Shown in pieces: positions 1 through 64,000 of a stretch of 64,000 bases of DNA; position 1 is the first letter of the stretch; every line of letters starts with the position of its first letter. The stretch comes from Acetobacter aceti NBRC 14818 (GTDB lineage: Bacteria > Pseudomonadota > Alphaproteobacteria > Acetobacterales > Acetobacteraceae). The notes beneath the pieces were generated by a model. It saw only the letters and a program-made list of their open reading frames with translations, ran no database searches and was not told the DNA's origin. The position numbers were made by a program, and so were the translations under genes. The DNA is taken from the NCBI RefSeq assembly GCF_000193495.2, contig NZ_AP023410.1, forward strand, positions 2,356,001 through 2,420,000, written 5' to 3'.

Positions 1-2
1 TG

Positions 3-425
3 GGCGGGATTGTTTACGTCATCCGTAACGGTCTTCAGTGGAAAGACGCCCCGAAAGCGTATGGTACGCACAAGACTTTATACAATCGTTTCATTTGCTG
101 GAGCCGTCTCGGTGTCTTTGACAGGATTTTCGTCGCCCAGACAAAGCAGGCAGATCACACCGCCTAATAGATTGATGCGACACATCTCAAAGCGCACAGA
201 ACGGCAGCGTCTTTGCTCAAAAAGGGGCTTTTCCCCGCGATATCGGACGGACAAAAAGGTGATCTGACCACCAGAATCCACTCCATAATCGATGTCACGG
301 GAAAGGCTATGGCTCTTTCCCTGCTCCCCGGGCAGAGAGTCATATCAATGAAGCAGAGCCGCTTCTGGATGGAGTCGATCCCAAGGCCCTCATCGCCGGC
401 AGGGTTTGTACAGAAACATTATTGG
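3..425 (+). pseudogene. IS5-family transposase remnant, frameshifted and cut by the window edge
   Basis: Starting at base 3, one frame reads GGIVYVIRNGLQWKDAP and continues through YGTHKTLYNRF, the typical N-terminal half of IS5-family (IS427-like) DDE transposases. A stop after QADHTA, then a frame change to IDATHLKAHRTAASLL and another to RTKGDLTTRIHSIIDVTGK, show at least two frameshifts, so no functional transposase is made. The 5' part lies outside the window. The 3' part decays near base 425, next to a truncated flavoprotein gene, which suggests this element broke the end of the ars operon. Related pieces of the same type of element occur at 3535-3657 and 45270-45529. Confidence 0.8.
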
Positions 426-427
426 AA

Positions 428-631
428 TTAACTGACGACACGTCCTACGAACGCGGGCGAGGGCAGATGCAGGGAGTCCCAGCCATGCACCCATGCACCA
501 CCCGCCTGCGTCCCGTTATCAAGAATGACGTAACGCAGTCCGGTCCGTCGTAGAAAATACGACGCGGCGAGGGCCGCCTGACCGCCTCCCACGATCACAA
601 CATCGAACTGTTCCGCCATTGCCCGGCTCAC
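428..631 (-). pseudogene. arsO: Truncated ArsO-like flavin monooxygenase (N-terminal 67 codons)
   Basis: The translation opens with FDVVIVGGGQAALAASYFLRR, a GxGxxA FAD-binding Rossmann motif, and continues to GGAWVHGWDSLHLPSP, as in ArsO-type flavin monooxygenases and related NAD(P)/FAD oxidoreductases found in ars operons. Family members are around 350-400 residues; this reading frame stops after 67, where IS5-like sequence begins, so it lacks the NADPH-binding and C-terminal regions and is almost certainly inactive. It starts with GTG overlapping the TGA of arsH, with an internal ATG at codon 5, so it was the last gene of the ars operon. The arsO name is inferred from context and the N-terminal motif only. 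Confidence 0.7.
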
Positions 632-1350
632 AGACTTTCCGGGAGACGGAATTCCGCCTTGCGTTCGCTGTAGCGATCAACGAGGTAGTCGGCCCGGTCG
701 CGCAGCAGCCATGTGAACTTCATAAGCTCTTCCATGACATCTACCATCCGGTCATAGAGGGGGGATGGCTTCATCCGGTCATCGTCACCGAACTGGGTAT
801 AGGCCATCGGCACGCTGGACTGATTGGGGACGGTGAACATCCGCATCCACCGGCCCAGCACCCGTAGGGCATTGACGGAATTGAAGCTCTGCGATCCGCC
901 TGATACCTGCATGACAGCCAGCGTGCGGCCCTGTGTCGGGCGGACCGCCCCTTCGGAGAGCGGCAGCCAGTCGATCTGGTTCTTGAATACGGCGGTAATG
1001 TTGCCGTGCCGTTCGGGGCTGCACCAGACCTGGCCTTCAGACCAGATCGAGAGTTCCCGCAGTTCCCGCACCTTCGAATGACTTGCGGGCACGGAATCCG
1101 CTACCGGCAGGCCGGTCGGGTCGAACACCCGTGTCTCGGCCCCCAGCACCTTCAGGATGCGTTCTGCCTCAAGCACCAGCAACCGGCTGAAGGATCGGGG
1201 GCGTAAAGAGCCATAGAGCAGAAGGATACGCGGCGGATGGTCCACACGCGGTTGCGGTTCCAGCCGCGCGAGATCGACCGGTTCAAGATATTCGGGGTGG
1301 AGGGCCGGCAAGTCAGGTTCGGTCATTGTGATATCGGTCCATTCATGCAT
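628..1350 (-). CDS. arsH: ArsH, NADPH-dependent FMN reductase / organoarsenical oxidase
   Basis: This 240-residue flavodoxin-fold protein carries [18 protein letters not shown], the phosphate-binding loop of the ArsH FMN reductase family, followed by [18 protein letters not shown] and [17 protein letters not shown], both typical of ArsH. ArsH proteins reduce FMN with NADPH and can oxidise trivalent organoarsenicals, giving resistance in the cytoplasm. I chose the ATG at 1350 because it overlaps the arsB stop by one base (TAATG); ATG at 1326 (MTEPDLP) is a good alternative. It is the fourth gene of arsR-arsC-arsB-arsH-arsO', probably all on one transcript under ArsR control. Length and motifs look intact. 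Confidence 0.93.
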
Positions 1351-2645
1351 TACGGGTGGCTGATTAGAGGCAGCCACAGGGCCAGTGCCAGGAGTGTGAC
1401 CAGCAGGACGGGAGGTGTGATCACCAGACCCACCTTCATATATTGCCCCCACGTGACCCGATGGTTCTTGGACGCCAGCACATGCAGCCAGAGCAGTGTC
1501 GCGAGACTGCCGATCGGCGTGAATTTCGGCCCGAGGTCGCAGCCGATGATGTTGGCATAGATCATCAGGTCATGGGTCAGCGGGGTGAGGTCGTGAGCCT
1601 GTTGGATCGCCAGCGCCCCGACCAGCACACTCGGCATATTGTTCATGATGGACGACAGAACAGCCGCTAGAAAGCCGGTGCCGATGGTGGCCGTGAACGT
1701 CCCTTGATGACCGAGCCAGACCAGTGCGGTCGCAAGGTAGTCAGTCAGCCCAGCATTGCGCAGCCCGTAGACCACCAGATACATGCCCAGGGAGAAGATC
1801 ACGATCTGCCACGGGGCGCCCCGCAGCACCTTGCGAACAGGGATGACCCGACCATATCCGGCGACGAGCAACAGGATTCCGGCGGCCAGGCAGGCCACGA
1901 CACAGACCGGGATATGAAACGGCGCCGTCAGGAAATAGGCCGCCAGAACCAGGGCCAGCAGTGGAAATGCCGCCCGGAATACATGAGGGTCACGAATGGC
2001 CGTGGCAGGTGCGGGCAGTTCGGCGACGGGATAGGTCGCAGGCACCTGCCGCCGATACCACAGCCACAGGACCGCCAGCGTTGCACCAAGTGCGACCAGA
2101 TCGACCGGCACCATGACCGCAGCATAGCGATCGAACGCAATACCAAAGAAATTGGCGCTGACGATGTTCACCAGATTGGAGATGACCAGCGGCAGGCTGG
2201 TGGTATCCGCGACGAAGCCAGTGGCGATAATAAAGGCCAGCGCCGCAGCAGGACTGAGGCGAAGCTGCGTGAGGATGGCGATGACGATGGGCGTCAGCAG
2301 CAGGGCCGCGCCGTCATTGGCGAACACAGCCGCAATGGCTGCTCCCAAGACCACGATCAGCGGGAATAGCGTCCGGCCTCGCCCTTTGCCCCAGCGCACA
2401 ACGTGCAGGGCGGCCCAATGGAAGAATCCGGCCTCATCCAGCAACAGCGAGATGACGATCAGCGCGATAAAGGTAAAGGTTGCGTCCCAGACGATGTGCC
2501 AGACGACAGGAATGTCGTGCCAGTGGATCACGCCAGCCGCCAGGGCCACGGCGGCGCCTGCCATGGCACTCCAGCCGATACCCAGCCCCCGAGGCTGCCA
2601 GATGACAAAAACCAGCGTGACAACGAAAATCAGAAGCGCCAGCAT
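1350..2645 (-). CDS. arsB: Arsenite efflux permease ArsB
   Basis: A 431-residue polytopic membrane protein with about 11-12 hydrophobic segments. The sequence around residues 100-165 ([18 protein letters not shown], then [19 protein letters not shown]) matches the signature of the ArsB/ion transporter superfamily, which exports arsenite and antimonite using the membrane potential. Its length is the usual size for ArsB (about 430). The ATG overlaps the arsC TGA (TGATG) and its stop overlaps the arsH start, so translation is probably coupled across arsC-arsB-arsH. I see no frameshift or missing segment. Confidence 0.95.
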
Positions 2646-3067
2646 CAGACGATCCGCTTTCCGGATTCATCGACGATCTTCTCGCCGTCCTCTTTGACGA
2701 AAGCGCCTCTCTGCGGGTTGGGCAGGATGTCCAGAACCGCCTCAGACGGACGGCAGAGTGCCGCACCCAGCGGGGTGACGACGATCGGGCGGTTCATCAG
2801 GATCGGATGTGCGATCATGGCGTCGATCAGTGCGTCATCGCTCAGGACCGGATCATCGAGGCCAAGTTCGTGAAAGGGCGTGCCCTTTTCCCGCAGGACC
2901 GAGCGCACCGGAACGCCCATACGGGCAATCAGATCGACCAGTTCCGCACGGCTGGGAGGCGTTTTCAGATACTCGATAATGCGAGGCTCCTCGCCGCTGT
3001 TGCGGATTAGTGCCAGCACGTTGCGCGACGTGCCGCAGGTCGGATTGTGGTAGATCGTGATGGTCAT
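2645..3067 (-). CDS. arsC: Glutaredoxin-dependent arsenate reductase ArsC
   Basis: A 140-residue protein of the ArsC/Spx thioredoxin-fold family. The N-terminus [19 protein letters not shown] holds the catalytic Cys (residue 11) with the HNPxCGTSRN signature of true arsenate reductases. Arginines at [16 protein letters not shown] and CRPSEAVL correspond to the oxyanion-binding arginines of the enteric ArsC type. It reduces arsenate to arsenite, which ArsB then exports. The ATG sits at the very end of arsR with a short overlap, giving a tight operon. It is distinct from the YffB/Spx-like protein at 30067-30417, which lacks the [10 protein letters not shown] signature. Confidence 0.95.
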
Positions 3068-3417
3068 GAGCAGGATTCCGGAGACGGGCAGCAGGAGGAC
3101 AGGTTCGCGATCAGGGGCGCGCAGAGCTCGGGGCTGCCCTCACAGCAGTCCCTGACGAGGAAGAGCATCAGGTCGCGCAGGCGTGGAAGACAGGCGCGAT
3201 AGACAATCAGCCGGCTGTGGCGCTGCGAGGTCAGCAGACCGGCGCGGGTCAGGGTGGCGAGATGGGTCGAGATCGTGTTCTGCGGCATATCCAGATGGCG
3301 TGCGACGTCTCCTGCGGGTAGTCCGTCCGGCTCATGACGCACTAGCAGGCGGAAGATATCCAGTCGTGTGGACTGGGACAGGGCACTCAAAGTGGCGAGG
3401 GCGGATTGTGTATCCAT
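3064..3417 (-). CDS. arsR: ArsR-family arsenic-responsive repressor
   Basis: A 117-residue winged-helix regulator from the ATG at 3417 (MDTQSALATLSALSQSTRLD). A longer in-frame extension to 3531 exists, but the ArsR family normally begins like this. The helix-turn-helix covers about residues 34-62 (LPAGDVARHLDMPQNTISTHL). The usual ELCVCDL metal site in helix 3 is absent. Instead, cysteine pairs lie near the C-terminus (VRDCCEG and SSCCPSPESC), consistent with C-terminal As(III) sites seen in other ArsR subfamilies. It is the first gene of the ars operon and should repress it by binding just upstream; which cysteines bind arsenic is inference. Confidence 0.92.
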   Translation of the reverse strand: MDTQSALATLSALSQSTRLDIFRLLVRHEPDGLPAGDVARHLDMPQNTISTHLATLTRAGLLTSQRHSRLIVYRACLPRLRDLMLFLVRDCCEGSPELCAPLIANLSSCCPSPESCS

Positions 3418-3427
3418 AAATCGACGA

Positions 3428-3441
3428 TCATGGATATATGA
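3428..3441. promoter_or_regulatory. Candidate ArsR operator (imperfect palindrome)
   Basis: The sequence TCATGGATATATGA, an imperfect inverted repeat with TCAT/ATGA outer arms and an AT-rich centre, lies 11-24 bases upstream of the arsR ATG. ArsR operators are usually short AT-rich dyads over or near the promoter. This is the only dyad I see in the short arsR leader; its function is inferred from position. Confidence 0.3.
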
Positions 3442-3534
3442 AATGATGTCAACCCTCTCGGTTTCGGCTTGGTCAGGCTTCATCCTTTGAGCCAGAAGGT
3501 GAAGGGGTGCTGCGATATGGATTGCTGACATGAA

Positions 3535-3657
3535 GGTATGAGCGCATCAGTCGTATTTGGTGCTCGGACAGTAAAAACACGTCACACAGTCTTGCCTCCA
3601 TCGGTAAGTCTGTGAATCGCTATGTCTCGCTCACTTCAATAAATTAACTGGTCCTGA
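3535..3657 (-). mobile_element. 5' end remnant of an IS5-family element
   Basis: Reading the minus strand, TCAGGACCAGTTAATTTATT (3657 downward) is followed by an ATG at 3601 and about 21 codons (MEARLCDVFLLSEHQIRLMR), the N-terminus of an IS5/IS427-type transposase; the frame then runs into the arsR upstream region. The first 23 bases recur with one mismatch at 45507-45529, where IS5 transposase sequence follows, so this is probably the element's terminal sequence. The piece is a truncated relic. It separates the ars operon from the biosynthetic island and may mark an old rearrangement boundary. Confidence 0.6.
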
Positions 3658-3814
3658 GCCTGGGCAAGCTCGGAAAACATGCATGCTTTGGTTGTGGATA
3701 GTGCGTTTGTAATAAATATATCTCGATAATCCAATAAAGATGCATAATAATTGCGTGTTTATGTGGGTGTGTGTGTTAAAAACACAATAATTATATCTAT
3801 TTAATTGAATATAG

Positions 3815-3843
3815 TTGACCAGATAGCAAGTTGATGCTAAATA
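3815..3843 (+). promoter_or_regulatory. Candidate sigma-70 promoter for the double-glycine peptide gene
   Basis: TTGACC at 3815-3820 and TAAATA at 3838-3843 are separated by 17 bases, a near-consensus sigma-70 arrangement, 68 bases upstream of the peptide ATG. The surrounding DNA is AT-rich, so chance matches are more likely than usual. Confidence 0.5.
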
Positions 3844-3910
3844 TATTTTCTGTAGAAGAAGTGTATCTTTTCTACAATTCTTCCTGAGGTAACTGTTGAG
3901 GCAATCTGTC

Positions 3911-4225
3911 ATGAGAACACTAAGCGCTGAAGAAATGAATGAAATTTCTGGTGGCGGCCTTCTGGGTGGTCTGGGTAACGCGTTGATTTCTGTTGCTAAC
4001 GGCATCAACACGTTGCAGGACCAGACTAATGTTTTCGGTTCGCTTCTTCATAATGTTGGCTTGGGCCCGGTTACAGGCGTTGTTGATAGCATCATTCAGG
4101 ATGGTACGGACGCTATTTCTTCAGCTGGTTACCTGCTTGGTGGAACGGAATCCCGCGTATCTCATCTGAGCAACACGGCGGCAACTGGCCAGTATGGCCT
4201 CAGCTTCCTGGGCTTCAGCCTCTAA
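3911..4225 (+). CDS. Double-glycine-leader peptide, bacteriocin-like
   Basis: A 104-residue peptide starting at the ATG at 3911. Residues 1-16 read MRTLSAEEMNEISGGG, a double-glycine leader of the kind cut by C39-peptidase ABC exporters (the LSxxEMxxISGG pattern of class II bacteriocins and microcins). The remaining 88-89 residues are rich in Gly, Ala, Ser, Leu and Asn (GLLGGLGNALISVANG, then GYLLGG), have no cysteine, and end FLGFSL. A candidate promoter lies upstream and a strong terminator downstream, so it is probably monocistronic. No immunity gene or C39 exporter is adjacent; the exporter at 11213-15559 is of the EmrAB type. Function as a bacteriocin, or as a secreted peptide with another role, is inference from the leader. 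Confidence 0.7.
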   Translation: MRTLSAEEMNEISGGGLLGGLGNALISVANGINTLQDQTNVFGSLLHNVGLGPVTGVVDSIIQDGTDAISSAGYLLGGTESRVSHLSNTAATGQYGLSFLGFSL

Positions 4226-4330
4226 AACGTCTGCCTGCTCAAGTCAGAAGAGTAATGATGTGAATTTTGATCCTCTATGATGGCGTCAGAGTTGATTGTG
4301 CTCTTTCTGGGATGACGGGTTTTGTTTTTA

Positions 4331-4370
4331 ATGCGATTGCGGCATTTTGAGTGCTGTAATCGCATTTTTA
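4331..4370 (+). terminator. Rho-independent terminator after the leader-peptide gene
   Basis: The arms ATGCGATTGCGGC and GCTGTAATCGCAT form a stem with a short loop and are followed by TTTTTAAT, about 105 bases after the peptide stop codon. Confidence 0.7.
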
Positions 4371-5175
4371 ATATTCTGAGCTTTTTTTCTAATAGAAAAT
4401 GTATTTCAAACGGATGTATTGACAGTATCCGTGTGACGATAAGAGTAGTTTAATTTCAGTATTGAAATTGAAAATGTGTTTTTAAAATAATTAATTTTCT
4501 GAATTGAGTGTGGTGTCTATGGTTTCAGTGTTTTTCTGTGAGAGTGAGTTTTTGGAAATATTTATAATATAAATGAAAAGTATAGTATTTATGGAGAAAA
4601 ATACTCAAAATTATAAAGAATTTTTATATATTTTAGTATTTAATAATTAATATTTAAGAGATGTTATTCTTGTTTTTTATTTATGATATGTTCAGGATTA
4701 TCTGAATTTTTAGTGTAATTTGATTTTCTGTAGCAATGTGGTTTGCTTTTGATAGATTGCATGTCAATCTTGGTTTTCTATACAGATAAATTGTTTGTTT
4801 GGCGCTGGGCGCTCCCGGTTTATGGTATTATATTTTTTTTGCACACAATAAACATATATATATTTTGTATATTTATAAATATATAACCGGGTTGTGATAA
4901 AATCAATGGGAATTTTTTGAAAGCATAAGTCGGAAAATCAGATTTTCTTTTGATTGTAGTCTCTTATCGTTAAAACAGTGCAAATAATTATTATCTCAGT
5001 TGCAAAATAACCTATGATCGCATATCGCATTTTTTAGAGATTTGTTCGCTGATCGTCAAAATAGGTGAAAAATATACATGATAAAAGCAACAAATAGAGA
5101 ACATTATGCTTGGGATGAGCATAATTTCTGGTCTTAATTCTTGCAGTATACTGGGCGTCGAAAAGGTAAATTAAA
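4371..5175. other. AT-rich gene-free stretch upstream of the synthetase
   Basis: About 800 bases with very low GC (long A/T runs, for example 4600-4680 and 4830-4890), in sharp contrast to the GC-rich flanking chromosome. I see no convincing coding region. The longest plus-strand mini-frame starting with ATG at 4573 is 25 codons of low-complexity sequence. The stretch probably holds the promoter and regulatory region of the synthetase operon and may be a target for an AT-binding silencer; no promoter stands out because chance matches are frequent here. Confidence 0.6.
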
Positions 5176-8100
5176 GTGGGAAAAAGTGCGGATTTCATTG
5201 ATGTCCTGTCAAGAAGAGCCTCTGCGCAATCTGCCTCCATCGCTTTTTCAGAGCTTGATGCAATGCTGGATGTGCAGGCATCTCTCACATACGCCGAACT
5301 GGATACCCAAGCCCGTAAGGTTGCGGTATCCCTGCTGAAAAGATCATCCCGCGGCGCCCGTTGCCTTTTACTGTATCCTCCTGGCATTGATGCTGTCGTC
5401 GCGTTCTTTGGTTGCCTCTATGCTGGCATCCTTCCCGTTCCGGTTCTGCCCTATGCTTCCAACAGGCATCTTGATCGTATAGTGCGCGTTGCTGAAAACG
5501 CTGGCGCCCTGATTGGATTGGCAACCGATACAGTCGTAGCTGTTCTTGGGCATCACCTTTCTCTCTCCAATGGAGATGCTCTTGAGTGGTTGCAGCTTTC
5601 CGAGTTGCAGAATGAGGGAGATGCATCGGAATGGGATGGCTGCCAGCGCACCCCAGAAAGTATCGCATTTCTTCAATATACATCCGGATCGACCGGCACC
5701 CCTCGAGGCGTGTGCGTCTCGCATGCCAATCTCGTCAATAACGCACAAGCCATTGCATCCGGCTTCCGGCTTGATGATAATGGCGTGCTTGTCTCCTGGC
5801 TTCCCGCCCATCATGACATGGGCTTGATAGGATGCCTTTTGCAGCCGGTTTTCAGTGGTGTTTCGACTTATCTTCTGTCGCCATTGCACTTTACAAGGCA
5901 GCCGCTTGACTGGCTCCGCGCAATCAGTCGCTACAAGGGCAATTACAGTGGCGCTTCCGATTTTGCTTACCGTATGTGCATCGAAGCCGCACAGAACGGA
6001 TTGCCTGACGATCTCGATCTGAGCAGCTGGAATACGGCTTTTTCGGGCGCCGAAGTTGTCAGGGCGCCCACACTGAAAAAATTTCACGAAACGTTCTCCC
6101 CTGTGGGGTTCAGGGCTTCTTCTGTGACGGCATGCTACGGCATGGCGGAAACAACATTGTGGGTTTCCGGCGCGCATAATTCCATGGCGCATATCCTCGA
6201 TGTGGATCGTCAGGCTCTTGCTGCAGGTGAGGCCGTCCATTCCTCGAATTCGGTTGAGACTGTCCAGCTTGTCGGCTGTGGTAATATCTACAACGATGCT
6301 GATCTGCGTATTGTTGATCCGGACACTCTTGCAGAGTGCAAGCCTTCCCGGATAGGGGAAATCTGGTATTCAGGCGAAAATGTCGCACAGGGATACTGGG
6401 AAAACCCTGAGGCAACAGAAGAAAAATTCAATTTTTCTCTTGAAAGCGCTGAGGGTAAAAAATATCTACGTACAGGTGATATGGGCTTTGTCAGAAATGG
6501 ACAGGTTTATATTACAGGCCGACTAAAAGATATTATTATCATTAACGGCAAGAACTACTATCCGGATGATATCGAAAATATCGTGATGGAAAGTCATCCG
6601 GCCATGAAGGGCGCGGCATGCGTGGCTTTCTCGGTCGATAATGATCATCGTAACGAGCGGCTGGTCATTATTGTTGAGCCGCATGACTGGCACCTCAGTC
6701 AGCAGCAGCAGGAAGAAGCCACAACCGCTCTGCGTTCGATGATTTCACGTGATGCGGGTTTGCGTGTGGACGAAGTGCTTTTTGTCCGCAGAGGACAGGT
6801 TCCCAGAACATCGAGCGGCAAATTGCAGCGACGTGCGGCATTGCAGCGCTATCAGGCTCAGGAGTTCAAGCAGATCAAGAACAGGGTCTGTCAGGATGAA
6901 CCGGAAAAAGCCGGAGTTGCTGAAGAAAGCAAACGTTCCCGGCCATCGCTTCGTGTTTTTGTGGAAGAAGCACTCCGTTTGTCTCCGGGTTCCCTGCGGA
7001 CCGATATTCCCCTGACCTCCCTTGGGCTGGACTCTCTGACAGCCATGCGGATTTCTGGTGCGATCGAAAATCAGTTCGGAGTTGAAGTTCCGCTGGATAT
7101 TCTGTTCGACGGCGCCAGTTTTGATGATCTGCAGGAGCGTATTGCATCTCCGGACGGCGTTTCTTCTCCCAGATCAAAGTTCGTCAAAAGCGATGTGCCT
7201 GTAGAAGGAGAATTCCCTCTCCGCCCCATTCAGCGCGCCTATGTGGTTGGGAGAGATGAAAACGTTTCGTTCGGTGGATTCTCCACATACGTTTATATTG
7301 AGATCGATGGAGAATGGCATCCCAAACAGCTCGAAAATGCCTGGAACAAGCTCATTGCGCGGCATGCTTCCTTGCGAACTGTTGTGCTGTCTCAGGGCGT
7401 ACAGAAAATTCTTGAGGCTCCCGGAAAATACACCATTCCGGTTGCCGATTTCTCTGGATTGTCTGAAGAAGAAAGGCGGGAGGCTCTTCTTGCCTGCACG
7501 CGTGACAATGAGAACCGGGTCTTGCCGCTTGGTGTGTGGCCTCTTTTCGACCTGAAAATCAGCAAAACAGGATATGGGAAAAACAGACTGCATTTTGGCA
7601 TTGATATGCTTATTGCAGATCTTTCCACGATTATTCTTCTTCTGTCTGAAATGAACCAGCTTCTTCAGGGAGAGGATCTGCCGGCACTTCCGGAAACCGG
7701 TTTCCAGAGTTATGTCGCATATGAACAGGCAGCGCAGTCCGGCAAGACGCGAGAGAACGCCTTGCGTTACTGGCAGGACAGAATAGCCGACATCCCGCCG
7801 CCGCCTCTCTCCATCGCGTCGCTTCAGGGGCAGCGGCCTCGCCTTGGCCGTAGAAAATACGTGCTGTCCGAAGATCTGTGGGCTGGCCTTGTCCAAAATG
7901 GAGAGCGTTTTGGTCTGACCAAGTCGACCGTGATGTGTGCGATCTATGCTGAAGTCCTTGGGCGCTGGAGCGGTAACGCTCATTTCCATTTGAGTCTGCC
8001 ATTGAACGACAGACTGCCGGTCGATCTGAATATTGACAGGGTTGCTGGCGACTTTACCCGAATAGAAATTCTGGAGATCGACAACCGGAACGGTAAGAGT

Positions 8101-10344
8101 TTCGCCGACAGATCTTCGGACATTCAGAAGCGTCTACGTGCGGACCTGGCGCACCGTATGGTCGATGGTGTGGATGTTCTGCAGCTTATGTCACGAGCGG
8201 CTCCAGAGACAACGGAATGCGGTCGTGTCGTGTTTACCAGCGGAATTGGTCTGCCGGGTCTGACGACAGATCCTGATCTGTGGATACTCGGCGAGGAAGT
8301 GGGTGGCATCAGTCAGACGCCACAGGTTGTGCTGGACAACCATGTGTTCGAGATGCACGGCGGTCTGGTTGTTAACTGGGACGCCATGGAAAATGCCTTC
8401 CCCGAAGGTTTCCTTGATAGCATGTTTGAGTCCTATGTCGCGCTGATCACTGATCTGGCAAGCAGCCCGGATGCCTGGTTCAAAACGTCACCTCTTCTGC
8501 TGACGTGTGAGCAGAGACTGACCCGTGATCATGTGAATGCAACAGAAACAGTTCTGCCTCAGGGTAACCTTGATGATCTGTTCGGTAAGCAGGTCGCACT
8601 GACCCCGGATGCACCGGCTCTTTTGGGGCAGGGTAGTGATACGGCACTGAGTTATATCGAACTGCGAAAGTTGGCTGATGGAATTGCCCATGCGCTTGGA
8701 CAGGCTCCTCTCAGTGGCCTGACCGGTGTCGCCATTGGAAAGAGCTTTTCGGGTCTGGCAGCCATTCTTGGCGTTCTTCAGTCAGGTTCCGGGTACATAC
8801 CGATAGATCCGGAATTGCCGCTTCTGCGTCGGGAGCAGATTCTGGCCAAGTCCGGGATCAGTCGCGTGGTGGTATCAGAAGAGAACGCGGACGATCCGGC
8901 GTGGTCCGGACTTGAAAAAATTATCGTCGATACCAACGGCGCAGTAGTTCGCACGATCCCGGCTTCCGGTATGGTTGATGAAAAGAAAAGCGGGTTTGAA
9001 GACCTCGCCTATGTCATCTTCACCTCCGGATCGACTGGTGAGCCAAAAGGTGTAGCGCTCAACCATCGTGGTCCATTGAATACAATTACGGACCTGATCC
9101 GTTGTTACGATATCAATGAGAACGACAGGTTTCTTGCTTTCTCAAATCTGAACTTCGACCTGTCTGTCTTTGATATTTTTGGCCCGCTTTCAAGTGGCGG
9201 AGCAGTCGTGCTTCCAACTGCGGAGCAACTGCGCAATCCGGGACAGATTCTGCAATTGATGGCAGAAACCGGGGTGACCATATGGAACAGCGTTCCTGCC
9301 CTGATGGACACTCTGATCGATCATATCGAGAATGCCGAGGAACCGATCCCGGCCCTGAAACTGCGTCTTGTCATGCTCAGTGGTGACTGGATTCCTCCTA
9401 TACTTCCGGCAAGAATATCGGCCATCTGGCCGGATGCCAGAGTTCTGAGCCTTGGTGGTGCGACGGAAGCCTCCATCTGGTCGATTTCACATCCAATTAT
9501 GGGCAGTGAAGAAGGCTGGACAAGTGTGCCGTATGGCAAGCCGCTAGGGAACCAGACATTCGATATCTTCAATGACCGGCAGGAGAGTTGTCCAGACTGG
9601 GTTGAAGGCGAAATCTGTATCGGTGGTATGGGACTGGCGCAGGGATATCTGCATGATCCTGTCAGGACAGCGGAACACTTTGTGACAGATCCCCGTTCTG
9701 GAAGACGTTTTTACCGGACGGGTGATCTGGGACGTTATCGTCCAAATGGCGTTATCGAATTCCTTGGGCGACGTGATGATCAGGTCAAAATCAACGGATA
9801 CAGAATAGAACTCGGTGACATAGAAAAAGTCCTCGTGTCACATGAACAGGTGAGCAAGGCCATCATTCTGCGTCATGGTGACCGTTATATGGGGCGTCTC
9901 GTTGCCTATATCGTTCTTTCAGACAGCAATGAATTCTCACTGCATGAATTGAAAGAGACGGCGCGTGATGCCTTGCCGCATTACATGATTCCAGAACGCA
10001 TTGTTGTTCTCGACGAGCTGCCACTGACCGCGAATGGCAAGATCGACCGTAAGGCTCTCAAAGCGAAGGAAATGTCCTTTGGAGAGACTTGCGCCGGGAG
10101 TATCGGCAATGAAACGATCGAGAAGCTGCGCAAGATCGTTTCCGACGTAATGGGGATTGGTGAAATTCCTTCTCATATAAGCGCATTTGATTTGGGTGCG
10201 ACGTCCATGCATCTGATTCGTATTCGTCGACGGATAGAAAGCGAGTTTGGTTGCAAGATTGGTTTGGCCAATCTCTTCCAGAATCCCACGGTGGAATCTT
10301 TGTCAGAATATCTGCATGAAAATGTGGAAAAGGTTCAGGCATGA
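5176..10344 (+). CDS. Hybrid FAAL-PCP-Cy-A(Cys)-PCP nonribosomal peptide synthetase
   Basis: A 1722-residue multidomain synthetase beginning at GTG 5176, with a weak AAAGG upstream. Domains in order: a fatty acyl-AMP ligase (about 1-580; LQYTSGSTGTPRG and YLRTGDMGF, then GRLKDIIIINGKNYYPDDIE, typical of FAALs); carrier domain 1 (about 595-670, GLDSL with Ser620); a condensation domain of heterocyclisation type (about 685-1115; DMLIAD at 810-815 is the DxxxxD motif in place of HHxxxDG); an adenylation domain (about 1135-1640; TSGSTGEPKG, NFDLSVFDIF at 1326-1335, GGATEASIW); and carrier domain 2 (GATSM, Ser1677). Reading the pocket residues by alignment to GrsA gives D-L-F-N-M-S-L-I-W-(K), close to the cysteine code of PchE and HMWP2. 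There is no terminal thioesterase or reductase domain. Predicted action: load a fatty acid, condense it with cysteine and cyclise to an acyl-thiazoline. The stop overlaps the next gene by four bases. The cysteine and thiazoline calls are strong inference; chain length is unknown. Confidence 0.92.
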   Translation: MGKSADFIDVLSRRASAQSASIAFSELDAMLDVQASLTYAELDTQARKVAVSLLKRSSRGARCLLLYPPGIDAVVAFFGCLYAGILPVPVLPYASNRHLDRIVRVAENAGALIGLATDTVVAVLGHHLSLSNGDALEWLQLSELQNEGDASEWDGCQRTPESIAFLQYTSGSTGTPRGVCVSHANLVNNAQAIASGFRLDDNGVLVSWLPAHHDMGLIGCLLQPVFSGVSTYLLSPLHFTRQPLDWLRAISRYKGNYSGASDFAYRMCIEAAQNGLPDDLDLSSWNTAFSGAEVVRAPTLKKFHETFSPVGFRASSVTACYGMAETTLWVSGAHNSMAHILDVDRQALAAGEAVHSSNSVETVQLVGCGNIYNDADLRIVDPDTLAECKPSRIGEIWYSGENVAQGYWENPEATEEKFNFSLESAEGKKYLRTGDMGFVRNGQVYITGRLKDIIIINGKNYYPDDIENIVMESHPAMKGAACVAFSVDNDHRNERLVIIVEPHDWHLSQQQQEEATTALRSMISRDAGLRVDEVLFVRRGQVPRTSSGKLQRRAALQRYQAQEFKQIKNRVCQDEPEKAGVAEESKRSRPSLRVFVEEALRLSPGSLRTDIPLTSLGLDSLTAMRISGAIENQFGVEVPLDILFDGASFDDLQERIASPDGVSSPRSKFVKSDVPVEGEFPLRPIQRAYVVGRDENVSFGGFSTYVYIEIDGEWHPKQLENAWNKLIARHASLRTVVLSQGVQKILEAPGKYTIPVADFSGLSEEERREALLACTRDNENRVLPLGVWPLFDLKISKTGYGKNRLHFGIDMLIADLSTIILLLSEMNQLLQGEDLPALPETGFQSYVAYEQAAQSGKTRENALRYWQDRIADIPPPPLSIASLQGQRPRLGRRKYVLSEDLWAGLVQNGERFGLTKSTVMCAIYAEVLGRWSGNAHFHLSLPLNDRLPVDLNIDRVAGDFTRIEILEIDNRNGKSFADRSSDIQKRLRADLAHRMVDGVDVLQLMSRAAPETTECGRVVFTSGIGLPGLTTDPDLWILGEEVGGISQTPQVVLDNHVFEMHGGLVVNWDAMENAFPEGFLDSMFESYVALITDLASSPDAWFKTSPLLLTCEQRLTRDHVNATETVLPQGNLDDLFGKQVALTPDAPALLGQGSDTALSYIELRKLADGIAHALGQAPLSGLTGVAIGKSFSGLAAILGVLQSGSGYIPIDPELPLLRREQILAKSGISRVVVSEENADDPAWSGLEKIIVDTNGAVVRTIPASGMVDEKKSGFEDLAYVIFTSGSTGEPKGVALNHRGPLNTITDLIRCYDINENDRFLAFSNLNFDLSVFDIFGPLSSGGAVVLPTAEQLRNPGQILQLMAETGVTIWNSVPALMDTLIDHIENAEEPIPALKLRLVMLSGDWIPPILPARISAIWPDARVLSLGGATEASIWSISHPIMGSEEGWTSVPYGKPLGNQTFDIFNDRQESCPDWVEGEICIGGMGLAQGYLHDPVRTAEHFVTDPRSGRRFYRTGDLGRYRPNGVIEFLGRRDDQVKINGYRIELGDIEKVLVSHEQVSKAIILRHGDRYMGRLVAYIVLSDSNEFSLHELKETARDALPHYMIPERIVVLDELPLTANGKIDRKALKAKEMSFGETCAGSIGNETIEKLRKIVSDVMGIGEIPSHISAFDLGATSMHLIRIRRRIESEFGCKIGLANLFQNPTVESLSEYLHENVEKVQA

Positions 10345-11120
10345 CATCCGTGCAGACACAGGTCACGTTGAAACGGTTTTCTGGAAAAGGGCCTGCCGAT
10401 CTTAAGCTGATATGCTTTCCATATGCGGGGGGAAGCGCCGGTGTTTTTCGGAGTTGGGCAGGATTTTTTCCTGAATCGGTCTCTGTTTACGGAGTGAACC
10501 TGCCTGGACGTGATGAAAATATCGGATCAGAATGTCTTGATAATCTCCTCGAAATAGCAAGAGGTGTTGCTGATTGTCTGGAAAATGAGTGCGCTGGCCC
10601 CTCAGTGTTCTTTGGGCACAGCATGGGGGCACTGGTTGCCTGGGTCACAGCGCGTGAATTGCGGAAAAGGGAACTACCTCTTCCATTGCAGCTCTTTCTT
10701 TCCGGTATGAACGCTCCATCTGTTCCACGAGATGAGTTCTCCCATCTGGATGATGATGCCTTCATTCAAAAATTGCTGGATATGAGCGAGGGCAGTCCGG
10801 CAATCTTTGACAAGATCAGTATGATTCGGGAAGAACCGGAACTGATCGAGCTGATGCTGCCGGTTGTCAGGGCTGATGTCCGTTCCGTAGATAGTTACAG
10901 CTATACACATGAGACACCCCTTGCCTGTCCGATTTTTTCTTTTTACGGAAGCATGGACAGGCAGACAGCACCAGAGGCGATAGCTGCCTGGAAAGATGAA
11001 ACTGAAGGTTCTTTTGGGATGCACGAATTTGATGGAAGTCATTTCTTTCTGCATGACCGGGAACCGGAAGTTCTTGATAAAATAAAGGCTGTTCTCTCTG
11101 AAAGAGATATCAAGATATAA
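10341..11120 (+). CDS. Type II thioesterase (alpha/beta hydrolase)
   Basis: A 259-residue stand-alone thioesterase of the GrsT/RifR type. LKLICFPYAGGSAGVFRSWA (about 21-40) is the family's N-terminal motif, FFGHSMGALVAW places the nucleophile at Ser94, and GSHFFLHD near residue 235 supplies the catalytic His. Its ATG overlaps the synthetase stop (ATGA), so the two are translationally coupled. Type II thioesterases normally remove stalled acyl groups from carrier domains. Because the synthetase lacks its own release domain, this enzyme could also hydrolyse the finished thiazoline from the last carrier; that second role is inference. Confidence 0.92.
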   Translation: MTSVQTQVTLKRFSGKGPADLKLICFPYAGGSAGVFRSWAGFFPESVSVYGVNLPGRDENIGSECLDNLLEIARGVADCLENECAGPSVFFGHSMGALVAWVTARELRKRELPLPLQLFLSGMNAPSVPRDEFSHLDDDAFIQKLLDMSEGSPAIFDKISMIREEPELIELMLPVVRADVRSVDSYSYTHETPLACPIFSFYGSMDRQTAPEAIAAWKDETEGSFGMHEFDGSHFFLHDREPEVLDKIKAVLSERDIKI

Positions 11121-11212
11121 AGGCTTGTTCTGTTTTTCTTGCGCCTTGACACCTTTGCTTCCCTTCCTGGCGATGGGTTGAGGCAGGCCAGGAACAGTGT
11201 GAAAGAGACGGT

Positions 11213-12343
11213 ATGGCGCAGGATGATCACATACAGGAGGATAAGGTTTCTGATAATCTGGAGGAGCCTGTTGCCAGCAGCGGGACGGAGGATGTTCCTC
11301 GGAAGAAAGGCCGGAGACGCAATGTCGTAGCGTTCGTTCTTTTGATTGTTCTAGTTATAGTTCTCTGCTGTTATTATTTTTATAAGACACGCAATGACGT
11401 AAAGACCGAAGATGCCTATACGGCGGGCCGGAAGCATGCGATCGCATCACAGGTCAGCGGATATGTGACGCAGTTGCTTGTTGACGATAATCAGTTTGTT
11501 TATCGCGGCGATCTTCTGCTTTCGATTGATCACAGCGACTATGTGGTCGCCTTTAACAAAGCTCGGGCTGCTGTTCTTAAGGCAGAGGCCAATATCAGGG
11601 CATTCCGTATGATTGCGGAGATTTCGCACAAGACCTTTCCAGGAAGGCTCCGGGCTGCAGAAGGAAGTCTGCAGATTGCGGAAGCCCAGCTTATGCGGGC
11701 CAAGGCCGATTATCACCGCCAGCTTACAGTGATGCGGGAAGGCACATCCCAGCAGGATATTGATCATGCCAGAGCAGCTCTGGAAGAAGCCCAGGCTAAG
11801 GTTGCTTCTGCACAGGGCGATGTGACGCAGGCGGAACCGGTCGAATCAAATCTGCAAAATGCTGCAGCTCACGTGTCGCAGGAAGAAGCTGCTTTGGTTG
11901 AAGCGAAGGCCGATCTTGAGCAGGCCGAAATCAATCTGATCCGCACCCACATTCGTGCGCCGTGTGATGGATGGGTCTCCCAGCGTAATGTGGAACTGGG
12001 GAATTTCGTGAAGCCTGGACAGCAGATGATGTCTATTGTCCCTGCTGACGTCTGGATCGTTGCGAACTACAAGGAAACCCAGATACAGGGGATGAAGCCG
12101 GGTCAGAAGGTAGACATTTCCATCAATGCCTTTCCCCAGCTTCGTCTTCAGGGGCATGTTGATTCCATTCAATTGGGATCGGGTGAGTCCTTCAGTACTT
12201 TTCCGCCTGAAAATGCTACCGGAAATTTTGTGAAAATCGTGCAAAGAATTCCGGTAAAAATCCGTATTGACGGTGGTCTTCCGCGGAATGGTCCACCGTT
12301 GCCTCTGGGCCTGTCCGTCGAACCGGTGGTCCATATAGAATGA
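11213..12343 (+). CDS. EmrA/HlyD-family membrane fusion protein
   Basis: A 376-residue periplasmic adaptor. A charged cytoplasmic N-terminus is followed by one membrane segment (about 39-58, VVAFVLLIVLVIVLCCYYF), then the lipoyl/barrel-sandwich half-motif VKTEDAYTAGRKHAIASQVSGYV, a long coiled-coil hairpin (about 105-215) and the second half RTHIRAPCDGWVSQRNVELG. This is the architecture of EmrA-type adaptors that pair with 14-TM MFS pumps. Its stop overlaps the following emrB-like start (AATGA). It probably links the inner-membrane pump to the outer-membrane factor at 14027-15559 to export the product of the cluster. Confidence 0.92.
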   Translation: MAQDDHIQEDKVSDNLEEPVASSGTEDVPRKKGRRRNVVAFVLLIVLVIVLCCYYFYKTRNDVKTEDAYTAGRKHAIASQVSGYVTQLLVDDNQFVYRGDLLLSIDHSDYVVAFNKARAAVLKAEANIRAFRMIAEISHKTFPGRLRAAEGSLQIAEAQLMRAKADYHRQLTVMREGTSQQDIDHARAALEEAQAKVASAQGDVTQAEPVESNLQNAAAHVSQEEAALVEAKADLEQAEINLIRTHIRAPCDGWVSQRNVELGNFVKPGQQMMSIVPADVWIVANYKETQIQGMKPGQKVDISINAFPQLRLQGHVDSIQLGSGESFSTFPPENATGNFVKIVQRIPVKIRIDGGLPRNGPPLPLGLSVEPVVHIE

Positions 12344-13920
12344 ACGCAAATGAGACTTCGCCACAGGATGTCTGGAAGCCGAAGCACAATCCCTGGCTAG
12401 TTGCCATTGTTGTGACATTGGCTGCGTTCATGGAAATCCTTGATACGACAGTCGTCAATGTGGCGATGCCTCATATCGCAGGGGCTCTGGGCAGTTCTTA
12501 TGACGACGCAACATGGGCCTTGACTTCCTACCTTGTCGCCAATGGCATTGTTCTGACGATTTCAGGTTGGCTTTCGCGTGTTTTCGGGCGTAAACGCTAT
12601 TTCCTGATCTGTATTGGCATATTCACCGTTGCGTCTCTTCTTTGTGGACTTGCGACGTCCCTATCCTCGCTTGTTATATTTCGTATTCTTCAAGGTTTCT
12701 TTGGGGGAGGTCTCCAGCCAAGCCAGCAGTCGATTATTCTTGATACGTTTCCGCCGGAGAAGCGCGGAGCAGCCTTCAGTCTGACAGCCGTAGCGACAGT
12801 AGTGGCTCCTGTGACCGGCCCTCTGATTGGGGGCTATCTTACCGACGAGTTGTCGTGGCGCTGGATCTTTTTTGTCAATGTACCCTTTGGAATTCTGACA
12901 ATTCTTGCTGTCATGATTCTGGTCGAGGATCCGCCATGGGAAAAGGCCAGAAAGGAACGGATCGATGTTGTCGGGATCGGATTGATCTCGCTCGGTCTGG
13001 GCTGTCTCGAAGTTATGGCCGATCGTGGCGAGGATGAAGACTGGTTCAGCTCATCCTTTATCGTTTTGATGGCTTTAACTGGTGTTTTCTGTATTCTGGG
13101 CGCGATCGTATGGCTATGTCGCGTGAAAGATCCGCTGGTAAGACTGTCAGTCCTGAAAGATCGGAATTTCGCGATTGGCACACTTCTGATTTCTGTCATG
13201 GGTGGGATACTTTACGCATCTGCTATCATCATACCGCAGTTTTCACAGCAGATGCTTGGATATACCGCCACGATTTCCGGTTTTGTTCTGGCTCCCGGTG
13301 GAATAGCCGTTGTCTGCCTGATCCCTTTCGTGAACTGGCTCATGAAGAAAATCCATGTGCGCTATGTAATCGCATGCGGATTTTTTCTTCTGGCAATGGC
13401 GATGTTTCAGGCAACGTCACTTTATGCAGAACTCGATTTGAGGCATCTTATCTTTTACCGTGTCTGTCAGACTGCGACGATGGCTTTTCTGTTTGTGCCG
13501 ATTTCCACCGTTGCCTATTCAACATTGCCTCGTGAACTCAATGCTGATGCTTCGGCGCTGTTCAGTATGGCGCGCAATTATATTGGCTCTCTCGCAATTT
13601 CACTGGGGACAGCGACTATTATTGAAACACGGCAAAGACATCAGGTCTATATTGCAGATAATATGACTGTCGGCCGAGCCGAATATTCAGCATATCTCGA
13701 CCGGGTTCAGGATATTGCAGAAGCTTATGGGTTTTCGAGCGATATGGCGGAGACTTATAGCCGGCATCGGTTGTTCGGCGAGTTTACGCGACAGGTAGCA
13801 TTGCTGGCTTACAATGACGTGTTTTTTCTTATCGGCATTCTATCTCTTGCGACCATTCCGTTCTGCTTCTTCCTCCCCACCAGCAGAAAATCTATGCAAC
13901 TGGGCACAAAAGCAAAATGA
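12340..13920 (+). CDS. EmrB/QacA-type DHA2 MFS exporter
   Basis: A 526-residue major facilitator of the 14-TM DHA2 family. Motifs visible are LDTTVVNVAMPHIAGALG in the first helix, the loop GWLSRVFGRKRYF (motif A) and the antiporter motif C region AVATVVAPVTGPLIGGYL. It should use the proton gradient to export small amphipathic molecules. It overlaps the adaptor gene by four bases and sits between synthetase and outer-membrane factor, which supports a dedicated exporter and self-resistance role. The substrate is inferred from context. Confidence 0.93.
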   Translation: MNANETSPQDVWKPKHNPWLVAIVVTLAAFMEILDTTVVNVAMPHIAGALGSSYDDATWALTSYLVANGIVLTISGWLSRVFGRKRYFLICIGIFTVASLLCGLATSLSSLVIFRILQGFFGGGLQPSQQSIILDTFPPEKRGAAFSLTAVATVVAPVTGPLIGGYLTDELSWRWIFFVNVPFGILTILAVMILVEDPPWEKARKERIDVVGIGLISLGLGCLEVMADRGEDEDWFSSSFIVLMALTGVFCILGAIVWLCRVKDPLVRLSVLKDRNFAIGTLLISVMGGILYASAIIIPQFSQQMLGYTATISGFVLAPGGIAVVCLIPFVNWLMKKIHVRYVIACGFFLLAMAMFQATSLYAELDLRHLIFYRVCQTATMAFLFVPISTVAYSTLPRELNADASALFSMARNYIGSLAISLGTATIIETRQRHQVYIADNMTVGRAEYSAYLDRVQDIAEAYGFSSDMAETYSRHRLFGEFTRQVALLAYNDVFFLIGILSLATIPFCFFLPTSRKSMQLGTKAK

Positions 13921-14026
13921 TTATGTGGACTTCTTTTCTATCGTTGATTCTGTCCACAGCAGAAAGACCAAAGAGGTCTTTGCATGTGATGTCCGCGTGG
14001 AAATATTTGGACGCAGGAGACTTCAG

Positions 14027-15559
14027 ATGTGCGTAACCCCGTTCATCCGCGTTGCATTTTCATCCTGCGTTCTTCTGGCATTGCCGGGCTGTTTGCATGT
14101 TGGCCCCAAATATCATGCGCCGAAACCGTGGTCGCCAGCACATTTCGAGAATCTGCATTCGGGAAATGCATTTAGCATGACCGAAGAGACACAAATCTCT
14201 GTGCAATGGTGGAAGACTTTCAATGATCCGGAACTCACGTCTCTTGAAGAACGTGTGGCCACTAAAAACCTGTCATTTCTTCTTGCTCTGGCAAACCTGT
14301 CTGAAAGCCGGGCGCAGCTCATGCTTGCGGGAGCGGAGCGCTTCCCTGCCCTGAGTGCCACAGGTTCCTACAGACGGGTGCAGCGTAGTGAAAAGCTGAT
14401 GCAGGAAACGCTACATCGTATCGGTGGTGGTATTGTCCATGGAACTCACGGTCAGATGGGTGAGTTGGCCAGTGGATTTATTGAAGAGGCTGGAAATACA
14501 GCGACGGTTCCATTGCTCAATCAATGGAGCTCCAGTGTAGACGCCACATATGAAATTGATCTCTGGGGACGTGTTGCGCATCAATATCAGGCTGCAAAGG
14601 CGGGATTGCAGGCAACGGAGGAAGAACGCCATGCAGTTCTGATTGCTGAAGAGGCTGACATGGCACGCGGTTATCTGACTCTTCGTGGTGATCAGCGGCG
14701 GTTGCTTGTCATGAAAGAGGGGGTGAAAGTTATTCAGAAGATCTCTGATATAGCTCAGGGCCGGTACAAGGGAGGGCTCGTATCAGCAGTGGATTATGAG
14801 TCTGCTCAGGCGCGTCTGAACGATACCCAAGCCCAGATCGCAGAAATGAATATCAAGATAGCGCAGGAAGAGAATGCTCTTGCCCTTCTTCTGGGAGAAA
14901 TGCCGGGAAGTCTCAATGAGGAACTGGAAAAGAATGTAATTACGCCAGTTGTTCCACCTGTTGTTCCCGTAGGTCTGCCGTCCGAACTGGCTCACAGACG
15001 TCCAGATATCAGGGAAGCAGAAGCGAAATTGAGGTTTGCTGTTGAAGAGACAGGTGAAGCGGTTGCGGATTTCTATCCAAGAGTAACCATCAATGCTGAT
15101 TTTGGATTCCAGACTCTTTCTTTCCGGGACCTGGGCTTTTGGAATGCAAAGGCATGGAACGTTGGTCCGTCAATTTCCCTGCCTATTTTTCAGGGTGGAA
15201 GACTGAGTGGTCAGCTTGCATTGAAAAAAGGTGCACAGAAAGCAGCTGCTATTTCATACAAGCAAACGGTTCTGCAGGCATGGCATGATGTCGATAATGC
15301 TCTGACTGCGTATCATGATGAACAGACACGCATGCAAAAATTACGTGATGAAATCGCCAATGATAATCATGCGCTCAAGCTGGCGGAAAGTCAGTATCGA
15401 AGTGGTTTGACCAATTACCTCACTGTTTTGAGCACTGAGGATCAGCTTTTAACCGCTGAACTTGCATTGGCCGAGAACGAGGCGACTGTCGCGACAAGTC
15501 TTGCTCGACTTTACAATGCTCTTGGTGGTGGATGGGAAAATGAAGCTCAATCTGAATAA
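14027..15559 (+). CDS. NodT-family outer-membrane efflux lipoprotein
   Basis: A 510-residue TolC-like outer-membrane factor. I start it at the ATG at 14027, preceded by GCAGGAGA. From here the N-terminus is a lipoprotein signal peptide ending LALPGC (Cys after about 20 residues), whereas the longer frame from 13814 would overlap the MFS gene and hide the signal. HVGPKYHAP and WWKTFNDPEL are typical of the NodT/OprM family; two long helical repeats (ELAHRRPDIREAEAKLRFA, and QYRSGLTNYLTVLSTEDQLL near the end) match the OEP domain. It completes a tripartite pump with the two preceding genes. Confidence 0.93.
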   Translation: MCVTPFIRVAFSSCVLLALPGCLHVGPKYHAPKPWSPAHFENLHSGNAFSMTEETQISVQWWKTFNDPELTSLEERVATKNLSFLLALANLSESRAQLMLAGAERFPALSATGSYRRVQRSEKLMQETLHRIGGGIVHGTHGQMGELASGFIEEAGNTATVPLLNQWSSSVDATYEIDLWGRVAHQYQAAKAGLQATEEERHAVLIAEEADMARGYLTLRGDQRRLLVMKEGVKVIQKISDIAQGRYKGGLVSAVDYESAQARLNDTQAQIAEMNIKIAQEENALALLLGEMPGSLNEELEKNVITPVVPPVVPVGLPSELAHRRPDIREAEAKLRFAVEETGEAVADFYPRVTINADFGFQTLSFRDLGFWNAKAWNVGPSISLPIFQGGRLSGQLALKKGAQKAAAISYKQTVLQAWHDVDNALTAYHDEQTRMQKLRDEIANDNHALKLAESQYRSGLTNYLTVLSTEDQLLTAELALAENEATVATSLARLYNALGGGWENEAQSE

Positions 15560-15762
15560 AGTATTATAAATATATCTTTATAAATATGCGCGATTTTGTT
15601 GAAAATAAAATAATAACTCTTGCGTTAATTTAAGAAATTTTGTCTGATGCGCGTGTCTGGCTGTAGACTATACTTTCATCAGACAGAGCGTTAAGGAAGC
15701 CACTGTAAAGCATCCTTGTTCATTCAAGCGGATCTTCCTGTGGGCTGAGTATGAGGAATAAA

Positions 15763-16407
15763 ATGGCACACAGCGTACAACCCTTTCGGGCATCGTATAG
15801 AAGTAAAATATCAAAATATTATAACGTATATCTTCATGGTGCCTTTGTCTTTTTTTTCGGGGTTTGTGCCATAATATTTTTTGCTTCAAAAATACATAAT
15901 TTCAAATTGGTTGATGGTCTGGCTTTTGTCTTTGGTATTCTGTTCTTTAATGTCTGTGAATATTATATTCACAAAAGTTTTGGGCATAGAAAAAACCCTG
16001 CCGCCCTTCTTTTTTATAAAAGACATACGGGTGACCATCACAGTTTTTTCTCTGATGATGAGATGTATTTTGATCAGGCTCAGGACTGGCGTGTTATTCT
16101 GTTTCCGCCCTGGCTCGTTGTTCTCATATCCATACTGCTGTTTGGTATCTGGTCTGGTGTCTCCATCCTGAATCAGAATATGGCCTCTTTGTTTTCCATG
16201 GCGGTGATGGGAAGTTTCTTGTGCTATGAGATCTTTCACGTCTGTGCCCATGTTCCGCCTGGATACTGGTTTACAGAGCTTCCCTGGATCAGGATGGTGC
16301 GCCGTCTGCATACCATCCACCATAGACGCCATCTTATGGCCGATCGTAATTTCAACATTCTGTTCCCAATGATGGACAGGATTTTGAAAACAATTGTTCA
16401 AAAATAA
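15763..16407 (+). CDS. Membrane fatty acid hydroxylase/sterol desaturase family protein
   Basis: About 214 residues with four hydrophobic stretches and the histidine clusters of membrane non-haem di-iron enzymes: YYIHKSFGH, RHTGDHH, FHVCAHV and LHTIHHRRH. These resemble the FA_hydroxylase superfamily (carotenoid and fatty acid hydroxylases). I chose ATG 15763 because GAGGA lies five bases upstream; ATG 15751 is possible. It follows the exporter after a 200-base AT-rich gap and precedes the PPTase, so it probably belongs to the cluster and could hydroxylate the acyl chain before or after assembly. Substrate and product are inference; loss of any His cluster is not seen. Confidence 0.82.
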   Translation: MAHSVQPFRASYRSKISKYYNVYLHGAFVFFFGVCAIIFFASKIHNFKLVDGLAFVFGILFFNVCEYYIHKSFGHRKNPAALLFYKRHTGDHHSFFSDDEMYFDQAQDWRVILFPPWLVVLISILLFGIWSGVSILNQNMASLFSMAVMGSFLCYEIFHVCAHVPPGYWFTELPWIRMVRRLHTIHHRRHLMADRNFNILFPMMDRILKTIVQK

Positions 16408-16447
16408 CAGTATTTAAAAAGTAAATTTCTCTGGTTTTTGTCTTCCA

Positions 16448-16471
16448 TTCAAGCCTCACAAGAGGCTTGAA
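16448..16471 (+). terminator. Perfect 10-bp hairpin between hydroxylase and PPTase genes
   Basis: TTCAAGCCTC-ACAA-GAGGCTTGAA is a perfect stem with a four-base loop followed by TTTG. It lies 12 bases before the PPTase ATG. It could terminate the upstream transcript or attenuate PPTase expression, since the T-run is short. Confidence 0.6.
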
Positions 16472-16483
16472 TTTGAATAAAGA

Positions 16484-17179
16484 ATGATACTATTGCTTCA
16501 AGTAAATATAAAAACGAACAAATTAATTTTTTCGTTCGAAAAAGAAATTGAAATATTTCATGTAAACCATGAAGAAAATGATGATCAGTTTTTAAAATCG
16601 CTTGATTTTATGGATGCAGATGAGTCCGAGAGAATCAAGTCTCTGGTCTGTTATAAAGATAAGCGGTCATTCGCTATAACAAGATATGCGTTGAAAAAAA
16701 TTCTTGCTGATAAAAGCAGTCTGAATTTGGAATCCATCTCTATTCAATCATTGAAAGGACAGAAGCCTTCTGCCTGCAATGATTACGGAGCACACTTCAA
16801 TGTCAGTCATTCTGATACGGATAGCGTTATTTGCGTATCCCAAAACTACGATGTTGGTATAGATCTCGAACCTGTTTCCTCATCTGTGTTCTGCTCGGAA
16901 TTGTCTGATTGTGTTTTGACTGCGAGAGAAAAAGAGATTTTTCATTCTCTTTTGCCAGAAGAAAAGAAACAGTTTTTTTTGAAGTGTTGGACCGCAAAAG
17001 AGGCTTATTGCAAACTTCTTGGGTGTGGAATTACCGAAAATTTTAAAAATCTTGAGATAACGTTGGGTCAGGAATCAATGATAAAGAAAGTCGATCAATC
17101 AGAAATTCATTTCTTCTGGTCTGGTACTGTTAAAAATCATTGTATATGTGTTGCTTTCAGACACAGGCTTGGAAAATAA
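16484..17179 (+). CDS. Sfp-type 4'-phosphopantetheinyl transferase
   Basis: A 231-residue protein with the three PPTase signatures: HFNVSHSDTDSVICV (P1 region), YDVGIDLEPV (metal-binding GIDxE) and FLKCWTAKEAYCKLLGCGI (WxxKEAxxK). These Sfp-like enzymes transfer phosphopantetheine from CoA to the carrier-domain serines of synthetases, here presumably Ser620 and Ser1677. The gene is strikingly AT-rich and follows a stem-loop without a strong ribosome binding site, unlike the other cluster genes. It closes the plus-strand cluster; the next gene is convergent. Length is the usual 220-240. Confidence 0.93.
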   Translation: MILLLQVNIKTNKLIFSFEKEIEIFHVNHEENDDQFLKSLDFMDADESERIKSLVCYKDKRSFAITRYALKKILADKSSLNLESISIQSLKGQKPSACNDYGAHFNVSHSDTDSVICVSQNYDVGIDLEPVSSSVFCSELSDCVLTAREKEIFHSLLPEEKKQFFLKCWTAKEAYCKLLGCGITENFKNLEITLGQESMIKKVDQSEIHFFWSGTVKNHCICVAFRHRLGK

Positions 17180-17332
17180 AAGTATGTAATAATTGTCTCG
17201 TTTCTGGAAAATGCAGCAGTGAAGTTGTTTGTTATTATGCGAAAACTTTAGAAAGTAAAACGAGATTTTTATTTTTCTTATCATGGAAAACGCCTGTCAG
17301 CCGTTCTTCCGCAAATATCTCAGTTCCATAGT

Positions 17333-17860
17333 CTATAGGGCGGGTGTTTCCTTCTCTGCTCCCTTGTGCGCCACGCTTTCGAATACCAGCATGTTGTGTC
17401 CGCCGCGCATGAAATGCTCACACACTCTCATGCCGATGCCTCCCAATACCTTGCGGGAGGCGATATTGCTGTCACGGGCGACGGCCATCACGCGAGAAAA
17501 ACCTGCTGCATGAGCATGACGAAGCGCCGCTGCTGCTGCTTCCCGTGCAAGTCCCCGTCCGGCTGCCCAAGGGTAGATCGCAAACCTGAGCGCAACACCG
17601 CGTCCATCCGGTCGCTCATGCACGCCCGTGATGCCGATCAGCTGTCCGTTTTCGCGGATAGCGAACATGCCGGTACCGTATTTTGCCCAGAAGGTGATGT
17701 CGGACACCATCTCCGCCTCCGCCTGCTGACGGTTGCGTACACCACCGAGCATCATGGCGAACGCGCCCCCATCCGCCTTGAGGCGTGCAATATCCTCCAT
17801 GTCGCGCCAGGAAACGGGCGTCAGTGTGAGGCGGGCGGTGCGGAGGATATGCAGGCTCAT
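17333..17860 (-). CDS. GNAT acetyltransferase, RimJ/RimL-like
   Basis: A 175-residue GNAT-fold protein. RTARLTLTPVSWRDMEDI at the start is typical of the RimJ/RimL group, YPWAAGRGLAREAAAAALRH is the acetyl-CoA-binding motif A, and VARDSNIASRKVLGGIGM is motif B. These enzymes acetylate N-terminal or side-chain amines; the substrate cannot be told. It is convergent with the PPTase gene and its GC-rich sequence marks the return to the normal chromosome after the island. Confidence 0.88.
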   Translation of the reverse strand: MSLHILRTARLTLTPVSWRDMEDIARLKADGGAFAMMLGGVRNRQQAEAEMVSDITFWAKYGTGMFAIRENGQLIGITGVHERPDGRGVALRFAIYPWAAGRGLAREAAAAALRHAHAAGFSRVMAVARDSNIASRKVLGGIGMRVCEHFMRGGHNMLVFESVAHKGAEKETPAL

Positions 17861-17911
17861 GGATGATCTATCAGAAACATCCTGAAGTGAATTTGTAAAA
17901 TGGAAGCCGGC

Positions 17912-17984
17912 AGAATGTCTGGTGTCTGTTTTCGAAAACAGGCCATCTGAAGCTTTTTGAAAAAAGCTTCACCAAAAACATTCT
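17912..17984 (-). repeat. Nested palindromic intergenic repeat, copy 1
   Basis: Outer arms AGAATGTCTGGTGT and ACCAAAAACATTCT enclose two hairpins, CTGTTTTCGAAAACAG and GAAGCTTTTTGAAAAAAGCTTC. The GTTTTTGGTGAAGC arm (here reversed) is shared with copies at 28494, 35259 and 57433, while the second hairpin differs between copies. Confidence 0.75.
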
Positions 17985-18027
17985 GGTGTTTTACAGGAAC
18001 ATTTCCTGCAATTGCCGAGAAACAGGC

Positions 18028-18075
18028 CGGGATCAAAGTGACTGCGTCCCTTTGTGGGGACGGGGCAACGCCCCG
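18028..18075 (+). repeat. GC-rich hairpin repeat (GGGATCAAAG family), copy 1
   Basis: CGGGATCAAAG, then TTGTGGGG and the hairpin CGGGGCAACGCCCCG, match in order the reverse complement of 54043-54091. It sits directly beside a copy of the other repeat family, downstream of ettA, where the hairpin could serve as a terminator. Confidence 0.6.
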
Positions 18076-18100
18076 TAAAACCACCCCGCCCGAAACCGGC

Positions 18101-19780
18101 TTATCGCGCCAGCGGACGATACTTGATCCGGCTCGGCTCGACCGCAGCATCGCCCAGACGACGCTTCTTGTCTTCCTCATACGCCTGGAAGTTACCCTCG
18201 AACCACTCGACATGGCTGTCACCCTCAAAGGCGAGGATATGCGTGGCGAGACGGTCGAGGAACCAGCGATCATGGGAGATGATCACGGCGCAGCCCGGAT
18301 ACTCGGCCAGCGCGTCTTCCAGTGCGCGGAGCGTATCGACATCGAGATCGTTGGTCGGCTCATCGAGCAGGATGACGTTACTTTCCTTGCGAAGCATCTT
18401 CGCAAGGTGAACGCGGTTACGCTCACCACCGGACAGCACGCCGACCTTCTTCTGCTGGTCAGCGCCCTTGAAGTTGAATGCGCCGACATAGGCACGCGAC
18501 GGAACCGCGCGCTTGCCAAGATAGATCACGTCCGTGCCGCCCGAAATTTCTTCCCAGACAGTCTTATTGTCGTCGAGACTGTCGCGTGACTGGTCGACGT
18601 AACCGAGTTCAACCGTGTCACCGATGGTCAGCTTGCCGCTGTCCGGCTGCTCCTGCCCGGTGATCATCTTGAACAGCGTGGACTTACCCGCGCCGTTCGG
18701 TCCGATCACACCGACAATGCCACCTGGCGGCAGTTTGAAGTTCAGCTTGTCGATCAGCAGATGGTCGCCGAAGCCCTTCGTCAGGTCTTCCGCCTCGATC
18801 ACCACATTGCCCAGACGCGGGCCGGGGGTGATGACGATTTCCGCCGTGCCAGCAGCCTTCTCGTTGCTCTTGGCCAGCAACTCTTCGTATTTGGTGATAC
18901 GGGCCTTGCTCTTCGCCTGACGGGCCTTCGGACTGGAGGCAATCCACTCCTGCTCGGCGGCAAGGGCGCGCTGGCGGCCGCTCTCTTCCTTCTCTTCCTG
19001 CGCCAGACGCTTGCGCTTCTGTTCCAGCCACGAAGAGTAGTTGCCTTCGAACGGATAGCCGCGACCGCGCTCGATCTCGAGAATCCAGTTGGTCACATTG
19101 TCGAGGAAGTAACGGTCATGGGTGATGACCATGACGGTGCCTTCGTAGTCACGCAGGGTCTTTTCGAGCCATGCCACGCTCTCGGCGTCGAGATGGTTGG
19201 TCGGTTCGTCAAGCAGCAGCAGATCAGGCTTTTCCAGCAGCAGACGGCACAGCGCGACGCGACGGCGCTCACCACCGGAAAGCTTATCGACGGGGCTGTC
19301 GGCAGGCGGGCAGCGCAGTGCGTCGAGCGCGATTTCCAGCTTGCGGTCGAGTTCCCAGCCATCGCCCGCATCGATCTTCTCCTGAAGATCAGCCTGCTCG
19401 GCGAGGAGCGCGGTCATTTCGTCCTCGTCCATCGGCTCGGCGAACTTGGCGGAGATCTCGTTGAAGCGGTCGACCGCCTTCTTCAGGTCGCCGAAACCCT
19501 GTGCGGCGTTTTCACCGACCGTCAGGTTCGGGTCGAGCTTCGGCTCCTGTTCGAGATAGCCGACCTTCACGCCTTCAGCGGCCCAGGCCTCGCCACCATA
19601 TTCCTTGTCGATCCCGGCCATGATCTTGAGCAGGGTCGATTTACCGGCGCCGTTGACGCCGAGAACGCCGATCTTGGCGCCGGGCATGAAGGACAGGGTG
19701 ATGCCCTTGAAGACTTCGCGACCGCCCGGATAGGACTTGGTCAGGTCCTTCATCACATAGACATATTGATATGGCGCCAT
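18101..19780 (-). CDS. ettA: EttA, energy-dependent translational throttle ABC-F protein
   Basis: A 559-residue soluble ABC-F protein with two nucleotide-binding domains: Walker [13 protein letters not shown] and [12 protein letters not shown], signatures [11 protein letters not shown] and [11 protein letters not shown], and Walker [13 protein letters not shown] and [12 protein letters not shown]. The start [20 protein letters not shown] at ATG 19780 matches EttA; a 21-codon upstream extension is not supported. EttA binds the ribosomal E site and gates entry into elongation according to ATP/ADP. Length (555 in Escherichia coli) and the linker match. It is monocistronic and downstream of a tRNA gene. 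Confidence 0.96.
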
Positions 19781-19877
19781 GAGACGAAACTCCGTGACAG
19801 TAATGGAAGGACCGGCCCTGAGATGGCCAGAGAGGGCGAACATCGGGCGGGCTTTGGACCCGGCCGATGGAGACGCC

Positions 19878-19951
19878 TGCGCCCGGCAGGACTTGAACCC
19901 GCAACCAAGCCGTTATGAGCGGCCCGCTCTAACCAATTGAGCTACGGGCGC
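19878..19951 (-). tRNA. tRNA with CAU anticodon, probably tRNA-Ile2
   Basis: The minus strand folds as a complete cloverleaf: acceptor GCGCCCG/CGGGCGC, D-arm TAGCTCAATTGGTTAGAGC, anticodon loop CTCATAA and T-arm GCGGGTTCAAGTCCTGC. The loop CTCATAA has anticodon CAU. The GCTTGGT variable region and T-arm resemble tRNA-Ile whose C34 is converted to lysidine, more than elongator tRNA-Met, but I cannot exclude Met. CCA is not encoded. Confidence 0.92.
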
Positions 19952-20082
19952 GCAGGCGGCTCATCAATTCGCGCAACCCAACCCATTTTGCAAGCGTCCA
20001 GTGCAAGGAAATATGTCTGTCTTGGCAAGAAAGCGGCACAGGGCTACGCTTCGCCCGCAATTTATCCATATGGAGCAGGACG

Positions 20083-20607
20083 ATGGACGTCTCGAAACTT
20101 TCCCCCGGCAAGGACGTGCCGAACGACATCAACGTCGTGATCGAGATCCCGCAGGGGTCTTCCGTCAAATATGAGATCGACAAGGAAAGCGGTGCGCTGT
20201 TCGTCGATCGTTTCCTGTTTACGCCGATGGTCTATCCGGCGGCCTATGGCTTCATCCCGAACACGCTGGCTGCTGATGGCGACCCGGCAGACGCCATGGT
20301 CCTCACACCGCGCAACGTTGTTCCGGGCTGCGTGATCCGCGCCCGTCCGATTGGCGTCCTGCTGATGGAAGACGAGGCCGGTCAGGACGAGAAGATCCTG
20401 TGCGTGCCGCACGACAAGATCCACCCGCAGTTCTCCAAGGTCGAGAAGATCGAGGACCTGCCCGAGATCCTGATTCAGGAAATCGAGCATTTCTTCACGC
20501 GCTACAAGGATCTGGAGAAGGGCAAGTGGGTGAAGGTCACGGGTTGGGGCGACAAGGCCCGCGCCGGTGAGATCATCAAGGCGTCCCTTGAGGCTGCGAA
20601 GAAGTAA
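20083..20607 (+). CDS. ppa: Inorganic pyrophosphatase
   Basis: A 174-residue family I soluble pyrophosphatase. It hydrolyses pyrophosphate from biosynthetic reactions. The metal-binding signature [10 protein letters not shown] is present, with [14 protein letters not shown] near the start, the [19 protein letters not shown] segment, and [14 protein letters not shown] near the C-terminus, all conserved in the family. Length is standard for bacterial hexameric enzymes. The ATG is preceded by GGAGCAGGA, and a strong hairpin terminator follows, so it is a single-gene unit. Confidence 0.97.
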
Positions 20608-20631
20608 TTTTTCTTGCGCGTTCAGTGATGG

Positions 20632-20669
20632 AAACACCCTGCTTTCGGTTTGAAAGCAGGGTGTTTTTT
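20632..20669 (+). terminator. Terminator after ppa
   Basis: AAACACCCTGCTTTC and GAAAGCAGGGTGTTT form a 15-bp stem with a five-base loop, followed by a T-run, 25 bases after the ppa stop. Confidence 0.93.
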
Positions 20670-20784
20670 ATTCAGGAGGAGGGGGACTTTATTTGCTCCT
20701 AAATCAAGCTTGATCAGGAGTATTCAGTAAATTGACAGGAGAACTCTCATCTGCAGGAGTTGTGCATATTCAGGCATCTGTCCA

Positions 20785-22722
20785 TTAGGGCAATGTGAAT
20801 ACACGAGGGGCGATATGGCTGAGAAGATAGCGTGATGCCGGAGCGCTGAGATGTCCGAAGTCTACTGCCGTCAGATCAGTAGCGCGATCGGACAGCCGAG
20901 TGAGACATTGTCCGTCCGGGCATAATATGGCCTGCGAGGAAATGTATTCGGCGTGAGAGTTGTGAAAGGTTGCAAGAAAGCGCTTTTCAAACATTACGTT
21001 TAACTCATCCAGACCGTAAGTCATTCTTGGCGGCGGCAGGATGTGATAGGTATCATAATACCGTAAAATCTGATCTTTCAGAAAAGACTGCCATCTAGGG
21101 AAGGTGCCAACAATCACGATGCGGCTGTGGGGAGAAACAGCAAAAATATCGTCTATCGTCCCGCTCATCAGGGGGGCGGTCTCGACCGGGTCACTGTCGG
21201 CGTTGGATCCGAAGACATACCATGACAGCACCACGATATCGGGCTGGTAGCGTTTGATCATGTTCAGATGAGTCGCATTGACGCTGGCGAGAGGAAGTCC
21301 GATGTCGGACCGTCCTGAAGAAGGTTTTGTGAAAGGTGGCGCGTTGCCATCCGTAAGCTGGGTCAGCCCGTAATTGGGGTAATACAGATCACGCTGATGA
21401 CTCAGGCCGGGATAAAGAGCGGCGGCGTAGGAGTCGCCGATCAGAAAGATATTATGCTGTCGCAGATCCAGACATTTGTGGGCCCACCACTCTTTTTCTG
21501 TAACGAAATGGCAGACACCCACGCGAAGGTTGGCGGGATAACCATAAAATTTATAGGGATTCTCCATGGCGCGCAGTGATGTAATGAGAGAAGGGGCCTG
21601 AGGGCGTAAGGAACAGAAGCCGCCTGCACGCCATGTGCCATAGCCGGCTGCGGCAATGAACAGCAGCACCATGACAATAAAGCGTGTCTTTATACGACTG
21701 GAGCCACCATACCGTGTCGGTCGTTCCACATATCGCCATGTCAGGGTCGCCAGCAGAAAAGCCAGAAGGAGATCGCCGGTTCTGACCCAGGCATCTGCCT
21801 GTCCATTGGTGAGAATGAGCGAGAAGACCAGAAGCGGCCAGTGCCACAGATAGAAGGAATAACTGATTTTTCCGATCAGGCGCAGACCGGAGATTTTCAG
21901 GATGTACCGATTGGCCAGACCATTTTCGCCAGAGCCGATCATCATGGCGGCGCCAAGAACAGGCAGCAAGGCTGCATATCCGGGAAAGTGCATCCGGGAG
22001 TTGAAGCCAAAGAAACTGGTCGCCAGAAACAGGATGCCGGGGAGAGACACATCAGGAATGCTGCCTGGACGAACCATCATGACGAAAGCCAGCAAGATAC
22101 CGACACCCATTTCCCACAGGCGTGTCAGCGGCGAGTAGAAGACCAGATCACTATGGGTGGCGCTCAGAAAAACATTCGCTCCGAACGACAGCGCGGTCAG
22201 GAAGAGCAGGACGGTACAGCCTGTTTTCTGGTTTTTGCGGAACAGCAGAAACAGAAGAGGACAGAGAATGTAGAACTGTTCTTCAACACCCAGACTCCAC
22301 AAATGAAGCAGGGGTTTGGTTTCGGAGAGTGTGTCGAAATATCCGGCTTCATTGAGGAGAACCAGATTGTCGGAAAAGAGCGCTCCTGCGGCAATATGAC
22401 GCGCTGTAAGCGCGAGATCGCCGCATTCCATCAGCAGAGCGCTGCCTCCAAAGACTGCCAGCAGCACACAGACAAGAGGGGGAACAAGACGACGGATACG
22501 TTTTTCATAAAAGAGACAGGTATTGAAGCCATTCTGATGCAGTTCTGTCAGGCTGATCCGGCCAATCAGAAAGCCTGAAATGACGAAGAAAACATCGACC
22601 CCGCAAAAACCACCTGGAACAATTTCTGGAAACGCATGAAAGATCAGCACGGCAAGCACGGCGAGAGCCCGTAGCCCGTCAATATCCTGACGATAGGCAA
22701 AAGCCTGTCGTATCTGTGTCAT
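20785..22722 (-). CDS. OatA-like O-acyltransferase with SGNH domain
   Basis: A 645-residue membrane protein with an N-terminal acyltransferase-3 domain (about 1-350, ten or so TM segments; YRQDIDGLRALAVLAVLIFH and GGFCGVDVFFVISGFLI are the family hallmarks) and a C-terminal extracytoplasmic SGNH-type domain (from about residue 390; IFLIGDSYAAALYPGL is the GDS block). Such proteins transfer acetyl groups from the cytoplasm to peptidoglycan, LPS O-antigen or exopolysaccharide. It stands alone and convergent to ppa, so its target glycan cannot be named. Confidence 0.9.
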   Translation of the reverse strand: MTQIRQAFAYRQDIDGLRALAVLAVLIFHAFPEIVPGGFCGVDVFFVISGFLIGRISLTELHQNGFNTCLFYEKRIRRLVPPLVCVLLAVFGGSALLMECGDLALTARHIAAGALFSDNLVLLNEAGYFDTLSETKPLLHLWSLGVEEQFYILCPLLFLLFRKNQKTGCTVLLFLTALSFGANVFLSATHSDLVFYSPLTRLWEMGVGILLAFVMMVRPGSIPDVSLPGILFLATSFFGFNSRMHFPGYAALLPVLGAAMMIGSGENGLANRYILKISGLRLIGKISYSFYLWHWPLLVFSLILTNGQADAWVRTGDLLLAFLLATLTWRYVERPTRYGGSSRIKTRFIVMVLLFIAAAGYGTWRAGGFCSLRPQAPSLITSLRAMENPYKFYGYPANLRVGVCHFVTEKEWWAHKCLDLRQHNIFLIGDSYAAALYPGLSHQRDLYYPNYGLTQLTDGNAPPFTKPSSGRSDIGLPLASVNATHLNMIKRYQPDIVVLSWYVFGSNADSDPVETAPLMSGTIDDIFAVSPHSRIVIVGTFPRWQSFLKDQILRYYDTYHILPPPRMTYGLDELNVMFEKRFLATFHNSHAEYISSQAILCPDGQCLTRLSDRATDLTAVDFGHLSAPASRYLLSHIAPRVFTLP

Positions 22723-22928
22723 TGCAGTCTTTCGTGGGATTGGTTAGCTGGCCAGCCTGAGTAGAAGACTTCATTCGGATATGCGGGAGTGATGGCTGAA
22801 ATTCCAGGCGGTTTCAAGGGAGGTGAGGCAGGACATGGGCGTCTTGCTGCCCCCTGCTGGGAGCGTAACGACATCTCATGGAACAACGGGTAGTCTGTCA
22901 TGGAAACCACTGGGAGCAGGTCTGACTG

Positions 22929-24881
22929 ATGCAGGTGATGAGAAGGAAGGGGCAGGGGAGCCTGATACAGGCACTGGCCTGTCTCTCTGTTCTGGTAACG
23001 CTTTCAGCCTGCTCGCCGGTCTCCATCCACCGCCTTAGTCTGATCGACGCTTACAAGGAGCGCACCCGTAGCGCGCTGGAGACGGATCAGTTCAGCGCCT
23101 CGACCCACACGGTTCTGCAACGGCAGAACCTGCTTGCGGTCTGGAAAACGAAGCCGGAAAAAGCGCTTGCTTCTCTGAGGTTGGCCACACAGGAGGGGTT
23201 CTATTCCAAGGATGTGTCGTCCCAGATATTTGCTCTGGCGGAGCTGAACTATCTTCTGGCGCGTCGCCACCATGACCCGGCCCTGTTCATGATGGCGGCC
23301 CTGTATGCCTATGCCTATCTGTCGCCCGATGCGCCGGAGAAGGAACGCCCGAGCCCGTATGACGAGCATTTCCGTCAGGCGTGCGATCTCTACATGCTGG
23401 CTCTGACGGAGGCGCTCGGCTCCCCGGCTCGAGTGGGCTCGCAGGTCTGGACGCTGCCCGTCGGCCAACTGGAATTGCAGGCCAATCCGAACGATCTGAA
23501 CTGGCACGGTCACACCCTGACGGATTTCCGCCCGACAGCCCGTTTTGCAGTCAGCGGATTGAACAACATCTATTCCGAACCCGGACTGGGTGAGCCGCTC
23601 GCCGCCATTCCACAGATGAACGCGGGGGAGACGCACTCCTTCCAGATTTCGGACAAGATGCGTGTGCCTGTCAGTCTTTTCATGGAGATTGACCATTCAA
23701 GGGAACAGGTTCTGTCCGATCATATGGTGGGTCGCATGGTGCTGACCGCCAGTGATAACGCCACGGAACGCCGCGAGGACAGCCATCAGGTCCCGTTACA
23801 GTATGATCCCACCACAGCCCGCGCCGTCAGCCTGAGTGAATCCGTCGACTGGTCTGCGGAGTATATCGGTTTTCTCAATGGCCGTTATTTTGACAACCAC
23901 AAGAGACTTCAGCTTGCCGCAATCGAACCCCACAGAAAGGGGCGCATGCCGGTTGTGCTGGTTTATGGGACGGCGTCCAGCGCAGGGCGCTGGGCCAACA
24001 TGATCAATGATCTGCTGGCGGACCCTGAAATCCGCAAGCATTTCGAATTCTGGGTTTTCTCCTACGGCACGGGAAATCCCATTCCGTATTCCGCTGTCCA
24101 GCTCAGGCAATCCTTGCAGGAAGCCATCCAGAATCTGGGGGGCATGCAGGCCGACCCGGCGCTTGGCCATATCACCCTGATCGGGCACAGCCAGGGCGGT
24201 CTTCTCTCCAAGATGCTGGTCATCAATGCAGAAAACCGTCTCTGGGACGGGCTCATTTCCGTGCCGCTCGATCAGTTGAATCTGACGTCGAGAACCAGGG
24301 ATATGCTGAGAGAGGCCCTGTTCCCATCGGCAATGCCGGAAGTGAAGAATGTGGTGTTCATCTCGACCCCGCAGCACGGCAGTTATCTGGCGACGCTTTC
24401 CGTGTCACGCATTCTGGGAAGAATGATAACATTTCCTTTGACTGTCACGCATGTCCTGAACCAGCTTGTGCAGGCGGATGATGCGTTGCGGCTGGATATG
24501 AGCCCCTGGCGTGTCGCCAGTGTTTACGGCATGTCGCCGCAGAGCAGTTTCATCCAGTCCCTGTCAGCCATTGAGGTGTCGCCTGATGTCGAGGCGCATT
24601 CCATCATTCCGGTAACGGGAGATGGTCCCTCTCCGACCGCCAGCGACGGTGTCGTGAATTATGAAAGCGCGCATGTTCCCTATGTGAATTCCGAACTGGT
24701 TGTGAAACATTCGGAACATTCCACCCAGTCGAACCCGGTGACGATTGCGGAAGTCCGACGCATCCTGTTCGAGCAGATTCTGGAAACCTCCAGCGATCAG
24801 CCGCCTTCGGGTGATATGGCGAAAAGGAACATCATGCGTATCGGTGGCGAATATGTGCCGACCGGGAGAAGCTGGAAGTAA
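22929..24881 (+). CDS. Lipoprotein with C-terminal alpha/beta hydrolase domain
   Basis: A 650-residue predicted lipoprotein: signal peptide with lipobox LVTLSAC at about residues 22-28, a helical N-terminal region (about 60-170), a beta-rich middle, and a lipase-like domain from about 335 (MPVVLVYGTASSAGRWANM, then LIGHSQGGLLSKM with Ser421 as nucleophile, and VFISTPQHGSYLA). The fold suggests an esterase or lipase anchored to the periplasmic side of a membrane. Its TAA overlaps the ATG of the DUF4105 gene, so the two are coupled. Substrate unknown; no closer family name is certain. Confidence 0.82.
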   Translation: MQVMRRKGQGSLIQALACLSVLVTLSACSPVSIHRLSLIDAYKERTRSALETDQFSASTHTVLQRQNLLAVWKTKPEKALASLRLATQEGFYSKDVSSQIFALAELNYLLARRHHDPALFMMAALYAYAYLSPDAPEKERPSPYDEHFRQACDLYMLALTEALGSPARVGSQVWTLPVGQLELQANPNDLNWHGHTLTDFRPTARFAVSGLNNIYSEPGLGEPLAAIPQMNAGETHSFQISDKMRVPVSLFMEIDHSREQVLSDHMVGRMVLTASDNATERREDSHQVPLQYDPTTARAVSLSESVDWSAEYIGFLNGRYFDNHKRLQLAAIEPHRKGRMPVVLVYGTASSAGRWANMINDLLADPEIRKHFEFWVFSYGTGNPIPYSAVQLRQSLQEAIQNLGGMQADPALGHITLIGHSQGGLLSKMLVINAENRLWDGLISVPLDQLNLTSRTRDMLREALFPSAMPEVKNVVFISTPQHGSYLATLSVSRILGRMITFPLTVTHVLNQLVQADDALRLDMSPWRVASVYGMSPQSSFIQSLSAIEVSPDVEAHSIIPVTGDGPSPTASDGVVNYESAHVPYVNSELVVKHSEHSTQSNPVTIAEVRRILFEQILETSSDQPPSGDMAKRNIMRIGGEYVPTGRSWK

Positions 24882-25870
24882 TGCTCGGGAAAGTCGGACG
24901 ATGGTGCCTGTATCTGGCCTGCGGCGTGATGCTGCTGTTTGGTATGGCGGCGTTCTGGTATTCGACCATTCTGCCTGGCTGGCTGCGTGTCGGCCTAGCC
25001 TTGCTTTTTCCTGTTCTTTTCGTCGTGTGCCTGCGGTGGAAAGGAAAAATCCGTCTGGCTGGCTGTGCCGTTCTCCTGACCAGTTTCTGGGGGTGGTATC
25101 TGACTGACCCGCCCCGTAATGATCGCATCTGGGCGGGTGAATACGCCATTCCGGCTGATACGCGGATTGACGGACATATCGTACATGTCAGTCATGTCCG
25201 GAATTTTACTTACAAAACCGAGAGTGATTACAAACCGTCTTACTATGATGCTGATTATGACCTCGACAAACTGTCCGGGGTAGATCTTGTCACGTCCTAC
25301 TGGGCGGGTGACGCCATAGCCCATGTTTTCCTGTCATTTGGCTTCAGTAACGGACAGCATCTCGCCATATCGATCGAAACCAGAAGACAGAAGCGCTTTT
25401 CCTATTCGACGATTGCCGGTTTCTTTCATCATTACGAACTGTTTTACGTGACGGCCGATGAGCGTGATCTGATCGGCGTCAGAACCGATATCCGTAAGGA
25501 GCGTGTCTATCTTTATCCGTTGCAACTGGCTCCACAGACGGAACGGCGTCTGTTTCTCAGTTACCTCACCGAGATTCATACTCTGAAGACGCATCCCCAG
25601 TGGTACAACACGCTGACGGATAATTGTACGACCGGCATCCTGCAACGCGCCGATGCGCACTGGCGCTATCGTCTGGACTGGCGCGTGCTGCTCAGCGGCT
25701 ATACTGCTTCTCTGGCGTATGATCTCGGGTTTCTGGATCACAGATATGATTTTCCGACCCTGAAAAGGATGAGTCTTATCCGCAGACCGAAGGACGCCCG
25801 TCCGGATTCAGATTATTCTCAGGAAATCCGGGAGAACAGGCCGCTGCGTGAAAGCGTGGATGCTCCGTGA
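24881..25870 (+). CDS. DUF4105 (Lnb N-terminal-like) membrane protein
   Basis: A 329-residue protein with two or three N-terminal membrane segments (about 7-75) and an extracytoplasmic domain containing VSHVRNFTYKTESDYKPSYYD and DNCTTGIL, the Asn-Cys motif characteristic of the DUF4105/Lnb family. The Lnb-type domain has been linked to acyl transfer from phospholipids to lipoproteins in some bacteria. Translational coupling (TAATG) to a lipoprotein hydrolase suggests a shared role in envelope lipid metabolism; this is inference. Confidence 0.8.
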   Translation: MLGKVGRWCLYLACGVMLLFGMAAFWYSTILPGWLRVGLALLFPVLFVVCLRWKGKIRLAGCAVLLTSFWGWYLTDPPRNDRIWAGEYAIPADTRIDGHIVHVSHVRNFTYKTESDYKPSYYDADYDLDKLSGVDLVTSYWAGDAIAHVFLSFGFSNGQHLAISIETRRQKRFSYSTIAGFFHHYELFYVTADERDLIGVRTDIRKERVYLYPLQLAPQTERRLFLSYLTEIHTLKTHPQWYNTLTDNCTTGILQRADAHWRYRLDWRVLLSGYTASLAYDLGFLDHRYDFPTLKRMSLIRRPKDARPDSDYSQEIRENRPLRESVDAP

Positions 25871-26050
25871 TGCAGGTGATCTCCGGTGTGGACGGCGCAT
25901 CGGAGTTCATCTTTTCCAGCCAGTCTTCTGATCCCTGACACTCCCTGCACAAAGTTTTTTTACTATGCGACCCCCGTTTTTTCAGCCAGAGGAAGTGGAC
26001 AAATTTTCAAAACATCCCAGCCTCTGCAGGGATGTGTTCTGGAGAGTCCT

Positions 26051-28486
26051 ATGGGTGATTTTCAGCCCACTTACCGGAAGCTCGGCCTGCTTGATGGCTG
26101 GCGTGTTCTGGTCGCGTTGCTCTGCCTGCTCATTGGCGCAGGTCTTGCCGCGGGTGGTTTCAATCTCGTCATGCTTGGCGGCTCGCTTTACTATCTGTTC
26201 GCGGGCCTCGGTTACATCGTCCTCGCCATTCTTCTGGTACTGAAACAGCGCATCGCGTTGCCTTTCTCGATCGGCGTCTTTGTCGCGACTGTCCTGTGGG
26301 CTTTCTTTGATACGCCGGAGTTCGGCTACTGGGCGCTTCTGCCACGCCTCGTCGTCCCGACCATCCTGTTCGTCCTCAGTCTGTGGGCTACGGCCACGCT
26401 GCAGTCTTTCGCGCCGAAGACACGCAAGCAGAGCGTACTGGGTGGTCTGGCGCTGACATGCTGCCTGCTGCTTACCCTGTTCGAGGCGTTCTCGCCTCAT
26501 GGCGCGATCCACAATGATACAGGCTTCAGCAAGCTGCCGCCTCTCACTGTCGCAAAAGAGGATGTCCCCGAGGACTGGCAGTATTTCGCCCGTAATGAGC
26601 ACGGCACGCGCTATGTGCCCTACAGCCAGATCACACCCGAGAATGTTGGTCGTCTTCAGGTGGCGTGGGTCTATCACACAGGCCGTCGTCTGACTGGCGC
26701 GGGCACAGGGGTCGATGAAAACACGCCGCAGCAGATCGGCAATGTGCTGTATTCCTGCACGCCGGAAAATCTGATCACGGCTATCGACGGTGATACCGGC
26801 AAGGCGCTCTGGAAGTTTGATCCGCAGGCGCACTCGGCCGAGCATGTCACCTGTCGCGGCGTCGGCTATTATGACACCGATAGGGACCAGACGCTGTCCG
26901 CTGAAGACAAGGCGGTCGATCCGGATGCTCCCTGTCGTCAGAGCATCATTGTCAACACGGTCGATGCCCGTCTGATCGGGCTGGATGCCCACACCGGCAA
27001 GCTGTGCCCGAAATTCGGGAACAATGGCGTTGTCGATCTGAAGCCACGTATGGGACCAGTGGAGAACGGCAAGCGCTATCATCCGACGGGTATTCCTGTG
27101 GTGATGGGCCATACGGCCGTCATCGGCGGCTGGGTGCGTGACATCGTCCATGGCGAACCGTCCGGTGTGGTCCGCGCCTATGACGTGCGCACTGGCGCAC
27201 TCGCATGGGCCTGGGATGTCGGTGATCCGGACAACGCCAATGCGGCAGACCCAAGCAAGACCTACACGCTGGAAACACCCAACGTGTGGACCATCCCGAC
27301 CTATGACCGCGCTCTGAACTTTGTTTATCTGCCGACCGGCAACGGTCCACCAGATTACTGGGGCGGTGACCGTGATGCCGTGAAGGAGAAATTCGGCGCG
27401 GCCATCGTCGCCGTCGATGCCTCGACCGGCCAGACGAAGTGGGTTTTCCAGACCGTGCATCACGATGTCTGGGACTATGACCTTCCTTCCCAGCCGGTTC
27501 TGTTTGATGTGACCAACAAGCAGGGCGAGACCGTTCCCGCCCTGATCCAGACGACCAAGACTGGTAACATCTTCGTCGTTGACCGTCGCACGGGCCAGCC
27601 GGTGACAGATGTGGTGGAAAAGAAAGTCGCCACACAGCCGGTGGCGGAGGGGGAGCATCTTTCTCAAACGCAGCCTTTCTCGGTGGGGATGCCTGAAATC
27701 GGCGCCAAGCCGCTGACGGAAAGCTCCATGTGGGGTGTCAGCACGTTCGACCAACTCTACTGCCGCATCATGTTCCGCAACTCGGTCTATGAAGGGGCGT
27801 TCACGCCGCCCGGCGAGAAACCCTACATTGAATATCCGAGCCTGCTTGGTGGCATGAACTGGGGTGGCGTCTCCATCGACGAGGCGCGCGGCCTGATGTT
27901 CGTCAACGACATGCGCATGCCATTGCGCATGATGCTGGTGAACAAAAAGAACGCCTCGCGCTACAAGATTTCGATGGACGAGGTTCCGGGCTTCATGGGC
28001 ACGCTGCGTCCGCAGGTGGCTGGCCCCTATCAGGGCGTCCGCATCGACATCTTGCAATCGCCGCTTGCCGTGCCCTGCAACACACCGCCTTTCGGCACGA
28101 TGAGCGCCATTGATCTGCGCAGCAAGAAGCTGCTGTGGCAGGTGCCGCTGGGCACGGTGAAGGACACCGGTCCAATGGGTCTGAAGACACACATGGACGT
28201 GCCGCTTGGTCTGCCGACGCTTGGTGGTCCGACAGCAACGGCGTCCGGTCTGGTGTTCTTTGCTGGTACGCAGGACTATTATCTGCGTGCGCTGAACTCG
28301 CTCACGGGTGAGGAAGTATGGAAGGCGCGCCTGCCTGCCGGTGCTCCAGCGGCTCCGCTGGTGTTTCGCTCTCCGAAAACGGGCAAGGAATATGTGGTGA
28401 TTTCAGCTGGCGGCATGAGCCATTCGCCGGATGTGAGCGACGAGATTATCGCTTACACATTGCCGGATGATGCGACGGCGCATTGA
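26051..28486 (+). CDS. gcd: Membrane-bound PQQ-dependent glucose dehydrogenase
   Basis: An 811-residue quinoprotein. From ATG 26051 (GGAGAG 10 bases upstream) the first 150 residues form five TM segments, followed by a PQQ-type eight-bladed propeller (EDWQYFARNEHGTRYVPYSQ, VAWVYHTGRR, VHHDVWDYDLPSQPVLFD, YYLRALNSLTGEEVWKARL). It oxidises glucose to glucono-1,5-lactone in the periplasm and passes electrons to ubiquinone, which CioAB in this window could reoxidise. The 55-codon upstream extension of the frame lacks family similarity and is rejected. Length fits mGDH (about 800). A gluconolactonase gene lies about 7 kb away. Confidence 0.96.
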   Translation: MGDFQPTYRKLGLLDGWRVLVALLCLLIGAGLAAGGFNLVMLGGSLYYLFAGLGYIVLAILLVLKQRIALPFSIGVFVATVLWAFFDTPEFGYWALLPRLVVPTILFVLSLWATATLQSFAPKTRKQSVLGGLALTCCLLLTLFEAFSPHGAIHNDTGFSKLPPLTVAKEDVPEDWQYFARNEHGTRYVPYSQITPENVGRLQVAWVYHTGRRLTGAGTGVDENTPQQIGNVLYSCTPENLITAIDGDTGKALWKFDPQAHSAEHVTCRGVGYYDTDRDQTLSAEDKAVDPDAPCRQSIIVNTVDARLIGLDAHTGKLCPKFGNNGVVDLKPRMGPVENGKRYHPTGIPVVMGHTAVIGGWVRDIVHGEPSGVVRAYDVRTGALAWAWDVGDPDNANAADPSKTYTLETPNVWTIPTYDRALNFVYLPTGNGPPDYWGGDRDAVKEKFGAAIVAVDASTGQTKWVFQTVHHDVWDYDLPSQPVLFDVTNKQGETVPALIQTTKTGNIFVVDRRTGQPVTDVVEKKVATQPVAEGEHLSQTQPFSVGMPEIGAKPLTESSMWGVSTFDQLYCRIMFRNSVYEGAFTPPGEKPYIEYPSLLGGMNWGGVSIDEARGLMFVNDMRMPLRMMLVNKKNASRYKISMDEVPGFMGTLRPQVAGPYQGVRIDILQSPLAVPCNTPPFGTMSAIDLRSKKLLWQVPLGTVKDTGPMGLKTHMDVPLGLPTLGGPTATASGLVFFAGTQDYYLRALNSLTGEEVWKARLPAGAPAAPLVFRSPKTGKEYVVISAGGMSHSPDVSDEIIAYTLPDDATAH

Positions 28487-28493
28487 TTAACCA

Positions 28494-28567
28494 AAGTTTT
28501 TGGTGAAGCTTTTTGAAAAAAGCTTCAGGGAACGTCGCCTTTTTGAAAAAGGCGACCCCCAAAAACT
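28494..28567 (+). repeat. Nested palindromic intergenic repeat, copy 2
   Basis: AAGTTTTTGG at the left pairs with CCAAAAACTT at the right; inside are two hairpins, GAAGCTTTTTGAAAAAAGCTTC and GTCGCCTTTTTGAAAAAGGCGAC. The unit lies directly after the gcd stop codon. Confidence 0.85.
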
Positions 28568-28580
28568 TCCTCTTGTTTCA

Positions 28581-28614
28581 GGGCGGATATCCCACCGGGA
28601 TATCCGCCCTTTCC
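28581..28614. terminator. Bidirectional terminator between gcd and the aldehyde dehydrogenase relic
   Basis: GGGCGGATATCCC and GATATCCGCCC form a strong stem with a short loop, followed by TTTCC, between convergent genes. Confidence 0.7.
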
Positions 28615-28617
28615 ATA

Positions 28618-29839
28618 TCAGGCGTTCAGATAGATGGTTTTTGTATCCACATAGGCTTCAAGCCCGTGCTGACCATCTTCGCCGCCGAGACCGCTTTCGC
28701 CATAGCCGTTGTCACACCCGTCAGCAGGGTTGGCGCATAAAAACAGCCCTTGTCATAAATACCACCTGTCAGACGCTTGCCGCCAATTTCCAGCTTCGCC
28801 CCCTGAGAGACCGCTTTTTCAACGATCTCATGCACCTTCTTCAGTTCATCCTCGCTGACCTTCGACCCCATGTCCGTTGCTGGGTCCATCGGATCACCGA
28901 CTTTCAGCGCCTTGATTTTCTCACGCAGTTTCTCGGCAAACTGGTCGTAGATGGCCTCATGCACATAGGTGCGTTCATTGCTGGTGCAGATCTGTCCCGC
29001 ATTGCCAAAGCGCGCCACGACAGCGGCTTCGACCGCCTTGTCGAGGTCGGCGTCATTCATGACAATGAACGGCGCCTTGCCGCCCAGTTCCAGCCGCACT
29101 TCTTTCAGGTGTTCGGCGGCAGCGGTCATGATCTTCTTACCGGCAGGTGTCGAACCGGTCATGGTGATCAGTCTCGTGTCCGGGTGTGCGACAATCGGCA
29201 CACCCACTTCCGGTCCATCGCCGGTCACGATATTGACCGCGCCCGCCGGAATGCCCGCTTCCTCCACCAGCTTCGCCAGCGCCAGCGCGGAAAGCGGTGT
29301 CAGTTCATGCGGCTTGAGAACGATGGTGTTGCCTGCCGCAATCACCGGAGCGATTTTCCGGGCACAGAGCGCCAGCGGGAAATTCCACGCAGCAATGGCG
29401 CCGACGACGCCATGTGGCACTCGGTCAATCAGGATCTTTTCGCCCGGACGCTCTCCGGGGATGATCTCGCCTTCAAGACGACGGGTGTTTTCCGCGGCGA
29501 AACGCAGCAGGGCGATGGCGAAATCAACCTCTCCTGTGCCTCCTTCAGCGTTTTTCCCATTTCGGAGGTGATGGTTCTGGCAAGCGTTTCTTTGTCGCGT
29601 GCAACCAGATCACGCAATTTATACAGCGCATCGGCACGTTTGGATGCGGGGGTATCACGCCAGGCCGGAAACGCTTTTCTGGCAGCCTCTACCGCAATCT
29701 TGACGTCCTGCTCCTGCCCTCGCGCAGCCTCTCCGACAACATCACCGGTCGCCGGATTGCGGATTTGCGTCCATTCGCCGCTGGCGGGTTTTGTCCAGGA
29801 ACCATCAATAAAAAGGTTATATCGTGTCTGGGAAGGCAT
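28618..29839 (-). pseudogene. Aldehyde dehydrogenase (AldA-like), frameshifted and internally deleted
   Basis: The N-terminal part from ATG 29839 (MPSQTRYNLFIDGSW) runs as a normal NAD(P)-dependent aldehyde dehydrogenase to EMGKTLKEAQ, then shifts frame near 29530. The next frame continues with VPHGVVGAIAAWNFPLALCARK, the catalytic region with GQICTSNERTYVH (Cys nucleophile) and PTLLTGVT. There the gene jumps, out of frame, to GYGESGLGGEDGQHGLEAYV and the normal C-terminus KTIYLNA. Roughly 110 residues between those points (including the EEIFGPV region) are missing. Two independent lesions make this a pseudogene rather than a sequencing slip. The closest recognisable type is lactaldehyde/glycolaldehyde dehydrogenase. 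Confidence 0.85.
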
Positions 29840-30066
29840 GCGTAAATCTCTGCTTCTGAAATCTTGTAAAATGCGATTTCGGCTCAGGGTCATTTTACCG
29901 ACAGCATGGTGTCGAAGACCGGAACCAGCCCGTCAGGAAACGGGAAACCGCCTTGCGTCCGCCATGACGACGGACGCACATATTTTTTCTAACTTTGCAA
30001 AACAGGGATCGTTCCCTGACGTGCATGCATGACTGCTTGAAACAGCCTGCAAGGTAGGGAAATCAT

Positions 30067-30417
30067 TCAGATCCTGAAAAAATCAGCATATTTTTCAGGC
30101 TTGAAACCGATGACCAGTGTTGAGGCTTCCAGAACTGGACGGCGGATCATCGAGGGATTGTCGATCATGAGCTGAATGGCTTTTTCTTCAGTCAGGTCTG
30201 CCTTGTCTGCATCAGGCAGCTTCCGGAATGTCGTGCCGGAGCGATTGATCAGTTCTTCCCATCCCACTTTTTTGACCCAGTCGAGCAGACGGGCGCGATC
30301 CACGCCTTCCTTCTTGTAGTCATGAAACGTGTAAGCAATGTCGTGTGCATCCAGCCACGCCATCGCTTTTTTCATGGTGTCACATGATCTGATTCCATAA
30401 ATCGCAACGGTCATCAT
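30067..30417 (-). CDS. ArsC/Spx-family protein, YffB-like
   Basis: A 116-residue thioredoxin-fold protein. VAIYGIRSCDTMKKAMAWL carries a single CxxM-type active-site region (Cys then DTMKKA) characteristic of YffB/Spx-like proteins, with TFRKLPDADKADLTEEKAIQ and SMIRRPVLE. It lacks the HNPxCGTSRN signature of true arsenate reductases. YffB-like proteins are proposed glutathione-dependent thiol reductases; role unproven. The start could be the first or second of two adjacent ATG codons. Confidence 0.85.
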   Translation of the reverse strand: MMTVAIYGIRSCDTMKKAMAWLDAHDIAYTFHDYKKEGVDRARLLDWVKKVGWEELINRSGTTFRKLPDADKADLTEEKAIQLMIDNPSMIRRPVLEASTLVIGFKPEKYADFFRI

Positions 30418-30498
30418 TCAGAATCCTTGAAATGGAGCTTGAAATTTAAGGTCTAAAAAGAATTTGTAAATTATTGGCAGGATCAATGTGACCTTGCA

Positions 30499-31311
30499 TC
30501 AGGAGGCGCGAAGACGCTGCCGCAACGCCTGCACTTCCGCCGTAAGATGAGAAATCAGAAAATCTTTTGTGCTGTGACGAACAAACCGTTCATAGGCAGG
30601 AGCTGCGGCCGTATAACCATTCCATTCTCCTCCACACAAGGGGTCCATGAGCAGGGCATCAAAACCTATTGGAACGGCTTCCTCGTCTGACGGCGGGGTA
30701 TAACCGAAGAGAGCGTAGTCCCGCCGATAAAACCTCATGAGAAGCGCCTTCATCTTCTGCTCAATGTCTGCTGAAAGGCTCTCTGTCATCGATACAGGCA
30801 TGGGTGGCAGAGTATCGACTGCCTTGAAAAAATCGTCACTCATGCCGCAGATCATTCCGACGGCCCTCAGGTCCTCAGGCAGGGATTCAGTGCGTACGAT
30901 AAAATCGGCATATCTCTTGTTGCCAAGGTGTGTGAAACGAAATTGCGGAATGAAATGAACATAGCGGGGATCATATGAAATCCGCACTTCATCGAGTTCT
31001 TCCAGAACCTGAAGCGCATCCTGCTTCCTGTGCTGCTTCATATGCTCTTTCAAAGAGCTCACGAAACGGCTCCATGGATCACGAACAACAGCGATAACCG
31101 TGCAGGAGCGGATCTGATCCCACTCTTCTGTCTGACACAGGATATGGAGCGGTATATGGGCCTGATCGACCCATTCTCCCGTCGTGCGGAGCCATGTCCA
31201 GTCCCACCATGGTCCTGTGGCGGCGAGTGATGAAAATGCTTTCCGGAGTGCTTTTCCACCACATTTTGGCGTGTGGAGAATCAGCGTTCTGTCATTTTCG
31301 AGCAGGATCAT
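30499..31311 (-). CDS. Sulfotransferase-family protein
   Basis: A 270-residue protein with LILHTPKCGGKALRKAF near the N-terminus, corresponding to the 5'-phosphosulfate-binding loop, and TVIAVVRDPWSRFVSSLKEH, the 3'-phosphate-binding motif of PAPS-dependent sulfotransferases (Sulfotransfer_2 type). No signal peptide or membrane segment is visible. It lies beside a GT25 glycosyltransferase on the same strand, 44 bases downstream, so the pair may modify a surface glycan. The acceptor is unknown. Confidence 0.8.
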   Translation of the reverse strand: MILLENDRTLILHTPKCGGKALRKAFSSLAATGPWWDWTWLRTTGEWVDQAHIPLHILCQTEEWDQIRSCTVIAVVRDPWSRFVSSLKEHMKQHRKQDALQVLEELDEVRISYDPRYVHFIPQFRFTHLGNKRYADFIVRTESLPEDLRAVGMICGMSDDFFKAVDTLPPMPVSMTESLSADIEQKMKALLMRFYRRDYALFGYTPPSDEEAVPIGFDALLMDPLCGGEWNGYTAAAPAYERFVRHSTKDFLISHLTAEVQALRQRLRAS

Positions 31312-31355
31312 CGTACATTCCTACAGCCCGGTCGGCACATTACGGTTCCAGCCTG

Positions 31356-32087
31356 TCACGAGTTGATGATTGTCGATTTCGCATGCTCGTTTCTGGAGAT
31401 GCAGAGAGAGGGAAAGCAGCAGAAAGCATCTATCTTCTCATAGTGATGGCACATCACATGATCGAGCGATGTGTTGCGCAGCGTCTCGTTGGTCCTGCGA
31501 TGCCAGTATTCTGCATTCTGAAGCGGCAGGCAGAGATCGAGAAGACGCCGCGCTCCTTTGGGGGATATGGCATACCCACAGATACCCAGCGCCTTGAACA
31601 GTTTGAAGGGAGACGCGTTGACAGGCCGACTGCGATAACGCTCCACGCCAAGACGCATCAGCGTCTGGTTGAAGTTTGCGACGCAATAGGTGACGCCCGG
31701 CAGCAGATCAAAGACAAGATTGACGTCGTAATTATAGCCCCAGAGGATGATATCCCACTCATTTTCAAGGGATTCTATGATTCTTTTGGATTCTTCCTGA
31801 AAGTTGCTACTCAGAATGGCGTCGTCTTCAAAAATGGAGACTGCCTGCTCATTTTCCACGACAGCATTCCACAGCAGAATGTGGGAAAGCGCCGAGCCAA
31901 CAGCGCCACGACTGTAGCAGAGGTCGGGTGCAATAAGGCCCGCCGACTGTAATTCCTGCATGTCGAGTGTCTGACCGTCGATCGCACTGAAACGCCCGAT
32001 GTCTGCAATAGAACCGTTCATCTGACAGAAGCTGTCATAACGTTCTACGTCACAGTCGCGATTGATCACCATCAGTTTCATATGCAC
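31356..32087 (-). CDS. Glycosyltransferase family 25 (LPS/capsule type)
   Basis: A 243-residue protein with the GT25 pattern: KLMVINRDCDVERYDSF at the start, SRGAVGSALSHILLWNAVV, the DxD-like metal site SIFEDDAIL and GYAISPKGARRLLDLCLP. GT25 enzymes add galactose or glucose to lipooligosaccharide. Start may be ATG 32087 or the ATG two codons later. It probably forms a transcription unit with the sulfotransferase gene that follows. Acceptor and donor cannot be told from sequence. Confidence 0.88.
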   Translation of the reverse strand: MHMKLMVINRDCDVERYDSFCQMNGSIADIGRFSAIDGQTLDMQELQSAGLIAPDLCYSRGAVGSALSHILLWNAVVENEQAVSIFEDDAILSSNFQEESKRIIESLENEWDIILWGYNYDVNLVFDLLPGVTYCVANFNQTLMRLGVERYRSRPVNASPFKLFKALGICGYAISPKGARRLLDLCLPLQNAEYWHRRTNETLRNTSLDHVMCHHYEKIDAFCCFPSLCISRNEHAKSTIINS

Positions 32088-32468
32088 GGCACCCGAATTT
32101 TTTTTCGGATTTGATCTTGGCCCTGAATATTAAAGGTAATTCTAAGGATCAGGCGAACATTACATTTCGTTTCAAAATATTATAGATTGATGTTTTTCTG
32201 CTGCCGCCCTCAACTCTAAAAGATTTACACAGCGGCTTTATGTGATCTCTGGTGCGGATGACGCCGAGCGATCTGTCGCTGCGAGCCGTGTTTACCTCTG
32301 GAAAAAATGAGATCCGGCCCGCTTCTGATCCTGCATGTCTCGTCGTATTCAGAGAGGAGAGCAGCCTCATGAACGAACACAGCATCTCACTTCCGCTCCC
32401 TCACCTGTGTATGATTTATGCACAGAAATGCCGCTGACCTACTCAGTCAAAGTGCATTTCACCCTAAC
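32088..32468. other. Gene-free intergenic region
   Basis: Between the GT25 gene and the cio operon, both on the minus strand, I see no supportable coding region. It should contain the promoter of the GT25-sulfotransferase unit (AT-rich part 32090-32210) and the end of the cio transcript; no clear hairpin terminator was seen. Confidence 0.5.
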
Positions 32469-32621
32469 TTAATGCGGCACAAAAAACTTCAAGACAGAAG
32501 CGGCTGCGATAAATCCGACGGTGCTCATGGCCCATATGGCGACGAACCACCCGAACCGGCGCAGCGGACTGCGGGGGGCTTTCTCCCCCCGACCGGAAAC
32601 GATGGCGTCAGTGATACGCAT
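32469..32621 (-). CDS. DUF2474 small membrane protein of the cio operon
   Basis: About 50 residues from ATG 32621 (MRITDAIVSG), overlapping the end of cioB by 14 bases. The single hydrophobic segment, RRFGWFVAIWAMSTVGFIAA, followed by a short LKFFVPH tail, is the DUF2474 pattern found after cyanide-insensitive bd oxidase genes. It is analogous to CydX, which stabilises the bd oxidase. An upstream ATG at 32651 would add ten residues and lie deeper in cioB. Confidence 0.75.
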   Translation of the reverse strand: MRITDAIVSGRGEKAPRSPLRRFGWFVAIWAMSTVGFIAAASVLKFFVPH

Positions 32622-33627
32622 CGGCTTCTGTGACCTTTCCGCGGAAAACACGATAGGAATAGATTGTATAGGTCAGGATGATGGGCAGCAGAATAGCTGT
32701 GCCAACCAGCTGGAACGCCTGACTCGAAGGCGGCGAGGACACATCCCACAGGGTCAGGGACGGCGGCACCATATAGGGGAAAATGGAAATCCCCAGACCG
32801 GTGAAGCAGAGAAAGAACCAGCCCAGCGCGCAGAGAAATGGCGTAACTGGGTGTTCCCTCTGCAATCCGCGGACAAACAGGAACCCCAGCAGCATGACCA
32901 ACAGAGGCACGGGCGCGACAAACACGATGTTCGGCCAGTCTGTCCACCGCACGAGATACGGCTCATGGAGCATGGGCGTCCAGAGACTGACGGCGATGAT
33001 GCCGAGGAACAGACCGATAGCCAGACGCCGCGCCCAGAAGCGACAGCTTGCTTCCAGCACACCTGTGGTGCGCCAGACCAGCCAGCAAGCGCCAAGCAGG
33101 GCGTAACCGCACATCACGGACAATCCGCAAAGAATGCTGAAAGGCGTCAGCCAGTCGAGCGGACCGCCGTTGAAAGCGCCTTTTGTTACGGACACGCCCT
33201 GAATGATACCGCCCAGAATGGCGCCCTGACAGAAAGCAGCGATAGCAGATCCTCCAAAGAAGGCCAGATCCCAGAGAGCAGAACGCCCGCTATCGCGTGT
33301 CATGATACGGAATTCGAAAGCGACTCCGCGAAAGATCAGCGCCAGAACCATCAGAAGAATTGGAAGATACAATGCCGGCAGCAGTGTGGAGTAAGCTCCG
33401 GGGAAGACGCCATAAAGCGTAGCGCCCCCGAGAATCATCCAGGTTTCGTTGCCGTCCCATACGGGGGCGACAGTATTGACCATGACATCCCGTCGGCCCC
33501 GATCTCGCTCGACGGCGAACAACATGCCGATCCCGAGGTCGAAGCCATCCAGAATGACATAGATAAGGATTGCGGCGGCCAGGATCACCGTCCAGATGAC
33601 CGGTAGCCAGTAAGCTGCACCACTCAT
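32608..33627 (-). CDS. cioB: Cyanide-insensitive bd-type ubiquinol oxidase subunit II
   Basis: A 339-residue CydB-family membrane protein with about eight or nine TM segments. LIYVILDGFDLGIGMLF and the loop VAPVWDGNETWMILGGATLY are the family signatures. With subunit I it reduces oxygen with ubiquinol without pumping protons. It starts one base after the cioA stop codon and overlaps a DUF2474 gene at its end. In acetic acid bacteria this oxidase accepts electrons from PQQ dehydrogenases such as gcd in this window. Confidence 0.95.
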   Translation of the reverse strand: MSGAAYWLPVIWTVILAAAILIYVILDGFDLGIGMLFAVERDRGRRDVMVNTVAPVWDGNETWMILGGATLYGVFPGAYSTLLPALYLPILLMVLALIFRGVAFEFRIMTRDSGRSALWDLAFFGGSAIAAFCQGAILGGIIQGVSVTKGAFNGGPLDWLTPFSILCGLSVMCGYALLGACWLVWRTTGVLEASCRFWARRLAIGLFLGIIAVSLWTPMLHEPYLVRWTDWPNIVFVAPVPLLVMLLGFLFVRGLQREHPVTPFLCALGWFFLCFTGLGISIFPYMVPPSLTLWDVSSPPSSQAFQLVGTAILLPIILTYTIYSYRVFRGKVTEADAYH

Positions 33628-33628
33628 T

Positions 33629-35062
33629 TTATCGCGCTCCGTGGTCTGGAGAGGAAAGAACGGTTTCTGGATGAGACCGTGTGCCGAGAACCGAAGCCGT
33701 GCCCTGTTCGCTCAGATCATGCTCGCCTTCTTCCGGCTGACGGCTCAGCATGCGCAGAAGAATGCCGATCCCGGTGCCAAAGACGATGACGTAAACCACG
33801 ACAAATGCCGTCATGGAGATGGCCATGCTGGGCAGCATGATGGGGGAAACGCTGTCAGCCGTTCTGAGCAGGCCATACACGGTCCATGGCTGACGTCCGA
33901 CTTCGGTCGTGACCCAACCGCAGAGCAGGGCGAGAAAACCTGAAGGCGCCATGACCAGTGCCATTCTGTGCAGAAGCGGGCTTGTAAACAGCCTGCCACG
34001 CCAGCGCATATAGAGAGACAGGAAGCCCGTCGCCGCCATCAGCATTCCGAGCGCGATCATGATACGGAAGGTAAAGAAGATGATCGGCGACGGAGGCCGT
34101 TGATCTGCTGGAAAGTCCTTCATGCCCGGCACTTTGCCGTCAAGACTGTGCGTCAGGATCAGGGAACCTGCGAAGGGCAGCTTGATGGCGTAATCGGTGT
34201 GCTCGGTTTTCATGTTTGGGATGCCGAACAGGATTTCCGGAGCACGACTTTCCGTTTCCCAGTCGCCTTCGAGTGCGGCAATTTTCACCGGTTGATGTTT
34301 CAGCGTGTTCAGACCGTGTGCATCCCCGGCAAGAATCTGGAGCGGAGCCACGATGGTCGCCATCCACATGGCCATGGAGAACATGACTTTCACGGGCTGG
34401 CTGATGGGCTGCCCTTTCCGCTTGTCCCGCATCATGTGCCATGCGGCTGTGCCACCGATGATGAACGCGACAGACAGGAAGGCCGCCATGCCCATATGCA
34501 CAAGGCGATAGGGGAAAGAGGGATTAAAGATGATCGCCAGCCAGCTTTCCGGCATGAAGCGTCCGGTTGCGGGGTCAATGCTGTAACCAGCGGGAGTCTG
34601 CATCCATGAATTGGAGGCCAGAATCCAGGTCATGGAGATCAGGGTTCCGACCGAGACGCAGCAGGTGGCGGCGAAATGCAGTCCGCGTCCGACCTTGTTC
34701 ATCCCGAAAAGCATGACGCCCAGAAAGCCAGCTTCTAGAAAGAACGCCGTCATCACTTCATAGGACAGCAGAACTCCCGTAATCGGTCCGGCCTTCTGGG
34801 AAAAGACGGACCAGTTGGTGCCGAATTCGTAGGACATCACCAGTCCGGAGACGACGCCCATTCCGAACACCACGGAAAAGATCTTGATCCAGTAACGGTA
34901 GAGATCAAGATAGACCTGCTTGTCTGTCTTGAGCCAGAGCCCTTCCAGCACAGCTAGATAGGCAGCAAGTCCGATTGAAAAAGCCGGGAAAACGATATGA
35001 ACGCCTACGGTAAAGGCGAACTGAAAGCGGGCCAGAAGCAGTGCTGATGCCGCGGAGACCAT
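33629..35062 (-). CDS. cioA: Cyanide-insensitive bd-type ubiquinol oxidase subunit I
   Basis: A 477-residue CydA-family protein from ATG 35062 (MVSAASALLLARFQFAFTVG); a 24-codon upstream extension lacks family similarity. Visible signatures are ARFQFAFTVGVHIVFPAFSI with a haem-ligand His, FGTNWSVFSQ, and EVGRQPWTVYG, the GRQPW box. The quinol-binding Q-loop is of the short type, fitting the Cio class rather than E. coli CydAB. First gene of cioA-cioB-DUF2474. Promoter presumably lies in the AT-rich 35063-35255 segment. Confidence 0.95.
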   Translation of the reverse strand: MVSAASALLLARFQFAFTVGVHIVFPAFSIGLAAYLAVLEGLWLKTDKQVYLDLYRYWIKIFSVVFGMGVVSGLVMSYEFGTNWSVFSQKAGPITGVLLSYEVMTAFFLEAGFLGVMLFGMNKVGRGLHFAATCCVSVGTLISMTWILASNSWMQTPAGYSIDPATGRFMPESWLAIIFNPSFPYRLVHMGMAAFLSVAFIIGGTAAWHMMRDKRKGQPISQPVKVMFSMAMWMATIVAPLQILAGDAHGLNTLKHQPVKIAALEGDWETESRAPEILFGIPNMKTEHTDYAIKLPFAGSLILTHSLDGKVPGMKDFPADQRPPSPIIFFTFRIMIALGMLMAATGFLSLYMRWRGRLFTSPLLHRMALVMAPSGFLALLCGWVTTEVGRQPWTVYGLLRTADSVSPIMLPSMAISMTAFVVVYVIVFGTGIGILLRMLSRQPEEGEHDLSEQGTASVLGTRSHPETVLSSPDHGAR

Positions 35063-35258
35063 TCGGGCGCTCCTTAGAATTGTCGCATGAAGGTAATTCG
35101 CTTTATAACGTCTGACCGTTCGGACAAGTTGCATTGGAATTTTTATTTATATCAGATTAGTTTCTGCAAATAATAATCCATATCAGCAAAGAATCTTTTT
35201 GGTCGACTGATCTTCATGAGCTTGGGTAGCTTCGGCAGCGCCTTTATCTGCAGGGCAG

Positions 35259-35333
35259 AAAGTTTTTGGTGAAGCTTTTTTCAAAAAGCTTCATAGGTAT
35301 TTCCATTTTGAAAAAAGGAAATACCCAGAAATC
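35259..35333 (+). repeat. Nested palindromic intergenic repeat, copy 3
   Basis: AAAGTTTTTGGTGAAGC opens the unit; hairpin one is GAAGCTTTTTTCAAAAAGCTTC, hairpin two is GGTATTTCC...GGAAATACC, and the right outer arm CCCAGAAATCT is degenerate. It lies between cioA and the gluconolactonase gene. Confidence 0.8.
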
Positions 35334-35357
35334 TCTTTTGATTCAGGCAGGCCCCCG

Positions 35358-36545
35358 TCAGGAAAGTCCGGCTCCCTGTGTTTCAAGCAGCAGGCGGAAC
35401 ATCTGAGAGCCGCAGCACATATAAAGTTCGTTCCGTTTTGGACCACCAAAGGTGAGGTTGGAGCATCCGAACGGCAGGCGGATCCACCCGATCAGTTTTC
35501 CGGCAGGGTTGTAACAGAGCACACCCGCCAATCCGAAGGGACCGGAGGCCCCGCACCATAGATTCCCGAAGACGTCTGCCCGGATACCGTCTGGAATCAT
35601 ATTGTGATTTTCAAGCATGAAAGAGCAGAAGACGCGGCGATTCCGGGGAAGGCCGTCCACCATATCGAACGCATAGATCACGCGTTGAGTGCCGCTTTGG
35701 GAAGAACCTGAAACCGTACCGGTGGCGTAGAAAATCTTCTGGTCCGGTGAAAAGCACAGACCATTCGGGGAGGGGACATCTTCCGGGGAAAGAACGGCTT
35801 TGATCTGGCCGTTCTGGCCATCGACCCGGAAAATATGAACGGCCTGCCGTGCATGACCAGCGAACTGAACGGGGACTTCGGTCCCAAGAGTCCAGCGTAA
35901 CTTGCCAGTCGGATTGGCTCCATTGCCGGGAGAGTCCGGATGTCCTTCGATCAGAGTGTCGCCATAGGCCGGATCAGTAAACCATATGCTGTTGTCGAGT
36001 GGATTGACGATCACGTCGTTGGGGGAATTGAGCGGTTTTCCGTTGAACGAGTCCGCGATGACACTGCAACTTCCATCATGTTCCCAACGGATGACGCGCC
36101 GCATGTCATGTTCGCAGGTGATGATGCGACCCTGTGTGTCGAGGGTATTCCCATTGCTGTGGTAGCTTTCCTGCCGAAACACGGACAGAGACCCTTCACC
36201 TGATTCAGCAGGTGGAATCAGACGATATTGCTGACTGCGGATCGTATCGCTGAGCAGCAGGATACGGGCTTCTCCAAGCCAGGTCGGTCCTTCGAGCCAG
36301 CCGCCGCCTGTCAGAACACGCTGTATGGGCGTGTTGGGAAACAGCAGATCCTTGAAGGAGGGATCAAGACTGATGACATCCGGGTCTGGAAGGAAAGCCG
36401 TTGGAGCCCGTCCACTCCATGAACGGGGAGGCGATGACACGGTTGACGGCGGCTCGGGTGGTGCGGACGCCGCTTTCACGGTTGATGCGGCCACCATGCT
36501 GAGACCAGTAGCAAGAAATGTCCGTCGTCCGGTCAGTGTCGGCAT
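35358..36545 (-). CDS. SMP-30/gluconolactonase-family periplasmic lactonase
   Basis: A 395-residue secreted beta-propeller protein. The N-terminus GRRTFLATGLSMVAASTVKA is a twin-arginine-like signal peptide. The propeller shows the metal-site pattern of the family: GGWLEGPTWLG, SPNDVIVNPLDNSIWFTDP and SPNGLCFSPDQKIFYATGT. It probably hydrolyses glucono-1,5-lactone produced in the periplasm by gcd. Divergent from the solute-binding-like gene at 36750. Other lactones are possible substrates. Confidence 0.88.
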   Translation of the reverse strand: MPTLTGRRTFLATGLSMVAASTVKAASAPPEPPSTVSSPPRSWSGRAPTAFLPDPDVISLDPSFKDLLFPNTPIQRVLTGGGWLEGPTWLGEARILLLSDTIRSQQYRLIPPAESGEGSLSVFRQESYHSNGNTLDTQGRIITCEHDMRRVIRWEHDGSCSVIADSFNGKPLNSPNDVIVNPLDNSIWFTDPAYGDTLIEGHPDSPGNGANPTGKLRWTLGTEVPVQFAGHARQAVHIFRVDGQNGQIKAVLSPEDVPSPNGLCFSPDQKIFYATGTVSGSSQSGTQRVIYAFDMVDGLPRNRRVFCSFMLENHNMIPDGIRADVFGNLWCGASGPFGLAGVLCYNPAGKLIGWIRLPFGCSNLTFGGPKRNELYMCCGSQMFRLLLETQGAGLS

Positions 36546-36749
36546 GAATACAGTCTCCCGATTGGCTTCTCTGTTCGATGATCCGGACTGACGCGAGAGG
36601 CCCGGTTCTCTGGTCTCGGTGGAGTATGGTTTAAAACATCGAGAATTTACAGATCAATACATCTTGCGTTTTCAGCCTTTACAGTCCCAGCCTCTCATAA
36701 TGGATCAAATACGCCATATCGGGGCGTGGTAAATCAGAGATGGGATCGC

Positions 36750-37496
36750 ATGAAAACGGATGAGATTCTTCGTGAACTGGCGCCGCAGGGTGTCATCAGG
36801 ACGGCGATCAATCTGGGTAATCCCGTTCTGGCATGTCGCGATGCGACAACAGGAGAGCTGGCTGGAGTCTCGGTCGATCTGGCGCAGGAGGTGGGTCGAC
36901 GGCTGGGCGTAGGCATTGAACTCAGGCCATTTGATGCAGCAGGCAAGGTGACGCAGGCTGTTTCATCCGGCGAACTGGATATGATGTTTCTGGCGGTAGA
37001 CCCGGTCCGGGCCACTGAAATCCTTTTTACCGCGCCTTATGTCGTGATTGAGGGAACCTATCTTGTCCGTGACGATGCGCCTTATCAGACCGTGGAGGAT
37101 CTGGACCGCACCGGAGTTCGCATCGCTGTTGGAAAAGGAGCGGCTTATGACCTGTTTCTGACACGCCATCTGGAACAGGCTTCTCTAGAACGGGCCTCGA
37201 CTTCGCCCGACGCCATTGCTCTTTTCGTGGAACAGAAACTGGATGCCGCCGCAGGGGTGCGCCAGCCTTTGACGGCTTATGCTGAGGAAAATCCCGGCTA
37301 TCGAGTGCTTCCCGGACGTTTCACGGCGATCGAACAAGGGATGGGTGTGCCGAAAGGGCGCGAAATCGCGAGAGCCTGGTTGCAGGATTTTGTTGAGGAC
37401 GTGAAAGGGAGTGGGCTGGTTAGAAAGTTACTTGATAAGCACGGACAGAATACGGCCAGTGTGGCACCGCCCGCCGGAGGGTGGCCGACTTTCTGA
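36750..37496 (+). CDS. Family 3 solute-binding-like protein without signal peptide
   Basis: A 248-residue protein with the bacterial extracellular solute-binding fold 3: AGVSVDLAQEVGRRLGVGIE, SGELDMMFLAVDPVRATEILFTAPY and GVRIAVGKGAAYDL, typical of polar amino acid binding proteins. Its N-terminus (MKTDEILRELAPQG) is charged, with no signal peptide, so it may be cytoplasmic or mis-started; no better upstream start exists (an eight-codon GTG extension adds none). No ABC permease or ATPase lies nearby, so it may be an enzyme-like or sensory derivative. Confidence 0.75.
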   Translation: MKTDEILRELAPQGVIRTAINLGNPVLACRDATTGELAGVSVDLAQEVGRRLGVGIELRPFDAAGKVTQAVSSGELDMMFLAVDPVRATEILFTAPYVVIEGTYLVRDDAPYQTVEDLDRTGVRIAVGKGAAYDLFLTRHLEQASLERASTSPDAIALFVEQKLDAAAGVRQPLTAYAEENPGYRVLPGRFTAIEQGMGVPKGREIARAWLQDFVEDVKGSGLVRKLLDKHGQNTASVAPPAGGWPTF

Positions 37497-37507
37497 TTGA
37501 CGAGGTC

Positions 37508-38140
37508 TTACGTATCCGCCCTGAGAAAAACAGGTTCGTCAGTCGGCTGCCATGGACTGAAACGATGCATAACCTGCTCAAAACGACCCGAAGACGTAAA
37601 TTCTCTGAGCCATGCTTGCAGACGGGGAATGTTTTGCGCTTCGAACCAGATTGAATCCGTTGCAGCAAACTGACGGACAAAGGGCGCAATGGCTGCATCC
37701 GTAAGGCCAAAATATGCTCCGCTCAGGAAATGCGCGGTTTCCAGCATCTGCTCCAGATCAAGAAGGCTCTGCAACGCTTCCTGACGGTGATAATGCGGAT
37801 CGCTATTGTGACGGGTTGCATATTTGTAAAGATCGAGATGATGCTTGAAAGATGTGTCATTCCGTTCGATCAGATCGTAACGGGGTTTTGCCAGCCAGTT
37901 TTCAGGATCGGATTGGGAAAGCGCCCATTTCATGATGTCCAGGCTTTGATCAATGACGTGGTCCTTAGATAAAACGAGGACCGGAACAGTGCCTTTGGGC
38001 GATGCAGTCAGCATGGCCTCCGGTTTCGCCGCCAGTTTGATTTCCCGACATTCACAGTCAGTCCCACTGGACAGAAGGGCAAGACGCGCCCGCATTGCGT
38101 AGGGACAGCGTCGAAAAGTGTAGAGAACAGGAAATGTCAT
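37508..38140 (-). CDS. Glutathione S-transferase family protein
   Basis: A 210-residue two-domain protein. The thioredoxin-like N-domain begins MTFPVLYTFRRCPYAMRARL (start at ATG 38140), with CPYA as a possible redox-active cysteine, and KGTVPVLVL with the cis-proline followed by DQSLDIMKWAL for glutathione binding. A helical C-domain follows (about 85-205). The CPYA site suggests a thiol-transferase or Grx2-like activity rather than classical conjugation. Convergent with the preceding solute-binding-like gene. Confidence 0.87.
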   Translation of the reverse strand: MTFPVLYTFRRCPYAMRARLALLSSGTDCECREIKLAAKPEAMLTASPKGTVPVLVLSKDHVIDQSLDIMKWALSQSDPENWLAKPRYDLIERNDTSFKHHLDLYKYATRHNSDPHYHRQEALQSLLDLEQMLETAHFLSGAYFGLTDAAIAPFVRQFAATDSIWFEAQNIPRLQAWLREFTSSGRFEQVMHRFSPWQPTDEPVFLRADT

Positions 38141-38322
38141 TTTTACACGTGGATCAGGTCTGAATGAGGTTTCGCGACTAGAGGCTTTCTTCAAGCGAAA
38201 TACAGGAAAAACGTTTCAGATCGCACCTGAATTTCCCGCAAATTGACCCCAACAGAGATCTTGTAAATCCATCATACGTTTTTGGTGAGGTAGATCAGGA
38301 GTATATCCCAGAGAGCAGACAC

Positions 38323-38351
38323 AAAAAAAGCCGCCCTGACGGACGGCTTTT
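38323..38351 (-). terminator. Terminator of the cold-shock gene
   Basis: On the minus strand AAGCCGTCC and GGGCGGCTT pair around a short loop and are followed by a run of seven T, 30 bases after the csp stop. Confidence 0.88.
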
Positions 38352-38379
38352 CCAGACGGCATTGCTGCCAATCTTTAAA

Positions 38380-38586
38380 TCACGCAGCCTTGAGATTGAC
38401 TGCGGACTTCTTGCCATTACGGCCAGCTTCGATCTCGTATGAAATCTGCTGCCCTTCATTAAGCGAAGCCATGCCGGCGCGCTCAAGGGCTGTAATGTGG
38501 ACGAACACATCCGGGGAGCCATCCTCCGGCTGAATGAATCCAAAACCTTTTGTAGAATTAAACCACTTTACGGTGCCTGTTGTCAT
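38380..38586 (-). CDS. Cold-shock protein, CspA family
   Basis: A 68-residue single cold-shock domain protein starting at ATG 38586 after AAAGGAGCC. The RNA-binding motifs [10 protein letters not shown] (RNP1) and VFVHITAL (RNP2) are intact. These proteins bind single-stranded RNA and act as RNA chaperones. The upstream frame extension to 38673 is not supported. A long AT-rich leader region is present upstream, as is common for csp genes. Confidence 0.94.
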
Positions 38587-38749
38587 AACGAGGCTCCTTT
38601 TTAACATGGTGGTCGCGCACAGAACACGTGCACAATCGTAACTTCCAACGGGACAAACTGACACAACGTGCATCAGCGACCCTCATATAGAGCATCCACC
38701 GAGGATGTTATTCACATAAAGGCGAGTGGAAAGCAAGAAAAATAATCAC

Positions 38750-38770
38750 ATTTTATCAGTCTGATAAAAT
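38750..38770. repeat. Perfect 21-base palindrome in the csp upstream region
   Basis: ATTTTATCAG-T-CTGATAAAAT is a perfect inverted repeat with one central base. It has no T-run and lies about 165 bases upstream of the csp ATG and 310 bases before the next plus-strand gene. It could be a regulator site. The rest of 38587-39081 shows no gene I can support. Confidence 0.6.
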
Positions 38771-39081
38771 AATAAATGTTACAGAGTGTGTTTATCCTTC
38801 GAAATGAGGCTTTTATTTTTTAGGTAATATTTTTCACTAGAGTGCAGCATATACTAACGAGTAAAAACAGGAGGAAGACATCCTCCGCCAAAATGATCTG
38901 AAGCAGGCACTTTCTGACAACGCCACGCCAAGTCTGCGAGGCCTGTCTCTGCGAAAAAAGCAATGCAGAACTTCATGGCGCTATTGCCGTCTGGAACCCC
39001 ATCGCCCTTGAACAGAAAGCTTTGAAAGCCCATTTTCTTCCGCAGATCATTTGATCCGAATTGTTTGCAGGAGAATTATCC

Positions 39082-39300
39082 ATGTCCTACGCGCTGCTTG
39101 ATGCCGCCCGTGTCGCCAAGGCTGCCAAGACGTCCCTCGACGTGCTCAAGGCCGCCAATGAGTCCTCGGAAGCGCATCAGCGTAAAACAATCATGGTCGA
39201 GCGTATTGCAGCCCTTGCTCACGCGGCCTCAGAGTCACCAAAGAATGATGGCGTGACACTGACATCGGAAGAGTTCTGGCTGATCAGCCTCAACTGGTAA
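39082..39300 (+). CDS. Small helical hypothetical protein
   Basis: A 72-residue protein from ATG 39082, preceded by CAGGAGAA at good spacing. It is mainly helical and alanine-rich (LLDAARVAKAAKTSLDVLKA), with no signal peptide or cysteine, and ends TSEEFWLISLNW. I do not recognise a family. The good ribosome binding site and 33-base gap to the PEBP gene suggest a real gene, possibly cotranscribed with it. Confidence 0.6.
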   Translation: MSYALLDAARVAKAAKTSLDVLKAANESSEAHQRKTIMVERIAALAHAASESPKNDGVTLTSEEFWLISLNW

Positions 39301-39333
39301 CTGAAAGAGACCATACGAGAAGGAGCCCCTCCC

Positions 39334-39834
39334 ATGGCGTTCACATTGACAAGCCCGGCTTTCAGCAATGGTGCCGTAATGCCTCAGGCGCAGGTCTATT
39401 CCGGCATGGGACAGACGGGGAAAAATCTGTCTCCTCCGCTGCAATGGGAAGGGGCACCTGCAGGAACAAAGAGCTTTGTTGTCACGCTCTATGATCCTGA
39501 TGCTCCCACCGGTTCAGGCTGGTGGCATTGGGTGGTCGCCAACATTCCGGCCGATGTGACGTCGCTGCCGGAAGGTGCGGGTTCGGGCAAGGGCGGGCTG
39601 CCGCAGGGCGCGCTTGAGGTGCGGACCGACTTTGGCGTTCCTGGCTATGGCGGCGCGGCGCCGCCTCCCGGGCATGTGCATCGCTATGTGTTCACCGTGA
39701 CCGCGCTGGATGTTCCAAAGCTTGAAGTGACTGCGGATTCCAGTCCGGCTCTTGCCGGTTTCATGGCGCATCATCACCGTCTGGCGTCGGCCCAACTGAC
39801 CGTTCTTTACGGTTCTGGCGCAAAAAGCCCATAA
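39334..39834 (+). CDS. YbhB/YbcL-family PEBP protein
   Basis: A 166-residue phosphatidylethanolamine-binding-fold protein. SPPLQWEGAPAGTKSFVVTLYDPDAP and GSGWWHWVVANIP are the ligand-pocket signature DPDxP...HWxxxNI, followed by PPPGHVHRYVFTVTAL. There is no signal peptide, as in YbhB. Bacterial members have no settled function. GAAGGAGCC precedes the ATG. Confidence 0.93.
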   Translation: MAFTLTSPAFSNGAVMPQAQVYSGMGQTGKNLSPPLQWEGAPAGTKSFVVTLYDPDAPTGSGWWHWVVANIPADVTSLPEGAGSGKGGLPQGALEVRTDFGVPGYGGAAPPPGHVHRYVFTVTALDVPKLEVTADSSPALAGFMAHHHRLASAQLTVLYGSGAKSP

Positions 39835-39950
39835 TTCCGTGATTATGATAAGGTGAGATGAAGTCTTTGGAGCGGGGTTGCTGTTCTTGCGCCCTGTTCC
39901 CACCTTAAACACAAGGTAGTCCGGTCGAGTGACCATGAGGGATCAAGCAG

Positions 39951-40736
39951 ATGAATAGCCAGGAACGCGATCTGATATCTAACTTCATTGCGCGTGTCGG
40001 CGGAGCGCCGCAGGCCAGTGCCGGGAGTGTGCCATCCACCAACCCATCCCTGCCGCCGATTGATCCTGAAGCGGATGCCTTCATCGCCCAGAACTTCCAG
40101 AAATATCCGGAAGCCCGTTATCGCATCACCCAGATGGCGGTGGTGCAGGAAGCAGCGCTCGTCGAGGCCCAGAACCGTATCCGCGAGCTGCAGTTCCAGC
40201 TTCAGCAGGCGCAGCAGGCCCTGCAACAGGCCCAGCAGTCGAAAGGCAGCTCGGGCGGGTTCCTTGGCGGACTGTTCGGTGGCGGTCAGCAGCGTCCGCA
40301 GCAGGCTCCTCCTCCGGGTTGGGGTGGTCAGCCGGGTTATGCCCAGCAGCCACAGCCTCAGATGCAGCCCATGCCGCCCGGATTCCAGCCGGGTATGTTC
40401 CGGCAGGGTGGATCGGGCTTTCTGGGTTCAGCCCTGACAACCGCCGCCGGTGTTGCTGGCGGCATGATGGCGGCGAACGCGCTGGAAGGCCTGTTCAGCG
40501 GCCATCACGATGCCGGGGCCGCCGCCGGTGGCTGGGGCGCTCCCGATCAGACAGTCGTCAATAACTACTACGGTGATTCATCAGGATCCGGTGCGGCCGG
40601 CGCACCGGATCCGTTTGCTGGCGCAGGCACCACGGCTGATCAGGGCTTCGACGCTGGAGGCGATAGCGGCAGCAATGATGGTTGGGGTGGCGATGGCGGC
40701 GGCGACTGGGGTGGCGGAGATGATCAGTCGTTCTGA
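39951..40736 (+). CDS. DUF2076 family protein
   Basis: A 261-residue protein. The N-terminal region MNSQERDLISNFIARV and FQKYPEARYRITQMAVVQEAAL through a Gln-rich coiled coil (about 70-100) matches DUF2076, followed by a Gly/Gln/Pro-rich linker, a hydrophobic stretch FLGSALTTAAGVAGGMMAANAL and a Gly/Asp-rich tail ending in GGGDWGGGDDQSF. Described as a periplasmic or membrane-associated protein of unknown role; no clear signal peptide is seen here. Confidence 0.83.
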   Translation: MNSQERDLISNFIARVGGAPQASAGSVPSTNPSLPPIDPEADAFIAQNFQKYPEARYRITQMAVVQEAALVEAQNRIRELQFQLQQAQQALQQAQQSKGSSGGFLGGLFGGGQQRPQQAPPPGWGGQPGYAQQPQPQMQPMPPGFQPGMFRQGGSGFLGSALTTAAGVAGGMMAANALEGLFSGHHDAGAAAGGWGAPDQTVVNNYYGDSSGSGAAGAPDPFAGAGTTADQGFDAGGDSGSNDGWGGDGGGDWGGGDDQSF

Positions 40737-40798
40737 TTGATCCTGCCGATTCTTCGGATCTGTCGCCTACACAAACATTACTGAAATGTGTTTTCTAC

Positions 40799-40830
40799 GA
40801 CCCGGTTCTCTGTGATGAGGATCGGGTTTT
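40799..40830 (+). terminator. Possible terminator after the DUF2076 gene
   Basis: CCCGGTTCTC and GAGGATCGGG pair imperfectly and are followed by TTTTTC. The stretch 40831-41248 before mlaA holds no supportable gene and should contain the mlaA promoter. Confidence 0.5.
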
Positions 40831-41248
40831 TCATTGGAGAAGCAGGGCTTGACTCCCTTTGCCGGGTTCGGAGCAATGCCCTGAAAAGAGTATCGGCAAA
40901 CTCCACAGGCCCTTTCCAGTTTGTGAATCCATCAATCCTCCCAACCTGTCGTTCATCAGCTGCGCATCTGTGACTTCATCGCAACAGGCGGCGAAAAGGA
41001 CCCGAGAAAGACAGCAGAGCCTCAACCTCCCGCGACGTTTCACGTTCACAACCGAGAAGACCAGCCGGATCGAAGCATGGAAGCGTGTTGATGCGGGTCA
41101 TTCATACAATGGCAACTGATTGCATCCGGACAGCGACGTGTTAGACAGGACAATAGAAAGACGCTCAGAGAAGCATAATATGTTCGTCCTGCTGGCTGGC
41201 CTTGCGGTCCCGGAGAGGGATGACGGGGTAACGGAGAGACTGACGGGC

Positions 41249-42085
41249 ATGGGCTCAGTGAAGGAAGACCTGCATCTGGAATCTTTTTCCGGTGTTTCGG
41301 GCCGTTCGGTGAAAACCCGCATTCGCGCTTTCCGTAACGGGACCCTGATGCTTGGGACGCTGGCTCTGGCTGGCTGTTCCTCCTGGGTGGCGCCCAAGCC
41401 GACCGACCCTGATGCGCTGGCTGAATATCAGGAAGCCAACGACAAGTATGAGCCGCTCAACCGGAAGATGTACAATCTTTCTGTGACATTGGATAAATAT
41501 TCCATGCGGCCTGTCGCCAAGGCCTATGTCTGGGCCGTGCCGATTCCTGTGCGCAAGTCGCTCGGTAACATGGTCCAGACCATGAACGAGCCGGTTGTGT
41601 TCTTCAACGACGTCGGCGCAGGCAAGCCGCGCCGTGCGGGCGATGCCTTTGTCCGCTGGTGCATCAACATGGTCGCCGGTGTCGGAGGCTTCATCGATGT
41701 GGCGAAATATGCCGGCTATCCGCACCACGACAATGATGGCGGCCTGACCCTCGCCACATGGGGGATTGCGTCCGGACCGTATCTCTTCCTGCCCATGATG
41801 GGTCCTTCCACATTCCGAGACGGTATCGGCTACGGGCTGGATCAGGGACTGTCTCCGTGGAACTATGTTCCGCGCGGCTATGGCCTGCTGACGTTCAACT
41901 GGGCCTATAATATCATGGGTGTCATCAATACCCGGGCCAATCATCTTGATGATCTGGATCAGGTGCAGCGGGATGCGCTTGATCCGTATGCGACCATCAG
42001 GAGCGCGTATCAGCAGCAACGCAAGGCCATGGCGGAGGCTATCAAGAACGACCATCGGGCGACTGTTCCCGACTGGTACAATTGA
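41249..42085 (+). CDS. mlaA: MlaA/VacJ-family outer-membrane lipoprotein
   Basis: A lipoprotein of about 278 residues. The lipobox LALAGC follows a basic hydrophobic segment (RIRAFRNGTLMLGT). YEPLNRKMYNLSVTLDKY, NMVQTMNEPVVFFND, and DNDGGLTLATWGIASGPYLFLP are MlaA signatures. MlaA removes misplaced phospholipids from the outer leaflet. The start is uncertain: ATG 41249 is chosen; GTG 41309 would give a more usual signal length, and 41120 is unlikely. It is followed after 45 bases by mlaC, while the mlaFED transporter genes are not here. Confidence 0.9.
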   Translation: MGSVKEDLHLESFSGVSGRSVKTRIRAFRNGTLMLGTLALAGCSSWVAPKPTDPDALAEYQEANDKYEPLNRKMYNLSVTLDKYSMRPVAKAYVWAVPIPVRKSLGNMVQTMNEPVVFFNDVGAGKPRRAGDAFVRWCINMVAGVGGFIDVAKYAGYPHHDNDGGLTLATWGIASGPYLFLPMMGPSTFRDGIGYGLDQGLSPWNYVPRGYGLLTFNWAYNIMGVINTRANHLDDLDQVQRDALDPYATIRSAYQQQRKAMAEAIKNDHRATVPDWYN

Positions 42086-42130
42086 TCCGCCTTGAGAAAA
42101 ATCCAGAAGAAGACCAGGGGCAGAGTTACC

Positions 42131-42757
42131 ATGCAGATCAGTTTTACCCGTCGCTTCCTGCTCGGAACGCTTGTCGCAGCCGGTCTGGCATCAGGTGTTG
42201 CGCGCCCGGCTTCGGCTGAGCAATCGGCCACAGCTTTTGTTCACAGCCTCGGCGACCGTCTGGTTACTATCGTGAACAGTGACCTGTCGGGACCGCAGAA
42301 GAAGGAAAAGGTTCTTCCCATTCTGCAGAGCGACGTGGATGTCGATGCGATCGGCCGCTTCTGCCTTGGACGGTACTGGCGTACGGCGACCCCGGAGCAG
42401 CAGACCGAGTATCTGAATCTGTTCCGGCAGATCATGCTCAACAAGATTATCGACAACCTGGGTGACTATCGCGGCGTCAGCTTCACGATGGGAGGCACTG
42501 TACCCAAGGGTGAGGATCAGTCCGTTAACACAGTCCTGCACCGTCCGCATCAGGCGGATGCCAATCTTGAGTGGGTCGTCAGCAACAGCAGCGGCTCACC
42601 CAAGATTATCGATCTTCTTATCGAAGCCGCAAGCCTTCGCCTGACGCAGCGTCAGGATTATGCTTCCTTCATCCAGCAGCATGGCGGTCAGGTTTCCGCC
42701 ATCCTAAATGCGCTGAAGATTCAGGTCGAGCGTCATAAAGCGCCCAAGGCCGACTGA
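42131..42757 (+). CDS. mlaC: MlaC-family periplasmic phospholipid-binding protein
   Basis: A 208-residue secreted protein from ATG 42131. The signal peptide TRRFLLGTLVAAGLASG ends near RPASA and may be twin-arginine type. The mature part has DVDAIGRFCLGRYWRTATPEQQTEYLNLF, the family's central motif, and KIIDLLIEAASLRLTQRQDY. MlaC ferries phospholipids between MlaA and the MlaFEDB inner-membrane transporter. It forms an operon with mlaA and ends at a strong terminator. Confidence 0.92.
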   Translation: MQISFTRRFLLGTLVAAGLASGVARPASAEQSATAFVHSLGDRLVTIVNSDLSGPQKKEKVLPILQSDVDVDAIGRFCLGRYWRTATPEQQTEYLNLFRQIMLNKIIDNLGDYRGVSFTMGGTVPKGEDQSVNTVLHRPHQADANLEWVVSNSSGSPKIIDLLIEAASLRLTQRQDYASFIQQHGGQVSAILNALKIQVERHKAPKAD

Positions 42758-42787
42758 TCCGCTTTCACAATGCGGTGACGCAATGAG

Positions 42788-42816
42788 ACGGCATCCTGTT
42801 CAGGGATGCCGTTTTT
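42788..42816 (+). terminator. Terminator after mlaC
   Basis: ACGGCATCC and GGGATGCCGT form a stem with a six-base loop, followed by five T. Confidence 0.9.
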
Positions 42817-43100
42817 CTATGTCTGATTCTTCAGTCTCTTTCCGGGCCGGCGTTGTTTTCGGAACATGGAGCGACATCTGTAAAATGGGCTGAATCGGCG
42901 GAATTGTGCCCGTGACTCCGGATGCCACATCCAGATATCGGCTGATTGACCCCATCCAACACTGACGCAGCAGCAAAGGATCAGGCAGCAAGAAGAACAG
43001 GCGTCTATAGAGACGTCCTACTCGACTCATGACTGGTCGCAGGAAGTTCGGGGCGCTAAGGTTCCCGCAGAATTATCGTACCGAACCCTGTGAGTACGCC

Positions 43101-44612
43101 GTGCACCCGATCCTTCTTACCCTTGTCACCTATCTCCCGCTTCTGGGCGGTCTGGCCATTCTGCTCGCCAAGGGCGCGCCGGAAACGGCGGATCGGACTG
43201 GTCGCTGGATCGCATTGTGGACGAGCCTCGCCGTGCTCGCGCTGTCGGTTGTCATGTGGACCGGTTTCGATCCACAGATTCCCGGCGCACAGTATGAGAC
43301 CCAACTGGCATGGATGCCGAATTTCGGCATTTCGTACCACACAGGTGTCGATGGCGTCAGTCTGGTCTTCGTTCTGCTGACGGCCTTTCTCACGCCGCTC
43401 TCGATCGGAGCCGGGTGGCGCAGCGTGCAGGGACGGGCCTGTGACTTCATGGCCGCCGTCATGTTCCTTGAAACAGCGCTGATGGGCCTGTTCTCGGCGC
43501 TCGATCTGGTCGTGTTCTACATGTTCTATGAGGCGACCCTGATCCCGGCCAGCCTGATGATTGGTGTATGGGGCGGACCGAAGCGCATTTGGGCGTCGCT
43601 TCAGTTCTTCCTGTTCACGTTCGGCGGTTCACTGTTCATGCTCGTAGCACTTGTGGCAATGTGGAACATGGCGGGCACGACGGATATCCCGGCGCTGATG
43701 CAGGGGCACTTCTCGCTCTCCGTGCAGTGCTGGCTGCTGATGGCCTTCGTCATCGCCTTCGGTGTGAAGCTGCCGCTGTTCCCGCTGCATGCGTGGCTGC
43801 CGGATGCCTACACGGAAGCTCCCACACCGACGACGGCGCTGCTTTCCGGCGTTCTCTCCAAAACGGGTGCCTACGGTCTGCTGCGCTTTGGCGTGCTGAT
43901 GTTTCCTGATGCGGTGCATCAGTTCGCACCATGGATCCTGCCGCTCGGCGTGATCGCCATCATCTATGCCGCCTTCATCGCCTTCGCCCAGAAGGACATG
44001 AAGAAGGTCATCGCCTATTCCTCCTTCTCCCATATGGGAATGATTGCGGTCGGTCTGTTCACCCTCAACGCCGAGGGTGTGGATGGCGCGATTTACCAGA
44101 TGCTGTCGCATGGCGTGGTCATTGCAGCGCTATTTTTCTGTGTCGCCGCCATCGCATGGCGTGCCGAAACCCGCGACATTTCCGCTCTTGGTGGTGTGGC
44201 GTTCCGCATGCCTGCTCTGGCTTCACTGGCCATGCTGTTCACGATGGCCAATGTTGGCCTGCCGGGAACGGGCTCCTTCGTGGGTGAACTGCTGGTCCTG
44301 ATGGGTGCGATCCATGTCTCCTTCTGGCTGGCGCTTCTGGCTGGCACGACGATGATCATGGGTGCGGTCTATATGCTGGCGCTCTACCGGGATGTGATCT
44401 TCGGGTCCGTGAAGGGCACCGTCAGTCTGCTGCGTGACCTGACGCCCGCCGAGATGATGGTGCTCGTGCCGCTGGCAGTGGTCACTCTGTGGATGGGTGT
44501 TCACCCGGCTTCCTTCACCAGCCTGTTTGACCCCGTGATCGTGCATGCTCTCGGCGCTCCCAATCAGGAAGCTCTGGCGCACACGGCACACCAGCTGGTT
44601 GCCGCCCGGTAA
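43101..44612 (+). CDS. nuoM: NADH-quinone oxidoreductase subunit M, isolated gene
   Basis: A 503-residue proton-channel subunit of complex I from GTG 43101 (VHPILLTLVTYLPLLGG), or 527 residues from ATG 43029, whose extra residues do not look native; neither start has a good ribosome binding site. NuoM signatures are FYMFYEATLIPASLMIG (key Glu), GVKLPLFPLHAWLPDAYTEAPTPTTALLSG (key Lys) and AYSSFSHMG. No nuoL or nuoN flanks it: upstream is mlaC with its terminator, downstream are a terminator and IS remnants. It is thus an orphan copy. The coding frame itself is intact, so recent duplication or a partial operon loss is likely. Confidence 0.9.
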   Translation: MHPILLTLVTYLPLLGGLAILLAKGAPETADRTGRWIALWTSLAVLALSVVMWTGFDPQIPGAQYETQLAWMPNFGISYHTGVDGVSLVFVLLTAFLTPLSIGAGWRSVQGRACDFMAAVMFLETALMGLFSALDLVVFYMFYEATLIPASLMIGVWGGPKRIWASLQFFLFTFGGSLFMLVALVAMWNMAGTTDIPALMQGHFSLSVQCWLLMAFVIAFGVKLPLFPLHAWLPDAYTEAPTPTTALLSGVLSKTGAYGLLRFGVLMFPDAVHQFAPWILPLGVIAIIYAAFIAFAQKDMKKVIAYSSFSHMGMIAVGLFTLNAEGVDGAIYQMLSHGVVIAALFFCVAAIAWRAETRDISALGGVAFRMPALASLAMLFTMANVGLPGTGSFVGELLVLMGAIHVSFWLALLAGTTMIMGAVYMLALYRDVIFGSVKGTVSLLRDLTPAEMMVLVPLAVVTLWMGVHPASFTSLFDPVIVHALGAPNQEALAHTAHQLVAAR

Positions 44613-44685
44613 AGCAACGACACATCGTCCGTTTTTGATTGAGACGCTGAACGTCTCCGGGGAAAACAGACTTCTGCCTATCATG

Positions 44686-44740
44686 ACCCCTTGCGGCTTC
44701 TGGATTGTTTCGTCCCGGAAGCTGTGAGGGGTTCTTTTTT
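44686..44740 (+). terminator. Terminator after nuoM
   Basis: ACCCCTTGCGGCTTC and GAAGCTGTGAGGGGT form an interrupted stem followed by TTTTTT, about 75 bases after nuoM. A second small hairpin, GAGACG/CGTCTC, lies at 44641-44657. Confidence 0.7.
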
Positions 44741-44744
44741 GTGG

Positions 44745-45270
44745 GTGTATCTAGTTCTGACGACATGGCCTGCAGACGTATTCATAGGGTGTGAGGCCCC
44801 TGAGGGGCTTTGAGCCTTTGCCCGAAATTATAGGCGGCCATGAAAATCATTGAGGTGCGTCCCCAACGGGTCATGACTGTACGTAATGGAAGCGTTTGGC
44901 AGTTGCTTCCCTGATCGTGCGGTTCATCTGCTCGATCAGGCCATTGGTCCGGGGGATTGGGTTTTGTCAGGTGATGCTTGATCCCGCAGGCCTTGCAGGT
45001 CATGTTGAAACGCATGGAGCGTGGCCATGCCTCCCCGCTTACGGGGCTGTTGGGCGAACGGGATGCCTTTGTCGGTCAGGCGGTCTGTATCCGGCAGGGC
45101 ACGACACGCATAAGAACTCTCAGGCCGTCCTTCTGTTGACGTTGTCCGTGAGCTGCGTCACCGTAAATTTGCCTGTCCGGTTTATGACAACGAAAAGGTA
45201 AAGCTTTCCTTCGGCTGTCTGGACTTCGGCAATATCAATATGGAAAGATCCTGCGGGATAACGCCTGATC
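44745..45270 (-). pseudogene. IS481-family transposase remnant
   Basis: Reading the minus strand in several frames gives FHIDIAEVQTAEGKLYLFVV followed by INRTGKFTVTQLTDNV, then NPIPRTNGLIEQMNRTIREA and GLTPYEYVCRP, which are the catalytic core and C-terminus of IS481-family DDE transposases. Several frameshifts and stops separate these blocks, and the N-terminal third is missing where it joins an IS5 fragment. The element is dead. GTGGGTGTATCTAG near 44740 may be its outer end. Confidence 0.75.
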
Positions 45271-45529
45271 CGGTTGCTGTCGTATCCCCTGTCTCACCGG
45301 AAAGGTCAGCCAGCATAACATCGGCCCCTCTGAAGCCACTGACCTGACCGGCTGCCAGATGAAGCCGGTCAGGGCGTCCCTCGCCATTACATACGGCATG
45401 GAGTTTTGAATTCAGGCCGCCCTTTGTGCGTCCGATATGGCGAGGAAAAGCTCTTTTTCAAGCAGGGAGGCTGCTGTCCGGTGTGCTTTGAGATGTGTCG
45501 CGACGGTTCAATAAATTAACGGGTCCTGA
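45270..45529 (-). mobile_element. IS5-family element fragment with terminal sequence
   Basis: On the minus strand a terminal sequence (GACCCGTTAATTTATTGAA, within 45507-45529) is joined directly to THLKAHRTAASLLEKELF, followed in a second frame by GGLNSKLHAVCNGEGRPDRL and FRGADVMLADLSGETG, the middle of an IS5-type transposase. The N-terminal third is deleted and the C-terminus is replaced by IS481 sequence. The same terminal sequence is at 3635-3657. Confidence 0.7.
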
Positions 45530-45550
45530 ATCTAATCCTGTTGGAATATT

Positions 45551-46114
45551 TCAGTCGACAACCTGTTCCACGGAAACGATTTCCGGAACGTAATGCCGGA
45601 GCATGTTCTCGACGCCGTGCTTGAGCGTTGCACCTGAAGACGGACAGCCTGAGCAGGCGCCCTGCATGCTCAGACGGACAATGCCTTCCCGGTATCCGCG
45701 GAAAACAATGTCGCCGCCATCACTGGCAACGGCCGGACGTACGCGGGTCTCAAGAAGCTCCTTGATCTGCTGGACGATTTCTTCATCGCCCGGCATGACG
45801 GGATCTTCAACTGAGGCAGCACCGACCTCGACAGTCGGACGACCGGAGACAAAGTGGTCCACCAGAGCGGAAAGCACCAGCGGCTTGAGCTCGGCCCAAT
45901 CTTCGGAGTCCGCCTTGGTCACGGAGACAAAGTCCGATCCCATGAATACCCGCGAGACGCCCGGCAATTCAAAGAGAGCTTCAGCCAACAAAGACCGCCC
46001 CGCGACTGCGTCCGCATCGATGAAGTCAATGGTGCCGGCCTCGCCGGTCACGTCACGGCCGGGAAGGAATTTCAGCGTGTTGGGGTTGGGTGTACCCTCG
46101 GTTTCGATAAACAT
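45551..46114 (-). CDS. nfuA: NifU/NfuA-family iron-sulfur cluster carrier
   Basis: A 187-residue protein from ATG 46114 (GGAGAG upstream). The N-terminal Nfu domain (MFIETEGTPNPNTLKFLPG) precedes a C-terminal NifU-like domain with GACSGCPSS, the CxxC motif that binds a [4Fe-4S] cluster at the dimer interface. It delivers clusters to client enzymes in the cytoplasm. The length is typical of alphaproteobacterial Nfu proteins. The stop lies about 20 bases from the IS5 remnant end. Confidence 0.94.
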   Translation of the reverse strand: MFIETEGTPNPNTLKFLPGRDVTGEAGTIDFIDADAVAGRSLLAEALFELPGVSRVFMGSDFVSVTKADSEDWAELKPLVLSALVDHFVSGRPTVEVGAASVEDPVMPGDEEIVQQIKELLETRVRPAVASDGGDIVFRGYREGIVRLSMQGACSGCPSSGATLKHGVENMLRHYVPEIVSVEQVVD

Positions 46115-46397
46115 GACAAACTCTCCTTCAGGCGCATCACCGGCGCTGATTCTGCCAGTCAAAGCGTCCCGGCCATAAAAGAGGACTTCTTGAGTCCTGT
46201 ATCTCTTTCAGGAGATGAGCCAGCCGCTCCGGAAACGCAAGCCCTCCCCGGTAATATCAGCTCCCTGTTGTACGGAAAGCGAGAACGCCTCCTCCTAAGT
46301 CAAGGTTCTGAGCGACATCAGCCCTCAAGAGCAGTTCAGCCGTTATAATCATATAGGCCCCTGTCAGAACCGTCTGAACAGAAGGACATAAAGACAT

Positions 46398-47624
46398 TCA
46401 TCCCGCCGATGCTTTCGACCGCGGGGCGATCTGTGCGGCGAAGATCGTGGCCAGCCAGAACATGTACCACATGGGTGCTGGTCCTTTCACAACCTGCGCG
46501 AAATCCGTCATCGAACTGACCAGTGTGTGAATCAGGATGGCGATGCTCAACGGGCGGGAAGCCTTGTCAAAAGATGAAAACAGGCTCCTACATACGGTGC
46601 CCAGATAGAACAGAAGAGCGAAACCCCCGACAGTGCCGGCATACAGCCAGGTGGAAAGAATCAGATTGTGGGGAAACGGCTCACCCGGCGTGTTGAATTT
46701 CGCGGCAGGACCGTGTCCGACTACGGGCATCTGGCAAATATCATTCCACGCAAGAGACCACAGCATGAAACGATGGGAGTCTCCGCGACCGATCTGCTCC
46801 TGCACAAGATGGAAAACGCCGACATCCGCACGCAACCCGATCGCTGTGATGACCGCAAGGACGGGCAGGGCGGTCAGGATGGTTTTTGGGTATTTCATGC
46901 CGGCCAGAACCGGCACAGCCAGAAGAATGCCGATCAACGGCCCCCGGCTGCCCGTCAGAAGGACAAAAACCAGTGCGGCCAGCGTTGCCGCCCAGTCACG
47001 CCAGTGATGCCGGGAAAAAGCGCGGGACAGGGCCATCAGCAGGACACCGCCCATGATGACAGCACCCAGAATCGGATGCCGTGTCAGTCCCCATCCCTGC
47101 ATTCTCAGAATGTCGCCTTCCCAGGGAAGAGGCTGAAACCCGAGGCGCAGGGGCAGGGCGATTGCGATATTGATCATGCCCGCCCCGATCATCAGTGTGA
47201 TGAGACGCTCCCGGTAATCAGCCTGTTTTGTGAAGGCGTCCGTCAGGATAAAGACGAAAATGGATGTGCAGATGATATTCCACATCCAGAAAGCGGCCGG
47301 ACCTATCTGTGAGGGAGTGGCCACATTCAGCACTATGCTGAAACAGAAAGCGACCATGACGCCGCCTGCAGCAAGAAGCGGAGCCGGACAGGATTTCAGG
47401 TGAAGATCAAAGTCTTTTTTACAGACTGCGTAAATGAAAAGCGGAATGATCCCGATGTAGAAAACATCCGACCAGACGGGCTCGTTGGGCAGAATGAAGC
47501 CCGAGCCAATAAAGAAAAGCATCAGCTCATGCAGGAGCGTCCGACGGTCCGTGCGCCACAGCTGTGCCAGAAGACGGGGAGAAGCGAGCACGGTCTTCAC
47601 CAGGGCATCGCTTCCGGCGCGCAC
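46398..47624 (-). CDS. O-antigen ligase/polymerase-family membrane protein
   Basis: A 408-residue protein with about ten TM segments. The pattern LTGSRGPLIGILLAVPVL and the large periplasmic loop with VVGHGPAAKFNTPGEPFPHNLILSTW are typical of the Wzy_C/WaaL superfamily, which ligates O-antigen to lipid A core or polymerises repeat units. Its start overlaps the end of the upstream glycosyltransferase gene by 28 bases, indicating one operon. Ligase and polymerase roles cannot be separated from sequence. Confidence 0.88.
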   Translation of the reverse strand: MRAGSDALVKTVLASPRLLAQLWRTDRRTLLHELMLFFIGSGFILPNEPVWSDVFYIGIIPLFIYAVCKKDFDLHLKSCPAPLLAAGGVMVAFCFSIVLNVATPSQIGPAAFWMWNIICTSIFVFILTDAFTKQADYRERLITLMIGAGMINIAIALPLRLGFQPLPWEGDILRMQGWGLTRHPILGAVIMGGVLLMALSRAFSRHHWRDWAATLAALVFVLLTGSRGPLIGILLAVPVLAGMKYPKTILTALPVLAVITAIGLRADVGVFHLVQEQIGRGDSHRFMLWSLAWNDICQMPVVGHGPAAKFNTPGEPFPHNLILSTWLYAGTVGGFALLFYLGTVCRSLFSSFDKASRPLSIAILIHTLVSSMTDFAQVVKGPAPMWYMFWLATIFAAQIAPRSKASAG

Positions 47625-48643
47625 TCATCCATGATCACATCGATCATGAACTGGGCGACTGCCTGCTCATTGAAACGCTCGGCATAGCGGGCGCGACCGG
47701 CTGTGCCTGCCCGCATGCGCAATTCAGGTTCGGCGGAAAGACGGGCAAGTTTTTCAATCAGTTCGTCAAGATCGGAAAAGAACAGCATTTCCTCGTCTGA
47801 GAAGTAATCCGTGTAACCTGTCGCCCGTTCAATCGCCACGACACACCCGTTTCCCGCCAGATGCGCGATACGGTCAGACGTATAGAGGTAATAATCAGCG
47901 CGTCTGGAAATATTCAGTCCTATGGCGCTGGTTTCCAGAACCTGCTGATATCGTGCGCCTGAAAAATGGGGTCGTCCCTCAATTCCACCCAGCGCCATGC
48001 GGAGAGACGGCAGGCGTGCGCCGATCAATCCAATAAAATCATCCATATTCCACTCCCGACCGCAGATCTCACGGAGGGGACGGGACGGATGGCCGCAGGC
48101 ATAAAACAGGTCATGGGGCAGGGAGCGAACCAGATCCGCACGTCCGCTTTCAACGGAAAAATCGACCGGATTGGGGAGAAAGCTCATGGCATGACCACCG
48201 TCACGCATCCGTTCGAGCGGTTCGCCCGCTGTTGAAATGAAGGTTTTATCGACCACTCCGAGCTTGCCACGGATGCGTCGCACATTGTCCGGCTCAAACA
48301 GTGGGTCCACGTTCCACTGTGCAATCCGTACACCCGGCACGATATCGCGCACAGCAGCGACCGTTTCGGCGTCGATCATGTCGGCATGACCCATCAGCAG
48401 GATATCGGGGCGATGCTGACGGCAGAAGGCTAAGAGCGCCTTGTTGACCGCACGTCGTCCGAACTTGCGACTGCCGAAGAGTGACGCGGCTCTTGCGACA
48501 TCCCGGTCGGCAAAATTGAGCACAAGATGACCCTGTCTGATGAGGCCGTTGGACAGTTTGATCTGGACGGAATGTTTCGGCCCCACCCGCAGGCCGGTCA
48601 TAAATGGACCGACATGGACAATGGTAAGCGAAGACTTGCGCAT
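47597..48643 (-). CDS. CgeB-like family 1 glycosyltransferase
   Basis: A 348-residue GT-B fold protein from ATG 48643 (MRKSSLTIVHVGPFMTGLR); the longer frame to 48763 is not supported. IAQWNVDPLFEPDNVRRI and, near the C-terminus, YYLYTSDRIAHLAGNGCVV then YTDYFSDEEMLFFSDLDELIEKL resemble the CgeB/Glyco_trans_1_2 group that transfers sugars to surface polysaccharides. It precedes and overlaps the O-antigen ligase gene. Sugar and acceptor are unknown. Confidence 0.83.
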   Translation of the reverse strand: MRKSSLTIVHVGPFMTGLRVGPKHSVQIKLSNGLIRQGHLVLNFADRDVARAASLFGSRKFGRRAVNKALLAFCRQHRPDILLMGHADMIDAETVAAVRDIVPGVRIAQWNVDPLFEPDNVRRIRGKLGVVDKTFISTAGEPLERMRDGGHAMSFLPNPVDFSVESGRADLVRSLPHDLFYACGHPSRPLREICGREWNMDDFIGLIGARLPSLRMALGGIEGRPHFSGARYQQVLETSAIGLNISRRADYYLYTSDRIAHLAGNGCVVAIERATGYTDYFSDEEMLFFSDLDELIEKLARLSAEPELRMRAGTAGRARYAERFNEQAVAQFMIDVIMDECAPEAMPW

Positions 48644-48813
48644 GCCTTGAAATACTGCCTTGTCTGTCGGGATCTTTCGACCCGTAATAACGTACAGATT
48701 ATGGCAGGCTTTTGGCAGACGCCATACAGCCGGGCAGATCTTTTGCCTTGGGATGGTTTGCAACCATGAATGTCATGACAGGGCAACAGCCCTGCCCGTG
48801 CAGAATGCTCCGG

Positions 48814-50145
48814 CTAAAGCATGACCCAGGAAAATGTCTCATAACTCAGACATTCCTGAACCCATCCGGATACGAAGTCCTCCACGATCGAAAGAAAGGT
48901 TCCGTCTTCGGCGCGAATACAGCCGCGTTTGCCCTGTTTCATCACCGACAGGTTCCCCGGCATTGTTCCCAGAGAAATCCACCCTTCCTGTTTTGAAAGA
49001 AAAAAGCTTTTTCCAAAATAGGAAACCGTCGGATAGACGGCACCATCATATTCAGTGGAACTGACAGGCACCGCATCGCCTTCCATCCAGACGATGTTCG
49101 AACTGGTGAACTGCCGGCGTTTGAGTGAGTATCCAAGCGTCCGGCCGCGGTGATCCAGAAAGACGGAGCGGCCTTCAATAAACGGATCATCTTTCAGGGC
49201 GTACAGAAGAAAATCCACAGTCGCGTGATAACAGATCATCGCCCTGAGTAGGGTCCGCGCCTGATGGGTGTATCCCCGATTATTCAGAATGGCGGCCAGT
49301 CTGTAAAAGACCGTTTCATCGTTGAGAATATCGCCGACTTTTTTCACTTCCGAAAAACGCCTGCTGGCAAGGAGCTGCCAGGTCAGAAGTGGGTGTCTTT
49401 CAAAGCCCGCCCGAATACGGTTGTACACATTGACGGCGTTCTGACGGCGGAAAGCGCGCGTCTGCCGCGCCAGCGCTGCCTGACGCTCCCGTGGCGGGAG
49501 GCTGGATCTGACCGTCTCGACCAGCGCCATCAGGTTTTTGCTGCCCTTGAGGCTCTCATAGACAATATGACCGGCACTCGGGACATTGATGAGACCGACC
49601 ACAACATCTGAACGACCCAGCGTATAGCCGAGAATGGTTTCAGCCGCATGCCGGTCATCCCTGTGATGTCGGTCATAGAGGATAAAGATATCGCCGCTGA
49701 TATCTTCTTTCTTGATCCCCATGCCACGCATGGCGGGCGTACACAGCGCAGCCCATTCCGGGATGACATTCGCCTCCCTGTCATCAATGGAGAGCTGCGG
49801 CGCAAGAGCTATCGTGACGTCGGTCCTGAGCACCATGGAGTATTTTATGGCGGCATAAGCTCCGGCAGACAGACCGATCGCGATCGTTTTCCTGTATCCT
49901 GCGGAGTAGCGCCAGATGACCTCCAGCGCCTTGAGCATGTTGGGAGAATAATACCAGTTGCGCTGTTTTGTCGTAATGCCGATGCATGAAACATCGTATT
50001 TCTGGAAAACAGGCTTGCCGAAGTAAAGAGTGTAGGCGCTTTCCTCGTGACCGATGCCGATAAACGTAATGACAAGGAAATCCGGGTTTCCCTTGTGAAA
50101 ATGAACAACAATATCATCACTGTCGAAAATAATCTGGTCGGTCAT
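48814..50145 (-). CDS. Alpha/beta-hydrolase-like protein with unknown C-terminal domain
   Basis: A 443-residue soluble protein. Residues 20-210 look like an alpha/beta hydrolase: AIGLSAGAYAAIKYS with Ser93 in the nucleophile elbow, FILYDRH with Asp158, and SAGHIVYES with His193 as a plausible triad. The C-terminal 200 residues include a helical part and a beta-rich segment (YDGAVYPTVSYFGKSFF, then WISLGTMPGN) that I do not recognise. No signal peptide. It is the first gene upstream of the glycosyltransferase-ligase pair, with a 170-base gap, so a role in surface glycan modification is possible. Confidence 0.7.
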   Translation of the reverse strand: MTDQIIFDSDDIVVHFHKGNPDFLVITFIGIGHEESAYTLYFGKPVFQKYDVSCIGITTKQRNWYYSPNMLKALEVIWRYSAGYRKTIAIGLSAGAYAAIKYSMVLRTDVTIALAPQLSIDDREANVIPEWAALCTPAMRGMGIKKEDISGDIFILYDRHHRDDRHAAETILGYTLGRSDVVVGLINVPSAGHIVYESLKGSKNLMALVETVRSSLPPRERQAALARQTRAFRRQNAVNVYNRIRAGFERHPLLTWQLLASRRFSEVKKVGDILNDETVFYRLAAILNNRGYTHQARTLLRAMICYHATVDFLLYALKDDPFIEGRSVFLDHRGRTLGYSLKRRQFTSSNIVWMEGDAVPVSSTEYDGAVYPTVSYFGKSFFLSKQEGWISLGTMPGNLSVMKQGKRGCIRAEDGTFLSIVEDFVSGWVQECLSYETFSWVML

Positions 50146-50241
50146 TCACGCACCTGGAAACAGTAGCCCCATTCCTCCAGTATAGATAAAATTATAATAT
50201 AGATAAAAATATAAAAAATATAACTTTAAGAAAAAACCGGA

Positions 50242-50580
50242 TCAGTGTCTGTTCCTGTGGATATTTCTCGTTTTCGGCAGATGTGGGGGAGGGATCTGCA
50301 CCACGGGCGGCTGTTCAAGAACCGGCGGGGGGAGCGGCACGTTCGGAATCACCATGCGCCAGGGCAGAATCCTGATGGAAATATGCTTCTCGACCGGCGG
50401 CACCATGATCTTTCCGGGGCGCGTCATGTAGAACAGACCCGCAGCGTAAATAACCAGCAGACACAGCAATACCCCGACTTTCCCGCCCCGTTGTCGGGGG
50501 CGTTGCGGCATGCCGGGGACAGGGACGGACAGGAGGGCGCGCTTCATCCTTTCAGCCGCTAGCCCATCAATCCTCTCCAT
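50242..50580 (-). CDS. Small proline-rich single-TM hypothetical protein
   Basis: Up to 112 residues; the start may be ATG 50580 or ATG 50547 (MKRALLSVPV). One membrane segment, GVLLCLLVIYAAGLFYM, is followed by a periplasmic proline-rich tail (VPLPPPVLEQPPVVQIPPPH) ending with basic residues. Topology resembles the N-terminal part of TonB-like proteins but there is no TonB C-terminal domain. Function unknown; 50146-50241 is AT-rich and gene-free. Confidence 0.55.
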   Translation of the reverse strand: MERIDGLAAERMKRALLSVPVPGMPQRPRQRGGKVGVLLCLLVIYAAGLFYMTRPGKIMVPPVEKHISIRILPWRMVIPNVPLPPPVLEQPPVVQIPPPHLPKTRNIHRNRH

Positions 50581-50673
50581 GCAATCAGTTTGCTTTCGTT
50601 TCGATCCCGCTTCACAGTGCCCTGACAGCCATTCAGAGACAGCCGTGCCCTTTCAGCCTACTTCAGTCTTCCC

Positions 50674-52128
50674 ATGACCAGCCTGCTCGACCCGGTCGTC
50701 ATCATCCTCTGGCTTGTCGCTCTCACCGCCGGATCGCTCGCCCTGTCCGGAGCCCTGCCGTGGGGGCGGAAGAAAGCCCGCTCGCCGGAAGATCTGCTGG
50801 ACGCGCACCGAAGCCTGCCCGCATGGGCCATCTGTCTGTCCATCGTCGCCACCGAAACCTCGACGCTGACGGTCATCAGCGTGCCCGGCATCGCCTACAC
50901 GCAGGGAATGGTGTTTGTGGGGCTGGGCGGGGGCTATCTGCTGGGCCGCATCGTCGTCGCCCGCACTCTGCTGCCGCTCTACATGCGCGGCGACCTTGCC
51001 AGCGCTTACCAGTATCTGGCCCTGCGTTTTGGGCGACGGATGCAGCGACTCGCTGCCGTCACGTTTCTTGTTACGCGCCTGCTGGCGGAGGCAGTGCGGC
51101 TGTTTGCCTCCACACTGCCCATCTGCGCCCTGCTTGCCGCTCGTGGCATGTCGTTGTCGCCACTCTCGGTTCTGCTCGGCCTGACCGGGCTGACCGCGCT
51201 TTATACTGCGATCGGAGGGCTACGGGCTGTCGTATGGTCCGATGCGGCGCAGTTTCTGCTCTACAGTTTCGGGGCGGCACTCTGCGCCTTCCTGCTCTGG
51301 CAGCATCTCACGCCGGAGCAGACGGCTCTTCTCCCCGGCTCCGGTCATCTCCTGCCTTTCGCGTTTCATGCGCCTGTTTTGACAAGCCCGTATGCACCGC
51401 TGACCGCGCTTGTTGGCGGGGCGGTCCTTGCCATGGCCTCACACGGAACGGACCAGCTGATGGTGCAGCGCGCACTCGCCGCCCGTTCGCTGCGTGACGC
51501 GCAACGGGCCATGATCGGCAGCGCCTTTGTAGTGACGATCCTGTTCGCCCTGCTGTCTCTGGTTGGCATATTCCTGTGGGCACGCAACGGTGGGCTGCCG
51601 CTCGCGGCGCTGGGGTTCACCTCTCCGGACGAACTCTTCCCCCGCTTCATCGTCAATGACCTGCCCGCCGGTCTGTCCGGTCTGCTGGTCGCGGCGATCA
51701 TCAGCGCCACGATGGGATCCCTGTCTTCGGCGCTGAACGCCATGACCGGCTCGACCTTCGCCGATCTGATCGGAACGGCACGTCCCACCAACCGCGCCGT
51801 GACATGGAGCGTCACCGGTTTCTGGGCGCTGGCGCTTATCGCCACGGCCTGCGCGTTTTCCGCCTCGGCCCAGTCGGTGCTGCTGTTCGGTTTCCAGATC
51901 GCGGGCTATTCCTACGGCGCGCTTCTCGGAGCATTTCTGCTCGGGCTTCTGTTCCGTCGGGTGACGGAAAACGGCGCGATGATCGCCTTTCTCGTCACGA
52001 TCCTTGTGATGGCGCTGCTCATCGGCTTTGTGCATCCGGGAGGGCATGCCATCGCCTTTCCGTGGCTGGTGCCGTTTGGTGTGGGGATCACTCTGCTGGT
52101 CGGCGTGCCTCTCGGACGAAAGGGATAA
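50674..52128 (+). CDS. Sodium:solute symporter family protein
   Basis: A 484-residue polytopic membrane protein of the SSS family. HRSLPAWAICLSIVATETSTLTVISVPG near the start, DLASAYQYLALRFG, YTAIGGLRAVVWSDAAQ and the substrate/Na-site region LLVAAIISATMGSLSSALNAMTG are characteristic. It imports a solute with sodium; the solute (sugar, amino acid, pantothenate or proline class) cannot be assigned. It is a single gene between divergent and codirectional neighbours. Confidence 0.92.
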   Translation: MTSLLDPVVIILWLVALTAGSLALSGALPWGRKKARSPEDLLDAHRSLPAWAICLSIVATETSTLTVISVPGIAYTQGMVFVGLGGGYLLGRIVVARTLLPLYMRGDLASAYQYLALRFGRRMQRLAAVTFLVTRLLAEAVRLFASTLPICALLAARGMSLSPLSVLLGLTGLTALYTAIGGLRAVVWSDAAQFLLYSFGAALCAFLLWQHLTPEQTALLPGSGHLLPFAFHAPVLTSPYAPLTALVGGAVLAMASHGTDQLMVQRALAARSLRDAQRAMIGSAFVVTILFALLSLVGIFLWARNGGLPLAALGFTSPDELFPRFIVNDLPAGLSGLLVAAIISATMGSLSSALNAMTGSTFADLIGTARPTNRAVTWSVTGFWALALIATACAFSASAQSVLLFGFQIAGYSYGALLGAFLLGLLFRRVTENGAMIAFLVTILVMALLIGFVHPGGHAIAFPWLVPFGVGITLLVGVPLGRKG

Positions 52129-52208
52129 TCCCGACTGACCGACCTGAACCCGGATGGGTGTCAGGTGTTTAGAATGTCAGGGCAAAAGAGGCAGGACAGG
52201 AGGGACGC

Positions 52209-52457
52209 ATGCAGATTCATGACAACCAGAATGCTCATCGTCTTGAGGTCGAGATTGACGGTCACAAGGCATGGCTCGACTACGCGCTGGAGGGGAAAAA
52301 CCTGATCATCCGGCATACCGATGTGCCCGATGAAGTCGGTGGTCGCGGTGTCGGCTCGGCGCTGGTGCGGCATGCGCGTGATATGGCCCGAGAAGCAGGG
52401 CTGAATGTTGTGTCACACTGCTCATTTGCAACCACATGGCTTCAGAAATATCCTTAA
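52209..52457 (+). CDS. YjdJ-type small GNAT N-acetyltransferase
   Basis: An 82-residue minimal GNAT domain of the YjdJ/NATD1 type. It has HRLEVEIDGHKAWLDY, the binding loop VGGRGVGSALVRHARDMARE and VVSHCSFATTWLQKYP with the conserved C...W pattern. AGGAGGGACGC precedes the ATG. Biological substrate unknown in bacteria. Confidence 0.88.
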   Translation: MQIHDNQNAHRLEVEIDGHKAWLDYALEGKNLIIRHTDVPDEVGGRGVGSALVRHARDMAREAGLNVVSHCSFATTWLQKYP

Positions 52458-52579
52458 AAGAATTGCTTCTTTGTTGTTAGGCATCGATCGGTCCTTATGT
52501 CCTTTTTGAAATCCTTCTGCTTTTCCTGTAAGAATCAAGGGGAGAAAAGCATTTCAATAGCGATGAAAAGGAAACTGAT

Positions 52580-54040
52580 ATGATTACAGAAAAGATTCTG
52601 AACGATCTTCCCAAGGCGGTTAAGGGACCTTCCTATAATCGCGACCGTATAAAGAACGGCATCCTGCATTTCGGTGTCGGAAACTTCTTTCGTGCCCATG
52701 AGGCTTTCTATGTCGATCAGATCCTTGAGCACGCGCCGGAATGGGGCATCATCGGCGTCGGTCTGACGCACAGCGAGCGTTCAAAGAAGAAAGCCGATGA
52801 ATTCATCAAGCAGGATTGTCTTTACTCCCTGACGGAAACCGCACCATCCGGCGAACGGTCCGTGCGGGTCATCGGCTGTCTGCGCGATTATCTTCTGGCT
52901 CCGGCAGACCCGGAAGCCGTGCTGAAACATCTTGCCGATCCCGCCATTCGGATCGTCTCGATGACGATCACCGAAGGCGGTTACAACATTGATGAAAAAA
53001 CCGGTGAATTCGATCTTTCAGACGCCGATGTGCAGGCCGACCTGAAGACGCCAGAAAAGCCTTCCACTGTGTTCGGCTATGTCGTGGAAGGTCTGCGTCG
53101 CCGTCGGGAAGCCGGTCTTCCCGCCTTCACCGTCATGTCCTGCGACAATCTGCGTCACAACGGCAATGTCGCCCGTAAGGCGTTTCTTGGCTATGCCCAC
53201 GCACGCGATGCCGATCTTGCCAAGTGGATCGAGGACAACGCCACGTTCCCCAACAGCATGGTGGACCGCATCACCCCCACGGTCACGCCTGATATCCATG
53301 ACAAGCTGAACACGGAAAGCGGTCTGGATGATGATCTTCCCGTTATGGCCGAAGATTTTCATCAGTGGGTTATGGAAGACCGGTTTGCGAACGGACGGCC
53401 ACCACTGGAAAAGGCTGGCGTGCAGTTTGTCGAGGACGTGACGCCTTACGAGCAGGTGAAAATCCGCATGCTCAACGCCTCGCACATTATGCTGTGCTTC
53501 CCCGGTATTCTCGTGGGCTATGAGTATGTCGCGCAGGCCGTAGGAGATGCTGATCTACGCGGCAATGTCGAGGCTTTCCTGAACGAGGATGTCATTCCCA
53601 CGCTCAAGGCGCCGGAAGGTCTGAGCCTTGAAGAGTATCGTGACAGTGTGTTGCACCGCTTTTCCAATGCGGCGATGGGCGATCAGACGCTTCGGATTGC
53701 GGGGGATGGCTGCTCGAAGATTCAGGTCTTCTGGACAGACACTGTTAGAAAGGCGCTTGAAGGCAAGCGTGACATTGCCCGCATTGCGTTCGGCATGGCG
53801 GCCTATCTCGAAATGCTGCGTGGCGTGAACGAGAAAGGCGACCACTACACACCCAACGAACCGACGTTCAAGGACGCCCAGTGGAAGCTCGCAAAGTCTG
53901 ACGACTTCACCACGGCGTTGGAACTGCCCGCTTTCGATGCATGGCGGGATCTGGATACCGCAGCTCTTGATCAGAAAGTGGTCGAAATCCGCAAGATCAT
54001 TCGGGAAAAAGGGGTGAAGGCGGCGTTGCCTGCACGGTGA
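52580..54040 (+). CDS. Mannitol dehydrogenase-family polyol:NAD(P) oxidoreductase
   Basis: A 486-residue member of the long-chain polyol dehydrogenase family (mannitol 2-dehydrogenase, fructuronate reductase). ILHFGVGNFFRAHEAFYVD is the N-terminal Rossmann signature; VKIRMLNASHIML carries the catalytic Lys-x4-Asn-x2-His triad. It interconverts mannitol or a related sugar alcohol and fructose or a keto-sugar in the cytoplasm. In acetic acid bacteria such enzymes serve fructose reduction, but the exact substrate and cofactor cannot be read reliably here. Length is standard (about 490). Confidence 0.9.
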   Translation: MITEKILNDLPKAVKGPSYNRDRIKNGILHFGVGNFFRAHEAFYVDQILEHAPEWGIIGVGLTHSERSKKKADEFIKQDCLYSLTETAPSGERSVRVIGCLRDYLLAPADPEAVLKHLADPAIRIVSMTITEGGYNIDEKTGEFDLSDADVQADLKTPEKPSTVFGYVVEGLRRRREAGLPAFTVMSCDNLRHNGNVARKAFLGYAHARDADLAKWIEDNATFPNSMVDRITPTVTPDIHDKLNTESGLDDDLPVMAEDFHQWVMEDRFANGRPPLEKAGVQFVEDVTPYEQVKIRMLNASHIMLCFPGILVGYEYVAQAVGDADLRGNVEAFLNEDVIPTLKAPEGLSLEEYRDSVLHRFSNAAMGDQTLRIAGDGCSKIQVFWTDTVRKALEGKRDIARIAFGMAAYLEMLRGVNEKGDHYTPNEPTFKDAQWKLAKSDDFTTALELPAFDAWRDLDTAALDQKVVEIRKIIREKGVKAALPAR

Positions 54041-54042
54041 TG

Positions 54043-54091
54043 GCGGGGGCTTTGCCCCCTACCCCACAAGCGGCGCGCCCCTTTGATCCCG
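54043..54091 (-). repeat. GC-rich hairpin repeat (GGGATCAAAG family), copy 2
   Basis: The hairpin GGGGGCTTTGCCCCC, then CCCCACAAG and CTTTGATCCCG, mirror 18028-18075 in reverse orientation. It lies right after the mannitol dehydrogenase stop and may act as a terminator. Confidence 0.6.
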
Positions 54092-54190
54092 ATGTGTCGG
54101 GGTTTGCCTGCGTAGAGGCTGGATGAGACGCAAGAGGCTTATTCCATGAGTGGATATCAAACTCTTCATCTGAAGAGAACATGCCTCGAT

Positions 54191-55099
54191 TTAACTGTTC
54201 AGCCACGGAAGTCGCTGCGGATTGAAACCTAGCGTATTCAGGGCTTTCCGGTTGCACGCGCCTGTCAGACTGTTCTGGTAATAGATGCTTTCCTTGCCCA
54301 TGAGGTGTAGGGCCTCCTGTTCGTCCAGAGTGGACGGAACATCTGCCCCGATCCAGTCTGCATAGGCCGGCAGCCATTCGGACATCTTCGTCGGTTGACT
54401 ATCAACAACGTTATAGATTCCCGCTTCTGCTGTCAGAGCTGCCACAGTTGCCTGAGCTGCATCGTCTACATGAATGAAGGAAAATACGCTGCTGCCTGCG
54501 CCGATCAGGGAAACTTCACCCTGTTCAAGATGACGGCTGAAAGCACCATCCGGCCAGTACCATGTGCCGGGGCCGTAGAAGAACCCGTAACGGAGCCCAA
54601 CACCTTCCATCGTCTCAGCACTCACAAGTCGCTTTTCCAGCGCTGCATACATGCGGGCGCTTTCGCCGATCGTGCCCGGAGCATTGATCCTTAGAGGTGA
54701 AGCCTCTGTCGCCAGATCCTCGCCGCCGTCCAGATAAAACCCGGACAACTGCTGGAGATAGCGCTGTACTCCCGAGTGCCGGGCAGCGTCGAACAGATGA
54801 CCGCCTCCCTCCAGACGCAACCTGCAGTCGGAAGCGATACGTGTGGGAAGATCGAAAGGGCTGGCAGGAAGGGAGGTCAGCTGGTCGATAACCACATCAG
54901 GATGGACTTGCTCCATAAGTGTGAAAATACCAGCCCGATCAAGCGCGTCGGCTTTCATGGGACATGCGCCGAGCCTTTTGATCGCTTCAAGGCTGTCAGG
55001 GCGATGGGCCAGTCCCCAGACTTCATGTCCGGCATCCAGCAGGCGCGTGATCAATGGTCGCCCCAGTGCGCCGCTGGCGCCAGCAACAAGAACTTTCAT
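54191..55099 (-). CDS. NAD-dependent epimerase/dehydratase family protein
   Basis: A 302-residue extended SDR protein. VLVAGASGALGRPLITRLLDAGHEV is the GxxGxxG nucleotide-binding loop; YAALEKRL corresponds to the YxxxK catalytic pair, and FSFIHVDDAAQATVAAL is typical of the family. The substrate is unknown. It is the third gene of an Rrf2-cupin-SDR set on the minus strand, 21 bases after the cupin gene, so the regulator upstream probably controls it. Confidence 0.88.
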   Translation of the reverse strand: MKVLVAGASGALGRPLITRLLDAGHEVWGLAHRPDSLEAIKRLGACPMKADALDRAGIFTLMEQVHPDVVIDQLTSLPASPFDLPTRIASDCRLRLEGGGHLFDAARHSGVQRYLQQLSGFYLDGGEDLATEASPLRINAPGTIGESARMYAALEKRLVSAETMEGVGLRYGFFYGPGTWYWPDGAFSRHLEQGEVSLIGAGSSVFSFIHVDDAAQATVAALTAEAGIYNVVDSQPTKMSEWLPAYADWIGADVPSTLDEQEALHLMGKESIYYQNSLTGACNRKALNTLGFNPQRLPWLNS

Positions 55100-55120
55100 G
55101 ATGCTTCGATATCCTTCAGT

Positions 55121-55510
55121 TCAATTTGCGGGAGACACAAAAGGCGCCGTCTTGTTCTTGACGAAAAACGCAAGAAAGCGGGCGGGCTCCGTCTGGCTGG
55201 CATTGCGTCCGACAAGATGGATATCGTCCGGTCCCTCGAAGAAGGTCTGTCCTTCTTTCAGCGTAACGGGCACCCCGCCTTTGACCTGCATGATGACGCT
55301 TCCTTTCAGCACATACACAAATACCGAGGCATTGTGCTTGTGGATCGGATCGGAATCGCCCGGCCCGTAGTCAACTGTCAGCATGGCACCCTCTTTGCCG
55401 GGAATGCCTTGCAGATCATGCGCTGTCAGAGGCGTGACTCTGGTCGCCGCATGAAGGGAATGGGTCGAGAAGCCTGCTGCTATGACACCCAGAGCAATAA
55501 ACTTACGCAT
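55121..55510 (-). CDS. Secreted cupin-domain protein
   Basis: A 129-residue protein from ATG 55510, preceded by GGAGCATC. A signal peptide (MRKFIALGVIAAGFSTHSLHA) precedes a single cupin barrel with metal-site pattern GDSDPIHKHNASVFVYVLKG and DDIHLVGRN (His residues and Glu/Gln positions). Periplasmic cupins of this size have varied roles. It lies between an Rrf2 regulator and an SDR gene in the same direction, 35 bases after the regulator stop. Confidence 0.85.
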   Translation of the reverse strand: MRKFIALGVIAAGFSTHSLHAATRVTPLTAHDLQGIPGKEGAMLTVDYGPGDSDPIHKHNASVFVYVLKGSVIMQVKGGVPVTLKEGQTFFEGPDDIHLVGRNASQTEPARFLAFFVKNKTAPFVSPAN

Positions 55511-55545
55511 ATCCGATGCTCCTGTTGCGGAAAGCTGGTGGTGAT

Positions 55546-56088
55546 TCACGGTTGACCGGATTTTCTCCGTTGCCTGACTTTGCTGGTCCGACGGGTCTGG
55601 ACACGTTCGTCGAACCATGACCGAGCCTCTCCGAAGAACGGAGGAGGGGCCTTGTTTCGAACTGATCTGGCCAGATCGGCCAGCGATGTCTCCGCCAGTT
55701 CCCGACGCATGGCCTGCTCCGCCCGCAGCATGACGCCGTGAATTCCGCAGACACCCTGCGTCGCCCATTCGGGTGGTCGTTGATCAAAAAGAACGCAGCG
55801 CCCACGGATCTCCTGACAGTTGAAAAGGCTCTTTTTGCCTTCAACCGTATCCACAACGGCCAGTACGCTTATTTCCTCGGCTGGCCGGGCGAGTCTGTAA
55901 CCGCCCTTCAGGCCTTCAGATGCGGCGAGAAACCCTGCCTTCTCCAGTCTGGGAAGCAACTTGGCGACAAACGCCGCCGGGATGTCCTGCAGCTCTGCGA
56001 GATCAAGACTGCTGGCAGGTTCAGGATTGTCGACCAGCCATAGCAGGCTGTGGAGGACGTATTCGGTGCTTGCGCCATAAAGTGACAT
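55546..56088 (-). CDS. Rrf2-family transcriptional regulator
   Basis: A 180-residue winged-helix regulator: YVLHSLLWLVDN and ELQDIPAAFVAKLLPRLEKAGFL form the DNA-binding domain, GLKGGYRLARPAEEI the wing. Three cysteines (FNCQEIRGRCVLF, then GVCGIHG) lie where Rrf2 proteins such as NsrR and IscR hold a [2Fe-2S] or [4Fe-4S] cluster, so it may sense NO or redox state. A basic C-terminal tail (about 160-180) extends beyond usual length (130-160). It probably regulates the cupin-SDR operon it heads. Confidence 0.88.
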   Translation of the reverse strand: MSLYGASTEYVLHSLLWLVDNPEPASSLDLAELQDIPAAFVAKLLPRLEKAGFLAASEGLKGGYRLARPAEEISVLAVVDTVEGKKSLFNCQEIRGRCVLFDQRPPEWATQGVCGIHGVMLRAEQAMRRELAETSLADLARSVRNKAPPPFFGEARSWFDERVQTRRTSKVRQRRKSGQP

Positions 56089-56238
56089 ACGCGGACAATA
56101 TTAGTCTGCGTTATGATTCGCAAGTCTTCATCGCGGGAGCGCTGTCGACGCAGCGATAGGGGGATAAGTGTTTGAAGGGCTCCTCTTGAGAAAAAAGCTT
56201 CTAAAGCCGGTCTTCTGTTTCCACGGATTGAAAACGCC

Positions 56239-57348
56239 TCAAACCACTCTCTCCCCACCCACAAACACCTCCGTCACATCAAACCCCTCATCCATCACCA
56301 CTAGATCGGCCCGCAGTCCCAGTGCGATGCGTCCGCGATCATGCAGGCCGAGATAGGCGGCGGGGCTGGTCGAAGTAAGGCGGCTTGCGGCGGGAAGCGA
56401 CACGCCTCCCACCGTCACAGCGTTACGCAACGCGACATCAAGCGTCAGCACGCTGCCGGCAAGCGTGCCGTCGGGAAGCCGCACAGCGCCGTCGCGGATG
56501 ACAACATCCTGCCCACCAAGCTGGCTCGGCCCTTCCGCCTGTCCGGCTCCGCGCATCGCGTCGGTCACGAACAGCAGCCGCTCGCCCATGACACGGGACG
56601 CTAGACGGAACGTGGCCGGGTGGACGTGGTGGGTGTCGAAGATCATCTCGGCATATCCGGCGTCGCTGCACATCAGCGCAGTGGCAGGGCCAGGATTGCG
56701 GCTCTGGATCGGGGCCATGGCGTTGAACAGATGGGTCGCGCCGATGGTGCCTCCGGCGGCGCAGACACGACAGATCGCCTGTTCCGTTGCTTCATAACCG
56801 GCGACGGTATGACCGAGGCTGACGCGCACACCGGCTTGTGCAAAACGACGCATGGCGGTGTCGGCGTGGTCGAGTTCCGGCGCGAGCGTGACAACGCGCA
56901 CAATGCCGGTCTCCAGCGCTTCCTCCACGCGGTCGGGCGCCGGCGGAATGGCGAACGGGGGCTGTGCGCCCAGCTTGTGCGGGCTGACGAACGGCCCTTC
57001 CAGATGCGCGCCGTGGATGACCGGACCGTTTCCCGGTGGCGCGTTTCGGGCCTCCGCAACAGCCCGCAGCGCGTCCATCACCTCTGGCCAGGGACTGGTG
57101 ATGGTGGTGGGCAGGATGGTCGTGGTGCCGTGCGTCAGATGGAAGCGCGACAGACGGTGAATGGCTGCGACTCCATCCATGGTGTCGGCCCCGTCGCCGC
57201 CGTGAACGTGTCCATCGATAAAGCCCGGCAGGATGAAGCGCCGCCCCGCATCGGGACGCGGCGTGACCGACTGGATGCCGGTTTCGTCGAAAACCACCTC
57301 ACCGGAAACAACGCGATCAGGAAGAACGATCTGGCCGGTCAGTTTCAT
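56239..57348 (-). CDS. nagA: N-acetylglucosamine-6-phosphate deacetylase
   Basis: A 369-residue amidohydrolase from ATG 57348 (MKLTGQIVLPDR). LPGFIDGHVHGGDGADTMDG, HGAHLEGPFV (metal Glu), SLGHTVAGYEA, GATHLFNAMAP and LFVTDAMRGAG are the NagA signatures. It deacetylates GlcNAc-6-phosphate in amino-sugar recycling. No nagB or transporter is adjacent, so it is an isolated gene here. Length fits the family (about 380). Confidence 0.94.
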   Translation of the reverse strand: MKLTGQIVLPDRVVSGEVVFDETGIQSVTPRPDAGRRFILPGFIDGHVHGGDGADTMDGVAAIHRLSRFHLTHGTTTILPTTITSPWPEVMDALRAVAEARNAPPGNGPVIHGAHLEGPFVSPHKLGAQPPFAIPPAPDRVEEALETGIVRVVTLAPELDHADTAMRRFAQAGVRVSLGHTVAGYEATEQAICRVCAAGGTIGATHLFNAMAPIQSRNPGPATALMCSDAGYAEMIFDTHHVHPATFRLASRVMGERLLFVTDAMRGAGQAEGPSQLGGQDVVIRDGAVRLPDGTLAGSVLTLDVALRNAVTVGGVSLPAASRLTSTSPAAYLGLHDRGRIALGLRADLVVMDEGFDVTEVFVGGERVV

Positions 57349-57432
57349 GGTGGATGGTCTTTCAGTTGCCGGAAGGAACCTTTGGGATATGGCGCAGACT
57401 TCCAGCCGGCAACCGGAAGTCAATCAACATGA

Positions 57433-57512
57433 AAAAGTTTTTGGTGAAGCTTTTTCCAAAAAGCTTCAAAGCCCATCGCCTTTTTAAAAAAAGGCGGCAC
57501 CCAAAAACTTTT
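57433..57512 (+). repeat. Nested palindromic intergenic repeat, copy 4
   Basis: AAAAGTTTTTGG and CCAAAAACTTTT are outer arms. Inside are GAAGCTTTTTCCAAAAAGCTTC and CGCCTTTTTAAAAAAAGGCG. It lies upstream of nagA and touches the stop of the next minus-strand gene. Confidence 0.85.
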
Positions 57513-57945
57513 ACTGATCCCCCATGAAGTTCTTCCACGCACTCCCCTGCGGACGCGTCAGCACGACATGAGCCCGGCAGTTCGGCGTGCCGTAGACGCC
57601 AACAATGGTGTCGCCGTCAGGGTGTCCTTCGAACACCATCGGCAGGGGACGGTCTTTCATGTCCTTGAGCAGGAGCTGGGCATGAAAGCGCTTGTGATCC
57701 TTGTCCGGCACACCGCGCAGCACCAGCGTGCCGGTGCCGGGCGCAAAGAACAGCCTTTCAGACCGGACCTGCAATACGGATTGCGCCTTGTCAGGGCAGG
57801 AGCCCTTGTCGGTTACCAGCGTCCCGATCCAGTCGCCGAGCGGATCATCCTGTGCGGAGGCAAGGGCGGGCGAAGTCGCACCACCGAACAGCAGTCCCCC
57901 GACCAGCAGATGGGCGCGAAGCGTGTGTGAAACGGAAAAGCGCAT
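57511..57945 (-). CDS. Secreted hypothetical protein
   Basis: A 144-residue protein with a signal peptide (about 1-30, ending PALASA). The mature part holds two cysteines (DKGSCPDKAQSVLQV and GTPNCRAHVVL), probably disulfide-bonded, and a beta-rich pattern (LGDWIGTLVTDKG). I do not recognise a family. It is divergent from guaA. Confidence 0.7.
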   Translation of the reverse strand: MRFSVSHTLRAHLLVGGLLFGGATSPALASAQDDPLGDWIGTLVTDKGSCPDKAQSVLQVRSERLFFAPGTGTLVLRGVPDKDHKRFHAQLLLKDMKDRPLPMVFEGHPDGDTIVGVYGTPNCRAHVVLTRPQGSAWKNFMGDQ

Positions 57946-58098
57946 GAACGAGACCTCTGGCTGATACGGGTTGCAGATGTCATCCTAACCCAAATATGCG
58001 GGAAACGGGTGACGTCGGCGCACGCTCGTCCTATACCGCGCCAAAAGCATGCTGCAATGTAGCACGTCACCCCGCTGCCGTGCCTTAAGGAGCCCTTC

Positions 58099-59700
58099 AT
58101 GTCCGCCAAAGATCAGGACGCCGCCACACCCGCCCTCGACGCCTCCCTGCACGCCGATCGGATCCTGATCCTTGATTTCGGCTCACAGGTGACGCAGCTC
58201 ATCGCCCGCCGCGTGCGCGAAAGCGGTGTTTACTGCGAAATCTGGCCGTTTACGGCGAGCGAGGAGCGCATCCGCAAGTTTGCTCCGCGTGGCATCATCC
58301 TGTCGGGTGGCCCGGCCAGCGTGCATGACGAGGGTGCACCGACCATCCCGGACGTGGTGTTCGCGCTGAACGTGCCGGTGCTCGGCATCTGCTACGGCCA
58401 GCAGGCCATGTGCAACCAGCTTGGCGGCAAGGTCGAAGGTTCGGACCACCGCGAGTTCGGTCGCGCCTTTGTTGACATCACCGAGGACTGCGCCCTGTTC
58501 CGTGGCGCATGGGCGCGTGGTGGCCGCGAGCAAGTCTGGATGAGCCACGGTGACCGCGTGACGAAGCTGCCACCGGGCTTCCGCGCCGTGGCGACGTCCG
58601 AGGGCGCGCCGTTTGCCGTAATCGCCGATGAAGGCCGTCGTATGTATGGCGTGCAGTTCCACCCGGAAGTGGTTCACACGCCGCACGGCGCAGCACTGCT
58701 GAAGAACTTCACGCACAACGTCGCGGGCTGCACCGGCACATGGACGATGGCGCGTTTCCGCGATGTCGAGATCGAGAAGATCCGTCAGCAGGTAGGCGAC
58801 AAGCGGGTGATCTGCGGCCTGTCCGGTGGCGTGGATTCCTCTGTCGCCGCCGTGCTGATCCATCAGGCGATCGGCGACCAGCTCACCTGCATCTTCGTCG
58901 ATCACGGCATGCTCCGTGCGGGTGAAGCCGAGGAAGTGGTCAAGACGTTCCGTGGTCAGTTCAACATCAAGCTGATTCATCGCGACGCATCCGACATGTT
59001 CCTCAAGGCGCTGGAAGGCGTCACGGACCCGGAGATCAAGCGCAAGACCATCGGACGTCTGTTTATCGAGGTGTTCGAGGAAGAGGCCGCCAAGATCGGT
59101 GGCGCGGACTTCCTTGCGCAGGGCACGCTCTATCCGGATGTGATCGAGAGCGTCAGCTTCACGGGCGGTCCGTCCGTCACCATCAAGTCGCACCACAATG
59201 TTGGTGGTCTGCCCGAGCGCATGAACATGAAGCTCGTCGAGCCGCTGCGTGAGCTGTTCAAGGACGAGGTCCGCGATCTTGGCCGCGAACTTGATATTCC
59301 GGAAAGTATCGTTGGTCGTCACCCGTTCCCCGGACCGGGTCTGGCCATCCGTATCCCGAGCGACAGCATCACCCGCGAGAAGCTGGACCTGCTGCGCAAG
59401 GCGGATTCCATCTATCTGGAAGAGATCCGCAACGCAGGTCTTTATGACGCCATCTGGCAGGCCTTCGCCGTGTTGCTCCCGGTCCGCACCGTCGGCGTGA
59501 TGGGCGATGGGCGCACTTACGATCAGGCTGTGGCGTTGCGTGCCGTCACCAGCACGGACGGCATGACGGCGGATGTGTATCCGTTCGACATGGGCTTCCT
59601 GAACCGCGTGGCGAGCCGCATCGTCAACGAGGTGCGTGGCATTAACCGCGTGACATATGACATCACGTCCAAGCCGCCGGGCACGATTGAGTGGGAGTGA
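58099..59700 (+). CDS. guaA: GMP synthase (glutamine-hydrolysing)
   Basis: A 533-residue two-domain enzyme converting XMP to GMP. The N-terminal class I glutamine amidotransferase has [10 protein letters not shown] (Cys nucleophile) and [12 protein letters not shown] (His-Glu). The C-terminal ATP-pyrophosphatase domain has [15 protein letters not shown] (P-loop) and the dimerisation region ending PPGTIEWE. The sequence is complete and highly conserved. It is followed by a strong terminator. Confidence 0.97.
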
Positions 59701-59747
59701 TCCCGCGTCTGGCATAGGGTGGTATCAGCCGACATGAAAGTACCTTC

Positions 59748-59773
59748 AAGCCCGCAGAGATGCGGGCTTTTTT
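59748..59773 (+). terminator. Terminator after guaA
   Basis: AAGCCCGCA and TGCGGGCTT pair around GAGA, followed by TTTTTTG. Confidence 0.93.
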
Positions 59774-59779
59774 GTGAGG

Positions 59780-60028
59780 ATGAAGGTGATAGAGCCTCTG
59801 GGGCATTCGGTTACGGCGGCTGCCAATGCACCGGGCGTGACACGTGCGGACCTGTCAGCGCTTTTAAATGGACGCGCAGACCTGTCACCGGACATGGCGA
59901 TCCGCCTCGAGAAAGCTTTTGGCGTCTCGATCGAAACTCTCATGCAGGTGCAGAACAGCTTCGATATTTCCGCGGCGCGCAAACGAGCCGGAGACATCAA
60001 GGTCGTTCGCTGCAGGGGCGTAGAATGA
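59780..60028 (+). CDS. HigA-like XRE antitoxin, N-terminally short, no toxin partner
   Basis: An 82-residue XRE helix-turn-helix protein (ATG 59780; GTG 59774 also in frame). VIEPLGHSVTAAANAPGVTRADLSALLNGRADLSPDMAIRLEKAF is the HigA core. The usual PPHPGxxLREDxL N-terminus is missing, right where the guaA terminator ends. No higB-like toxin lies upstream or downstream. It may be a remnant or a solitary regulator next to the type III restriction-modification genes. Confidence 0.75.
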   Translation: MKVIEPLGHSVTAAANAPGVTRADLSALLNGRADLSPDMAIRLEKAFGVSIETLMQVQNSFDISAARKRAGDIKVVRCRGVE

Positions 60029-60353
60029 GGCTTTTACGGAATAGGGGCCATGAGCGTGTGATTGACCCGTGGCATAACTGGCTTCGACAGATTGTCCACG
60101 AAAAACCGATGATTTCTCAAAAATACGTACCCTCCTGCTCGTTGTCAGTGGATCACAGCACGGCAAGAAACCTCGGTGACTTTGTGACACATCGGGCACA
60201 CGATGAGGGACCGTTCAGGACACCAACCTGGCATGCCAGCTTACCGAAAACATCTTGTGGAAAACAAAAACCTTTTTTCATAACCAGAGGAAATATGAAA
60301 CGGATACTTCCTCCGGTCGCTGGATATGTAAAGTTGAAGGGTGGAGCCAGTTG
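60029..60353. other. Gene-free region upstream of the type III modification gene
   Basis: No supportable coding region is seen between the HigA-like gene and mod. The frame extending mod upstream to 60255 has no conserved residues. It should contain the mod promoter; none stands out. Confidence 0.5.
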
Positions 60354-62291
60354 ATGAGTGAGGGTCTCAACAAGATGAAAAAAATCAGGAAGGGTAATGC
60401 ACTCACGCAGAGCAGGAATCTGATCGAAGAGAACATCGTCCGTCTGATGGAGATTTTTCCAGACCTGCTCGTGGAAGATGGTGATGGCGGCTATGCTGTT
60501 GATGTCGAGCGTCTCAAGCAACTCGTTGGTGATGCGACACTCTCGTCTGCTGACGAAAAATACGGGCTATCCTGGCACGGAAAGCGCCGGGCCCGACAGA
60601 TTGCGTTGACTCCCTCGACCGGAACGCTTTTGCCGTGTCCCGATGAGAGCGTCGATTGGCAAGACACGCGCAATCTTCTGATCGAAGGCGATAACCTCGA
60701 AGTCCTCAAGCTTTTGCAGAAGAGCTATAATCGTAAAATCAAAGCTATATACATAGATCCGCCTTACAACACGGGACGGAACCTGATCTATCCGAATGAT
60801 TATCAGGATGGTGTCCGGACCTATCTGGAAGTGACGGGTCAGGTTGACGGCGTCAACAAACTTCAAAGCAATCCGGAGTCAGGCGGGCGATTTCATACCA
60901 ACTGGCTTTCCATGATCTATCCGCGCCTGCAACTGGCACGGAATCTGCTGGCTCCGGATGGCGTCCTCATCGTGACCATTGACGATAATGAGGTCAGCCA
61001 GCTTGGCGTTATCCTGCGGGAAGTTTTTGAAGAAGGGAATTTCGATCACGTCTGTGTTCCTGTCATTCACAATCCGCGAGGAGTGCAGGGCAAGAATTTC
61101 TCTTACGTTCATGAATATGCCTATTTTGTTTATCCTGCGGGAACCAAGGCGATCTGTGATCGCAGGATTGATGACGCGGACGTTGACTGGTCTCACTTCC
61201 GGAACTGGGGCTCCGAGTCAGAGCGGACCGACGCGAAGAACTGTTTTTATCCTGTCATGGTCAAGGATGATGTCATCGTTGGTTTCGGGGATGTGTGCCC
61301 GGATGATTTCCATCCAAAACAAACCGAGGTGATCGACGGTATTTCCTACGTTTATCCCATCGACAAGGCTGGAGTGGAACGTAAATGGCGCTATGCCCGT
61401 CAGTCGGTCGAGACTATTGCGTCAATGCTTCGCGCCAGAAAAACAAAATATGGATATGAAATCGAGCTTGGCAAAACCTTTGGCCTCTATCGGACCCTCT
61501 GGAATGACAAGCGCTACGACGCGAATGAATACGGGACTGGTCTGGTCGGTGATCTGGTACCGGACTCCCCATTCACTTTCCCGAAAAGCATGTGGGCTGT
61601 CTACGACAGTCTGCTGGCAGCGACAGGAAATGACCCGAACGCTGTGATTCTGGACTTTTTCGCGGGGAGTGGCACCACTGGCCAGGCCGTGATGGAATTA
61701 AACAAGGAGACAGGTGGAAATCGCCGGTTCATCCTCGTTCAATTGCCGGAACCTGTTGATGGAAACAAAAAGTTTCCGACGATCTTTGAAGTCACAAAGG
61801 CGCGCGTCAAGGCGGCAGGAGAACAGATCAAGGCCGGATCTCCGATGTTCAAAGGCGATGTGGGTTTTCGTGTTTTCAAGCTTGCCTCCTCCAATATTCG
61901 TGCGTGGGAGCCTGAACCGAACGATCTCGAGGGTACTTTGCTCGCCAATACCGAACATCTTGTGCCGGGCCGCACTGATCTGGACGTGCTCTATGAGCTG
62001 CTGCTCAAGCTGGGTCTCGATCTGTGCGTTCCCATTGAGAAGAAGAATATTGCCGGAAAGACCGTCTATTTCATCGGCGGGGGGACGTTGATCGTCTGCC
62101 TTGCTGACGGCCTCACCAGAGACACTGTTGAAGCCGTTGCTACCGGCATTGTTGCATGGAAGAAAAAGCTGGCTCCCACTGATGCTACCCGTATTGTATT
62201 CAAGGATTCCGGTTTCGCTGATGACGTAGCCAAGACCAACATGGCGGCAATTCTCAATCAGAGCGGTATTCGCGATGTGAGGAGCCTGTAA
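60354..62291 (+). CDS. mod: Type III restriction-modification system methyltransferase (Mod)
   Basis: A 645-residue beta-class DNA methyltransferase. The catalytic motif IV IDPPYNTG (Asp135) comes before the SAM-binding motif I DFFAGSGTTGQAV (about 434-446), the order of type III Mod subunits; target recognition lies between. ATG 60354 has GGAG upstream. Mod methylates adenine in a short asymmetric site and forms a complex with Res. The stop TAA overlaps an ATG of a 37-codon frame (TAATG) leading to res. Confidence 0.95.
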   Translation: MSEGLNKMKKIRKGNALTQSRNLIEENIVRLMEIFPDLLVEDGDGGYAVDVERLKQLVGDATLSSADEKYGLSWHGKRRARQIALTPSTGTLLPCPDESVDWQDTRNLLIEGDNLEVLKLLQKSYNRKIKAIYIDPPYNTGRNLIYPNDYQDGVRTYLEVTGQVDGVNKLQSNPESGGRFHTNWLSMIYPRLQLARNLLAPDGVLIVTIDDNEVSQLGVILREVFEEGNFDHVCVPVIHNPRGVQGKNFSYVHEYAYFVYPAGTKAICDRRIDDADVDWSHFRNWGSESERTDAKNCFYPVMVKDDVIVGFGDVCPDDFHPKQTEVIDGISYVYPIDKAGVERKWRYARQSVETIASMLRARKTKYGYEIELGKTFGLYRTLWNDKRYDANEYGTGLVGDLVPDSPFTFPKSMWAVYDSLLAATGNDPNAVILDFFAGSGTTGQAVMELNKETGGNRRFILVQLPEPVDGNKKFPTIFEVTKARVKAAGEQIKAGSPMFKGDVGFRVFKLASSNIRAWEPEPNDLEGTLLANTEHLVPGRTDLDVLYELLLKLGLDLCVPIEKKNIAGKTVYFIGGGTLIVCLADGLTRDTVEAVATGIVAWKKKLAPTDATRIVFKDSGFADDVAKTNMAAILNQSGIRDVRSL

Positions 62292-62404
62292 TGAACGCGG
62301 AGAGTTTCACCGTTTTTGTCTGCAGCTCCAGTGTGGCCGCAACGCGCCTACGCATGCAGTGTCTATCCGTGTGCGTTCTGCCCATCACGGAAGCGCAGGC
62401 ATGA
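62291..62404 (+). CDS. Possible 37-codon linker ORF between mod and res
   Basis: ATG 62291 overlaps the mod stop, and the TGA at 62402-62404 overlaps the res ATG at 62401 (ATGA). The 37-residue frame (MNAESFTVFVCSSSVAATRL onward) has no known motif. Its exact coupling at both ends suggests it could relay ribosomes from mod to res, but it may be chance. Confidence 0.3.
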   Translation: MNAESFTVFVCSSSVAATRLRMQCLSVCVLPITEAQA

Positions 62405-64000
62405 AACTGCATTTCGAGCCGGATCTCGATTACCAGCATGACGCTATCGAAGCTGTCTGTGACCTGTTTCGCGGACAGGAGATCAATCGCACTGCGTTTA
62501 CCGTCACCCGGCAAACCGCGGATAACGTGCAACAGGAACTGGGCCTCGTTGAAAATGCGATGGGCATCGGCAACCGCCTGACCCTGCGGGACGACGAGAT
62601 CCTTGCCAATCTCAACGAGATTCAGCTTCGCAACGGGCTGCCGCCTGCCACCAGCCTTGCGTCCAGTGATTTCACTGTCGAGATGGAGACGGGCACCGGC
62701 AAAACCTAAGTCTATCTGCGCACGATCTTTGAACTGAACAAACGCTTCGGCTTTACCAAATTCGTGATTGTGGTGCCGTCTATCGCCATCAAGGAAGGCG
62801 TCTATAAAACCCTTCAGATTACCGAAGAACATTTTAAAGGCCTCTATTCCGGACAGTCCTTCGATTATTTTCTCTACGATTCATCAAGGCTGGGTCAGGT
62901 AAGCACCTTCGCCAACAGTCCGACCATTCAGATCATGGTCGTGACCGTCGGAGCAATCAACAAGAAGGATGTGAACAACCTCTACAAGGACAGCGAGAAA
63001 ACCGGTGGTGAAACACCCATTGATCTGATCCGCGCCACGCGCCCCGTCATCATCGTGGATGAACCGCAAACCGTGGACGGTGGCCTGAAAGGACAGGGCA
63101 AGCAGGCGCTGGAGGCCATGAATCCACTCTGCACGCTGCGATATTCAGCCACCCATGTGGATAAACACCACATGGTGTACCGTCTGGATGCGGTGGATGC
63201 CTATGAGCGCAAGCTAGTCAAACAGATCGAGGTTGCCTCGCTCGAAGTCGAGGGCGGCCACAACAAGGCCTATCTCCGTTTTCTCTCTGCCAGCACTGTG
63301 CGCGGTGCTGTGACCACCAGGGTCGAAATCGATGTAAAGCAGAAGAATGGGAAAGTTCGCCGCCAGCAGGTCACCATACAGGACGGAGACGATCTGGAGG
63401 ACAAGACGGGCCGCGCTATCTACAAGGATTGCCGCATTGGAGAAATCCGCGTGGCTGGTGGCGACAGCCTTCTGGAAGTGAAAACCCCCGGCTTTCAAAC
63501 CGTTCTCTCCGTTGGGCAGGCGATCGGTGACGTGGACGCCGATGATATCAGTCGGCTGATGATCCGCCGCACCATCATCGAACATCTTGAAAAGGAGCGC
63601 CGTCTTGCTCCGCTGGGCATTAAGGTGCTCAGCCTGTTCTTTATCGATGCAGTGGAATACTACCGTTTTTACGACGAGAACGGAAACGCTGTGAAAGGCA
63701 AATATGCGACGATCTTCGAGGACGAATATCGCCGCGCCGCTAGGCGTCCAGAGTTCGCCAGTCTGTTCAGGGAAGTTGATCTCTCCACTGATGCGGAGGA
63801 TGTCCATGATGGCTATTTCTCCATCGACAAGAACAGGCGCTGGACCGACACGGCCGAGAACAATCAGGCCAACCGTGACAGTGCCGAACGCGCCTACAGC
63901 CTCATCATGAAGGATAAGGAGAAGCTGCTCAGCTTTGATACGAATCTCAAATTCATCTTCTCCCACTCCGCGTTGAAAGAAGGCTGGGATAACCCCAATG
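62401..64000 (+). pseudogene. res: Type III restriction subunit (Res), interrupted by a stop after Walker A; cut by window edge
   Basis: From ATG 62401 (MKLHFEPDLDYQHDAIEAV) the frame reaches METGTGKT, the Walker A motif, then a TAA at 62707-62709 (codon 103). The same frame continues open for at least 1290 bases with VYLRTIFELNKRFG, VIIVDEPQTVDG (DEPQ motif II), LRYSATHVD and later FIFSHSALKEGWDNPN (motif VI region), all conserved Res helicase sequence. Family members have KTY at this point, so one change (TAC or TAT to TAA) explains it. The full protein cannot be made without readthrough; the cell would have Mod but no restriction. The C-terminal endonuclease region is beyond the window. 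Confidence 0.88.

What the first reader, a model, noticed from the sequence alone, without database searches (positions are those of the whole stretch)
5176..17179. Candidate undescribed acyl-thiazoline biosynthesis and export cluster
One polypeptide holds FAAL, PCP, heterocyclisation, adenylation and PCP domains, followed directly by a type II thioesterase, an EmrA-EmrB-NodT tripartite exporter, a membrane fatty acid hydroxylase-like enzyme and its own Sfp-type PPTase, all on one strand. Order and overlaps (ATGA at synthetase/TE, AATGA at EmrA/EmrB) argue for one system. From established roles of these families, the simplest product is a fatty-acyl 2-thiazoline-4-carboxylate, possibly hydroxylated on the chain, pumped through both membranes. 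I do not know a described pathway with exactly this set. Possible roles are metal binding, signalling or antimicrobial action; these are inference.
Basis: partly seen in the sequence, partly recalled or inferred. Interest (0 to 1): 0.88.

Follow-up and report, generated by a model that had tools for sequence, protein, structure and literature searches.

The report
Fatty-acyl thiazoline synthetase and export cluster
A vinegar-type bacterium (Acetobacter) carries a compact seven-gene set that most likely joins a fatty acid to cysteine, closes it into a small sulfur ring and pumps the product out of the cell; the enzyme kinds are familiar, but I found no described pathway that uses them in this way, and no product has been shown.

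Summary
Window 5176-17179 carries seven same-strand genes: a FAAL-PCP-Cy-A-PCP synthetase (1722 aa), type II thioesterase, EmrA, EmrB, a NodT-type outer-membrane factor, a membrane FA_hydroxylase-family enzyme and an Sfp-type PPTase. The condensation domain is of the heterocyclization type (DMLIAD motif; groups with other Cy domains). The A-domain code reads DLFNMSLIWK; over nine positions it differs once from PchE and twice from BmdB, both cysteine loaders (positions and substrates recalled). A 2-alkyl-thiazoline-4-carboxyl product is the best prediction. The seven genes stand in the same order in 3 of 49 genus genomes, with dN/dS 0.02-0.42. The genome has one Condensation-domain match and two PPTase matches, one of each in the cluster. 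A fourth genome has a broken remnant. The synthetase is rare: 3 of 395 order-level genomes, own included, plus a 53%-identical JGI protein with the same code. Not shown: chain length, release, hydroxylase action, any product or role. Paper searches showed no such pathway in their listings; MIBiG and antiSMASH were not available. New variant of a known kind.

The parts
5176..10344 (+). Synthetase, FAAL-PCP-Cy-A-PCP, 1722 aa
   Evidence: Pfam/NCBIfam; 97% and 83% identical in two other genomes of the genus
5176..6870 (+). FAAL domain (residues 1-565)
   Evidence: PDB phmmer; PF00501 and PF23024
6943..7170 (+). PCP1 (residues 590-665), LGLDSL, Ser620
7204..8505 (+). Heterocyclization (Cy) domain (residues 677-1110), DMLIAD at 7603-7620
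   Evidence: best solved relatives of the Cy-A-PCP part: BmdB, 6lta, LgrA, PchE
8572..10095 (+). Adenylation domain (residues 1133-1640), code DLFNMSLIWK, predicted Cys
10096..10320 (+). PCP2 (residues 1641-1715), LGATSM, Ser1677
10341..11120 (+). Type II thioesterase, GHSMG from residue 92, YGSMD from 202, GSHFFL from 232
   Evidence: PF00975; RifR, YbtT and surfactin thioesterase relatives; motifs
11213..12343 (+). EmrA-type periplasmic adaptor
   Evidence: TIGR00998 257 bits, below its cut-off of 390.8; HlyD Pfam models above cut-off; one N-terminal hydrophobic segment
12340..13920 (+). EmrB-type DHA2 MFS permease
   Evidence: TIGR00711 above cut-off
14027..15559 (+). NodT-type outer-membrane factor, probable lipoprotein
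   Evidence: TIGR01845 above cut-off; start by homology
15751..16407 (+). Membrane FA_hydroxylase-family enzyme with conserved His motifs
   Evidence: PF04116; H74, H79, H92, H96, H97, H163, H167, H187, H190, H191 invariant in 31 aligned sequences
16484..17179 (+). Sfp-type phosphopantetheinyl transferase, weakly HetI-like
   Evidence: PF01648; one of two PF01648 matches in the genome, the other in a 136-aa frame

Best explanation
The cluster makes and exports a 2-alkyl-thiazoline-4-carboxylic acid (an acyl-thiazoline). Inferred order of work: the PPTase arms both PCPs; the FAAL adenylates a fatty acid and loads PCP1; the A domain loads L-cysteine on PCP2; the Cy domain makes the amide and closes the thiazoline by loss of water; the type II thioesterase (there is no TE domain in cis) hydrolyses the product off PCP2; the hydroxylase oxygenates the acyl chain before or after this; EmrA-EmrB-NodT carries the product across both membranes. 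Shown by sequence: the domains, the key motifs, the Cys-type code, joint conservation. Inferred: every chemical step, chain length, release, hydroxylation, export of this product. No role is shown.
For: Domain content and motifs. Cy domain: DxxxxD in place of HHxxxD; in a tree of 48 rows it lies in the group of 41 Cy-motif rows (three of them its own family), split from 7 C rows at 100/100. A code DLFNMSLIWK, same in the 83% and 53% relatives; at the nine positions covered, PchE reads DLFNLSLIW and BmdB DLYNLSLIW, both cysteine loaders by my knowledge, while 6lta, a Cy enzyme for another residue (recalled), differs at several. Same seven genes in the same order in 3 of 49 genus genomes, own included; dN/dS 0.02-0.42 for all seven in both comparisons. 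One Condensation-domain match in the genome and two PPTase matches, one in the cluster, so that PPTase most likely serves this synthetase. The exporter is a separate EmrAB copy: the other copy in the genome is 54% (EmrA) and 60% (EmrB) identical and has no nodT match in the 16 kb read around it.
Against: No product is known. A dedicated release domain is missing, and type II thioesterases usually edit (recalled). FAAL subfamily models of NCBIfam match far below their cut-offs (for example 439.6 of 775), and no NCBIfam model passes its cut-off for thioesterase, hydroxylase or PPTase among those shown. Genome G117 keeps an emrB tail, nodT and a broken hydroxylase frame, with no Condensation-domain match in the genome and no PPTase match in the 19 kb read: I read it as decay or an assembly gap at the contig end, but it could mean that exporter and hydroxylase have a life of their own. 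Relatives of the hydroxylase elsewhere have no NRPS gene among the ORFs scanned.
Confidence: 0.68

Rival explanations
1. Synthetase product as above, but hydroxylase and exporter are recruited neighbours that do another job (general efflux, lipid modification), not tailoring and export of this product.
For: G117 holds nodT and hydroxylase DNA without any Condensation-domain match; hydroxylase relatives in 4 other genomes have no NRPS gene among the ORFs scanned.
Against: Same order and low dN/dS in three genomes; the G117 hydroxylase frame is broken and no PPTase match follows it, as expected of a decaying cluster.
Confidence: 0.12
2. The product is a linear N-acyl-cysteine or another acyl-amino acid; the Cy domain condenses without lasting ring closure, or the ring opens after release.
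For: A ring-opened thiazoline form is described for a lusichelin (PMC12210259, passages read).
Against: DxxxxD motif and Cy clade; Cys code.
Confidence: 0.1
3. The thiazolinyl chain stays on PCP2 and is passed to a PKS, acyltransferase or other partner elsewhere, so the free acid is only a shunt.
For: No TE domain in cis.
Against: No PKS or second NRPS gene among the seven genes or the 11 flanking frames scanned, and no other Condensation-domain match in the genome. PKS genes elsewhere in the genome were not searched for.
Confidence: 0.06
4. Relic or silent horizontally acquired cluster with no present function.
For: GC 35-52% per gene against 56% for window 20000-64000; patchy occurrence, no match in a close relative with ettA 98% identical.
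Against: All seven frames are open in the window and no stop was met in the matches of the two relatives; dN/dS far below 1 (dS to G295 is 1.0-1.6 for the seven genes, so near saturation).
Confidence: 0.04

Closest known systems
Micacocidin / massiliachelin / agrochelin assembly lines
   Same: FAAL start and Cys-loading modules that make thiazoline (PMC6604713, passages read; PMC11837247 Table 2, section read).
   Different: There PKS domains make an alkylphenol cap before the first thiazoline, and more modules follow; here the FAAL feeds the Cy module directly and nothing follows. No PKS domain among the seven genes.
Pyochelin PchE and bacillamide BmdB
   Same: Among the closest solved Cy-A relatives, with nearly the same Cys code.
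   Different: PchE starts from salicylate and BmdB from an alanine unit (recalled). Neither has a FAAL (recalled).
Cyanobacterial FAAL-PCP-C-A-PCP-Cy-A-PCP proteins (Microcoleus and kin)
   Same: FAAL start and a Cys-type Cy module in one protein.
   Different: A normal C-A module with another code lies between fatty acid and thiazoline (in those printed).
FAAL-Cy-A proteins P0083, P0125 and P0135
   Same: FAAL feeds a Cy module with Cys-type code directly.
   Different: Cy domains 34-38% identical that do not group with the Acetobacter clade in the tree; P0083 and P0125 carry PF00881, so a thiazole is likely. No product known to me.

Membership tests
Fatty acyl-AMP ligase (FAAL) | Closer to acyl-AMP ligases than to CoA ligases | tested here: met
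   15 best PDB sequences (E 1e-136 to 6e-60): 6 named acyl-AMP or adenylate ligases by the depositors, the other 9 FAALs by my recollection although deposited as polyketide synthase, saframycin synthetase, acyl-CoA synthase or CoA ligase FadD28. Then NRPS A domains (from 8e-44) and the first other CoA ligase at 5e-29. NCBIfam FAAL models below cut-off
Fatty acyl-AMP ligase (FAAL) | Transfers acyl-AMP to a carrier, not to CoA | not testable with these tools
   needs enzyme; a PCP follows directly
NRPS heterocyclization (Cy) domain | DxxxxD motif and placement among Cy domains | tested here: met
   DMLIAD; split from C rows at 100/100 in a tree of 48 of 253 domains
Cysteine-specific A domain | Ten-position code like known Cys loaders | tested here: met
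   DLFNMSLIWK; PchE DLFNLSLIW and BmdB DLYNLSLIW read; positions and substrates recalled
Type II thioesterase | Stand-alone PF00975 hydrolase with Ser, Asp and His motifs | tested here: met
EmrAB-TolC type tripartite exporter | Adaptor, DHA2 permease and outer-membrane factor together | tested here: met
   TIGR00711 and TIGR01845 above cut-off; for the adaptor TIGR01730 above (121.2 of 94.9) but TIGR00998 below its cut-off (257.5 of 390.8)
FA_hydroxylase superfamily (PF04116) | Conserved His motifs and hydrophobic segments | tested here: met
FA_hydroxylase superfamily (PF04116) | Hydroxylates a fatty acyl chain | not testable with these tools
   needs enzyme; the structure job did not finish
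Siderophore / metallophore cluster | TonB receptor, uptake gene or metal regulator in the cluster | tested here: not met
   none among the 7 genes; of the 11 flanking frames scanned, only the ars operon's own ArsR is a metal regulator. A FecCD-type ABC set lies about 16 kb away beyond thrS
Siderophore / metallophore cluster | Fur-type operator | tested here: inconclusive
   GATAATNATTATC with 1 mismatch at 4983-4995; 2 such matches in the window (the other inside the synthetase gene), 0.11 expected; AT-rich spacer, not conserved in G295
Micacocidin-type cluster | PKS between FAAL and first Cy module | tested here: not met

The most novel reading that the evidence does not exclude
The cluster is the smallest known route to a lipid metallophore: a single synthetase makes an alkyl-thiazoline carboxylate, the membrane hydroxylase puts an OH next to the ring (C2 of the acyl chain), and the O,N,O ligand so formed is exported to bind copper or iron in acidic fermentations. 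A class of exported hydroxy-lipid thiazolines would be new.
Probability: 0.15. Interest if true: 0.75.

Novelty: new variant of a known kind. Interest (0 to 1): 0.52.

Why it matters
If right, one synthetase plus a thioesterase gives a type of sulfur-bearing lipid that I could not find described, and the whole pathway with its exporter fits in 12 kb in a food-related genus. The 2021 survey of the family (PMC8776678, passages read) says that none of its predicted specialized metabolites had been purified by then. It is a simple, testable system for how Cy domains accept fatty-acyl donors and whether a type II thioesterase can be the release enzyme.

Tried and rejected
Tried without result: Rfam on 3500-18000 (0 hits); promoter and terminator scan (no excess over shuffles); PDB sequence search for the hydroxylase (only one match, E 0.69, to an aminotransferase); structure prediction of the hydroxylase (never finished); paper searches (0 papers; one paper on synthetic thiazolines, from its listing); synthetase against plasmid records (817 records match, all under 60% identity). 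The scan of 84,980 named species genomes gave 15 loci, of which only L032 (UBA5411) matches closely and over the full length (its patterns find close relatives only).

Considered and rejected: that other NRPS matches in the family are the same system. One search finds a match in 299 of 299 genomes, but among the matches it lists only the own genome and G295 match over the full length (two candidates per genome were scored, and one search's list is cut, so misses are possible). G809 and G327 match over nearly the full length at about 31-37%, but their condensation domains carry HHxxxD: ordinary lipopeptide lines. That the hydroxylase marks such clusters elsewhere: at the thresholds used, 18 of 385 class genomes (E 1e-25) and 5 of 398 phylum genomes (E 1e-40) match, own genome included; I read the neighbourhoods of the 4 others only, where 19 of 55 ORFs listed were scanned and none is an NRPS. 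That the cluster sits at a clean empty site in G299: gene order there is rearranged, so I claim only that no match was found.
Full report
What is there. The region 5176-17179 holds seven genes on the + strand. The first encodes a 1722-residue synthetase: FAAL (1-565), PCP (LGLDSL, Ser620), heterocyclization domain (677-1110), adenylation domain (1133-1640) and PCP (LGATSM, Ser1677). It overlaps by ATGA with a type II thioesterase (GHSMG; relatives RifR, YbtT, surfactin thioesterase). Then come EmrA, EmrB, a NodT-type outer-membrane factor, a membrane FA_hydroxylase-family enzyme and an Sfp-type PPTase. No TE domain in the synthetase and no PKS domain in the seven genes was found. The nodT frame as listed starts too early; 14027 is the likely start.

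What the synthetase should make. Three tests bear on this. (1) The condensation domain carries DMLIAD where normal C domains have HHxxxD. In a tree of 48 domains chosen from 253 found in the homologues, it lies in the group of 41 rows with a Cy motif (three of them its own family), split from 7 C rows at 100/100. The best solved relatives of the Cy-A-PCP part are BmdB, the 6lta enzyme, LgrA and PchE. (2) The ten-position A code, read at positions that I recalled, is DLFNMSLIWK. In one search, PchE reads DLFNLSLIW and BmdB DLYNLSLIW at the same nine positions (the tenth lies outside that alignment); both are known to me as cysteine loaders. The 6lta enzyme, a Cy enzyme for another residue (recalled), differs at several of them. 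The code is identical in the 83% and 53% relatives. (3) The 15 best PDB sequences for the first domain (E 1e-136 to 6e-60) are FAALs, 6 by deposited name and 9 by my recollection; NRPS A domains follow from 8e-44 and the first other CoA ligase stands at 5e-29. Against this, the FAAL models of NCBIfam match below their cut-offs. A fatty acyl chain handed directly to a Cys-loading Cy module gives a 2-alkyl-thiazoline-4-carboxyl thioester. This follows from established Cy chemistry; it has not been shown here.

One unit. The same seven genes in the same order stand in G330 (synthetase 97%) and G295 (83%), with GNAT and ettA on the right in all three. On the left, the window has an ars operon for which the other two show no match in the DNA read; there, glycosyltransferase, TPR, thrS and Rrf2 genes lie nearer, and the window's genome has them further left. 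dN/dS is 0.02-0.16 for six genes and 0.18-0.42 for the PPTase. GC per gene is 35-52% against 56% for window 20000-64000, which fits acquisition from elsewhere. At E <= 1e-150, 4 of 49 genus genomes match the synthetase; one of them, G327 (31%), is a 5434-aa frame with HHxxxD domains and so another NRPS. The cluster is thus in 3 of 49, own included. G299, a close relative by ettA (98%), has no match to synthetase or hydroxylase at the thresholds used.

A remnant. G117 (its contig has the length of one named Acetobacter sp. AN02) has an emrB tail at a contig end, nodT (71%) and the hydroxylase (65%) in the same order. The hydroxylase frame is broken, no PPTase match follows it, and the genome has no Condensation-domain match. 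Decay is the simplest reading; an assembly gap at the contig end, or a separate life of exporter plus hydroxylase, is not excluded. G117 also holds an intact emrAB pair (EmrB 57.5% identical to the cluster's), like the second copies in G000 and G295.

Rarity. Among 395 order-level genomes 15 match at E <= 1e-200, and 4 over nearly the full length: the three with the cluster and G809, which has HHxxxD C domains. Only two candidates per genome were scored there, so misses are possible. In the large protein collection, two searches (7999 and 7998 candidates scored; the best 120 of 3721 and of 672 matches listed) gave 238 entries here, of which P0001 and P0002 are the same protein. With FAAL first, Cy next and a Cys-type code I find P0001/P0002, P0003, P0004, P0083, P0125 and P0135; P0131 and P0153 have FAAL-Cy with another code; P0148 and P0235 show an ambiguous motif at 21-24% identity and were not counted; 169 others begin with FAAL and were not classed as Cy next (P0119 among the unclear ones). 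P0001, P0003 and P0004 form their own clade (100/100); the other FAAL-Cy proteins fall elsewhere among the Cy domains, though deep forks are open. This hints that FAAL and Cy were joined more than once. A search with P0004 in 396 phylum-level genomes found only the window's own synthetase at E <= 1e-250.

Hydroxylase. Ten histidines in the motifs typical of this superfamily (recalled as di-iron ligands) are invariant in 31 aligned sequences (chosen from 73 matches). The family is thinly spread: 18 of 385 class genomes at E <= 1e-25 and 5 of 398 phylum genomes at E <= 1e-40, own genome included. In the 4 other genomes, 3 have the hydroxylase fused to a Polyketide_cyc2 domain and a LysR gene beside it, one of these with a strictosidine-synthase-like gene next door; 19 of the 55 ORFs listed were scanned and none is an NRPS. 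So the enzyme looks recruited, and its substrate here is open. The AlphaFold job did not finish.

Role. No TonB receptor, uptake gene or metal regulator lies among the seven genes; the 11 flanking frames scanned hold only the ars operon's own regulator. A FecCD/periplasmic-binding/ATPase set with an Rrf2 gene lies about 16 kb to the left in the window's genome, beyond thrS, in DNA shared with G330 and, by DNA similarity of the left flank, with G295; I do not count it as part. One Fur-like 6-1-6 site (one mismatch) lies at 4983-4995; two such matches stand in the window against 0.11 expected, but the spacer is very AT-rich, the other match is inside a gene, and G295 does not keep the site. I leave the role open.

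Prior art. The Acetobacteraceae antiSMASH survey (PMC8776678; passages and outline seen) reports NRPS genes in 14 of 96 acetous species, 10 of 15 such genes monomodular. Its main text does not hold words beginning with thiazol, cysteine or fatty acyl. It does say that A. aceti NBRC 14818 has NRPS genes with a CAL domain (the antiSMASH name that mostly means FAAL, PMC11837247 section 4.1), an AmT domain and a TE domain; I could not see its supplement, so an earlier sighting of a related gene is possible, although an AmT and a TE in the assembly line do not fit this cluster. The FAAL review (PMC11837247; sections 3.1, 3.4, 4.1 and passages read) lists published FAAL products; micacocidin and massiliachelin are thiazolines with a PKS-made alkylphenol (PMC6604713, passages). 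I know of no direct acyl-thiazoline in its table, though I could not check the fischerazoles. Lusichelins and fatuamide A are salicyl-thiazoline metallophores, not fatty-acyl ones (PMC12210259 and PMC11877528, passages). The listings showed no fatty-acyl thiazoline pathway; most listed papers were not opened. Most subscription papers, MIBiG and antiSMASH were out of reach.

Verdict. Observation confirmed; chemistry prediction well supported by sequence; tailoring, release, export substrate and role inferred. Known parts in a combination that I could not find described: a new variant of a known kind, interest 0.52.

Noticed in passing
window 628-3531: Arsenic resistance operon arsR-arsC-arsB-arsH directly left of the cluster; no match in the DNA read left of the cluster in G330 and G295.
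   Followed up: partly
window 4983-4995: Fur-like 6-1-6 site (one mismatch) in the AT-rich spacer about 180 bases before the synthetase; kept in G330, not in G295.
   Followed up: partly
L058 (G117) 16657-19441: Cluster remnant: emrB tail, nodT, broken hydroxylase frame, no PPTase match beside it and no Condensation-domain match in the genome.
   Followed up: yes
L087 (G000 contig C2, 1-12000): First 12 kb of this contig are 99.3% identical to a Novacetimonas hansenii plasmid and in part to Acetobacter and Komagataeibacter plasmids; carries RND efflux and cation-transporter genes.
   Followed up: no
L121, L122, L124 (G1077, G959, G1083): Relatives of the hydroxylase fused to a Polyketide_cyc2 (SRPBCC) domain with a LysR gene beside them, in L122 followed by a strictosidine-synthase-like gene: an uncharacterised small system.
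   Followed up: partly
L121 4532-6262: A SAVED-domain protein (CBASS-type defence sensor family) lies near the hydroxylase relative in G1077.
   Followed up: no
P0083, P0125, P0131, P0135, P0153 (protein searches): FAAL-Cy-A proteins from other sources; all but P0135 have an oxidase-type domain (PF00881), so likely alkyl-thiazole or alkyl-oxazole makers; FAAL and Cy may have been joined independently.
   Followed up: partly
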